DNA of 39,148 nt, from the NCBI GenBank assembly GCA_017524165.1, contig JAFWUH010000082.1:1-39148 (forward strand), given 5' to 3'. Below are positions 1-39,148 of this stretch, one piece after another. Under the pieces are notes generated by a model that worked only from the letters and a program-made list of their open reading frames with translations, ran no database searches and was not told where the DNA came from. Position 1 is the first letter of the stretch, and every line of letters starts with the position of its first letter. A program made the position numbers and the translations under genes. This DNA is from Clostridia bacterium. GTDB taxonomy: Bacteria; Bacillota; Clostridia; Oscillospirales; Acutalibacteraceae.

Positions 1-984
1 ACGATATTCATTTAAATTTGTATTATACAAGACATTCAAAACCGGAATGCCCATTACAAATCCGACTGCCATTGTTACTATCGTGAATATTAAAATCCAT
101 ATATAAAGCCATTTGATAGTTTTTCCAAATCCGATATAATCTTTGGTTGCCCATTTTTCAGAAAGTGATACAAGTTGAGGTCTGAAAATAAACAAGCTTA
201 GCAGATTTATAAAAAAAGCCGGCATAGCCAAAAACCCATAATGGGACTGATCCACCTCGGTCAAATAGTCATTTATAGCATATTTGGGTGCATTAAAAGC
301 AAATTGAGTAATAAAAACGGAAATAAACAGTGGAAGTGTTTCAAAAAACAGTCTTTTTTGATTTGTTAACCGAAAACAAGGTCTGATGTCAGAAAAAACT
401 CCGGAAAAAGGTATATCATAAAATATAATCCATAAAGCAACCACAATAACCATAGAAATGACCGACCATATCAAGTTCTTTGTAATTACCAAAAAAGCAG
501 TAAAAAAAACGGCCGCAAGCAATGTAGTGCATCCTAAACTTATCCCCGCAAGAAACAGATAATTATTTCGATGCATATTTCCTTGCAAGACATCTGAAAT
601 TGAAAGCATTATCATATACAAGCATAAAAGTAAAGTTAATGATGCTTTTATCCCATTGAACCCATTTATATAAACAAAAATGATACTTGAAAACAACATT
701 AGCAATATAGTAACTACACGAAAAGCGGTAAAATCAGAAAAAGAAAACTCATTTTTTACATCAGTAACTTGAATGTTACGCATTTCAAAGGTTGCTACGG
801 TATACATCATCTGTGCTGTTGTAAAGGACAGCGAAAAAATCCCTGCCTGTGCCTCCCCAGACATGTGACTGACAACGATCAAGAGAATAACCGATACCGC
901 CGAATTCGTCATGCTGCCAAAAATATTAAAAAGATAATCTTTCTTAACGGATTGCTTTGGCAGTTCATAACGCAGTGTTTTCAT
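1..984 (-). CDS. Polysaccharide/oligosaccharide flippase, N-terminal 328 residues (runs off the left edge)
   Basis: The minus-strand frame is open from an ATG at 984 to base 1 without a stop, giving 328 residues of a polytopic membrane protein. An AAGGAG-like site lies 6 nt before the ATG. Features typical of clostridial lipopolysaccharide/teichoic flippases of the MATE-like (MVF) superfamily are visible. Residues about 65-80 read MRNIQVTDVKNEFSFSDF. A DVLQGNMHR motif sits near 130, NAPKYAINDY near 231, and RPQLVSLSEKW near 270. About nine hydrophobic segments alternate with short loops. Members of the family flip undecaprenyl-linked repeat units across the membrane. The C-terminal third is outside the window, so function beyond family level is inference. 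The gene is clearly more AT-rich than the DNA from 2 kb onward, which fits a laterally exchanged polysaccharide locus. Confidence 0.85.
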   Translation of the reverse strand, partial: MKTLRYELPKQSVKKDYLFNIFGSMTNSAVSVILLIVVSHMSGEAQAGIFSLSFTTAQMMYTVATFEMRNIQVTDVKNEFSFSDFTAFRVVTILLMLFSSIIFVYINGFNGIKASLTLLLCLYMIMLSISDVLQGNMHRNNYLFLAGISLGCTTLLAAVFFTAFLVITKNLIWSVISMVIVVALWIIFYDIPFSGVFSDIRPCFRLTNQKRLFFETLPLFISVFITQFAFNAPKYAINDYLTEVDQSHYGFLAMPAFFINLLSLFIFRPQLVSLSEKWATKDYIGFGKTIKWLYIWILIFTIVTMAVGFVMGIPVLNVLYNTNLNEYR

Positions 985-1124
985 AGGGCACTCCTTGGTA
1001 ACATAATTCCTTAATACTTTACCATAAAACACCTTATATTTCAATACTTTTTTGCAATTATCAATGAATGGATATCAGAATTGTTTCTATGCAATTTATT
1101 CTTTACAAGAATAAAAAAATAAGC

Positions 1125-1142
1125 AGGACAGGGAACCGTCCC
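1125..1142. repeat. Half copy of the GGACAGGG palindromic element
   Basis: The sequence AGGACAGGGAACCGTCCC matches the left part of the full palindrome at 1320-1344 exactly, then diverges. Read on the minus strand it adds a GTVPCP peptide to the pseudogene. Confidence 0.7.
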
Positions 1143-1319
1143 GGTATGCAAATAGTTGCCGTTATCTTGATATGTTGCTTGGGAAACGATGGATTCAGAG
1201 ATTTTTTCGTCAATAAAGAATCTGTTTGTTGCCGCGCCCTTGCCGGTGAAAATTAAATCTCCGCCGTTGTCCAAGTTCCAATTCGCAACATCCAACGCCA
1301 ATAGCTCATCGGATTTCGC

Positions 1320-1344
1320 AGGACAGGGAACCGTCCCCTGTCCT
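1320..1344. repeat. Full GGACAGGG...CCCTGTCC palindromic element
   Basis: AGGACAGGG and CCCTGTCCT form a 9-bp perfect inverted repeat around AACCGTC. It is in frame within the pseudogene and encodes GQGTVPCP on the minus strand. Related copies lie at 1125-1142 and 21163-21189. Confidence 0.8.
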
Positions 1345-1858
1345 ACCCGATTTCCTTGCAAAGACCATGCGACTCTGTTTCCGCCCTTTTCCATCGTGAC
1401 AAGGTTACTGTCATTACTTTTTTCCGAAAACGAAGCGCTGAAACTATTGCTCTTGTTCTTGTATACTTTTTTTGTTTGCGGCAACGTCGGTAACCTTCAC
1501 AAAACGATTGTCAATATCTTGCATATTCCCTTCGCTGTCCGCAAAAATGAACAGGCTGACTATACTGTGCAACCGTTATACTGCCGTCATCCATCAGAAA
1601 ATACTTTTCATTCAGCGTTCTCTTTTTGCAAAGTTCGCCGATAATTTCCGGTTCGTGCTCTGTCTTAATTTCAGTATCCGTGCTTTCCATGACACTGCCC
1701 GCATTGGCATAAGATTCTTCCGCAAATACAGTTACACTTGGAACAACCGTTTCCAACATCAGCGCCGATAAAATAACTGCTATTACTTTCAGTAAGAAAT
1801 GATTGGTCTTTGTGTAGATCATATTCCCCGCATTGCCTCCCAAAATCTTTATATGTTA

Positions 1859-1887
1859 AATATAACACCTATTTCAGCGAATGTAAA
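1859..1887 (-). promoter_or_regulatory. Sigma-A promoter of the degenerate secreted protein
   Basis: On the minus strand TTTACA (1887-1882) and TATATT (1864-1859) are separated by exactly 17 bp, about 37 bp upstream of the ATG at 1822. This suggests the remnant could still be transcribed. Confidence 0.55.
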
Positions 1888-2004
1888 TTCTTGGGAAAAG
1901 CCCCTAAAGCGCAGTAAACCCATTGTCTATACTTCTTCTCCAAACCAAGCTTGAAAGAATGATTCTGATTGGGTCAGGTCTTGCCGGGAACACAAAAGCC
2001 GAAA

Positions 2005-2037
2005 GAAAAACGGCCGAGTCCTGAGACTCTGCCGTTC
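2005..2037 (-). terminator. Intrinsic terminator of the DUF4956/VTC operon
   Basis: On the minus strand AACGGC and GAGTC pair with GACTC and GCCGTT around a TCAG loop, with one mismatch in the stem. The stem is followed by TTTTTC and lies about 20 bp beyond the stop of the DUF4956 gene. Confidence 0.8.
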
Positions 2038-2057
2038 TGCGTATGATGACCTCGATA

Positions 2058-2732
2058 TTACAACTGATTCTGTGTTTCTGTATACGGAAGAAGTGCAATT
2101 TCAAGGTTTCCGTTTTTGGTGCGGAGTTCATCTATAAACGCTTTTTCTTCCGCCGGATTTTTCAGTTGAACCTTAAAGGAAAGTCGAAACATACTACCCA
2201 TTCCGGTTGTTTTGACGCCTGCATTTTCATATTTTTTCAAATAATGAGCAAAAATATCGTCAAAAGTTCCATTATATTCCAGCGATTCCGGAATTGTGAT
2301 CCGAAGCAGTTGATCCGCCGCCATGCTTTTATGTTCAAACAGGGAGACGAGACTGAGCAGAAGAAACAACACCGAAAGCCCGAGGAGAATCACAACGCCG
2401 TAGCCGATATAACCCATACCAAAGGCGATACCGGAACCCATCGCCACCAAAATTGCGGCGATTTCGTCGGCACTGCCTTGTGCCGAGCGGAAGCGAATCA
2501 AACTGAACGCACCGCCGATGGCAACACCGGCGCCGATATTACCGTTCACAAAGGTGATAACTGCGGCGACGATAAATGGGATCAAGGCTGTAACGATAAA
2601 AAACCGTTTGGTTGAGCGGATGCGAAAGCTCATGATCCAGGAATACAAAAACCCTGTTACAAGCGAAACCCCTGCCATGATAAAGAACTGCGACGGGGTA
2701 ACTACGGAAGAATAAATAGAATCAAACATCAT
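2058..2732 (-). CDS. DUF4956 integral membrane protein
   Basis: This 224-residue protein has an N-terminal membrane region of about four helices (roughly residues 15-35, 43-62, 67-85 and 95-130) and a soluble C-terminal domain of about 90 residues. The conserved stretch GGAFSLIRFRSAQGSADEIA and the Gly-rich segment after it are the hallmark of the DUF4956 family, whose function is unknown. The C-terminal domain looks like a small ferredoxin-fold or ACT-like region, but this is inference. AAAGGAG lies 5 nt before the first ATG. The gene is last in a five-gene operon, 14 bp after the VTC polymerase gene. DUF4956 proteins are recurrently found next to VTC-domain proteins in Clostridia, so the two probably form a membrane complex. 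The substrate is not known. Confidence 0.85.
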   Translation of the reverse strand: MMFDSIYSSVVTPSQFFIMAGVSLVTGFLYSWIMSFRIRSTKRFFIVTALIPFIVAAVITFVNGNIGAGVAIGGAFSLIRFRSAQGSADEIAAILVAMGSGIAFGMGYIGYGVVILLGLSVLFLLLSLVSLFEHKSMAADQLLRITIPESLEYNGTFDDIFAHYLKKYENAGVKTTGMGSMFRLSFKVQLKNPAEEKAFIDELRTKNGNLEIALLPYTETQNQL

Positions 2733-2746
2733 GAAAACTCCTTTGA

Positions 2747-3466
2747 TTAGATAATTTGTGCCTTGATCAGTTGTTGTCTGTAAGCTTCGCCGTATTTTGA
2801 AAAACTTGCCTTTGCAATTTTCCCTATTGAAAGAATTTCAGCCAGCCATAACGGCATCGCCTGCTGAACCTTAACTTCCAGTATCGTCCATCCCGGATCC
2901 AGAAGCGAGACACCGTCCATAGATTTTGTCAGCGTTAAGTCTTTTGTGCGATAGCGGGGATTTTCGTCAATTGTAAGGCGAAGATCGCCATCCGGTTCAA
3001 AATATGCGGTGCGGTCATATATGATAAGGCACGCGGGCACAAGCGTTTTATAATAATCCCGAAATGTTTTAATTTCGTTATTGATCTGACCTCCGGCGCA
3101 TATATCGCCCTCTCCTGAAAAGAATTTATGAACGAGCGGGATCGTGGTTTCTACCCGGCGCTTATATACAATTCCATACGCCTTTCGTTTGAGTTCCAAA
3201 AAGACCGGTGATTCCGTGGTTGCCAATCCGTAGGAACGAAGACGGATTTTTTCTTTGAACAGCGGCTTTTCGACGCTGGTGCGAATCAGCCGGTAGGTCG
3301 GCGTGTCATAGTACAATGAAGCAATGGAAGTTTTACCGTATTGATCGACCTGCATACGACCTTTGAGTCGTTCGCGGAGAAAATCGGTCTGTTCAGCGTT
3401 CAGCAGATATTTCAGCTCATAACGCTTCATTACAGTTATTGCCAAAAGTGCCACCCCCGCCGTCAA
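2747..3466 (-). CDS. VTC-domain protein, probable polyphosphate polymerase
   Basis: This single VTC domain (CYTH/triphosphate tunnel fold) uses ATP to make polyphosphate in characterised eukaryotic homologues. Tunnel-lining charged motifs are visible: RYELKYLL at the N-terminus, KEKIRLRSYG, VFLELKRKAYGIVYKRR, IIYDRTAYF, LRLTID and ILEVKV. The size of about 230 residues fits bacterial stand-alone VTC proteins, and no SPX domain or membrane helix is present. Two starts are possible. A TTG at 3466 overlaps the stop of the kinase gene (TTGA), which suggests translational coupling. An ATG at 3430 begins directly at the conserved MKRYELKY. Neither has a convincing ribosome binding site, so the first 12 residues are uncertain. 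The DUF4956 gene follows after 14 bp. The product would need the membrane partner for any export, which is inference. Confidence 0.85.
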   Translation of the reverse strand: MTAGVALLAITVMKRYELKYLLNAEQTDFLRERLKGRMQVDQYGKTSIASLYYDTPTYRLIRTSVEKPLFKEKIRLRSYGLATTESPVFLELKRKAYGIVYKRRVETTIPLVHKFFSGEGDICAGGQINNEIKTFRDYYKTLVPACLIIYDRTAYFEPDGDLRLTIDENPRYRTKDLTLTKSMDGVSLLDPGWTILEVKVQQAMPLWLAEILSIGKIAKASFSKYGEAYRQQLIKAQII

Positions 3467-4683
3467 AGTGTAATGCGCAATGTAAATATCCCGTTAGAAA
3501 CTGCCGCCGTTGCGCGTCCGCTGTGCGACTTAACGATTTCTTTTACATAAGATAGTCCAAGCCCTGCGCTGTCTTCTGACGCATTTTCCAGTTTGGTGAA
3601 ACGGTCAAAGATCTGATAGACAGACCCGTCGGTCAAATCTGTATCATTTTGGGTTTCCAATATGATATAACCGTTTTCTTGTTTTAGACGAAAAGAAACT
3701 TTAGTCAAGGAATATTTCAACGCATTTTCAATGAGTTCCCCGATCAATTTGTTGATTGTTTCCGGATCGGCGGAAAGTGTGATGTTCGGCGTGATATCCG
3801 TCGTCAGCGCCAGTCCGCGTGAAGTAAAACTCTCTGCACGACTGTCAAGTGCGGCGCACAGGTATTCCGAGACAGGGATTTCGATCCTTTCTGTGTCGCA
3901 GTCATCCAATATACCTATTGTTTCGAGCTTATCGACCAGCTCGTTTAATTTGCTGATTTGACGGCGGGTAGAACGGGTTTCGTCATCGGGACCGTATTTT
4001 CGTTCCGCGAGTTCGGTGTTTCCGCTGATCACCGTAAGCGGAAGACGAAATTCCTTATTGGCGCTTTTGATAAAGTTTTTCTGCTTTCTGTCCGCCTCTT
4101 CAATGGGCGCATAAATGATCCTGCCGATACCGAGCAAGACAAACCAACCGATCACCAAGCAAAGCGCCTCTCCAACTACAGAGATAATCAAAATCCGGAA
4201 AGACGGAAGCAGTTCACGCCCCTGATCAATCACCGTCACATAGGTGATATCGCCTTTTTTATAAACGCGATAGCGGTAGGTGCCTCTCGTCCAGCCGGTC
4301 TTTTCCTTCCAAAGTGCAGACGCCCATTCCTGCGCCTCGTCTTCCGTTACTGCCGAAATATTCAAGGCTACCGTTTCGACCTTGCTTCCCTTTTCGGCAA
4401 AAGAAATCGTAAAATAGCGAAGCGATGCGTTCATTTCCGGGGATTCAGGACCCATCGGTCCCATCCTGAAGTCTTTATTTTTTTGTCCCGGAGGCATCCG
4501 ATCCGGCATTTTTTCGCCCACATTAAAGTCTCCCTGGCGATCCGCGAGCATCTGCGTAATTTCATCGGCATCACCCGCTGCCATGGTAAAGTTAATACTG
4601 TTAATTACCGTAAGCAAAACGGTTAAAAGGACAAAGATCACGAAAATCGCGTATAATCTGAATTTCTTTTCGGCTTTATTCAT
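3463..4683 (-). CDS. Histidine-kinase homologue lacking the phospho-acceptor His (pseudo-kinase)
   Basis: This 406-residue protein has two membrane helices (about 10-33 and 162-188). Between them is an extracytoplasmic region of about 125 residues containing a Met/Pro/Gly-rich stretch. A HisKA/HATPase core follows. The H-box, normally SHELxTPL, reads SANKEFRLPLTV, so the phospho-acceptor position is Lys210 (AAG codon, bases 4056-4054). The N-box (ELIENALKYSL), F-box (IFDRFTKLE) and G2 box (AGLGLSYVKEI) remain. The DxGxG G1 box is not recognisable, but the two active kinases nearby also lack a clear one. The protein therefore may bind ATP but cannot autophosphorylate in the usual way. It probably works as a sensor scaffold or an allosteric partner of another kinase. 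The start ATG overlaps the end of the partner regulator gene by 8 bp. Confidence 0.9.
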   Translation of the reverse strand: MNKAEKKFRLYAIFVIFVLLTVLLTVINSINFTMAAGDADEITQMLADRQGDFNVGEKMPDRMPPGQKNKDFRMGPMGPESPEMNASLRYFTISFAEKGSKVETVALNISAVTEDEAQEWASALWKEKTGWTRGTYRYRVYKKGDITYVTVIDQGRELLPSFRILIISVVGEALCLVIGWFVLLGIGRIIYAPIEEADRKQKNFIKSANKEFRLPLTVISGNTELAERKYGPDDETRSTRRQISKLNELVDKLETIGILDDCDTERIEIPVSEYLCAALDSRAESFTSRGLALTTDITPNITLSADPETINKLIGELIENALKYSLTKVSFRLKQENGYIILETQNDTDLTDGSVYQIFDRFTKLENASEDSAGLGLSYVKEIVKSHSGRATAAVSNGIFTLRITL

Positions 4684-5272
4684 TTTCGGTCACCATTTCA
4701 AATCCTTTCTGTGATTTATACTGAATTCTTGTCTTCAAGCCGGTCTTTGCCAATTTGATGTTCAGCGCACTGATCGACGCGCCGTAATCTGTCGTAACGG
4801 TTTCACCGTTGGAAAGAGCCCGCAGAACATAGATCTCTCCGGCGGTCAAGCGGAGACCGCCGGTCATTTGGTATTTCGGTACATCCACTTCAATTGTACC
4901 GATTTGAAGGTGTTCATCTGATAAAACATTTTTCAGGATATTGCTGATCTCAGCGCTGATTTTTTCAGGCGTAAAAGGATAGGATAAATGTGCATTCGGC
5001 AAGGGAGTCTTTGTCAATTCGTGCGCGCTGATCGGTCTATCTGTGAGGATCATCACCGGAATCCCCTTGTTCTGAATCCGCGTGACCAGCTTTTCATGAT
5101 CCATGCGCGGGATGTTTTTGTCCAGGATTGCAATGTCAAACGGTTCGGTTGCCAAAAGAGACGCCACCTGTGTTCCGTCAAATGCCGTAACAACTTCCGT
5201 AAGATCATCTTGAAGAATTTTACTGTAGCACTCAAGCAGATCCCTGTCCGGTGCTGCAAAAAGTATTCTCAT
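4676..5272 (-). CDS. Degenerate OmpR-like response regulator (pseudo-receiver)
   Basis: This 198-residue protein has an N-terminal receiver fold and a shortened C-terminal winged-helix-like region. The phosphorylatable Asp51 (AILDKNIPRMD) and Thr77 are kept. The acidic pair that binds magnesium is replaced by Ala-Pro (ILFAAPD instead of ILxVDDD), and the conserved Lys of the KPF motif is Tyr98 (LSYPF). The effector domain is only about 75 residues against the usual 95-100. LTAGEIYVLRAL aligns with the start and ISALNIKL with the recognition helix, but the helix between them is missing. It is therefore unlikely to act as a standard phospho-switched activator. A TTG lies one codon upstream. The ATG at 5272 is preferred because AAAGGAG lies 9 nt before it. 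It sits 21 bp after the lipoprotein gene and overlaps the pseudo-kinase gene. Confidence 0.85.
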   Translation of the reverse strand: MRILFAAPDRDLLECYSKILQDDLTEVVTAFDGTQVASLLATEPFDIAILDKNIPRMDHEKLVTRIQNKGIPVMILTDRPISAHELTKTPLPNAHLSYPFTPEKISAEISNILKNVLSDEHLQIGTIEVDVPKYQMTGGLRLTAGEIYVLRALSNGETVTTDYGASISALNIKLAKTGLKTRIQYKSQKGFEMVTENE

Positions 5273-5296
5273 CAATCGTTTCTCCTTTGAGAAAAA

Positions 5297-6961
5297 TTAA
5301 GCGGTTACCGAAACATCGCTGTAACAGGATGTACCGCCGTACGCGTTGGCGTTGTTAAAGGTATAGGAAGTACCGTTGATTTGAACGGTATGGCTTCCCG
5401 AAGCGTGCAACGACAGCGAATAGGACTTTACATTGCCGCCGGTGCCGACCCTTCCGTATCCCAAGACAATCAATGTGCCTCCTGACACGCTGATCTGACC
5501 GTCCGCGTCTATCGCCGCCGCCATCTGACTGCGCGGGCCTCTTGTGATAACGACACCGCCGGTTTGCGTGTAGCTTCCGTTGCTGTCAATACCGTCGGTA
5601 TCGCCATTGGGCGAGACCGTAACATCAAGATAACCGCCGGTGACATTGACTGTCGGGGTCGAATTGCCTTTGCAGGCGTTTACGCCGTCATCGTTTGCCG
5701 ACACATACGCTTTACCGCCGGACACATTTATGACATTTGCTTCCAGTCCCTCATAAGCGCTGTCGATCGTTACGGTGCCCCCGGAAATATTCAACACTTG
5801 ATCCGCATGGATGCCGTCCGCGCCGGAGACTGTCTGTTGACCGCCCCAACCGCCGGGTCCCTTCCGACCGCCTGCCGTTTTGTTTTGGGGCGCGTAAACG
5901 CTCATGGTGACCGTGCCGCCGGAAATATTGACCGTCCCTTTGCCTTGGGTGCCGTCCTCCAAAGCGGTGCCGTAGTCGGCATGAAGACCGTCATCATAAC
6001 TTTGAATGGTTATACTGCCGTTTTGAATATTCAACTCATTCTGTACCTTAACGCCCTTATACGAGGAAGTCGAAGCATTCGACGCTGTATAGCCGCTGTA
6101 TGATCCCGTATAAAGAACTATGGTTGGCGCCGTACCGTCTTCCCCTGTTGTCATCTCAAAGTTGTGCGCCGCCTGAAAAGCGTCGCCTGCGGCATAAACG
6201 GTGACTGCACCGCCTGAAATCGTAATATCTCCTCTGGTGACTCCGTTTTTGTTTACATCGGTATTTTGGGTTTTGACGCCGTCTCCGTTGGTGGAAATTG
6301 CAACAACGGTGCCGCTTTCCACCGTTACGGAATCATTACCCTTCAGTGCGTTATTGTAAGCGGAAGTTTTTAACGAAAGATTCTGTACCGTCAAATCTTT
6401 TGTCGTATGGATCCCGTTGTTGTATGCCGCGTTCACTACCAAGGTGCCGCTGCCTTTGATCTTCAGGTCACAAGTTGCATAGATCGCGCCTTCGCCCTGA
6501 TTTGCGTCATCAGCCGTTTTCGTATTCCGTGTATCATTGATAACATTTTCTGTCCCTTTTTTGGCAGAAATATCAACCTTTCCCGCCGAAAGGACTTTGA
6601 TCGGCGAATCACTTCCGTAAGTAACGGTCGCGCCTGAAAGCTCTATCGTCACTTCGTCGTTTTCGCCGGCTTCAACCAGTACCTGTTTGGTGAGAAGTCC
6701 CGACAAGGTATAGGTGCCGGCAGAAGTGATTTTGTAAACATCGCCGGTATTGCTGAAGGTACCGTCTTCCGAAGTTAGTGAAAATGTATCTGTTGTTTCC
6801 TTGGCGGTGACGCTTTGATCCGTAACCGCTTCCGCGGAAGCAGATACAGACGGATTTGGGGATGTCCCGGATCGGTCGGATTCGGTTTTATCGGCTGTTC
6901 CGCAAGCCGTGAGCGCCACGGCAAGGATCAGCGTAAGGGTGATTGCAAGTATCTTTTTCAT
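5297..6961 (-). CDS. Cthe_2159-like (DUF4353) beta-helix surface lipoprotein, carbohydrate-binding type
   Basis: This 554-residue protein begins with a lipoprotein signal peptide (MKKILAITLTLILAVALTAC, lipidated Cys20) and a Ser/Thr-rich linker to about residue 55. The rest is a repetitive beta-helix with many SGG and GDG turns, for example GDITISGGAVTVYAAGDAF, NISGGTVTIDSAYEGLEAN and VSANDDGVNACKG. This is the pattern of the Cthe_2159 family (PF14262, carbohydrate-binding domain-containing protein), whose founder binds cellulose and acidic sugars with calcium. A Gly/Trp-rich insertion (GGRKGPGGWGGQQ) lies near residue 365. AAAGGAG precedes the ATG. It is the first gene of the operon and lies behind an operator-like region. 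Family members are often encoded with VTC and DUF4956 proteins, sometimes with CotH-type spore coat kinases, but no CotH is present here. An outer-surface ligand-binding role is inference. Confidence 0.85.
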   Translation of the reverse strand: MKKILAITLTLILAVALTACGTADKTESDRSGTSPNPSVSASAEAVTDQSVTAKETTDTFSLTSEDGTFSNTGDVYKITSAGTYTLSGLLTKQVLVEAGENDEVTIELSGATVTYGSDSPIKVLSAGKVDISAKKGTENVINDTRNTKTADDANQGEGAIYATCDLKIKGSGTLVVNAAYNNGIHTTKDLTVQNLSLKTSAYNNALKGNDSVTVESGTVVAISTNGDGVKTQNTDVNKNGVTRGDITISGGAVTVYAAGDAFQAAHNFEMTTGEDGTAPTIVLYTGSYSGYTASNASTSSYKGVKVQNELNIQNGSITIQSYDDGLHADYGTALEDGTQGKGTVNISGGTVTMSVYAPQNKTAGGRKGPGGWGGQQTVSGADGIHADQVLNISGGTVTIDSAYEGLEANVINVSGGKAYVSANDDGVNACKGNSTPTVNVTGGYLDVTVSPNGDTDGIDSNGSYTQTGGVVITRGPRSQMAAAIDADGQISVSGGTLIVLGYGRVGTGGNVKSYSLSLHASGSHTVQINGTSYTFNNANAYGGTSCYSDVSVTA

Positions 6962-7000
6962 AGCTGATATCTCCTTTTTCTGTCATACTCTTAACAACAA

Positions 7001-7047
7001 CAATCCTCATCTGTTGTTGATGTTTGTATCGTAACAGATGAGGATTG
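7001..7047. repeat. 15-bp perfect inverted repeat in the lipoprotein operon promoter
   Basis: CAATCCTCATCTGTT at 7001-7015 and its exact reverse complement AACAGATGAGGATTG at 7033-7047 flank a 17-bp spacer. The right arm overlaps the proximal half of the direct-repeat operator at 7043-7061. If transcription starts near 7020, as the candidate -10 implies, only one arm would be transcribed. It would then act as a DNA operator rather than an RNA hairpin. The start site is inference. Confidence 0.75.
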
Positions 7048-7061
7048 AAAAAAGATTGAAT
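7028..7061 (-). promoter_or_regulatory. Candidate OmpR-type operator and promoter of the lipoprotein-VTC operon
   Basis: GATTGAA occurs twice with an 11-bp period at 7043-7049 and 7054-7060 (plus strand). This is the spacing expected for tandem OmpR-family binding. A -10-like TACGAT (minus strand, 7033-7028) lies 9 bp from the proximal half-site, and there is no good -35, as in activator-dependent promoters. The 19-bp block is repeated with one substitution at 11746-11764. Confidence 0.55.
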
Positions 7062-7192
7062 TTTTTAAATTTTTTGAAAAAGTCAATGAAAATGCCAAAC
7101 TTTACAGCAAGCACCTGTCTGAACGACTTCAAGATACCTTCTGCATCCTTTGTTTTGCTTTTCAGATTGTCATCCGAACCGATTGCTTCCCT

Positions 7193-8422
7193 TTAAAAAT
7201 CAACAGTAAAACAAATCGTGTCGCCGGCATAAGAAACCTTCATTTTCCCTTTCATGCGTTCCACGATTTCCTTTGCCATCGAAAGTCCTATGCCGAAGCC
7301 GCTTTTCTCTGAATTATGGGATTCATCTTTCCGGTAAAAACGCTCAAAAAACTTTGCGGTATCGGTATTTTTGCCCTCCGCATAGGTATTTGAAACCGAA
7401 ATATGCGCACCTTTGGCGCGAGAAGTCTTTTCAAGACAAACAACAATCTTACCGTTGTCATCACAGTATTTCACCGCGTTATCGACCAGTACCGATAAGA
7501 CATGTCCCATGCTTCGTTGATCACACTTAAGGTGTACATCCGGAGTTATTTCGGTTGACAGCGTTTTCCCGGCGCTTTCCGCCACGCTTCTGAACGATTC
7601 CGCTGTTTCGGCAACAATTTCAGATATATTGAGCTCTGTTAAATTTTCTTCTTTGATCTCATCCGCCCGGGTCAGAACGACCAAATCTTCGATCAGCGTC
7701 TGCAATCGCGTGATTTGTCTGCGAGTACTGTCCGTCCACTTGGTTTTACCGCTTATGATTTCTGTCATTTCGGTATTTGCAGAAATCACCGCAAGCGGCG
7801 TTTTCAGTTCGTGGCTTGCATTGGTAACAAACCGCTTTTGTCTCTCATCGTTTTCAATAAACGGTCTTATCAGCTTCTTGGAAAAACGAAGAATGACAAC
7901 AATATAAAGAATCAGTACCAAAAACCACAATCCCGCCATATACATCATGGTCAGGTGCTGCATGGCATAACGACTGGTGCTGTCCAACAATACCAAAGCA
8001 ACATCGCCATTTTCAGCTGTCTGCTTCCGAAAGCGGAATATCCGTTCTCCCTCGATATCAATGCGACCGCTGTCTTTATCGCTTCTATATGCCTGCGCAA
8101 TGACTGAATCAATTTTATCCCGCGGCATTGCAATATGCATCACAGAAACATCCACACCGTTATTGCTTTTGACAGCCGTTAAGAACCGTGTTTCATAAGC
8201 AGACTCTTCCTTTAGTGCCAGAAATCTTTCCTGCCCTGCATCAAACTCAAAGCGTTCCGGCAGATCACCGTTATTATCGAGTATTATTTTCATCAGCACA
8301 TCGGTCTGCCGACCGATCACGCCGGAGGTGATGCCGTACACGATACCGGTAACTGTCATGACAACCAAAAAAAGTACCAATGCAGATCCCCATATAAATT
8401 GGCGTTGTAGCTTTTTAAACAT
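7193..8422 (-). CDS. Sensor histidine kinase (canonical)
   Basis: This 409-residue membrane kinase has helices at about 10-32 and 158-180 enclosing an extracytoplasmic sensor of about 125 residues. HisKA follows with His204 in ASHELKTPLAV, then HATPase with the N-box LVDNAVKYC, the F-box FFERFYRKDE and the G2 box GFGIGLSMAKEI. The ATG at 8422 was chosen because GGAGG lies 6 nt upstream and it overlaps the stop of the partner regulator gene. A longer frame starting 18 codons earlier has no such site. It is the last gene of the upstream five-gene operon and the obvious partner of the regulator at 8415-9089. No clear terminator follows in the 230 bp before the lipoprotein gene, so readthrough is possible. 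Confidence 0.92.
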   Translation of the reverse strand: MFKKLQRQFIWGSALVLFLVVMTVTGIVYGITSGVIGRQTDVLMKIILDNNGDLPERFEFDAGQERFLALKEESAYETRFLTAVKSNNGVDVSVMHIAMPRDKIDSVIAQAYRSDKDSGRIDIEGERIFRFRKQTAENGDVALVLLDSTSRYAMQHLTMMYMAGLWFLVLILYIVVILRFSKKLIRPFIENDERQKRFVTNASHELKTPLAVISANTEMTEIISGKTKWTDSTRRQITRLQTLIEDLVVLTRADEIKEENLTELNISEIVAETAESFRSVAESAGKTLSTEITPDVHLKCDQRSMGHVLSVLVDNAVKYCDDNGKIVVCLEKTSRAKGAHISVSNTYAEGKNTDTAKFFERFYRKDESHNSEKSGFGIGLSMAKEIVERMKGKMKVSYAGDTICFTVDF

Positions 8423-9089
8423 CTTTAACCTCCGTAATGCGGTAACCGCTTGCATCGGATATCTGAATTGCCGCATTGGCTTTGACTGACTGCAGTTTTG
8501 CGTTCAGAAAAGAGATATACATCCAAACAATATCCGCCGATGCATCTTCCCCTGTCCATACCTCCGAAAGCAGTTCAGATACTGTCATATCTTTATCGGT
8601 ATTGGAAAGCAGACAGCAAAGCAGTCGCACTTCCTTTTGTGACAAAGCAATCGAATTATGCGCCCGAAGTTCGGACGATTCTGTATCAAGCTCCAGATTA
8701 CCGAAGGTAAAGGTTCGCGTTTTATAATCCCGTTTCCTACGGTAAAGTGCCCGCAGTCTTGCGTTGAGCTCTTCCATGGCAAACGGTTTTGTCAAATAAT
8801 CGTCCGCACCGGCATCCAAACCTTCTACACGGTCTGAAACTTCCGCTTTTGCCGTCAAAAATATTGCCGGGACCGTATTGCCGGTTTCACGGATTTTTCG
8901 CATGGCGGCAATCCCGTCCATAACCGGCATCATGATATCCATAACGACGGCATCATAGGCGTCTCGCGCAAGTTTCTCAACCGCCGCCGCTCCGTTTGGT
9001 ACCGCGTCGACCAGATAGCCTTGAAATTCAAGGTAGTCCTGAACGACCTCTCTCAGATCATTTTCATCTTCCGCAAGTAAAACCTTCAT
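8415..9089 (-). CDS. OmpR-family response regulator
   Basis: This 224-residue regulator has a complete receiver domain: the acidic residues of LLAEDEN, phospho-acceptor Asp51 in VVMDIMMPVMDG, Thr79, and Lys101 in YLTKPF. A full-length winged-helix domain occupies about 125-220, with LSQKEVRLLCCLL, a VSELLSEVW helix, WMYISFLNAKL as recognition helix, and a GYRI wing. The ATG at 9089 follows GGAGG by 5 nt. A 24-codon upstream extension lies inside the alarmone synthetase gene and was rejected. It overlaps the end of that gene by 26 bp and the kinase gene by 8 bp, so the three are probably translated together. It most likely activates transcription when phosphorylated by the kinase encoded next. 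Targets are unknown. Confidence 0.93.
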   Translation of the reverse strand: MKVLLAEDENDLREVVQDYLEFQGYLVDAVPNGAAAVEKLARDAYDAVVMDIMMPVMDGIAAMRKIRETGNTVPAIFLTAKAEVSDRVEGLDAGADDYLTKPFAMEELNARLRALYRRKRDYKTRTFTFGNLELDTESSELRAHNSIALSQKEVRLLCCLLSNTDKDMTVSELLSEVWTGEDASADIVWMYISFLNAKLQSVKANAAIQISDASGYRITEVKDV

Positions 9090-9708
9090 AAACGCCTCCG
9101 CTTTGTCCCCTGATGATCTTCCGCAAGGTCTGCATAGATACATCGCAAGCTGCCAATTCATTGGCGCAGCGATGCAATTCTTGGACGATCAAATCTTGAT
9201 TTTTAATATTCCTTTTGTATTTTAACTCATGTTCAAGCGCCGCCCAGGTATCCATCGCAATGGTGCGCAGTTGAACCTCTATAAAAAAGTGACCGGGGGT
9301 ATTTCCGTCCACATCCGGCGCGTCGGTTATCCTATCCAAAACCATATGATAACTCCGATACCCGTTTGGTTTGGCATTTTGAATATAGTCTTTTTCCCGA
9401 ACGACGGTACAACCTGGAATAGATTTAATTAACGCGATATTCTCATAAATATCATCAATGAACAGGCAGACAATACGAAGTCCGATCGCATCCGTAACGC
9501 TTCGCAAAGCGTGGTATGTTGTTGCTTCCAGTCCTTTTTTTTCCAATTTTTCGAGCATGCTTTCCGGACTTTTGATACGACAGCAAAGATGTTCAAACAG
9601 TTTTTCTCCGGTTTCTTCTTCGTGCTTTCGGCTGTTTGCCTCTATTGTTTTTGCGAGATCGTTCATGATCCCGGTCATGGCATTGTAATATTTACCGTAA
9701 ATACTCAT
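9064..9708 (-). CDS. Small alarmone synthetase, RelQ/RelP-like GTP pyrophosphokinase
   Basis: This 214-residue synthetase-only RelA/SpoT-domain protein transfers pyrophosphate from ATP to GDP or GTP to make (p)ppGpp. Conserved elements are present: R44-x-K46 in the ATP-binding segment (RIKSPESMLEKL), Asp73 in TDAIGLRIV, KPNGYRSYHMVL around 113-124 for guanosine stacking, and EVQLRTIAMDTWAALEH with Glu144 and His160. There is no HD hydrolase, TGS or ACT domain, so another enzyme must degrade the product. The size matches RelQ-type enzymes, which form tetramers in characterised cases. It sits between two two-component pairs, 27 bp after one kinase gene and overlapping the next regulator gene. 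This is an unusual context and ties alarmone production to the signalling operon. Confidence 0.92.
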   Translation of the reverse strand: MSIYGKYYNAMTGIMNDLAKTIEANSRKHEEETGEKLFEHLCCRIKSPESMLEKLEKKGLEATTYHALRSVTDAIGLRIVCLFIDDIYENIALIKSIPGCTVVREKDYIQNAKPNGYRSYHMVLDRITDAPDVDGNTPGHFFIEVQLRTIAMDTWAALEHELKYKRNIKNQDLIVQELHRCANELAACDVSMQTLRKIIRGQSGGVYEGFTCGR

Positions 9709-9735
9709 TTGATCTGCTTCCTCACAAAAGACTTT

Positions 9736-11025
9736 TTACTTCTCATTTTTCTTTTTCGGCAGCGAAACGGTAAATTGGACTCTGCCGTTATGAAATGCCG
9801 CATAGATCCGACCGTCGTGCGCTTCGGTCACCGCCTGCGCAATCGAGAGTCCAAGCCCGTAATGCGATTCCCCTGCGGTACGCGCCTCATCTGTGCGGTA
9901 GAAGCGGTCAAACAGATGCGTCAACTGTTCCTCACTTAACGCTTTAGCATCATTGGATACTTCGAGCACCGCGGCATGATGTTCACTGTAAAGAGACAGT
10001 CCGATGGTCTCCCCCGTTCCGTGCTCAAGCGCGTTGTCCAGCAGGATCGCAACCAGTTGACGAAGCTGATTCGGGTTACCTTCAACGGTCAACCCGTCTT
10101 CAATATCCGCCTTTATTTGTTTTCCCTTTTCAAAAGCAAGCGTTTCCAACGGCAGAACTTCCCCGCTGACCAGCTTGGAAAAATCAAGAGTTTCTTTCGG
10201 CATTTCTCCGTTCTCAGTCTTGGAGAGGAATAAAAGCTGTTTTACAAGTTCTGACATCCGTTCGTTTTCATAGTCAATGTTGTCCAGCCATTCGTTGTCC
10301 CCGATTTCGCGTCGAAGCAGTTCGCTGTTCGCCGAAATAACTGCAACTGGCGTTTTCAACTCGTGCCCGGCGTCGGAAACAAACCGTTTTTGGCGTTTAT
10401 CGTTTTCTTCCAGCGGGCGAACGATCCGGCGGGCAATAAATATGGAAATTACAAATAGCGCAACCGATGCCGACAAACCGATAATCAGCATCTGACGGAT
10501 CAGCGTTTCCTGATGACTGTCGTTGATCGTTCGGTCGATCATCGCGACCAGGGTGTATTCCTCCCGTTGCTCCACAAGATATGTCATATTTCCCGTCTTG
10601 CCGCTTTGCTTACCTTTTTTTAAAATAGCAGATGCCGTTTTCAGTAAAGAATCCGCACTTTGAAGTTCATTGTTACCATTGTTCACCTTGAGGACTTCTC
10701 CGTCTTGCGCGTATGCTACCGCGTAAAATGTCGAAAGCCGGAACGCCGGATCATCTTTCCCCGGTCTGTCCTCATGCAGTTCGCGCGGTTCATTCGCTTG
10801 TCCCGGTCTGAAATCGGGCGCTCCGTCGGGTCTCGTTTCCCGATCTTGAAGCAGCGGTTGTTCTTCCAGCGAAAACCTTTCAACATATGTACGCAACATT
10901 TCACGGCTCTCGCGATCCAATACAGCACGATTTGTAAGATATATTGTTGTTAAAGTAACCGTCATTAAAGCAAACAATGAAAAAACTACCGTAAAAACAA
11001 TTTTTCTTCTGGTTCTATGAAACAT
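9736..11025 (-). CDS. Sensor histidine kinase (canonical)
   Basis: This 429-residue membrane kinase has helices at about 9-31 and 178-198. The extracytoplasmic region of about 145 residues carries an Arg/Pro/Asp/Glu-rich stretch (DFRPGQANEPRELHEDRPG). It is organised like the sensor of the pseudo-kinase at 3463-4683, including a similar DFR-G-P element and a following Phe/Tyr-rich strand, so the two look paralogous. HisKA has His221 in AGHELKTPVAVI. HATPase has the N-box LLDNALEHG, the F-box LFDRFYRTDE and the G2 box YGLGLSIAQAV. GAGG lies 7 nt before the ATG, which overlaps the regulator gene by 11 bp. With that regulator it forms the first pair of the upstream operon and is the best candidate to control the shared operators. 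Confidence 0.93.
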   Translation of the reverse strand: MFHRTRRKIVFTVVFSLFALMTVTLTTIYLTNRAVLDRESREMLRTYVERFSLEEQPLLQDRETRPDGAPDFRPGQANEPRELHEDRPGKDDPAFRLSTFYAVAYAQDGEVLKVNNGNNELQSADSLLKTASAILKKGKQSGKTGNMTYLVEQREEYTLVAMIDRTINDSHQETLIRQMLIIGLSASVALFVISIFIARRIVRPLEENDKRQKRFVSDAGHELKTPVAVISANSELLRREIGDNEWLDNIDYENERMSELVKQLLFLSKTENGEMPKETLDFSKLVSGEVLPLETLAFEKGKQIKADIEDGLTVEGNPNQLRQLVAILLDNALEHGTGETIGLSLYSEHHAAVLEVSNDAKALSEEQLTHLFDRFYRTDEARTAGESHYGLGLSIAQAVTEAHDGRIYAAFHNGRVQFTVSLPKKKNEK

Positions 11026-11698
11026 CCCGGCACCTCAATTCATATCCTATTCCACGCAATGCTTTGATCTCGCATCCGGATTCTACAAATGCCAGCTTTT
11101 TCCGTACAAAAGACATATAAACTTCGACATTATTATATTCCGAATCACTGTCATAACCCCAAACCTTTAACGCGATCTGTTCACGGGTAAGGACTTGACC
11201 TCCATTGGCAATGAGATATTCCAAAATATGAAGCTCCTTTTCTCCGAGGCGAACGCTCTGTCCGTTTTTACATTTCAGCAGGGCGTTCTTCACATCGAGC
11301 GTCAAATCTTCAAACGAAAGGCTTCCGTCATTTGTCGGCAGATTACGGCGGCTGAGTGCTCGAAGTCTGGCAAGCAGTTCCTTTGTCATAAACGGTTTGG
11401 TTAAATAATCGTCTGCACCGCTGTCAAGCCCTTCGACCTTGTCATCCAACTCGCTCTTTGCAGTCAGCATCAAAATCGGCGTGCGGATCCCCCCGGCGCG
11501 CGCTTTTTTTGCCACTTGAAATCCGTTCATTCCCGGCATCATTACATCCAATACAATCAGATCATAAACTCCGCTTTCTATTTCATCAAGCGCGTCTTCG
11601 CCGTTATCTACGGAGGTGACCTCATACCCCTCCTGCCGCATGATTTCACATAGCGCCCGGTTCATTCTTTTTTCGTCTTCAGCAAGCAAAACCTTCAT
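11015..11698 (-). CDS. OmpR-family response regulator, first gene of the upstream operon
   Basis: This 227-residue regulator has a full receiver (LLAEDEK, Asp51 in IVLDVMMPGMNG, Thr79, Lys101 in YLTKPF). Its complete winged-helix domain includes LGEKELHILEYLI, LTREQIALKVWGYD, EVYMSFVRKKL and a GIGYELR wing. The ATG at 11698 lies 9 nt after GGAGG. The ATG three codons earlier directly abuts the GGAGG and is a poor start. Its promoter carries a direct-repeat operator nearly identical to that of the lipoprotein-VTC operon. The simplest reading is autoregulation plus activation of that operon. This is inference from site sharing, and the other regulator in the operon is an alternative. Confidence 0.93.
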   Translation of the reverse strand: MKVLLAEDEKRMNRALCEIMRQEGYEVTSVDNGEDALDEIESGVYDLIVLDVMMPGMNGFQVAKKARAGGIRTPILMLTAKSELDDKVEGLDSGADDYLTKPFMTKELLARLRALSRRNLPTNDGSLSFEDLTLDVKNALLKCKNGQSVRLGEKELHILEYLIANGGQVLTREQIALKVWGYDSDSEYNNVEVYMSFVRKKLAFVESGCEIKALRGIGYELRCRDVS

Positions 11699-11731
11699 TT
11701 CTATCATCCTCCGACTTTCCTTACAAACTAC

Positions 11732-11764
11732 ATTCTACACCTAAAGCTTGAAAAAAGATTGAAT
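11732..11764 (-). promoter_or_regulatory. Candidate operator and promoter of the regulator-alarmone operon
   Basis: GCTTGAA (11746-11752) and GATTGAA (11757-11763) repeat with an 11-bp period. A good -10, TAGAAT on the minus strand (11737-11732), lies 8 bp from the proximal half-site and about 34 bp before the start codon. There is no canonical -35, which suits an activator site. The 19-bp block differs at one base from 7043-7061. Confidence 0.6.
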
Positions 11765-11781
11765 CACATTTGCATCAGATT

Positions 11782-11806
11782 TTAAAAACCGTTGCTCAAC
11801 CGGTTT
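11782..11806 (-). terminator. Possible intrinsic terminator between transposase remnant and regulator operon
   Basis: On the minus strand AAACCG and CGGTTT form a 6-bp stem around a 9-nt loop, followed by TTTT. The stem is weak but in the right place to insulate the regulator operon. The rest of 11807-11921 holds no gene that can be supported. Confidence 0.4.
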
Positions 11807-11921
11807 CATCATCTTGGGGAACAGTAAAAATAGATGTAGGCGATTTAAACAGTGATTTGCTTTTTTTATGTTTCATAGGGAATGGCGAAAACCCTAGTCT
11901 TGTACACTCATCAATCGCTGT

Positions 11922-12386
11922 TCACTGATACAGATGTTTGTTGTATCTTAAGGCATCTCCTCTTAAACAATGAGACGGTACTTCTTTTACATCTATTTGT
12001 ACCTTTTCTCTCGGTATCATCAATTCCGGATACCGTCGCTCTGTTTTTCTTGACGGTTTCTTCTTCCTTTGGGTTGTCCGTCCTATTCGCTTTGCAGCAT
12101 ATACCATACCACTAAAACTTCTAGTATAATGCCGTTTTATTAACTCGTCATAAACGCCGTCCCAACCGTATCTGGCGTAATACTTCTTAAACGCTTTCTT
12201 TATCTTTCGTTCTTCGGATTTTGTATGCCTATTGGGATTACTCTGCGGACGATGTGATCTTTCGCACAGTGATTGCCATGTTTCTCCATCATAGCGTAAG
12301 CACCGCCTTTTTACGCTTGAAAGACTCACTCCATATTGTCTGCTCGCTGCACTTTTTCCGTTTCTTAACACATATTCATTCAACAT
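11922..12386 (-). pseudogene. Truncated DDE transposase (integrase-core type)
   Basis: This 154-residue fragment contains an N-terminal helix-turn-helix (YVLRNGKSAASRQYGVSL, then SVKRRCLRYDG) and a linker with a YARYGWDGVYDEL segment. It also has the first strand of the catalytic core, EKVQIDVKEVPSHCLRG, including the first Asp of the DDE triad. The frame stops at HLYQ, just where intact relatives continue into the core, so about half the protein, with the second Asp and the Glu, is missing. It resembles IS481/IS3-like elements. The start may also be truncated, because stops lie in frame just upstream. A 27-bp sequence next to its 5' end recurs at 17048-17074. Confidence 0.75.
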
Positions 12387-12392
12387 AATTCA

Positions 12393-12419
12393 TAATCATT
12401 TCGAACAGCGTGTGTTGCA
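12393..12419. repeat. 27-bp IS-end-like repeat, copy 1
   Basis: This block, ending in GCGTGTGTTGCA, matches 17048-17074 at 25 of 27 positions in the same orientation. It lies immediately upstream of the transposase remnant and immediately beyond the terminator of the SGNH gene, so it is probably the left end of the insertion element. Confidence 0.65.
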
Positions 12420-12426
12420 TTACGCA

Positions 12427-12470
12427 GAAAAGGAACCCCACCATCATTCTTGACCGTATGGTTCCTTTTC
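12427..12470 (-). terminator. Intrinsic terminator of the acyl-ligase/SGNH operon
   Basis: GAAAAGGAACC at 12427-12437 and GGTTCCTTTTC at 12460-12470 form an 11-bp perfect stem with a 22-nt loop, 7 bp after the SGNH stop codon. The T-rich arm follows on either strand, so it may act bidirectionally. Confidence 0.7.
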
Positions 12471-12476
12471 TATTTA

Positions 12477-15140
12477 TTAAGCGTTATCCTTCTTTTTCTT
12501 GGATATTCCAATTACTGCCAACAGAGTTATACTGCTGATGATCGCAATTGCTTTCCATACATTGACAAGTCTGCTTATACCGGTTTTCGGAGAAATCGGA
12601 CGAACGGGTGTCTCGGTTTTCGGAGTTTCCTCCGGAATTTCAATCGGTTCCGGAATTGGAATCCACTTTGCATAAACGGTTGTATTTCCATCCAGAACAA
12701 TCAAATCGTCTTCCACAGGGACGGTGAGGTTGCTGTCATAGAACCATCCGTCGAAAGTATATCCCGCTTTGGTGGGATGGAAGAATGAAAGGTTAAGAAC
12801 AAAACCTTCCGGCAAGGAAAGATCATCGAAACAGGTACCGTCGTTGGTATCAAAAGAAAGCACACAGTTGGAATCGTTTTCAGACTGGTTTTCGTGAATC
12901 GGACGCCAAACCGCCGTTAGGATGACATCGCGAGGCGGCATCAGGAAAGAAACTGTCGGCTTGAAAGCCTGTGCCGGGGTGAGTTTAACGCCGTTTGCAA
13001 GCCACTGTACAAATTCATAGCCGTCTTTTTCGCCGGCTTTCACCGTGACTTTTGCACCGGCTTGATACATACCGGCACCCATGTCATTCGGTTGGTTGGA
13101 ACCGAGAACATCGACATTATATTTGTTGCCGGGGAAAGGGTCATGATCAAACTGTACCACAATGGAGTGGGGCTTCATGACTTTTTCAAATACATAGGTG
13201 CCGCTGGAATATACCTGCGGATATAGGTTTCTTGGAAGAAGCTTTCCGTCTACATAGACGGCGCTGATATAGTCGCCCGCGGCAGGGGTAAATTTATATT
13301 CTTTGGTTGTGCGAAGCCGCATACGGGTTTCGCCTTTGTTGGTGATAGTGCCTTTTCCGGTGCTTTGCGGACTGATATAGGCGTAGATGGCCGGAACGGT
13401 TGTTTCATACAAACGCTCGGCAATATAGTTGTGACCTGGTTCCAACGGATGCGGGTCATAAACGCCACTGGTCGGGGTATCGCTGATATCCGTCCAGACA
13501 ATATTATACTTTTCAGCCAACTCGGCCACAACATTGTTCAAATCTTTATAAAGATCTTTCATGCCGGGACCCATCAATAAAACAGCCAGTGGATAGGTCG
13601 TATCATTCAGTATTTTCTTGATTTCATCTTCCGAAAGGTTCGTTTTAGTTTGCAGTTCAGTCAACAGATCGCTCAATTCGGCAGCCGTGACATTTTGACG
13701 GTGAAGAATTTGATTATCCGAAAGGTTTTGCTGATAGTCTTCCGGACTGCCATAAATAGCTTTTAACAAAGTAATTACAAGCTTCATGTCTTCAGAGACA
13801 CCCTGCGCCAAGCTTCCGTCTTGCAGTTTAGACGCCATCATGTGCAAATAGTTTTCGATGCCGAAAGGATTGAAGTGACCGATAAGAACCAATTCGCCGT
13901 TTGCCGGTTTTAATTCACTCACACGCTGAATGATTTTTTCCATTGTCTCGCGGTATTGCACAATGGTTTCCGCAAAATACTTGTTGATACTTTCCGCAGA
14001 ATAGTGTTTTAAAATGGCAATAATATCCTCTCGATTGATCAAACGATCGGATTCGGTTTCCGCTCCGTTTGAATCATCTCCGTTACCGTTTCCCGCTTGA
14101 GAGGAGGAGCCGCTTTGACTGGAGAAAAGTCTGCCTTCAAAAGAGTGCACGATCGGCTCAATAAACTCTGTTGATATGTCCAGCATCAAAGCAATCGATA
14201 TTATACCCAACAGATCGCCGATGTTTGTTCCGGTTTGCAACTGGTAGGGCATGAAGGTCTGAAAAATATCATTGCCGCCGATCGCAATTGCGTTCAAATC
14301 ACCTTGTGCAATTTTATCGGTAATCATTTTATAGAAGTACTTTGTGAATTTCGGACTGGGCACAGCAACACCGGCAGCGGCGATCTGTTCAGGCGTCGCG
14401 TCGCAGACAGCGGTGCGGTCGTTCAAATGACCGGGATAATAAATATAGTCGTCATCATTGATTACACCGTCATCGTTAGTATCGAGAAGATTCCCGTCCT
14501 CATCATAACTGCTCCTGGCAGTAAAATAATACTTTTCAGCAATAATTGGATGCAGTGTCAGTGAAGTGCTTCCCTTGGTGGTATAAGCTACCGGGATCAC
14601 GGTCCCTGCCGGCAGGGAATATTCTTCTGTATCGTTGCCGTCCAAATAAACCCATGTTGCAGGATTTACAATATTATAACCCTCAACCGAGGCATCGACT
14701 TTGCGGCGAGTGCCGGTATAATCATCCGGAAGGGTAAAGGTTGATTTTGCGGTATAATTTTTGGAAGAAGAACTGTAGATATAAAACGGATCCGAAATAA
14801 TCTTATAGATATCTGTGGACCAGGCGGCGCAGATACCGAAGTTGGCAACATCAATGTGTTGATCGTCGGTAAAATCAACATCCAAACCGATTTTTTTACC
14901 AAATACAAACGGATACGCATGCGGCCAGTTTAAACCTTTTGAATTAGACTCAATGTCAAAGGTTTCCGGGCTGACCAAGCTGGAAATACCTGAGTTGTAC
15001 CCCGCACACAAGCTATCGCCGAGAATGACAAAATTATTGTAAAACTCTTTCGTCTCTGCCGCGGAGACAGAAGGCATGTAAATGGAGAGCAGAAGACTTA
15101 AAACAACAACAATAGCCAAAATTGATTTCAGCTTTTTCAT
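12477..15140 (-). CDS. Cell-wall-anchored SGNH/GDSL hydrolase with InlB-type repeats
   Basis: This 887-residue surface protein has a signal peptide ending near SVSAAE (residue 28). The SGNH esterase/lipase fold shows block I with nucleophile Ser43 (FVILGDSLCAGYNSG), the GGND motif at 288-291, and the catalytic DPHP...GH motif at 562-570. About 240 residues lie between blocks I and III, more than in minimal family members, and include an EF-hand-like loop (DTNDDGVINDDD, 220-231). After about 590 come a beta domain, a divergent repeat (about 673-746) and a canonical InlB B-repeat (about 758-827), then a Pro/Glu spacer. A sortase-like SPKTG (850-854), a membrane helix and KKKKDNA end the protein. 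GAGGAG precedes the ATG by 7 nt. An 11-codon upstream extension was rejected. It probably deacylates a lipid or polysaccharide at the surface; the substrate is unknown. Confidence 0.85.
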   Translation of the reverse strand: MKKLKSILAIVVVLSLLLSIYMPSVSAAETKEFYNNFVILGDSLCAGYNSGISSLVSPETFDIESNSKGLNWPHAYPFVFGKKIGLDVDFTDDQHIDVANFGICAAWSTDIYKIISDPFYIYSSSSKNYTAKSTFTLPDDYTGTRRKVDASVEGYNIVNPATWVYLDGNDTEEYSLPAGTVIPVAYTTKGSTSLTLHPIIAEKYYFTARSSYDEDGNLLDTNDDGVINDDDYIYYPGHLNDRTAVCDATPEQIAAAGVAVPSPKFTKYFYKMITDKIAQGDLNAIAIGGNDIFQTFMPYQLQTGTNIGDLLGIISIALMLDISTEFIEPIVHSFEGRLFSSQSGSSSQAGNGNGDDSNGAETESDRLINREDIIAILKHYSAESINKYFAETIVQYRETMEKIIQRVSELKPANGELVLIGHFNPFGIENYLHMMASKLQDGSLAQGVSEDMKLVITLLKAIYGSPEDYQQNLSDNQILHRQNVTAAELSDLLTELQTKTNLSEDEIKKILNDTTYPLAVLLMGPGMKDLYKDLNNVVAELAEKYNIVWTDISDTPTSGVYDPHPLEPGHNYIAERLYETTVPAIYAYISPQSTGKGTITNKGETRMRLRTTKEYKFTPAAGDYISAVYVDGKLLPRNLYPQVYSSGTYVFEKVMKPHSIVVQFDHDPFPGNKYNVDVLGSNQPNDMGAGMYQAGAKVTVKAGEKDGYEFVQWLANGVKLTPAQAFKPTVSFLMPPRDVILTAVWRPIHENQSENDSNCVLSFDTNDGTCFDDLSLPEGFVLNLSFFHPTKAGYTFDGWFYDSNLTVPVEDDLIVLDGNTTVYAKWIPIPEPIEIPEETPKTETPVRPISPKTGISRLVNVWKAIAIISSITLLAVIGISKKKKDNA

Positions 15141-15156
15141 TTTTTTACTCCTCTTT

Positions 15157-16896
15157 TCATTTATTTTCTTCAAAAAGTTTTTTTGCCTGTTTTTCTAAGG
15201 ATAGATAATCCAATTTTCCGACAGTAGTGCGCGGCATCTCGTCCACAAAACGGAAGCCCAGCGGTTGCATGTATTCGGGCAAATCAGCCACACAAATATC
15301 TTGAATTTTTTGTTGCAATTCTGCTTGATTGCCGTTAAAATCGGCGTTTGTTTTCAGGAAAACAAACGGTAATTTTCCCTGCTTATGTTCCGGATCCTGC
15401 ACCGCAACAGCACAGACAGCCTCAATACCTTCCACAGATAAGATTTTATTCTCAATGATATAAGGGAAAATCTTGAATCCGTCATGACGGATAATGATAC
15501 GCTTAATGCGGTTGGCGATATAAACAAATCCTTCTTTATCCATTCTGCCGAGGTCACCGGTATGCACCCACATCTGACCGTCACGATGCTGACGAATCAC
15601 GGCGGCTGTTTCATTCGGCATACCGTAATAACCCATCATCATGGTCGGAGAACAGATACAAACCTCTCCCTCGGTTTCAAAACCGAGTTCTTCATCGGTA
15701 CCGGGTTTAAAGATGCCGACATTGGTCAGCACCATCGGGATGCCCACACTGCCGCGACGGTTATGGTTTTCAAAATTACGGGTGGCGGCAGCCATGACTT
15801 CGGTCATACCGTAGCCTTTACAAAGCGGGAACGGAACTTTATGAGCTTTGAAAAACTCATTGACAAGATCCTCATCCAAAGCGGAAATGCCGTCACCGCC
15901 GCAACCGGTGGTAATCAAAAAGGGCATTTTGGCATTCTTTAATTTTTTATCCGTCAGCATATTTTGATAATGCATGGGAACGCCAGCAGTATGTTCCGCC
16001 CGGTATTTCATCAGTAAACGACCGAATTTTTTCGGGTCAAATTGCGGAATCAAAATAATTTCCATTCCCGACGACAATGGTGCGTGAATGCCGAGCCCGT
16101 AACCGTAGGCAATAAAAGGAGGCATTACATTCAAAAACCGTTGCCCCGGTTCGCCGCCGGTTTTGAACAGATACTGCAAAGCCAGCGAGTTTACGGCGCG
16201 GTCTCCCAACAAAACACCTTTCGGTTTACCGGTCGTGCCGCCGGTGTGCATAATCACTATAGCGCGGTCAGGACTATAAGGAACCGGTTCCACCGGCGAT
16301 GCTCCTTGTGCCGATTGAATGAAATCATGCCAAGACAACACATTACTTTGGTATTTCGGCTTTTTTTCTTTCAAACCGTAAGCAAATTTCTTTACCGGCG
16401 GTAATGAGTCGGCCGGAGAAATGACAATGACATGTTCGACTTCGGTACCTTCAACCGCTTTTTTAATTTTATCATAAACAACACTTAAGGCGACGACAAC
16501 TTTGGAATGAACTTCCTCAATGTATTCGCGCAATCCGTGTGAACTGGTGCGCGGATCTGCCATGTTCAAAGTTACGCCTAACATGTCCAACGCATAAAAG
16601 GAATAAACGGTTTCCGGCGTCATGACCGAGCAAACGGTAACAATATCGCCCGCTTTCAAGCCGAGCTTTTGATAAGCCTTTGCGGTTAAATCCACATTCT
16701 TTTTCAATTCACCGTAGGTGATTTTGGTACCGAAATAGTTTAACGCAATGTGATGGTCTAAACCGACGGTTTTCCGTTGAATATACTCGTATACCGTACA
16801 TTCTGCGTCTTTCGGTGAAGGGATGTCCGACCCCCAAAAACCCATCCATGGTTTTTGTGCTGTGGGCAAAGCCTCACTTGATACAGCTTGTGACAA
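15157..16896 (-). CDS. Acyl-adenylating enzyme (AMP-dependent synthetase/ligase, ANL superfamily)
   Basis: This 579-residue enzyme activates a carboxylate, probably a fatty acid, with ATP to an acyl-adenylate. Visible core motifs are A3 HTGGTTGKPKG (217-227), A5 GYGMTEVMAAATRNF, A7 WVHTGDLGRMDKEGFVYIANR, the KIFPYIIEN hinge region, and A10 PRTTVGKLDYLSL with catalytic Lys561. No carrier or thioesterase domain is fused. The start is TTG at 16896, supported by AGGGGG 7 nt upstream. A consensus promoter lies further upstream. The SGNH gene follows after 16 bp, so the two are cotranscribed. Whether it is a CoA ligase or loads a carrier protein cannot be decided here. The MMPL exporter next door suggests a lipid pathway, by inference. 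Confidence 0.88.
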   Translation of the reverse strand: MSQAVSSEALPTAQKPWMGFWGSDIPSPKDAECTVYEYIQRKTVGLDHHIALNYFGTKITYGELKKNVDLTAKAYQKLGLKAGDIVTVCSVMTPETVYSFYALDMLGVTLNMADPRTSSHGLREYIEEVHSKVVVALSVVYDKIKKAVEGTEVEHVIVISPADSLPPVKKFAYGLKEKKPKYQSNVLSWHDFIQSAQGASPVEPVPYSPDRAIVIMHTGGTTGKPKGVLLGDRAVNSLALQYLFKTGGEPGQRFLNVMPPFIAYGYGLGIHAPLSSGMEIILIPQFDPKKFGRLLMKYRAEHTAGVPMHYQNMLTDKKLKNAKMPFLITTGCGGDGISALDEDLVNEFFKAHKVPFPLCKGYGMTEVMAAATRNFENHNRRGSVGIPMVLTNVGIFKPGTDEELGFETEGEVCICSPTMMMGYYGMPNETAAVIRQHRDGQMWVHTGDLGRMDKEGFVYIANRIKRIIIRHDGFKIFPYIIENKILSVEGIEAVCAVAVQDPEHKQGKLPFVFLKTNADFNGNQAELQQKIQDICVADLPEYMQPLGFRFVDEMPRTTVGKLDYLSLEKQAKKLFEENK

Positions 16897-16931
16897 AAAA
16901 GAACCCCCTAAATGTAAAAAAATCCATTTTC

Positions 16932-16960
16932 ATTATATTTTTTAATGTCTTTAAAGTCAA
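16932..16960 (-). promoter_or_regulatory. Consensus sigma-A promoter of the acyl-ligase operon
   Basis: On the minus strand TTGACT (16960-16955) and TATAAT (16937-16932) are separated by exactly 17 bp. The start codon is about 36 bp downstream. Confidence 0.85.
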
Positions 16961-17047
16961 GCATTTTCCCGCAAAGTATATAATACATTTTTATCAAAAT
17001 ATATAATCATTTTCAGCAAAATATCTAACAAATTTATCCTATGTGCG

Positions 17048-17074
17048 TAATCATTGCGAATAGCGTGTGTTGCA
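17048..17074. repeat. 27-bp IS-end-like repeat, copy 2 (solo)
   Basis: It matches 12393-12419 with two substitutions and the same orientation, but no transposase is attached. It abuts the T-tract of the terminator at 17077-17108, as copy 1 abuts another terminator. Confidence 0.65.
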
Positions 17075-17076
17075 AA

Positions 17077-17108
17077 AAAGAGATGACGGGAAAAGCCGCC
17101 ATCTCTTT
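17077..17108 (-). terminator. Intrinsic terminator of the MMPL/Pip operon
   Basis: On the minus strand AAAGAGATG pairs with CATCTCTTT, extended by CGG/CCG after one mismatch. It is followed by TTTTTT and lies 15 bp after the stop of the Pip-like gene. Confidence 0.88.
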
Positions 17109-17122
17109 AGATCAATTCAACA

Positions 17123-18949
17123 TCAATACAAACCGAAAAGTCTTAAAAGCTTTTGCCAGAAATTGAGTTTTTCCTTCTTTTCGACCTGCACCTGATTTCT
17201 TTCAGGAGCAATTTCATTGGTCTGCATAACAAATTGCAAGGAAGTAATATTGGTATTATCGGATGAAACAAAGGAGACCGGCGTAGTATTCCCGGAAATT
17301 GCCTGTGCAATTTCCGCGCCGTTATTTGCCGCGGAGCCATCAGCGCTACCGCCGAGTGTGTTGACGCCCTGTTGAAGTTCATTGATACCGTCGGATAATT
17401 TTTGAGCACCGTCCTTTACTTCGCCGACTGATTTCGTATAGGTTTGAAGACCGGAAACAAAAACGCCGTAATCGTCCAACATCCCTTTGAGTCGGACAAT
17501 ACTGTCAACACCGTTGGCTACATTAGAAAGCGAGCCGGCAATTTCATTGGCAAATTCTTGGGATTTCAGGACTTTATCAATATAAGCGCTTTCAATCTGT
17601 TTCTTTTGTGAGGTTGACAATTGATTTACCGCACCGGCTTTGATTTGTGCTTTCTCGTCATCGGTCAACGAATTGACGGCGGCGTCCATCGCATCCGCCT
17701 TTTGCGACGGTGTCATGGCTGCAACCATGGTTTCAACAGTCCTTTGACCGAGGGCGCTGTTCACATAGCCTGCCGCCTGTTCTGCCGACATACCCAGCAG
17801 GCGAAGATTTTGCGTCAGCAATTGTGCGCAAACCTTTGTATAAACCATGTTGCTTTGAGAATTAAGATAAGTTCGGTAAACTTCATCCGCGATGGAGTCG
17901 ATATAACCGGCGTAAACTTCGTTGGCTTTTGCCGCGACTTCCTGTTTGACCTTGGCGACACCGGTATTATAGGCATTCTGATACGAACCGTTTTTATCCA
18001 GTGTGTTCAGCAAATCCCCCAGCACTTTGGCATAGGTCGAGGGGGTCAGTTTGATCGGCGACATGCCGTTCTTTTGCAGTTCGGCATTGATCTGTGAAGC
18101 GGCGGCGTCACACATACCGGCATAAGCGGTATTGGCACCGTTCACAAGGTCTTTATTTTTGGCAACGATGTCCGTTAACCCGCCCGTCAGGGCTTTGCTG
18201 CCGGCGTCGAGCGTGGAAATACCGCCCGTCAAGGAGGAAATTCCGGAAAGCAGTTCCTCGGCGATGCCTAAATTCATCCGAACACCGTTTACGGCAATCG
18301 GATTCATTTTAAAGTTTTTTACTTCGGTCGAGATGGAAAATTTTGCACCTTCGCCGGGTAAAATGGTATAGGTCAACTGTTTGTCGTTACCGACATTGAC
18401 AATCGTTGCGCCGTCGGCAACGATATTACTGCAGATGCCGGTATCCAGTGTTACCACGGTTTGTAATGCCTGATCTTCAAAGAAATTACCCGCGCATGCT
18501 TCGTTTTTGGTGATCTCGATCATGATGGCAAGCAGACCGCTTTTCCCGGCAAGTTTATCTGCCGGCGTTTCTTTCCCGTTCAGGTAATAACGGATAGCAA
18601 TGTTCCACGGAATAACAGTGCTGTCCAATTTCCCTTCGTAATAAAGCTTACCGGCTTTCGCGTCGATCGTAACGGTCGAGTCGTTATCGTAGTGGATTTC
18701 ATCGGTTGTGGTCATATTCCGCAACTTGGTATATTTCCCGTAATCAATGATTTTTCCGTCAGCATTTAAATCAAAAATATTGACCACATTGATTTCCTTG
18801 ACCGAACCGTCACCGTTTAAATTCACATATACTACTTCTTCTTTGGTCGTGTTTTCGGGTCGATCGGCACCGACACTCACCATACAGCCAACCCCGAGTA
18901 AGACCGCGGCCATGATAACCGCCATGATTTTATAAACGCGTTTCATCAT
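17123..18949 (-). CDS. YhgE/Pip-like secreted heptad-repeat protein, MMPL partner
   Basis: This 608-residue protein has an N-terminal signal or anchor (VYKIMAVIMAAVLLGVGCM). The middle beta-rich part is followed by the LxxG-type heptads characteristic of the YhgE/Pip family: ISSLTGGISTLDAGSKALTG near 240 and VKDGAQKLSDGINELQQGV near 525. A long helical, Ala/Gln-rich stretch lies between them, probably a coiled coil. It ends in an amphipathic NFWQKLLRLFGLY rather than the usual multi-helix membrane domain, so it is shorter than classical Pip proteins. The start ATG overlaps the stop of the MMPL gene (ATGA). This coupling implies a complex in which the protein forms an extracytoplasmic extension of the transporter. 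Its role in lipid or cell-wall export is inference. Confidence 0.75.
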   Translation of the reverse strand: MMKRVYKIMAVIMAAVLLGVGCMVSVGADRPENTTKEEVVYVNLNGDGSVKEINVVNIFDLNADGKIIDYGKYTKLRNMTTTDEIHYDNDSTVTIDAKAGKLYYEGKLDSTVIPWNIAIRYYLNGKETPADKLAGKSGLLAIMIEITKNEACAGNFFEDQALQTVVTLDTGICSNIVADGATIVNVGNDKQLTYTILPGEGAKFSISTEVKNFKMNPIAVNGVRMNLGIAEELLSGISSLTGGISTLDAGSKALTGGLTDIVAKNKDLVNGANTAYAGMCDAAASQINAELQKNGMSPIKLTPSTYAKVLGDLLNTLDKNGSYQNAYNTGVAKVKQEVAAKANEVYAGYIDSIADEVYRTYLNSQSNMVYTKVCAQLLTQNLRLLGMSAEQAAGYVNSALGQRTVETMVAAMTPSQKADAMDAAVNSLTDDEKAQIKAGAVNQLSTSQKKQIESAYIDKVLKSQEFANEIAGSLSNVANGVDSIVRLKGMLDDYGVFVSGLQTYTKSVGEVKDGAQKLSDGINELQQGVNTLGGSADGSAANNGAEIAQAISGNTTPVSFVSSDNTNITSLQFVMQTNEIAPERNQVQVEKKEKLNFWQKLLRLFGLY

Positions 18950-21003
18950 TTCACAGGATTCTCCTTTGCTTGTTTTTTGGGAATAACAATTCGGTCAAAA
19001 AGATATAACAGACCGGGACAGACGAACAGAACGATTATCAGCGAGAGCAAAGCACCGCGCCCGATAAACAATCCGAGTTGAGCAATGATCTGGTTGGAAG
19101 AGAACCAGCTTAACAACAGACCGACGATGGTCAACACACTTCCCGAGGTCATGATTGATACAAAAACATCGGAAACGGTTTTGATAACAGCGTCTTTTTT
19201 ATCCATAACCGTTCGGTTTTCGCGATAACGGTCGGTCAGCAAAATGGCGTAGTCAACAGTGGCTCCCAACTGAACCGAGCTGATAATCAAATATGCCAGG
19301 TAATAGACCGGCGAATCCATGAAGTACGGGATGGCAAGGTTCAGCCAAATGGCAGTTTCAATGGATAGTACCAAAATAATGGGTAATGACAGCGACCGCA
19401 TGGCAAACAGCAGTACCAGGAAGATTGCAAGCACGGCAATCGTATTTACCCGAACCATATCGCTTTCAATCGTTGTCTTTAAGTCGTATGTACCGACACC
19501 CTCTCCGGCAAGGTAGGCTTTGCCGGGATAGCAGTTGTCCGCAATCTGTCGAATTTGTTTCACCAAGGCAAAGGTTTCTTCTCCCTCGCTCGGAACCGAT
19601 ACCGACAGCACCATCCGACTGTAATTTTCTCCTTCCAGTTGAGAAAGAATACTTTTGCTCAGGTAGGCGGAAGGAATCTCGGCGCCGGCTGTATTGACAT
19701 AGGAAATGATGCCGGAAATCTGCGGCAGATTATCCAAATCGGAAACCAACGCCTTTTCCATAGCGGTATTCCCTTTCGGTACCAGCAACACATAGTTATC
19801 ATTTTGACCGAACACCGTTTCGATTTGCGCCATGTCATGTCCAACCTGTGAGTGCTCGTCAAAGATTTTAGAAGAGCCATAGAGATAACTGTTGGAATGT
19901 GCGCCCAACAAGGACGGAATCAACACAACGGCAAAAACTATGACGGCAGGAATGATGATTTTATGAACAAATTTGCCCAATCCCGTAAATTTCGGTAACA
20001 GAGGACGGTGTTCAAGCTTTTCAATCCATTTATAAGTGCAGAGGATCAGCGCCGGGACAAAAACAAATACCGTAATCAGGCTGATTGCAACGCCCTTTGC
20101 TAAAACGATACCTAAATCCGCTCCCAATTTAAACCGCATTAATACGAGCGCCAGAAAACCGATCACGGTAGTCAGTCCGCTCGACAGAATGGAAGAGGTG
20201 GATTTGCACAGAGCTTCCACCATAGCGTCCCGAACATTATCGTGATGCGTGCGACACTCTTTAAAACGGTGTAGGAGGAAGACCGAGTAATCTAAAGATA
20301 CCGCCAACTGCAAAACGCTTCCCGCCGCGTTGGTGATAAACGAAATTTCACCAAAGAAAGAGTTGGTGCCGTTATTGAGAAGAACCGCAACCCCCAATCC
20401 GAGCATCACGATGATGGCATCCATCCATGAAGTGCAGGTGATCATCAACACCACAAACACAAAAAGTACCGAAATCGCCGAAATATATATCATTTCGGTC
20501 AGGGTATTCTCGGTTGCCGCCGCAATAGATACGGCACTGCCGGACATGGCGTTATCTTTTCCGATGACTTTACGGATTTGCTTGACCGCATCCAAACGGT
20601 GAGATTCCTCTAAAGTGACCGAAAGCAACGCATTCCCGTCTTTGTAATAGGTTTCAACCGTATCGGTGTCCAGCGCAGACAGCGGAAGACGGATATCGAT
20701 GGCATCATCCAGCCATGTTACTGCTGTGACGCCCTCAATAGCGCTGATTTTTCCTTTAAGTTCCAATACCTGCGGAATGGTCACATCGGAAACCATGATT
20801 CGCGCATTGGGTATTCCGTCGGAAAATTCCTTTTGCATTACTTCCAGTGAAATGGTCGATGCCGTTCCGTCGGGCAGGTAGTTATTAATATCATAATTAA
20901 CGGATACGATCCGGCTGAGAAAAGCCGCAACCACACATAAAACGGCAAAAATAATTAAAATGGTTTTTTTATATTTCGTCAGACCGTAATAAAAACGCTC
21001 CAT
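18946..21003 (-). CDS. MMPL-family RND transporter
   Basis: This 685-residue protein shows the duplicated RND layout. The first membrane helix (about 12-32) is followed by an extracytoplasmic domain (about 33-165), then helices 2-6, a helix near 345 starting the second half, a second external domain (about 365-500) and five final helices. Family signatures are QLAVSLDYSVFLLHRFKE in the first half and QLGATVDYAILLTDRYRE in the second, each with the proton-relay Asp-Tyr in TM4 or its equivalent. MMPL proteins export lipids or lipid-like molecules in actinobacteria and Firmicutes. It is the first gene of a two-gene operon with the Pip-like partner and has a perfect consensus promoter. The substrate is not known. 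The neighbouring acyl-adenylating enzyme and SGNH hydrolase make a lipid plausible. Confidence 0.9.
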   Translation of the reverse strand: MERFYYGLTKYKKTILIIFAVLCVVAAFLSRIVSVNYDINNYLPDGTASTISLEVMQKEFSDGIPNARIMVSDVTIPQVLELKGKISAIEGVTAVTWLDDAIDIRLPLSALDTDTVETYYKDGNALLSVTLEESHRLDAVKQIRKVIGKDNAMSGSAVSIAAATENTLTEMIYISAISVLFVFVVLMITCTSWMDAIIVMLGLGVAVLLNNGTNSFFGEISFITNAAGSVLQLAVSLDYSVFLLHRFKECRTHHDNVRDAMVEALCKSTSSILSSGLTTVIGFLALVLMRFKLGADLGIVLAKGVAISLITVFVFVPALILCTYKWIEKLEHRPLLPKFTGLGKFVHKIIIPAVIVFAVVLIPSLLGAHSNSYLYGSSKIFDEHSQVGHDMAQIETVFGQNDNYVLLVPKGNTAMEKALVSDLDNLPQISGIISYVNTAGAEIPSAYLSKSILSQLEGENYSRMVLSVSVPSEGEETFALVKQIRQIADNCYPGKAYLAGEGVGTYDLKTTIESDMVRVNTIAVLAIFLVLLFAMRSLSLPIILVLSIETAIWLNLAIPYFMDSPVYYLAYLIISSVQLGATVDYAILLTDRYRENRTVMDKKDAVIKTVSDVFVSIMTSGSVLTIVGLLLSWFSSNQIIAQLGLFIGRGALLSLIIVLFVCPGLLYLFDRIVIPKKQAKENPVK

Positions 21004-21047
21004 GCCCTAATCACTCCCTTTTTTATTATATAATGTTATAAAATCAT

Positions 21048-21076
21048 ATTATATCATTGCTGTTTTTTCGTGTCAA
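21048..21076 (-). promoter_or_regulatory. Perfect consensus sigma-A promoter of the MMPL/Pip operon
   Basis: On the minus strand TTGACA (21076-21071) and TATAAT (21053-21048) are separated by 17 bp, about 45 bp before the ATG at 21003. Confidence 0.9.
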
Positions 21077-21081
21077 GCAGT

Positions 21082-21097
21082 TGAAAGTTAATTTCCA
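21082..21097. repeat. 16-bp direct repeat flanking the MFS gene, copy 1
   Basis: TGAAAGTTAATTTCCA occurs here and, identically and in the same orientation, at 22844-22859. The bases after it remain similar for several positions. Confidence 0.65.
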
Positions 21098-21421
21098 AGG
21101 TTTGATTTGTATAAGCGTCAATGATAAGTGAACCGCAACAAGGACAAAACGAAGCACAAAAACAGGACAGGGTCCGATCCCCTGTCCTGCATAAAAAAAT
21201 TAAATTGATCAAAAACGATCACGCCTTAAATGATATCCAGAATTCAAATTTGAAGGGTGATTCTGTTTATATTTACATCCAGTTTTCCCGCTTTCCGCAT
21301 CATAGCGTTCTTTCGCGGCGTATGTCATTATATCCGACTCTCTGAGCATAACCTCAATTGATTTTTTCCTTCTGCGGAACAACTGTAACCTATCATGTTA
21401 TATGCCAAGCACGCGTCTTGG
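21098..21421. other. Intergenic stretch with no supported gene
   Basis: Apart from the palindrome at 21163-21189, no convincing coding frame, RNA gene or riboswitch is visible. A 74-codon frame on the plus strand has no ribosome binding site and crosses the palindrome. Confidence 0.6.
21163..21189. repeat. GGACAGGG...CCCTGTCC palindromic element, third copy
   Basis: CAGGACAGGG and CCCTGTCCTG form a 10-bp perfect inverted repeat around TCCGATC. The arms match those at 1320-1344 while the centre differs. Confidence 0.75.
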
Positions 21422-21424
21422 ATA

Positions 21425-21454
21425 AAAAATCCCGTACTGTCGTGCAGGATTTTT
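21425..21454 (-). terminator. Intrinsic terminator downstream of the MFS gene
   Basis: On the minus strand AAAAATCC and GGATTTTT pair around a 14-nt loop and are followed by further T residues. It lies about 58 bp after the stop. Confidence 0.6.
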
Positions 21455-21512
21455 GGGATTAACAGACGAAATAGCCCAATGAATATGCTTTGCACGACAA
21501 ACAGGAATTTGT

Positions 21513-22715
21513 CTATGTCTTTCTTTCCGCCGTTCTCTGATTCATTCTCCTCGCCAAAATGACGCAGATGATCAACACCAGCGGAAAGCCGATGCCCGCA
21601 AGAACGCCCGATTGAAGGTTGTTGCCGGACAGTTCGGAAACATTGCCGACGATGGCGGGTCCTACAGTACCGCCGATGTCACCCGCCAAAGCAAGAAAAG
21701 CAAACATGGCCGTTCCTCCGGTCGGTATCGCCTTCGACGATATGCTGATCGATCCCGGCCACATGACACCTACAGAAAAGCCGCATGTCATACATCCAAT
21801 AAGCCCCATAACAGGGATTTTTGCGAGCGCCGTCAGAAGATAACTTGCAAAACACAGCAATCCCGATATTATCATAAATTTGCCAAGGTCAATTTTCTCT
21901 CCGAACTTACCGTAAAGCACTCTGGCAAGACCCATAAATACCGCAAATCCGCAGGGACCGGCAAGATCTCCCCACACCTTTGGAACTTGCAGTGCCGACT
22001 CAACAAAAGCGGACGCCCACTGCGCCATCGTCACCTCGGACGCTCCCGCACAGATCATTAGAATAATGAACACCCAGAATTTCTTCATTTTCAAAAGCCG
22101 CCCAGTCTTCATACCTTTGCCATGTTCAACGATAGGTTCTATCGGACATGTAGCAAAATTGGAAATGTTGAAGAGCGGTATCAGCGCCCATAAGCAGGCA
22201 AGAACTCGCCAGTTTGCTGTTCCGAAGGCGTAGAAAAAGAGGGTGGATCCTACAATGACGCCGACCGCCCCCCAGCAATAGAACGAATGAAGCAAACTCA
22301 TCATTTTTGATTTGTTCTCAAAAGGACATGCCTCGATGATCGGACTGCACAGAACTTCAATCAGACCGCTGCCGACAGCGTAGATCGCAACGCAGATCAG
22401 AATTCCGATGAGGCGGGAAGAAAACCATTCGGGAACGAAGGCAAGTCCCGCAAGACCTGCAGCAGAAGTGATCTCAGAAACTACTATACAAACTCTGTAT
22501 CCTATCTTATCCGACGCTTTCACGCACGCGAAATCGACGATAAGCTGTGTTACATAGAAAACTATGGGTATCAGGGCGAGTTCTGAAAACGGCAATCCGT
22601 ACGATTTATGAAAATTCAAAAAGAGAAGAGGTGCAAAATTTGCTGAGATAGCTTGCGTTATAAAACCGAGATAGCAGGCGAATTTCGTTTTACCGTATTT
22701 TTTTGTATCGTTCAT
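21513..22715 (-). CDS. MFS transporter
   Basis: This 400-residue protein of about 12 membrane helices has two six-helix halves separated by a short cytoplasmic loop near 195-205 (EHGKGMKTGRLLKMKKFW). The loop 2-3 signature is kept in weak form (SDKIGYRVCIV). MSLLHSFYCWGAVGVIVGS in helix 5 and WPGSISISSKAIPTGGTAMFAF in the second half resemble the sugar/FucP-like branch of the major facilitator superfamily. The substrate cannot be assigned. A GGAGG lies 13 nt before the ATG, which is rather far. It is transcribed alone and lies between two exact 16-bp direct repeats, which suggests a recent arrival as a unit. Confidence 0.85.
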   Translation of the reverse strand: MNDTKKYGKTKFACYLGFITQAISANFAPLLFLNFHKSYGLPFSELALIPIVFYVTQLIVDFACVKASDKIGYRVCIVVSEITSAAGLAGLAFVPEWFSSRLIGILICVAIYAVGSGLIEVLCSPIIEACPFENKSKMMSLLHSFYCWGAVGVIVGSTLFFYAFGTANWRVLACLWALIPLFNISNFATCPIEPIVEHGKGMKTGRLLKMKKFWVFIILMICAGASEVTMAQWASAFVESALQVPKVWGDLAGPCGFAVFMGLARVLYGKFGEKIDLGKFMIISGLLCFASYLLTALAKIPVMGLIGCMTCGFSVGVMWPGSISISSKAIPTGGTAMFAFLALAGDIGGTVGPAIVGNVSELSGNNLQSGVLAGIGFPLVLIICVILARRMNQRTAERKT

Positions 22716-22843
22716 TCGGTTTTTCGAGCCTCCATATTATCACGCTGATTCTCGGCTTTTTGGGATCGTTATGATTTCGTCAAATTCCGATTTGTCGAGT
22801 TTATTTTAAATGTTATAGCACAAAAGCATGTGATTTTTAATTC

Positions 22844-22859
22844 TGAAAGTTAATTTCCA
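22844..22859. repeat. 16-bp direct repeat flanking the MFS gene, copy 2
   Basis: It is identical to 21082-21097 (TGAAAGTTAATTTCCA). The rest of the 247-bp gap 22716-22962 contains only AT-rich DNA and a weak GCCC/GGGC hairpin near 22910 that might end the glycosyltransferase operon. Confidence 0.65.
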
Positions 22860-22962
22860 GGATTTAAATAATAAAAAAATTCCATTTTCTGACAGAAAAG
22901 TTATTCAAGCCCCATCGGGCGTCAACATATCCTTTCCGAAATCACAGAAGTGTTTTGGGCGC

Positions 22963-23913
22963 TCATTCCCGCTTCAGCGCGTAACTCAAATCACCGAGCC
23001 ATACGCGGATACCGTTTCCTTTATAGTAACGGTTATACTGCGACATTTTAAAAAAAAGCGCTATCCATCGAAAAAGATTCCCGGTTTCCAAAAAACGGAG
23101 TCTCTTTTTTTCAAAGGCGATAAAAGACTCAAATTCTTTCTGAAGCGGTGGCAACGCTACCAAACCGGCTACATACTGATGTCCCTCGATAGATTCCCGC
23201 AATCCTTTTTTTCGCTTTTCCAGACGGCGAACCCTTGTCTTCCGGCTCATGGATGACAGCGTGACATTATCTCCATGGTAACGGTATTCCGCCAAAACGG
23301 TATTCAAAATACCCGTACCGCCTTGCAGGGTGCCCAAAATGGAAATCAACCAGTCATGCGATAAAAGGCTTTGCAAATCAATCGGTCGAAGCACTTCTTT
23401 CAACTTTTTCCGAAAGCAGAGCGAAAAACCGCGAATATAAGAGCAACCAATCATGCTTTCGGTGGTCGTCATTTCCAGCGAGTCGTCATAAACCGTTCCC
23501 AAATAGGTCACGCCCGAATCAGGGATCGGATTGGATTCGGCGTCAATGACCCCGTAGCGGGAGGAAAGTACCGCCAAATCCGGATGTTCCGCCAGGCATG
23601 CCATCATTTTTTCGACCTTATCGGGATGCCAAACATCGTCCTGATCCGCCAAAAAAATCACATCACCCTGACATTCCTCGATCGCATCATAAAAATTATA
23701 GCAGTAACCGCGGTTTTCGTCATGCAGTTGCACCCGCCATCCGGTCAAGTTGTTTTCGGCAATAAAAGAACGGCAGATTTCAACCGTTTGATCGGTGGAA
23801 CAGTCATCCCCGATAATCACCTCATCCACCGGCACGGTTTGACAGCGAATGCTTTCCAATTGTTCCAATATAAACCGTTCGCCGTTATAAGCGGCAATGG
23901 CAACCGAAATCAT
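22963..23913 (-). CDS. GT2-family glycosyltransferase, rhamnosyltransferase-like
   Basis: This 316-residue GT-A enzyme begins with SVAIAAYNGERFILEQLESI. It has VIIGDDCSTDQT for nucleotide binding, the metal-binding LADQDDVWHPDKV near 90-103, and a putative catalytic LLSHDWLISILG near 185. The C-terminal 110 residues are basic and helical and may contact the membrane. The LADQDDVW variant is common in rhamnosyltransferases of surface polysaccharide clusters. This fits the rmlA gene two genes upstream, but the sugar is inference. The start overlaps the stop of the preceding glycosyltransferase by 4 bp. It ends the operon, and no strong terminator is visible. Confidence 0.88.
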   Translation of the reverse strand: MISVAIAAYNGERFILEQLESIRCQTVPVDEVIIGDDCSTDQTVEICRSFIAENNLTGWRVQLHDENRGYCYNFYDAIEECQGDVIFLADQDDVWHPDKVEKMMACLAEHPDLAVLSSRYGVIDAESNPIPDSGVTYLGTVYDDSLEMTTTESMIGCSYIRGFSLCFRKKLKEVLRPIDLQSLLSHDWLISILGTLQGGTGILNTVLAEYRYHGDNVTLSSMSRKTRVRRLEKRKKGLRESIEGHQYVAGLVALPPLQKEFESFIAFEKKRLRFLETGNLFRWIALFFKMSQYNRYYKGNGIRVWLGDLSYALKRE

Positions 23914-24914
23914 TTTCTCACCCTAAAAAACAATTTTTGCATCTTGTATTTCAACCAAAAGGTCATCCGGCAAAAAGAATAGATCAAACCGACGCTTCGG
24001 CTTTTGGCAATCCAAACCGTCAATTTTGCCGCCATGCCCTGCCCGACCGCGCCGTGCGCCGCCGAATAAAATTCCTCGGTTTTCAGCTGTGCTTTCAGGC
24101 GCCGCCGAACCTCTTTGCCGGAAAGCGAAAGAAACATATCCGCAAAAGATGAATAGAAAAACCGCAGCCAACAGTAATCGCAAAACGGCGAACAGTCGGG
24201 CAAAAGCTCCCGCAAAACGGCAACACGCTTTTGCAGGGTCGGCCATTTTCGTTCATCGTAGCGCCGGGTGGTACTGCCCGCGTGGAGCAGATAACAATAC
24301 AAACATTCCGAACAGATTTCCACCGTCGGATGATACTGCAACAACCGCAAATTAAACTCGGTATCCTCGTAAATTTCCCCTTCGGGAAATTGCACTCCTG
24401 TACGACGGACAAAATCGGTACGGTAGAGCTTGTTCCAGGGCGGATCCATCAGATTCTTTTGTTTTAATTCAGGCAGTTTTTCCGACAGATTACGATCATT
24501 CATTGTGCCGGAAGCAGAGAAAACATCTGATACCGTTTCCCCGCTGACCGTTTGATACCCGCAAAGAACGATCTCGGCACCGGTCGCCTGCGCACGGTCA
24601 AAAAGTGTCCGCAACCAATCAGGACGGCAAAGATCGTCGCTGTCGGCAAAGGCGAGATATTCCCCCCTTGCTTCTCTGATCCCGTGATTACGCACCGCCG
24701 CCTGACCGCGGTTTTCCTGCTCAAAATATCGGATTCTTTTGTCCTGCTCTGCTGCCGCACGGCAGATTGCGCCGCTTTTATCGGTAGAACCGTCATTAAA
24801 AATCAACAGTTCAAAATCGGAATAGCTTTGGGACAAAACCGAATCAATCGCATCTTTTAAATATGCCTGTGCTTGAAACACAGGCATAATTACACTTATT
24901 TTACACACCGTCAT
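23910..24914 (-). CDS. GT2-family glycosyltransferase
   Basis: This 334-residue GT-A enzyme begins with ISVIMPVFQAQAYLKDAIDS. It has LLIFNDGSTDKS, the NRGQAAVRNHGIREARGEYL acceptor-side segment, the metal-binding FADSDDLCRPDWL near 92-104, and an EGEIYEDTEFNLRLL motif near 178-192. The C-terminal part is basic with an amphipathic end (FCRMTFWLKYKMQKLFF), consistent with membrane association. The ATG at 24914 shares its A with the rmlA stop (TGATG). A TTG one codon earlier is less likely. It probably extends a lipid-linked glycan with the neighbouring enzymes. Donor and acceptor are unknown. Confidence 0.9.
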   Translation of the reverse strand: MTVCKISVIMPVFQAQAYLKDAIDSVLSQSYSDFELLIFNDGSTDKSGAICRAAAEQDKRIRYFEQENRGQAAVRNHGIREARGEYLAFADSDDLCRPDWLRTLFDRAQATGAEIVLCGYQTVSGETVSDVFSASGTMNDRNLSEKLPELKQKNLMDPPWNKLYRTDFVRRTGVQFPEGEIYEDTEFNLRLLQYHPTVEICSECLYCYLLHAGSTTRRYDERKWPTLQKRVAVLRELLPDCSPFCDYCWLRFFYSSFADMFLSLSGKEVRRRLKAQLKTEEFYSAAHGAVGQGMAAKLTVWIAKSRSVGLIYSFCRMTFWLKYKMQKLFFRVRK

Positions 24915-25792
24915 CAATAACGGAAACGGCCTTCGGCAACCTTTTTCAAATGCTCACCGTAGGGAGATTTGCCGTATTTCTGCGCCGATTCCAGCAGTTT
25001 TTCTTTGTCGATCCAACCGTTAACATAGGCAATTTCCTCTACGGCGGAAATCTGAACGCCCTGACGGCCTTCAACTACCTTGACAAATTCCGTTGCCTCC
25101 GCCAACGCATCCATGGTGCCGGTATCCAACCAAGCGAAACCGCGACCCAGCGTGACTACATTCAGCTTATTTTCTTCCAAATACATCCGGTTCAAGTCGG
25201 TGATTTCCAACTCTCCGCGCGCAGACGGTTTGACCTTCTTTGCCATCTCCACCACACGGTTATCGTAGAAATAAAGTCCGGTCACACAATAATGAGATTT
25301 CGGTTGCTTGGGTTTCTCTTCAATGGAGATCGCTTTGCCGTTTTCATCAAATTCCACAATGCCGAATCGTTCCGGATCATCCACATAGTAACCGAAAACC
25401 GTGGCGCCTTCTGTACGGGAAGCCGCCTCCTGCAAATGCTTTTTTAAGCCGTGACCGTAGAAGATATTGTCGCCTAAAACCATGGCGCAGCTGTCGCCGG
25501 CAATAAAGTCTTCCCCGATCAAAAACGCCTGTGCCAAACCGTCGGGAGAGGGTTGCACGGCATAAGAAAGATGAATCCCGTAGTTACTGCCATCGCCGAG
25601 CAGACGCTCAAAGTTCGGCAGATCCTGCGGTGTTGAAATGATCAGAATATCCTGAATGCCTGCCAGCATCAGGGTCGAAAGCGGATAATAAATCATCGGC
25701 TTATCATAAACCGGCAAAAGCTGTTTGGATGTAACCATCGTCAGCGGATAAAGGCGGGTTCCACTGCCTCCTGCAAGAATAATTCCTTTCAT
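24914..25792 (-). CDS. rmlA: Glucose-1-phosphate thymidylyltransferase
   Basis: This 292-residue nucleotidyltransferase makes dTDP-glucose from dTTP and glucose-1-phosphate, the first step to dTDP-rhamnose. The signature [11 protein letters not shown] at 8-18 is followed by [29 protein letters not shown] with the metal-binding Asp near 110, [20 protein letters not shown], and [18 protein letters not shown]. The length is typical for RmlA/RfbA. GGAG lies 9 nt before the ATG. The gene follows the cyclophilin gene after 21 bp and is coupled to two glycosyltransferase genes. rmlB, rmlC and rmlD are not in the window. Confidence 0.96.
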
Positions 25793-25813
25793 TTGTCCTG
25801 CACTCCTTTTCTT

Positions 25814-26413
25814 TTAAATCGTTAAAATTTCTATCCCGGTCAAGAGAACATCTTCCACAGGCTTATCTGCGGCACCGACGGTTACCGAAGCAATGGCGTC
25901 GACCGTCCCCATGCCCTCATAAACCTGACCGAAAACGGTATGACGGTAATCCAGCCAAGGTGTTCCGCCCATTTTTTCATAGGCGTCAATAATATCGGAC
26001 GGAAACGCGTTTTCGCCCAAATCCCGCATTTGCGGCAGCATCTGTTCAGGCACCGATGTTGCTTGAACGATAAAGAACTGACTGCCGTTGGTATTCGGTC
26101 CGGCGTTTGCCATGGAAAGCGCTCCCCTTAAATTATGGAGCAACGGACTGAATTCATCCGGAAAACTGCCGCCGAAAACAGATTCACCGCCGCGGCCGGT
26201 TCCGGTCGGATCGCCGCCCTGAATCATAAAGTCTTTAATTACACGGTGAAAAATCAATCCATCATAATAACCGTTTTTTGCATGCGTAATGAAGTTTTCC
26301 ACCGCTTTGGGTGCCTGTTCCGGAAAAAGACGAATCCGAATATCTCCGTAATTCGTATGCATTACCGCAACGGTATCACCACTTTCAGGCAATTGAATCT
26401 GCATGGTCGCCAT
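25814..26413 (-). CDS. Peptidyl-prolyl cis-trans isomerase, cyclophilin type
   Basis: This 199-residue cyclophilin catalyses proline isomerisation. Active-site motifs are present: [19 protein letters not shown] with the catalytic Arg, [16 protein letters not shown], and [12 protein letters not shown]. There is no signal peptide, so it acts in the cytoplasm. The ATG at 26413 follows AGGAGG by 7 nt, and a start six codons upstream overlaps that site and was rejected. It heads the operon with rmlA and two glycosyltransferases, behind a good promoter. The link to glycan synthesis may only reflect shared transcription. Confidence 0.95.
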
Positions 26414-26445
26414 GAAAAGTCCTCCTATCAATGATCATTTTCTTT

Positions 26446-26474
26446 ATTGTACCAAGTTTTACCGTGTTTGGCAA
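26446..26474 (-). promoter_or_regulatory. Sigma-A promoter of the cyclophilin-rmlA-glycosyltransferase operon
   Basis: On the minus strand TTGCCA (26474-26469) and TACAAT (26451-26446) are 17 bp apart. The -10 ends 33 bp before the ATG at 26413, in the short gap after uvrC. Confidence 0.75.
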
Positions 26475-26477
26475 CCA

Positions 26478-28310
26478 TTATTTCTCCGAGGCATGAAAAT
26501 ATTGGTGTATTTTTTCCGCCACACCTTGCGAAATACCTTTGACCGCCGCAATTTCTTCAACGCCGGCTTCCTTCAGCCGTTTGACGGTACCGAAAGAACG
26601 AAGCAATTCCGCCGCGCGGGACTTTCCGACGCCTTCAATGTGCAGTAACTCGCTGGAAAGCATCGCTTTTGTCCGTCGGTTTTTGTGATAGCCGATGGCA
26701 TAGCGGTGTACTTCGTCCTGAATCAAGGTGACCAGCGTAAAAGCACGGCGGTTGGCACGGATGGCAATATCCGCTCCTCCGCCCGTGACGGCACGCGTAC
26801 GGTGCTTGGAATCCTTGACCATACCAAACAGCGGAACAGTCAATCCAAACTGCTTTAAAACCGGCTCCACAGCGGAAATTTGTCCTTTTCCGCCGTCCAG
26901 CAAAATCAAATCAGGTAATACCGAAAACCCTTCCGTGCCGGCTTGATATTCCGAAAATCTGCGCTGTAAGACCTCTGCCATGGATCGGTAGTCATCCTGT
27001 CCGAAAAAGCCCTTGATTTTAAATCGACGGTAATCGGATTTTAACGGCCTGCCGTCCTGAAACACCACCATGCCGGCGACATTTTCCTGCCCCGCCGTAT
27101 GCGAAATATCGTATGCTTCAATTCGGTGCGGCACCACAGTCAGACCGAGCAACCCTGCCAATTCGTTCAGCACCGTCATTTCCCGACCGCTTCGTTCATT
27201 TTTTTGCGCCAAATTTTCAGCGGCGTTTCGCAGACACAGATCAATCAAGTCATGTTGTTCACCCTGCTTTGGCACGACAATATGAACCTTTCTCCCGCTT
27301 TTCTCAGACAAAAACCGTTCCATCAATTCCGACTCTTCACAAGGGCTGTCCAACAGCACGCGCGGCGGAATATCCTCCCTGTCGGCATAGTACCGTTGCA
27401 AAAATTCCGCATATAAAGCGCCGCGGTCGCCAACACCATCCAAGAAGAAATGCAGTCGATCGGTCAGCCGGTGTTCCCGGAAAATCATGACGCTCACACA
27501 AGCCTTTTCCCCGATACAGGCGGTGGCAAAGACATCTTGACGCTCGTAGGCGGTCATGATCACCTTTTGCTTTTCGCTTAATTTCCGTATCGCGCGCAGG
27601 CGGTCGCGATACTTCGCCGCTTGCTCAAAATCCAAGCGCTCGGCGGCACGCTCCATCTCCTGCGCCAAAATTTTCAAGGTTTCCTCGCTGTTGCCGCGTT
27701 TGATAAATTCCCGTGCATCCTTTATCGTTTGACGATAGTCCTCCGGCGAAATCTTTCCTCGACAGGGGGCGTCGCACAAGCCGATATGATAGTTTAAGCA
27801 TGGCTTGCTGATACGATCCAAGTTGCGGTTGCAGTCGGGCAATTTAAAAATGCGGCGAACCTCTTCCACCGTTTCGCGCACCACAAAAGCCGAGTAATAC
27901 GGTCCGATATACTCTCCTTTTTCGGTCAATTGCATGGCAGTTTCAATGCGCTGCCACTTTTCGTCGGTAATGTGGATATAATGATATCCCTTGTCATCTT
28001 TCAATAAGATATTATATTTCGGCTGATATTGTTTGATCATGGAGTTTTCGAGAATCAATGCTTCAAACTCACTATCGCAGAGAATGGTCTCAAAATGATC
28101 CACATGCGCCACCATCTGCCGTACCTTTTCGGTATGCTGATTCCCACTGCCGAAATACTGTGTCACGCGGTTTTTCAGCGCTTTGGCTTTGCCGATATAA
28201 ATAATCGTGTCGGTCTCGTCTTTCATAAAATACACGCCGGGTTGCAACGGCAACGCATTGGCCTGCTTTTTCAGCTCAGCCAGTTTTTCGGCATTGGCAT
28301 ACGGATTCAT
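26478..28310 (-). CDS. uvrC: Excinuclease ABC subunit C
   Basis: This 610-residue protein makes both incisions in nucleotide excision repair with UvrA and UvrB. The GIY-YIG nuclease is at the N-terminus (GVYFMKDETDTIIYIGKAKALKNRV, with Tyr27, Tyr38 and Arg48). The Cys-rich segment with CLNYHIGLCDAPC lies near 168-180, and the UVR motif that binds UvrB near 210-240 (ERLDFEQAAKYRDRL). The RNase H-like second nuclease begins around IEAYDISHTAGQENVAGMVV, with DLILLDGGKGQ further on. Two helix-hairpin-helix motifs end the protein (LHIEGVGKSRAAELLRSFG and VKGISQGVAEKIH). GGGAGG lies 9 nt before the ATG. Length and motif order are typical. It seems to be transcribed alone. Confidence 0.97.
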   Translation of the reverse strand: MNPYANAEKLAELKKQANALPLQPGVYFMKDETDTIIYIGKAKALKNRVTQYFGSGNQHTEKVRQMVAHVDHFETILCDSEFEALILENSMIKQYQPKYNILLKDDKGYHYIHITDEKWQRIETAMQLTEKGEYIGPYYSAFVVRETVEEVRRIFKLPDCNRNLDRISKPCLNYHIGLCDAPCRGKISPEDYRQTIKDAREFIKRGNSEETLKILAQEMERAAERLDFEQAAKYRDRLRAIRKLSEKQKVIMTAYERQDVFATACIGEKACVSVMIFREHRLTDRLHFFLDGVGDRGALYAEFLQRYYADREDIPPRVLLDSPCEESELMERFLSEKSGRKVHIVVPKQGEQHDLIDLCLRNAAENLAQKNERSGREMTVLNELAGLLGLTVVPHRIEAYDISHTAGQENVAGMVVFQDGRPLKSDYRRFKIKGFFGQDDYRSMAEVLQRRFSEYQAGTEGFSVLPDLILLDGGKGQISAVEPVLKQFGLTVPLFGMVKDSKHRTRAVTGGGADIAIRANRRAFTLVTLIQDEVHRYAIGYHKNRRTKAMLSSELLHIEGVGKSRAAELLRSFGTVKRLKEAGVEEIAAVKGISQGVAEKIHQYFHASEK

Positions 28311-28354
28311 GACGGCTCGCCTCCCTTCGCTATATTTTAACCCTTAACGCTAAA

Positions 28355-28397
28355 ACAACTCCGTTTACCGTACAAAAAGTATCGAAAACGGAGTTGT
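28355..28397 (-). terminator. Intrinsic terminator of the cohesin/dockerin operon
   Basis: ACAACTCCGTTT at 28355-28366 and AAACGGAGTTGT at 28386-28397 form a 12-bp perfect stem with a 19-nt loop that can fold further. On the minus strand the stem is followed by TTTT, about 30 bp after the last stop of the operon. Confidence 0.85.
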
Positions 28398-28427
28398 GAT
28401 ATCAGCAAAATCTGCCCGATGACAAAT

Positions 28428-29975
28428 TTATTTCTTTACTTCCTCAAGCTCTTCTTGCTGTTCTTGCGGCAAGATCTCCTGAAAACCGGTCATTTCTGAA
28501 GATTTGATTTCCAGATAATCCTGATATTGTAATTCTTTCTCGTGTCGCTGTTCAAGAACGCCCCGCAAAATCAGCAAAACAATCAGTGCGACCGTGCATA
28601 GTATTGCCAAAACGATCGTAATCAAGACGATTTTTCCGCGCGTCGGCATATGCCGGATCCGGTTCACCCAGTCATCGTTCCGTTGTACAGTTGGCTGGGT
28701 TTGAGCGTTTGTCAATTCAAAGTCCGGCATGCGTTGCATGGTACCTTCCAAACTGTCGTAATTGTAGAAACCCAGTTTCCCGTTGACCAAGCAGTATACC
28801 ACATAGAAATCAATACGCTTCGGGTTGGTTGTGCTAAAAGCCTTTATTTCTGAATTTCCAAGCGTGATAGAGGTCTCAAAATAGCCCTTTGGCGGTTCAA
28901 CATCCCCCTTTACCTCTGCAAAAATATACATGGTTCCCATCATATTCACATACGGCAAAAGTTGAAATTCATCCCGGACTTTGTTATAGGTATAGTAATC
29001 TTCCTCGCCGGTAGCATCATTTCTCAAGCGATAAACCTGATAATCTTTCGCTTCCGTTTCAAAAATCTGTACGGTTTCTCCGTTAAAAGGATGATCGACC
29101 ACCGACATCCCCGCAGGGATTGCCGCGCCGGAGACATCTTTTAGTACATGGTATGCTTGGTCTTTTACTTTGACGGCAAGCACATCCGCTGTCTGTTGAT
29201 CCGGTTGTTCAGGAACTTGTTCTCCCTCGGCGGCACGGACAACGGTAAGGATATAGGTCTTTTTGGTGCCGTCTGCCGCCGTAACGACAATATTGCGGTT
29301 ATTGTTGCCGACCACAAGGTTGAGCGTCCCGGTTCCTGTGATTTTTGCCGCGCCGTCCTGTGCCTTTGCGGTAATTTTGCAGGAGGTCACCTCGTTGGCA
29401 ACCGATGCCTGATAGGCGGTCTTGTCCGCCGAAAAATTAGGTGAAATCGTTGCCCCGCTGACGGTCAACGAAGCCAGATTGGCGTTGTTGGACGCCGAAG
29501 AGGCCGTCTGTTGCGAAGAATCGACCGGGGACGGCGGCGGAGTAACCGGCTTTGCGGCTTTGATGGTATACCCACCGGCGCCGGACTCTTTGGTGCTTCC
29601 GTCTGAGCATTCCGCCGAAAACTTCAAATAACAGTCTCCTTCTCCGATGACCTTAAAGGTGATCGAATAACCGCGGCGTGTTTCACCATTGCATTCCGTA
29701 TCGGTGATTTTTACCTCACTGCCGGCAGAAACAGAACCGCCTGAAACATACTGTAAAACAGCCGAATTGTAACTCAAACTGCCGGTTACGCCGTAAATCG
29801 GATTGCCGGAAGTAACGGTACCCGAAACGGTCACCTGTTCGCCTACAGCGTAGCTGTCTTTTTTAGGGGAAAGACCGATAACAACGCCCGCCGCCTGTAC
29901 GGAAAGCGAGAGCACGCCCATCCAGACCGAAAAAACAAGCATTAAACATAGACCCAAGCAACAAATTTTTTTCAT
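28428..29975 (-). CDS. Membrane-anchored protein with cohesin-like and cadherin-like domains
   Basis: This 515-residue protein has a signal peptide (1-28, ending SVQAA). A cohesin-like domain lies at about 30-140 (AVGEQVTVSGTVTSG, then LSYNSAVLQYVSGGSV and YSITFKVIGEGDCYLKFS). A Pro/Ser linker and a cadherin-like beta-sandwich at about 165-248 follow (LASLTVSGATISPNFSADKT; GTKKTYILTVVR). An unassigned Tyr-rich domain spans about 265-420. A membrane helix at 449-470 precedes a Glu/Gln-rich cytoplasmic tail. This is the layout of a short anchoring scaffoldin facing outward. Its first 136 codons are nearly identical to those of the next gene upstream, so the pair arose by tandem duplication. It is last in a three-gene operon. 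Binding to the dockerins encoded beside it is inference, and no experiment is known to me. Confidence 0.75.
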   Translation of the reverse strand: MKKICCLGLCLMLVFSVWMGVLSLSVQAAGVVIGLSPKKDSYAVGEQVTVSGTVTSGNPIYGVTGSLSYNSAVLQYVSGGSVSAGSEVKITDTECNGETRRGYSITFKVIGEGDCYLKFSAECSDGSTKESGAGGYTIKAAKPVTPPPSPVDSSQQTASSASNNANLASLTVSGATISPNFSADKTAYQASVANEVTSCKITAKAQDGAAKITGTGTLNLVVGNNNRNIVVTAADGTKKTYILTVVRAAEGEQVPEQPDQQTADVLAVKVKDQAYHVLKDVSGAAIPAGMSVVDHPFNGETVQIFETEAKDYQVYRLRNDATGEEDYYTYNKVRDEFQLLPYVNMMGTMYIFAEVKGDVEPPKGYFETSITLGNSEIKAFSTTNPKRIDFYVVYCLVNGKLGFYNYDSLEGTMQRMPDFELTNAQTQPTVQRNDDWVNRIRHMPTRGKIVLITIVLAILCTVALIVLLILRGVLEQRHEKELQYQDYLEIKSSEMTGFQEILPQEQQEELEEVKK

Positions 29976-29999
29976 TAATCCTTCACACCTATCTGATCC

Positions 30000-31040
30000 T
30001 TATCTTAAAAACAATTTTTTTAATCGCAACATATCTTTGATATCCACCACATGATCATCATTGATATCCGCGGCAGAAAAGTATTCATCTTGTAAAAACA
30101 CAATATTTAACAACTGCCACCGCATGACAATGAGATCGCTGATACTTATTTCGCCTTTCCCGGTAAGATCACCTTTGCCAACCGGTCGGTTTAGAATTTC
30201 AAATGACATTCCGTTCTCGGTTGCATAATCTTGCAGCGTACTGCCATAGTATCCCACCAGATTCAAACCGTTGATTTTTTCAGAGCCAAAGCTGTATCCA
30301 AACGCTTTTAAGCCGATGACGGCATATTTATTCCAAAGAGCAACCCGCTTCAGGGATGTGCAATGAAAGAAAGCATAATTGCCAACCGAAAGAACGGTTT
30401 GCGGCAAGCTGATATCGGTGATGGTCGTCGATTCAAAAGCCAATTCATCAATCCTTGCGACCTTGTAATTAATTCCGTTAATGGAATAACTTTCCGCAAT
30501 TTTCACCGAACTGTTTTGACCGGTATATCCCGTTATACATAAACCGTCGTCCGCAATCTGATACAAAAAATCAGCAATCGGTGAAAAGCTGTCGTCTTCA
30601 GAAAGAACGGGCGGACTGTTCGTTTGAATGACATAACCGCCGGTGCCGGACTCTTTGGTGCTTCCGTCTGACCATTCCGCCGAAAACCTCAAATAACAGT
30701 CTCCTGCTCCGATGACCTTGAAGGTGATCGAATATCCGCGGTGTGTTTCGCCATTACATTCCGTATCCGTGATTTTTACCTCATTATCCGCAGAAACAGA
30801 ACCGCCCGAAACATACTGTAAAACAGCCGGATTGTAACTCAAACCGCCGACTACGCCGTAAATCGGATTCCCGGAAGTAACGGTACCCGAAACAGTCACC
30901 AGTTCACCTACGGTGTAACTGTCTTTTTTAGGGGAAAGGTCGATACGAACTCCGGCCGCCTGTGCTGAGAACGGAGAAATTCCGATCCATATCGACAAAA
31001 TCATGAGCGAAGATAAGCCCAAGCAACAAATTTTTTTCAC
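30000..31040 (-). CDS. Secreted adaptor: cohesin-like domain, BspA-type leucine-rich region and dockerin
   Basis: This 346-residue secreted protein has a signal peptide (1-28, ending FSAQAA). A cohesin-like domain at about 30-140 is nearly identical to that of the downstream gene product. A leucine-rich BspA-like region lies at about 150-285 (IAESYSINGINYKVARIDEL; TDISLPQTVLSVGNYAFFHC). A C-terminal type I dockerin occupies about 290-346. Its first calcium loop is imperfect (GDLTGKGEISISDL), and the second is good (AADINDDHVVDIKDM). With a cohesin at one end and a dockerin at the other it has the design of an adaptor scaffoldin. The neighbours are a dockerin enzyme and a membrane-anchored cohesin protein, 8 bp and 24 bp away, in one operon. 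Confidence 0.78.
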   Translation of the reverse strand: MKKICCLGLSSLMILSIWIGISPFSAQAAGVRIDLSPKKDSYTVGELVTVSGTVTSGNPIYGVVGGLSYNPAVLQYVSGGSVSADNEVKITDTECNGETHRGYSITFKVIGAGDCYLRFSAEWSDGSTKESGTGGYVIQTNSPPVLSEDDSFSPIADFLYQIADDGLCITGYTGQNSSVKIAESYSINGINYKVARIDELAFESTTITDISLPQTVLSVGNYAFFHCTSLKRVALWNKYAVIGLKAFGYSFGSEKINGLNLVGYYGSTLQDYATENGMSFEILNRPVGKGDLTGKGEISISDLIVMRWQLLNIVFLQDEYFSAADINDDHVVDIKDMLRLKKLFLR

Positions 31041-31048
31041 TTTTTCAC

Positions 31049-32794
31049 CTAACCCATGAGTCGGATTCCCAACAAATGCAACCGTATTGCCGCTAAATCA
31101 ATGACATCAATCGAACCGTCGCCGTTGGTATCACCGCCGGAAAACGCATCTCCCTGCAAGGCTCTGATGCCTAACAAATGTAACCGTATCGCCGCTAAAT
31201 CAATGACATCAATCGCGCCGTCGCCGTTGGTATCGCCTCTTTTAACGGTCACCGTCGGTAACGATTGTCCGTCTTTCAGCACGGTCAGCGTCCCCGGCGC
31301 GTCGGCTTGAACCGAAAGGACATAGTTGTTATCATATCCTGTTTCAGATCGAACGGTCAACACCACCTGATTCTGCCCCGCCTGCAACGGAAACGAGGAA
31401 GCCGAAACATAGGCGGCGCCCGCCGGCACCGTCACGCTGACCGCGGCGTCCCCCGTCACATGCAAGGAATAATTATATCGGAACATAGAGAAACTCGGGT
31501 TCAGCCCATTAGCCGAAATATCGGTAAAATAATAATTGTTCTTTTGGCTGTTTTCGACCGGTCGCGGCGCCGCCGTTGCCGGCATATTGGTGTAAACCGG
31601 GATCCGGAAGGTCAACGCCGCGGCAGTATTCCCGATATAAATATTCCGCAGTCTTACCGAAGAACTTCTGGCATCATATACACTTTGCGCATACTGATGA
31701 TTATAGTCGCCGTTTATTACATTATAATCCTTATAAAAATAGGTGTCTTGCCCGATTGCAATGTATTTATCTGCATAAAATTTAGCGCCGCCGATAATTG
31801 ATGCCGATCGGGTGTGCCATCCTTGGGAATTTGCATATTGTAACCCACTGCCCACCACATCGGTTCCGCTGGCATTGATATTAAAGAAATTATAACAACT
31901 GCCATAGGAAGTGGTACCGGAAATCAAATCCGAGGTGCTGGCTGTCCCCTGTTCTAAAATAATGGTCGCCGCCAGCACATACGGACTGACGCCCGATTGC
32001 CGTGCCGCCTCCATAATCACATTGACATACGAGCCGCCGTATGCTGTATCGTTCGGGTCGGAATAGCCGTTTGCCAGGAAGGTGCCCGCCACGACTTGCG
32101 CTACCCCGTCTGCCGTTTGGGTATTGGGGTCATACGACTGCTTTAAAAACTGGAAGATACTCTGTTGATCCAAAAAGTTGCGCGGATCCATATAATAGGC
32201 AATGATTTCCCGCGAAGCCGCCGTCCAATCGCCCGAGGTTTTCGACCAAGTGCCGGTATCCCAATTGTAAAGCGATGAAGACATTGAACGAAGTGAAATC
32301 GGGTCATTCCATTGAACCAACTTCCGAACGCCTTTGCATTCCTCTGCCAGCGCCGCTTCAAATGTGGTGGAAAGCTGATTGACTTCAAACCGCCAATTCG
32401 GATATATTCCATGCAATGCCGTTAGTGCCGCACGGTAACTTTCCGGAAAAGCCGCCAACTGTTGATTGAAATCGCCGACATTCGTTTCGCCGCCGGTTTG
32501 TTGCTGTATGGTCACATAATCGCTGCGAATATAGCCGTCGATTGTTCCGTATTGAATATGATACCAAACATACCCGTCCGCACCGTTTTCGGAACCGAGC
32601 ACCTCGACCCCAACATAATCCACCTTGCCGAGAGACGGTGTAGCGGTAGAAGGTCCTTGCCGAATGTTTACATGATCGGCATTTACTTGACCGTTCAAAG
32701 CCGAAGTATGTATCACACCGGGCAACCAAAGAACACAAAAAAGCAAAACAACCGTTAGGAAAAGCGGCAAACTTTTTTCAAAAAACTTCGACAT
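31049..32794 (-). CDS. Dockerin-bearing glucosaminidase (peptidoglycan hydrolase)
   Basis: This 581-residue secreted enzyme has a signal peptide (about 1-32). A bacterial SH3 domain lies at about 36-97 (QVNADHVNIRQGPSTATPSL; GYIRSDYVTI). A glucosaminidase domain follows, with core at about 225-380, VSPYVLAATIILEQG carrying the probable catalytic Glu281, and SCYNFFNINASG. A cadherin-like beta domain spans about 420-498, and a C-terminal type I dockerin about 520-580. The dockerin has two almost identical calcium-loop/helix repeats (GDTNGDGAIDVIDLAAIRLH and GDTNGDGSIDVIDLAAIRLH). Such enzymes cut the GlcNAc-MurNAc backbone. GGGAGG lies before the ATG. It is first in the operon behind a consensus promoter. 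A dockerin on a wall hydrolase, rather than a cellulase, is unusual. Confidence 0.87.
   Translation of the reverse strand: MSKFFEKSLPLFLTVVLLFCVLWLPGVIHTSALNGQVNADHVNIRQGPSTATPSLGKVDYVGVEVLGSENGADGYVWYHIQYGTIDGYIRSDYVTIQQQTGGETNVGDFNQQLAAFPESYRAALTALHGIYPNWRFEVNQLSTTFEAALAEECKGVRKLVQWNDPISLRSMSSSLYNWDTGTWSKTSGDWTAASREIIAYYMDPRNFLDQQSIFQFLKQSYDPNTQTADGVAQVVAGTFLANGYSDPNDTAYGGSYVNVIMEAARQSGVSPYVLAATIILEQGTASTSDLISGTTSYGSCYNFFNINASGTDVVGSGLQYANSQGWHTRSASIIGGAKFYADKYIAIGQDTYFYKDYNVINGDYNHQYAQSVYDARSSSVRLRNIYIGNTAAALTFRIPVYTNMPATAAPRPVENSQKNNYYFTDISANGLNPSFSMFRYNYSLHVTGDAAVSVTVPAGAAYVSASSFPLQAGQNQVVLTVRSETGYDNNYVLSVQADAPGTLTVLKDGQSLPTVTVKRGDTNGDGAIDVIDLAAIRLHLLGIRALQGDAFSGGDTNGDGSIDVIDLAAIRLHLLGIRLMG
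31068..31237. repeat. Internal 68-bp tandem duplication encoding the two dockerin halves
   Basis: The segments 31068-31135 and 31170-31237 match closely at the DNA level with a 102-bp period (34 codons). Only a handful of bases differ, several of them silent, which indicates recent duplication or gene conversion. Confidence 0.85.
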
Positions 32795-32830
32795 TTTTTC
32801 CTCCCGTAATTTGATAAAATATACAATTTT

Positions 32831-32859
32831 ATTATACTGATTCTACAAAACAAAGTCAA
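32831..32859 (-). promoter_or_regulatory. Consensus sigma-A promoter of the cohesin/dockerin operon
   Basis: On the minus strand TTGACT (32859-32854) and TATAAT (32836-32831) are separated by 17 bp, about 36 bp before the ATG at 32794. Confidence 0.87.
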
Positions 32860-32908
32860 CCTCGACTTTTCCCGTTTTGCTGGCATTTTTTTGAAAGTCC
32901 GGCGACAG

Positions 32909-32949
32909 AAAAAGCGCTGTTACCGTTTTACCGATAACAGCACTTTTTT
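32909..32949 (-). terminator. Intrinsic terminator of the rnf operon
   Basis: On the minus strand AAAAAGTGCTGTTA pairs with TAACAGCGCTTTTT (one G-T pair), with an inner GG/CC extension. The stem reaches into the rnfB stop codon and ends in a T-tract. Confidence 0.87.
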
Positions 32950-33724
32950 AACAGAATACTTTTCGTTTGCAGACCTCGGCACATTTACCGCAGCCGGTAC
33001 ACAAATTATAGTCAATGACCGCCACATTGTCGATCACCTTTACGGCGCCGGACGGGCAATTTTTCTCGCATTGCATACAGGCAATACAAGAAACCGAACA
33101 CGCCTTGACGACCGCCGGACCGCGTTGTTTATTGGAACAACCGACGCGGACTTTTGCGGTTTGCGGGATGAGCGAAATCAAAGATTTCGGACAGGTTTCG
33201 GCACACTTGCCGCAACCGACACATTGATCGACGCAAATCACCGGGCGCCCGTTTTCCATCCGAATCGCGTCAAACGGACATGCGCGGAAGCAATCCCCGA
33301 ATCCGAGGCACCCGAAGCTGCAGGCATTCGGTCCGCCGTGCACCAAATTGGCGGCGGCGCAGCTTTGCATGCCTTGATATTCAAAGCGTTGTTTCGTGCA
33401 CTCGGGCGTACCGTTACAGCCGACAAAGGCGACCTTTGGTTCAGCTTCCACCGCGACACCTAAAAGATCCGCCAGTGCTTTAGCGGTCGAAGCGCCGCCG
33501 GGGGCGCATTTATTGGGTTCAGCCTCCCCTGCCGCAACGGCGGCGGCGTAGCCGTCACAACCCGAATATCCGCAGGCGCCGCAGTTGGCGCCGGGCAAAC
33601 ATTCACGAACCTTTTCCTGCTTTTCATCTACCGGCACCGCCATAAACTTAGACGCCAGCGAAAGACCAATACCGGCAATCAGACCGATGACAGCCAATAG
33701 AATAATCGGACTTAAAATTTCCAT
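32948..33724 (-). CDS. rnfB: Rnf complex subunit B, iron-sulfur electron-transfer subunit
   Basis: This 258-residue subunit passes electrons from ferredoxin into the Rnf ion pump. The N-terminal membrane helix (about 5-25) is followed by the 4Fe-4S domain CLPGANCGACGYSGCDGYA at about 42-60 with EAEPNKC. Then come CSFGCLGFGDCFRACPF, CVDQCVGCGKCAETCPK, CIACMQCEKNCP and CTGCGKCAEVC, giving several ferredoxin-type clusters as in clostridial RnfB. It ends soon after the last cluster, so there is no long C-terminal extension. It is the last gene of the operon, 3 bp after rnfA, and the terminator hairpin overlaps its stop codon. Confidence 0.96.
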   Translation of the reverse strand: MEILSPIILLAVIGLIAGIGLSLASKFMAVPVDEKQEKVRECLPGANCGACGYSGCDGYAAAVAAGEAEPNKCAPGGASTAKALADLLGVAVEAEPKVAFVGCNGTPECTKQRFEYQGMQSCAAANLVHGGPNACSFGCLGFGDCFRACPFDAIRMENGRPVICVDQCVGCGKCAETCPKSLISLIPQTAKVRVGCSNKQRGPAVVKACSVSCIACMQCEKNCPSGAVKVIDNVAVIDYNLCTGCGKCAEVCKRKVFC

Positions 33725-33727
33725 TTT

Positions 33728-34312
33728 TTAACCTCCGATTCCGGCAAAGCCCAAGAAAGACAGCGAAACCAGCGCCGCCGAAATCAGCGTAATGGGCAAT
33801 CCCTTTAAAAATTCCGGAATATTTGCCGTTTCAAGCCGTTCCCGAACGCCCGAAAACAGAAGCATTGCCAACATAAAGCCCAATCCGGCACCCAGGGCAT
33901 TGATCATGGAACGGACAAAATCCAATTGATTCGCCGTATTGATCTGCGTAATACCAAGCACAGCACAGTTGGTAGTGATCAGCGGCAGATAGATTCCGAG
34001 CGCATTATAAACCGGCTTAATAAACCGCTTTAAGAAAATTTCAATAAACTGCACAATAGCGGCAATTACCAAAATAAAGACGATGGTTTCCAAATAGGTA
34101 TAGTTCGGCATCAACAAATAATGATAAATCGGCCAAGTGACCGCGGAAGCCACCACCATAACGAGGGTAACGGCGATACTCATGGAAAACGCCGTGTTGA
34201 CCTTTTTGGAAACACCGAGGAACGGACAAATGCCGAGAAATTTCGACAGAACCATATTATTGGTCAAAATCCCAGCCAACAAGATGGAAGCAATGGCAGT
34301 TGAATTATTCAT
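33728..34312 (-). CDS. rnfA: Rnf complex subunit A, membrane subunit
   Basis: This 194-residue protein has six membrane helices. Signatures are LTNNMVLSKFLGICPFLGVSK at the N-terminus, with the conserved Cys in the membrane, LGIYLPLITTNCAVLG near 105-120 with the partner Cys, and a final LPITLISAALVSLSFLGFAG. RnfA and RnfE are antiparallel homologues that hold an intramembrane iron-sulfur centre between their cysteines in solved structures. It overlaps rnfE by 8 bp and lies 3 bp before rnfB. Length and order match other clostridia. Confidence 0.97.
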   Translation of the reverse strand: MNNSTAIASILLAGILTNNMVLSKFLGICPFLGVSKKVNTAFSMSIAVTLVMVVASAVTWPIYHYLLMPNYTYLETIVFILVIAAIVQFIEIFLKRFIKPVYNALGIYLPLITTNCAVLGITQINTANQLDFVRSMINALGAGLGFMLAMLLFSGVRERLETANIPEFLKGLPITLISAALVSLSFLGFAGIGG

Positions 34313-35000
34313 TGGTCACAGCCTCCTTTTCGGCGCAGTCTGTTTTGCCGCAAATACCCTTGGACGGACAGGAGTCACAACCCAAATGCTCGACCGGTTG
34401 TTTGCCCTGCCGTTTTGCGATGGCATTGGAGGCGGCAACCAGCATCCCGAACACGAAGAACCCTCCGGGCGGCAACAGGAAAATGATCATTGGCGAAATA
34501 AAATTCGCGGTAACCGGTTGACCGAAAATCATCCCGGTACCCAATAATTCGCGGATGGTACCCATCAAGGTCAGGGTTGCGGTAAATCCGAGACCCATAC
34601 CAAGTCCGTCCAATGCGCTCGGCAGGACGGAGTTTTTGGAGGCAAACATTTCAGCGCGTGCCAAAATGATGCAGTTCACCACGATCAAAGGCAGATAGAT
34701 TCCCAGCGCCTTATCCACCGAAGGCAAAAACGCCTTTACTAACATTTGTACCACGCTGACGAAACCGGCAATAATGGTAATGAAAGCAGGAATACGAACC
34801 TTATCCGGGATCACCTTGCGCAGCAAAGAAATCGCCACATTAGAGCAAATCAAAACAACGGTGGCGGCGAGACCCATGCTGATCCCGTCCTTGACCGAAG
34901 TGGTGACTGCCAGCGTCGGGCAGGTACCGAGCACCAATCGCAAAACGGGATTTTCCTTTAACAGTCCGTTGGTAAAATAACCGATATTTTTATTTGCCAT
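34305..35000 (-). CDS. rnfE: Rnf complex subunit E, membrane subunit with Cys-rich tail
   Basis: This 231-residue protein has six membrane helices: NPVLRLVLGTCPTLAVTTSV with the intramembrane Cys, then LGIYLPLIVVNCIILARAE with its partner. The ATG at 35000 lies 9 nt after AGGAGG, and an upstream extension inside rnfG was rejected. Beyond the last helix is a hydrophilic tail of about 35 residues with four cysteines at 208, 211, 217 and 222 (GCDSCPSKGICGKTDC). The spacing could hold a metal or an iron-sulfur cluster. Minimal RnfE proteins lack this tail, so its function is unknown. Confidence 0.95.
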   Translation of the reverse strand: MANKNIGYFTNGLLKENPVLRLVLGTCPTLAVTTSVKDGISMGLAATVVLICSNVAISLLRKVIPDKVRIPAFITIIAGFVSVVQMLVKAFLPSVDKALGIYLPLIVVNCIILARAEMFASKNSVLPSALDGLGMGLGFTATLTLMGTIRELLGTGMIFGQPVTANFISPMIIFLLPPGGFFVFGMLVAASNAIAKRQGKQPVEHLGCDSCPSKGICGKTDCAEKEAVTNE

Positions 35001-35565
35001 CCGTGCGCACCTCCTCAAATTGCCGCAACGCCTCATTGACTGCCTGTGTGACAGCCTTTGAGGTGATGGTCGCGCCGGTCACAGCGTTGACCTGCTGATC
35101 ATTGGCGTTGAATTTTACCACCGAGATTTCACCCTTTTTGCCGGCATACTGACCGTAAAAGTTTTCTTTTGCGGAATTCTGTCCCAAACCGGGTGTTTCG
35201 CCCGAAACATCCAAAATTTTCACCGCATGAACGGTGCCGTCCGGCTTGACAGCCGTCATGACCGAAACTGTACCGCCGTAGCCCTTTGCTTCATTCAAAA
35301 ACACATAACCGACGGTCTCCTCTTTTTGGACGGCTTCATAATAGGTGAATCCTTTTCCTTCTTTTTCAGCGAAAGCGTCGGCATCTACCAACAACTGCAT
35401 GGATTCCTGTTGTTGCTTTTCGGCAAGAACCTTGATTTTCGGTGCCGTCACCGTGTTGGTCAAGCTCAGCGCCAATGCAATGACGATACATATCACCAAC
35501 AATACAATCGTCGGTTTAATAATCGGCTGATATGTTTTTTGCAGGAAATTTCCATTTTTACTCAT
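34990..35565 (-). CDS. rnfG: Rnf complex subunit G, covalent FMN subunit
   Basis: This 191-residue protein has one N-terminal membrane helix (about 17-38) and an extracytoplasmic FMN-binding domain. The flavin attachment motif is TGATITSKAV near 164-173, where a Thr carries FMN through a phosphoester. GYGGTVSVMTAVKPDGTV and ETPGLGQN are further family signatures. The length is normal for clostridial RnfG. It overlaps rnfE by 11 bp and rnfD by 8 bp. FMN attachment would require an ApbE-type flavin transferase encoded elsewhere. Confidence 0.96.
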   Translation of the reverse strand: MSKNGNFLQKTYQPIIKPTIVLLVICIVIALALSLTNTVTAPKIKVLAEKQQQESMQLLVDADAFAEKEGKGFTYYEAVQKEETVGYVFLNEAKGYGGTVSVMTAVKPDGTVHAVKILDVSGETPGLGQNSAKENFYGQYAGKKGEISVVKFNANDQQVNAVTGATITSKAVTQAVNEALRQFEEVRTDGK

Positions 35566-36484
35566 TTTTAGCGACCTCCTTTGCCCCGAACGGCTTGAAG
35601 GCCGTTAAACGGTCGATATGAGGTACCAAAATATTCATTAGGATGATTGAGTAGGAAACGCCCTCCGGCAACGAGCCGAAACGGCGAATGACAAAGGTCA
35701 GTAAACCGCATCCGATACCGAAGAGGATAGTGCCGATAGGCGTCGACGGACTGGTGGTATAGTCGGTCGCCATAAAGATGGCGCCGAGGAACAACCCGCC
35801 CGAGAAAAGCTGTGTGCCGACATTGCCGCCTGTAGCCCATGTAATCAGGGCAAATGCGCCGATAAAGCAAATCGGCACAAAGGGATTTATCACGCGGCGC
35901 AAAATCAGGTAAAGACCGCCAAGCAAAAGCAAAAACGCTGAAGTTTCACCGATACAACCGCTATGCATACCGAAAAACAGATATCGAACCGAAGGCACCA
36001 CATCCGCTGTCGCCGCCAATGGTGTTGCCGAAGCAACCACGCCCGAAAACGGCTCATAAAATTTCGTCATAAAGCTGGGGAATGAAACCATCAGGACAAT
36101 TCTTGCCGCAATAGCGGGATTGACAAAATTATGCCCGATACCGCCAAACATCTGCTTGACGACAATGATCGCGACCACACTGCCGATGACCGCCATCCAA
36201 ACCGGCAGTTTTGCCGGCAAATTCATTCCGAGCAACAAGCCGGTCACCACGGCGGAAAGATCGCCCACCGTTTGCGGTTTTTTCAAGAGCAGATTCCAAA
36301 GATACTCAGCACCGACACAGGACAGGATACAAACCGCCAACAATACTGCCGCATACCACCCAAACAAGATACAACCGTAAACGGCAGCCGGGCAAAGCGC
36401 GATAATAACATCTCCCATGATACCGCGGGTAGTATCAATGTGCCGAATATGCGGCGAGGAGGTTACCGAAAGCATTTCTTTCAC
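35558..36484 (-). CDS. rnfD: Rnf complex subunit D, covalent FMN membrane subunit
   Basis: This 308-residue membrane protein of about nine helices begins with the family signature SVTSSPHIRHIDTTRGIM. FGGIGHNFVNPAIAARIVL lies near 125, the flavin-attachment region SATPLAATAD near 160, and FMATDYTTSPSTPIGTILFG near 250. The preferred start is GTG at 36484. It lies 8 nt after AGGAGG and overlaps the rnfC stop (GTGA), giving a coupled start. The ATG three codons later is less well placed, and a 30-codon upstream extension lies inside rnfC. It forms the ion-translocating core with RnfA, E and G. Confidence 0.95.
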   Translation of the reverse strand: MKEMLSVTSSPHIRHIDTTRGIMGDVIIALCPAAVYGCILFGWYAAVLLAVCILSCVGAEYLWNLLLKKPQTVGDLSAVVTGLLLGMNLPAKLPVWMAVIGSVVAIIVVKQMFGGIGHNFVNPAIAARIVLMVSFPSFMTKFYEPFSGVVASATPLAATADVVPSVRYLFFGMHSGCIGETSAFLLLLGGLYLILRRVINPFVPICFIGAFALITWATGGNVGTQLFSGGLFLGAIFMATDYTTSPSTPIGTILFGIGCGLLTFVIRRFGSLPEGVSYSIILMNILVPHIDRLTAFKPFGAKEVAKNE

Positions 36485-37803
36485 TTTTTCTTCCTCCTTA
36501 ATTCCGATTTTGCAACACGCATGACCTGTGTCAGCGGGCGTTTTGCCGGGCAAACATAGGAACAACTGCCGCATTCCATACAGTACATGACATTTAATTC
36601 ATTATATCGGTCACTCAAACCGCTTAAATAAGCCGCTTCCACCTTTGAGGGAAACAGTCGCATCGGGCAGGCGCGCGCACACCGTCCGCAACGGATGCAC
36701 GCCGTCTGTTGCTTGGATTGAGCTTCCGTCATGATCAAAATACCGTTGTTGCGTTTCTCCACCACGCTGTCCAAATCAGCAACGGGATTTCCCATCATGG
36801 GACCGCCCATCAACACCCGCGCACCCTCGGCAAAATCTTCTCCCGTAAAGTCGAGCAAATCGCGAATAGGCGTTCCGATCGGCACCAGGATATTCTTGGG
36901 CTCCTTTACCGCCGTGCCGTCTAAGGTAATGCGTTTTGCCACTAACGGCATGCCGGTTGCAATAAAGCGGTACAGCGTACTGACGCTCGTAATATTCATG
37001 ACGATACAACCGACATCGGCAGGCAATTTCCCCGGCGGCACGATCCGCCCGGTTGCCGAATAAATAATTACCTTTTCCGCGCCCTGCGGATAGCTTGACG
37101 GTAATTTCATCAATTTGACGGTATCGTCGGCGTCGCGGTAATCGGTAGCAATCTGATACAGTTGTTCAATTGCTTTGGGTTTGTTGTTTTCCACGCAGAT
37201 GATAACCTGTTTTAAATCCAGATATTTTTTCAACAGATAAACACCGTTGATCACATCGTCATAGCGTTCCATGCACTCACGATAGTCGCCGGTCAAAAAA
37301 GGTTCGCATTCGGCGGCATTGACCACCAAGGTGTCGATTCCGTCCGGTTTCAACTTGACATGCGTCGGGAATCCGGCGCCGCCGAGTCCGACCAGTCCGC
37401 ACGCCCGCGCCGCTTGGGCGATATCCTCCGCCTTTTTTACCGGGAACGGTTTCAAATCAGGGTCCGGCGTCATTTCTCCGTCCGAATCAATGACGATGCA
37501 TTTTGCACCGACGCCGCCGGGCGCATAATCCTCAATGCCGGCAACCGTACCAGAAACACTGGAATGGATCATCGCGCTGACAAAAGACGGGGCTTCCCCG
37601 ATCAGCGTACCGACATAAACCTGATCCCCTTTTTTGACAATCGGATTTGCCGGTGCGCCGATATGTTGCGAAAGCGGTATCCGTACCCTTGCCGGTGCCG
37701 GCATGATAACGGTTTCCTGCTCAGCAGTATGTTTCAAATGCGGCAACGGCGTCCCGCCGTGAATCCGCTTCACCGGTCGAAGTATTCTTTCCTTCACAGA
37801 CAT
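36481..37803 (-). CDS. rnfC: Rnf complex subunit C, NADH-binding iron-sulfur subunit
   Basis: This 440-residue peripheral subunit reduces NAD+ at the cytoplasmic face. The N-terminal domain carries HGGTPLPHLKH. The nucleotide/FMN-binding part has GLVGLGGAGFPTHVKL near 137-152 and VNAAECEPFLTGDYREC near 161. The SLBB-like domain follows, and two 4Fe-4S motifs (CIRCGRCARACP and CMECGSCSYVCP) lie near 370-420. GGGAGG precedes the ATG by 4 nt. It is the first gene of the rnf operon. Rnf couples ferredoxin oxidation and NAD reduction to Na+ or H+ pumping in anaerobes. The ion used here cannot be told from the sequence. Confidence 0.97.
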   Translation of the reverse strand: MSVKERILRPVKRIHGGTPLPHLKHTAEQETVIMPAPARVRIPLSQHIGAPANPIVKKGDQVYVGTLIGEAPSFVSAMIHSSVSGTVAGIEDYAPGGVGAKCIVIDSDGEMTPDPDLKPFPVKKAEDIAQAARACGLVGLGGAGFPTHVKLKPDGIDTLVVNAAECEPFLTGDYRECMERYDDVINGVYLLKKYLDLKQVIICVENNKPKAIEQLYQIATDYRDADDTVKLMKLPSSYPQGAEKVIIYSATGRIVPPGKLPADVGCIVMNITSVSTLYRFIATGMPLVAKRITLDGTAVKEPKNILVPIGTPIRDLLDFTGEDFAEGARVLMGGPMMGNPVADLDSVVEKRNNGILIMTEAQSKQQTACIRCGRCARACPMRLFPSKVEAAYLSGLSDRYNELNVMYCMECGSCSYVCPAKRPLTQVMRVAKSELRRKKK

Positions 37804-37834
37804 ATACCCTCCCTATAAAACTCTATTCTTCTAT

Positions 37835-37863
37835 ATAATAAATCATTTTTTATTTTATTACAA
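37835..37863 (-). promoter_or_regulatory. Sigma-A promoter of the rnf operon
   Basis: On the minus strand TTGTAA (37863-37858) and TATTAT (37840-37835) are 17 bp apart, about 31 bp before the rnfC ATG. It is divergent from and close to the methyltransferase promoter. Confidence 0.7.
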
Positions 37864-37874
37864 GGTTTTTCTAC

Positions 37875-37902
37875 TTGAAATTTCATGAAAAATTGTTATA
37901 AT
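37875..37902 (+). promoter_or_regulatory. Sigma-A promoter of the methyltransferase gene
   Basis: TTGAAA (37875-37880) and TATAAT (37897-37902) are 16 bp apart, about 35 bp before the ATG at 37938. Confidence 0.7.
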
Positions 37903-37937
37903 ATTCACAAATGATCCAAAAAGGCGGAGAACACTCT

Positions 37938-38693
37938 ATGTACCGTGATTTTGCCGAATTTTATGATTTGTTGACCGATGATGTCGATTATGCAGCCAGA
38001 ACCGAGCAGTTGTTATCTCTTTTTCGACAGTATGACCGTATCCCTACCCTTTTGTTGGATTTAGCGTGCGGTACCGGCGGATTTGCCAACGAGTTTGCCG
38101 CCAAAGGGATCTCGGTGATCGGTGTGGATCGCTCCGCCGAAATGTTAAGCCATGCGGCGGAGAATACACGAAAAAAAGGGCAATCAGTTTTATATCTTTG
38201 CCAAGACGCCGCCGAATTGGATCTGTACGGCACGGTAGACGGTGCCGTTTGTTGTTTAGACAGCTTAAATCATTTGACCGACTACGAGACATTCTGCCAT
38301 GCCATCGGTCGTGTATCGCTCTTTTTGGAAGAAGACCGCCTGTTTATTTTTGATTTAAACACCGTTTACAAACATGAAAAAGTATTGGGCAACAATGTTT
38401 TTCTCCGAGAAGAAAACGGTCTATACTGCGTTTGGGAAAACCACTATGACGCCGAAAATCGCCTCACCCAAATGGAATTGGATTTTTTTGAGGAGCAACC
38501 CGACGGCAGTTATCGACGCTTTTCGGACAGCGTGACCGAACGGGTCTATACCCGGGAAGAAATTGTCGCGGCGTTAGAAAAGAATCATTTAGCATTAGAG
38601 ACCTGTTTAGAAGAACTCACCCTCCGCCCTCCCACCGCAGAAACCCAGCGCATTATTTATGTTGCGAGGAAGAAAGCCGTCGCCGCCGACTGA
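37938..38693 (+). CDS. Class I SAM-dependent methyltransferase
   Basis: This 251-residue protein has a Rossmann-fold SAM site. Motif I is LLDLACGTGGFANEFAAKG near 41-59, motif II ISVIGVDRSAEMLSHA near 60-75, and a DGAVCCLDSLNHLTD segment follows near 104-118. The C-terminal beta region (NHYDAENRLTQMELDFFEE; FSDSVTERVYTREEIVAAL) is typical of small-molecule methyltransferases of this size in Firmicutes. The ATG at 37938 lies 8 nt after GGAG, and a start nine codons upstream lies before that site. It is the only plus-strand protein gene in the window and is divergent from rnfC. The substrate is unknown. Confidence 0.9.
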   Translation: MYRDFAEFYDLLTDDVDYAARTEQLLSLFRQYDRIPTLLLDLACGTGGFANEFAAKGISVIGVDRSAEMLSHAAENTRKKGQSVLYLCQDAAELDLYGTVDGAVCCLDSLNHLTDYETFCHAIGRVSLFLEEDRLFIFDLNTVYKHEKVLGNNVFLREENGLYCVWENHYDAENRLTQMELDFFEEQPDGSYRRFSDSVTERVYTREEIVAALEKNHLALETCLEELTLRPPTAETQRIIYVARKKAVAAD

Positions 38694-38797
38694 AAAGACA
38701 ATTGATTGTTTCACCCATTGTGTAACAACGAACAGTTTCCCGCATAGAATAGGATAAACCGACTTTGAGCTTCTGCAAAAAAAGTTTAAAAAAAGTC

Positions 38798-38826
38798 TTG
38801 ACAATTACCGTTTGGTATGATAATAT
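38798..38826 (+). promoter_or_regulatory. Promoter of the tRNA cluster
   Basis: A perfect -35 TTGACA (38798-38803) is followed after 17 bp by TAATAT (38821-38826), about 45 bp before the first tRNA. A TATAAT also lies 3 bp further on, giving a longer spacer. Confidence 0.75.
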
Positions 38827-38871
38827 AATGCTTGTCGCCGATAAGGTTTACTTGTCGCGATGATATTGTAT

Positions 38872-38947
38872 GGGAGCATAGCTCAGCTGGGAGAGCACCT
38901 GCCTTACAAGCAGGGGGTCACAGGTTCGAGCCCTGTTGTTCCCACCA
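38872..38947 (+). tRNA. tRNA-Val (anticodon TAC)
   Basis: This is a complete cloverleaf of 76 nt with encoded CCA. The acceptor GGGAGCA pairs with TGTTCCC (one G-T). The D arm is GCTC/GAGC, and the anticodon stem CCTGC/GCAGG carries loop CTTACAA. The T arm is ACAGG-TTCGAGC-CCTGT. Confidence 0.96.
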
Positions 38948-38952
38948 AATAT

Positions 38953-39029
38953 GGCCTGGTAGTTCAGTTGGTTAGAACGCTAGCCTGTCACGCTAGAGGT
39001 CGTGGGTTCGAGCCCCATCCAGGTCGCCA
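38953..39029 (+). tRNA. tRNA-Asp (anticodon GTC)
   Basis: The cloverleaf is 77 nt with encoded CCA. The acceptor GGCCTGG pairs with CCAGGTC (one G-T). The anticodon stem CTAGC/GCTAG carries loop CTGTCAC, and the T loop is TTCGAGC. Confidence 0.96.
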
Positions 39030-39036
39030 TTTTTTT

Positions 39037-39112
39037 GCCTCTGTAGCTCAGTCGGTAGAGCAGGGGACTGAAAATCCCCGTGTCGTTGGTTCGATTCCGA
39101 CCGGAGGCACCA
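39037..39112 (+). tRNA. tRNA-Phe (anticodon GAA)
   Basis: The cloverleaf is 76 nt with encoded CCA. The acceptor GCCTCTG pairs with CGGAGGC (one T-G). The anticodon stem GGGGA/TCCCC carries loop CTGAAAA, and the T loop is TTCGATT. Confidence 0.95.
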
Positions 39113-39117
39113 TGTTT

Positions 39118-39148
39118 GCGGCTTTAGCTCATCTGGTAGAGCGCCACC
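39118..39148 (+). tRNA. tRNA, 5' part cut by the window edge; probably tRNA-Gly
   Basis: The acceptor GCGGCTT, a TA linker, the D arm GCTC/GAGC and the first bases of an anticodon stem (CCACC) are visible. The anticodon is outside the window. The sequence resembles clostridial tRNA-Gly(GCC), but identity is inference. Confidence 0.7.

Follow-up and report, generated by a model that had tools for sequence, protein, structure and literature searches.

A putatively phosphotransfer-deficient kinase-receiver pair beside a VTC-domain protein in two probably co-controlled clostridial operons

How bacterial VTC-DUF4956 systems are controlled is not described in the literature searched. The window, the whole 39,148-nucleotide stretch of Clostridia bacterium DNA that was analysed, contains a ten-gene block. 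All ten genes, described as one block in the earlier note, were confirmed on the minus strand, spanning 2058-11707:

11015..11707, minus strand: RR1, live OmpR/PhoB-type response regulator (PF00072 3.4e-30, PF00486 4.7e-19)
9736..11025, minus strand: HK1, sensor histidine kinase, HELKTP intact (Pfam and H-box reading)
9064..9708, minus strand: SAS, small alarmone synthetase of RelP/RelQ type (PF04607 7.3e-31; YwaC 2.8e-30)
8415..9089, minus strand: RR2, live OmpR-type response regulator (Pfam)
7193..8422, minus strand: HK2, sensor histidine kinase, HELKTP intact (Pfam; start 8422 taken from the sequence)
5297..6961, minus strand: Cthe_2159-like beta-helix lipoprotein (PF14262 1.1e-63; solved relative 4peu 2e-29)
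4676..5272, minus strand: RR3, predicted pseudo-receiver (lysine gone, DRD motif for the acidic pair, winged helix unrecognisable)
3463..4683, minus strand: HK3, predicted pseudo-histidine kinase (lysine in place of histidine, ATP-site boxes retained)
2747..3430, minus strand: VTC-domain protein (PF09359 8.1e-41)
2058..2732, minus strand: DUF4956 membrane protein, remotely MgtC-like (PF16316 5.8e-9; hhalign)

The RR2 start (9089) was taken from the sequence and gives a 26-nt overlap with SAS, while that of VTC was set at 3430 with an alternative TTG possible upstream at 3466. NCBIfam assigns no family to the VTC or DUF4956 proteins. A 231-bp gap separates the genes into two groups, each preceded by an identical 16-mer. 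Both features support the earlier division into two consecutive operons, the operon structure itself being read from spacing.

The six signalling genes had been taken for three two-component pairs. Pfam finds two complete response regulators and two complete kinases among them and, because the matches of RR3 and HK3 are degenerate, the set is read as two genuine pairs (RR1/HK1 and RR2/HK2), which stand as proposed, and one predicted pseudo-pair (RR3/HK3), which has lost the histidine and the lysine. The HisKA match of HK3 (21.5 bits) lies below the curated cut-off of 26.9, and RR3 gives a receiver match of 4.9e-8 with no match to Trans_reg_C. Residues were counted with HK3 rows shorter than 350 aa and RR3 rows shorter than 100 aa left out and near-identical pairs (e.g. 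L047/L048) retained. The phospho-acceptor histidine is missing in 79/80 HK3 orthologues (K in the window copy), the N, F and G2 boxes being retained in all 80; the exception, L110, has a histidine with N, instead of E or D, as the next residue. The conserved lysine of RR3 is gone in 76/76 and the adjacent acidic pair in 66 of the 67 rows covering it; the phospho-aspartate is still present in 48/71, and most of the C-terminal part is missing in 20/76. As an internal control, the live kinases of the same loci have H in all 29 rows with a pattern-readable H-box, nine rows being unread. An apparent K in L116 and L127 (the same loci as L004 and L019) and G in L133 were loose-pattern errors, all three having H.

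The HK3 gene shows dN/dS values of 0.07-0.24 in 9/12 pairs, the remainder being saturated, and these values exclude pseudogenes. A new invariant motif is found besides the invariant boxes, and the HK3 and RR3 genes are both evidently under purifying selection. A histidine-less kinase with its remaining boxes and a selected gene is what would be expected of a pseudo-histidine kinase. HK3 and RR3 are without the residues required for usual phosphotransfer, and thus would not form a canonical two-component pair. The loss of these residues despite selection suggests that the enzyme may be switched by protein contact. The input module of HK3 is homologous to that of HK1 (hhalign 99.1). Over 19 loci the extracytoplasmic sensor core of HK3 is conserved above its ATP domain (0.83 vs 0.71), and in HK1 the reverse is seen (0.73 vs 0.76).

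That the pair beside VTC is apparently both catalytically dead and a conserved partner was missed by the earlier note. The 84 loci compared comprise the window, the best 80 of 246 VTC relatives and three further genomes; HK3 lies immediately upstream of VTC in 81 of them and DUF4956 downstream in 83. A search of 391 genomes with the HK3 profile, which scored four candidates per genome so that copies may have escaped, gave one match besides the window, in a different order, again with RR3-HK3-VTC-DUF4956 and no histidine. Because HK3 adjoins VTC so regularly, and does so in a genome of another order, the conserved core is judged from gene order to be RR3-HK3-VTC-DUF4956, often with the Cthe_2159 lipoprotein. 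The RR3-HK3 pair occurs in rumen Clostridia and is kept across many species and families, and the cassette appears to have moved between families, in trees that were quick searches with long branches flagged in one. As previously claimed, VTC and DUF4956 are recurrent neighbours: both are found in 48/99 genomes (the window's own included), VTC alone in one and DUF4956 alone in two, and a Cthe_2159 gene adjoins them in 24/40 relatives' loci examined. The pair is dispensable, since L051 and L095 (within the clade) and L171, L111 and L113 have VTC-DUF4956 without it; at other loci the neighbours are live two-component genes, or none.

The 16-mer forms part of a promoter architecture common to both operons:

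11748..11763, minus strand: operator-like direct repeat TTCAATC-n4-TTCAA before RR1, followed 10 nt on by TAGAAT
7045..7060, minus strand: identical operator-like repeat before the lipoprotein gene, followed 11 nt on by TACGAT
7001..7047, minus strand: perfect 15-bp inverted repeat with a 17-nt centre, across the -10 box of the lipoprotein promoter

There are two exact matches in the window against 0.12 expected (two were reached in 1/100 shuffles), and in the whole genome TTCAATC-n4-TTCAA occurs solely at these two promoters. The repeat is present in 18/22 and 22/26 promoters compared, and a -10 box follows at fixed spacing in 36/36 sites (10 nt in 21, 11 nt in 15), compared with 15% in shuffles. 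Inverted-repeat arms of at least 9 bp are present in 8/22 lipoprotein promoters examined. The arrangement, a direct repeat of 11-bp period in the -35 region followed at a constant distance by a -10 box, is one that we take to be like an OmpR/PhoB-type activated promoter. In L058-L110, 44 loci were searched ahead of RR3, and no operator-like repeat shared among them was found. As the repeat is confined genome-wide to these two promoters, one regulator likely drives both operons; that regulator is probably RR1, a candidate by co-occurrence. The claim that the alarmone synthetase and VTC are under one control therefore probably holds in this genome, both gene groups bearing one conserved operator-like site.

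The reading that we prefer, with a rough probability of 0.42, places a membrane-linked VTC-type polymerase at the centre of two operons that are probably regulated together, and has it gated by contact with a dead sensor pair encoded alongside it. RR1, phosphorylated by HK1, would activate both operons. HK3 would sense an extracytoplasmic signal as its live paralogue HK1 does, and bind ATP; its conformational signal would reach VTC and DUF4956 via RR3 and there turn polyphosphate synthesis, or passage of the polymer at the membrane, on or off. The lipoprotein would work outside, in surface binding or signal presentation. Salmonella MgtC binds the kinase PhoR, according to the portion of PMC6658541 drawn on here, a precedent for contact between an MgtC-like membrane protein and a histidine kinase. 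The RR1 operon of this lineage would also have acquired the alarmone synthetase and a further two-component pair, so that the same switch would raise (p)ppGpp production. More tentatively, the dead kinase and dead receiver may typify a phosphorylation-free class of pair, allosterically gating a membrane-coupled polyphosphate polymerase in an ATP- and ligand-dependent way, with the four-gene cassette spread between families.

HK3 and RR3 could instead be decoys of the live pair, with mixed HK3-HK1 dimers, or RR3 competing for HK1, damping operon transcription and no contact with VTC. This is doubtful. The homologous input modules, the presence of HK1 and HK3 in one locus in close relatives and the operator that places rr3-hk3 under probable RR1 control would all suit such an arrangement, but the constant neighbour of the pair is VTC, not HK1, and L056-L110 retain RR3-HK3 beside VTC although a close RR1-HK1 was not seen in most stretches examined.

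The contact-gated reading takes VTC to be a polymerase, and the earlier note had made its own model depend on the tunnel residues. These are present: R63, R65, E185 and K212 match Vtc4 R264, R266, E426 and K458 in a profile alignment and are invariant in 35 rows, so that the model is not refuted on this point. Among solved structures the VTC profile retrieves Vtc4; a single-sequence search of them gave no match. PPK1 was found in 0/37 same-genus genomes, which leaves room for VTC as a polymerase. These two results, the invariant residues and the missing PPK1, make it unlikely that VTC has some other triphosphate-tunnel activity, used in surface or coat polymer assembly with the lipoprotein or, elsewhere, CotH as client. 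Such an activity would accord with CotH lying no more than about 4 kb from VTC at 11/55 places in the compared genome sets (the window's genome gave no CotH match), and with the location of CotH and DUF4956 beside pel loci, together with a polyphosphate polymerase gene, in the cited extract of PMC7112168. It would also accord with E5, which is acidic, R3 and K187 being basic, at positions that appear to match the TTM-phosphatase acidic patch; E5 aligns to Vtc4 T198, where, by the same putative match and in the source excerpt used, an acid is a TTM-phosphatase feature. The DUF4956 profile gave nothing credible against solved structures. Its hhalign score against MgtC (PF02308) is 91.9% over 187 columns, yet DUF4956 does not reach the MgtC profile cut-off (4/31 members match, best E 0.013; G071 20.9 bits vs 31.4), which points to a remote kinship only, outside the MgtC family.

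SAS has PF04607 as its sole Pfam match, i.e. the synthetase domain alone, and aligned to YwaC it retains the named ATP and Mg residues with one R to K; it is thus predicted to be a small alarmone synthetase with its catalytic residues kept. The earlier model, in which it and VTC belong to a single stress module that yields (p)ppGpp and polyphosphate jointly, is improbable. The operator-like site is shared in the window and a small synthetase is linked to the VTC system in five genomes in three arrangements, but among the best 80 of 246 VTC loci it is present in three (L031-L033), besides the window and G014 (L152), and missing from 77 within the flanks covered. It is likewise missing from 39/40 relatives' loci, the sole one, L112, being the contig of L032, and of 18 further loci with a small synthetase 17 are separate from the VTC system. 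A match in L057 was dropped as a 777-aa long RSH; the reading frame beside it is presumably recJ-like. Near VTC-DUF4956, then, RR3-HK3 is kept in relatives and the alarmone synthetase is not. Conservation rules the latter out as core of the system, and marks it as a minority, apparently lineage-specific add-on. Least credible by far is a view of HK3 and RR3 as what is left of a two-component pair in decay: the lost histidine and lysine and the shortened RR3 copies would fit, but the dN/dS well under 1, the invariant boxes with their new motif and the retention over many species and families do not.

If the contact-gated reading is true, the constant association of a conserved dead kinase and dead receiver with a single enzyme would provide a clean example from nature of conformation-only two-component signalling. 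The pair offers a handle on what VTC and DUF4956 do, and the rare operator, with its two sites, delimits a very small regulon, making the shared control testable.

Several known systems can be compared. RelP and RelQ, as treated in the cited part of PMC5794853, have a synthetase domain only, as in SAS, and share the named ATP and Mg residues with one R to K; SAS differs in being embedded among two-component genes. In the cited extract on Gram-positive pel loci, cotH-PPP-DUF4956 genes likewise have DUF4956 adjoined by a gene of the polyphosphate polymerase family (PMC7112168); the accessory genes there include CotH, whereas the window has the lipoprotein and the predicted pseudo-pair instead. 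MgtC (PF02308) is a remote profile match of DUF4956, and Pfam keeps the two separate. The tunnel domain of VTC shares residues whose change kills Vtc4 (PMC9911596, PMC4641920, in the parts cited), and both systems have a membrane part beside it. Activity of the eukaryotic complex is switched by an SPX sensory module, in the relevant part of PMC9911596; the 227-aa VTC protein is without an SPX domain, DUF4956 replaces the VTC membrane part, and the candidate switch is the pseudo two-component pair. The Caulobacter pseudo-histidine kinase DivL works through binding to a response regulator and not through kinase activity (PMC4211667, cited section) and, like HK3, has its phospho-acceptor replaced and the remaining kinase boxes retained. 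As described there, DivL targets another kinase, and its regulator DivK is a live receiver that is phosphorylated, whereas the receiver neighbouring HK3 is apparently dead too, and its fixed neighbours are VTC and DUF4956.

The block comprises ten genes on the minus strand (2058-11707 of the window) in the order RR1-HK1-SAS-RR2-HK2, a 231-bp gap, and lipoprotein-RR3-HK3-VTC-DUF4956. RR1/HK1 and RR2/HK2 are live two-component pairs, RR3 and HK3 are a pseudo-receiver and a pseudo-histidine kinase, and SAS is a small alarmone synthetase. Within each of the two gene groups adjacent genes overlap or almost do so (26 nt for SAS/RR2, 8 nt for RR2/HK2 and for RR3/HK3). The identities proposed in the earlier note for VTC, DUF4956, the Cthe_2159-like lipoprotein, RelA_SpoT and the signalling genes are borne out by Pfam. 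Elsewhere in the window, a 608-aa protein without a Pfam match immediately precedes an MMPL transporter gene (both within 17123-21003), and three adjoining secreted-type proteins (28428-32794), with cadherin-like/cohesin-like, LRR_5 plus dockerin, and SH3 plus dockerin domains, are possibly cellulosome-like.

In the best-matching VTC loci the pseudo-pair nearly always accompanies VTC and DUF4956. In 84 loci (the window, the best 80 of 246 VTC relatives and three further genomes) HK3 lies immediately upstream of VTC in 81 and DUF4956 immediately downstream in 83; the three loci without HK3 are L050, at a contig end, L051 and L095. For 76 of these 81 loci the gene immediately preceding HK3 was called as a regulator; in four of the remaining five the contig stops within 1.5 kb, and in the fifth the HK3 frame is split. 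As this set had been collected by VTC similarity, 391 genomes of the class were also searched with an HK3 profile, scoring four candidates per genome only. At E values up to 1e-80 this returned the window and one match from another order, in which RR3-HK3-VTC-DUF4956 is found again and HK3 reads EKEFKVPL, with no histidine. On a quick, long-branched VTC+DUF4956 tree, presence of the pair requires four changes and fits one gain with three losses.

The phosphotransfer chemistry of both proteins has been lost, as is seen in alignments of orthologues from the same best 80 of 246 loci and three further genomes. The H-box reads ANKEFRLPL in HK3 vs xxHELKTPL in the live kinases of the window, and the acceptor histidine is missing from 79 of 80 HK3 sequences, its replacements drifting (K 28, N 18, S 10, R 9, Q 9, E 2, M 1, A 1, T 1). 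The sole exception (L110, 5693-6892) has N, not E/D, as the next residue. As a control, H is present in all 29 readable kinase H-box rows of the same loci, 9 further rows being unreadable by the pattern. The N-box asparagine, both F-box phenylalanines and both G2 glycines of HK3 are retained in 80/80. The RR3 of the window lacks the adjacent acidic pair of the receiver and the lysine of KPF; across relatives that lysine position is K in 0/76 and Y, L or F in 71/76, and the phospho-aspartate position is D in 48/71. A new DRD motif follows strand 1, its R and D retained in all 67 rows that cover it. Fewer than 45 residues lie beyond the KPF position in 20 of 76 RR3 proteins. A winged helix is not recognized by Pfam in RR3 of the window; among 41 relatives four have a match, none better than E 0.11.

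Both genes are nevertheless maintained by selection and are not decaying: dN/dS is 0.07–0.24 for HK3 (9 of 12 pairs; 3 saturated) and 0.10–0.36 for RR3 (9 of 11 pairs), with 0.07–0.17 for HK1 (5 of 7 pairs). At the 19 loci having both kinases, the extracytoplasmic core of HK3 is more conserved than its ATP domain (0.83 and 0.71), the reverse of HK1 (0.73 and 0.76); values for the dimerization region are 0.85 and 0.91, respectively. HK3 forms a single clade in a quick tree (SH-aLRT 100). We suggest that HK3 would act as an ATP-binding sensor and that RR3/HK3 would contact VTC or DUF4956. The main rival, that HK3/RR3 serve as a decoy of HK1, draws on the related input module common to HK1, HK2 and HK3 (hhalign 97.9–99.1) and for that reason keeps some weight; it is nonetheless improbable, perhaps one chance in four or slightly less, as the conserved neighbour is VTC.

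The two gene groups share a promoter site, the 16-mer TTCAATCTTTTTTCAA preceding both. In the window and L031–L110, TTCAA-n6-TTCAA occurs within 150 bp of the start of 18/22 RR1 genes and 22/26 upstream lipoprotein genes, with 0.004 expected per promoter from the overall rate; these promoters hold 40 of the 57 sites in 1.10 Mb. A TATAAT-like hexamer lies 10 or 11 nt beyond the site in all 36 cases with enough sequence (15% in shuffles). Promoters that an OmpR/PhoB-type regulator activates at -35 have this layout of repeat and -10 box, and here RR1 is a natural candidate for the activator. The stricter TTCAATC-n4-TTCAA has two copies in the window's 1.53-Mb genome, both at this block. Over 12 genomes it has 31 sites, 22 near VTC on the same contig and 9 elsewhere, with none in G014 and 0 for the reversed pattern. 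An extra operator-like site (G135:C13:23429-23444, about 14034 in L031) follows SAS-RR2-HK2, before another gene. Scanning the region for promoters in general gave 13 predictions, no more than the 13.5 expected from shuffles. A perfect 15-bp inverted repeat surrounds the -10 box of the lipoprotein promoter (7001-7047); arms of at least 9 bp occur in 8/22 such promoters and co-vary in several relatives, and therefore a second regulator may act there.

Other neighbours vary. Among 99 genomes, the window's own included, VTC is present in 49, DUF4956 in 50 and both in 48. A Cthe_2159 gene adjoins VTC in 24 of 40 relatives' loci, and the position of live two-component genes varies: upstream, downstream, divergent or not close at all. 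A CotH gene is no more than about 4 kb away at 11 of 55 VTC places, the window's genome yielding none; CotH and Cthe_2159 look like alternative neighbours of VTC-DUF4956. SAS adjoins the system in the window, L031 (genome G135; after DUF4956), L032 (a contig with the same content as G012:C74), L033 and G014, where it immediately precedes the lipoprotein gene (L152) and DUF4956, on another contig (L186), has a regulator and a live kinase after it. G010 has a small synthetase on the same contig as VTC, about 11 kb away. Eighteen additional small-synthetase loci include L152, which is linked; the other 17 lack lipoprotein, VTC and HK3 genes within the stretch covered. The SAS link is thus recurrent, in a minority of genomes.

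Among 394 genomes of the order, VTC of at least 70% identity was found in 16, which belong to families f1, f10, f16, f17, f20 and f21. The window's UvrC (26478-28310) is 37–42% identical to that of tested genomes from the last five families, and VTC is 71–89% and DUF4956 76–93% identical; for two genomes that share the window's family the values are 52–53%, 75–76% and 72%, respectively. This inverted order suggests lateral transfer of the block between families. One f16 genome (G075) lacks HK3. A transposase-like fragment, recognized from its translation, lies just 5′ of the RR1 operon (11922-12386) and fits a mobile history.

In the open-licence literature on VTC, DUF4956, polyphosphate polymerase and histidine kinase, no kinase tied to VTC was found, and nothing was found for VTC domain with DUF4956 or VTC domain-containing protein with CotH; DUF4956 figures in PMC7112168. 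The nearest solved relative of SAS is YwaC (2.8e-30). DUF4956 is matched by an MgtC alignment assembled from retrieved loci (hhalign 91.9%, E 6.8e-7, 187 columns; three control comparisons about 0.2%), with individual proteins far under the MgtC cut-off. PPK1 was detected in 0 of 37 same-genus genomes and 6 of 60 overall. The VTC profile aligns to Vtc4, and its residues matching R264, R266, E426 and K458 do not vary across 35 rows; the first three were altered to impair the yeast enzyme in PMC9911596, and K458 is termed catalytic in PMC4641920. As E5 appears to be a phosphatase-like feature, activity is likely rather than settled; the product would be polyphosphate.
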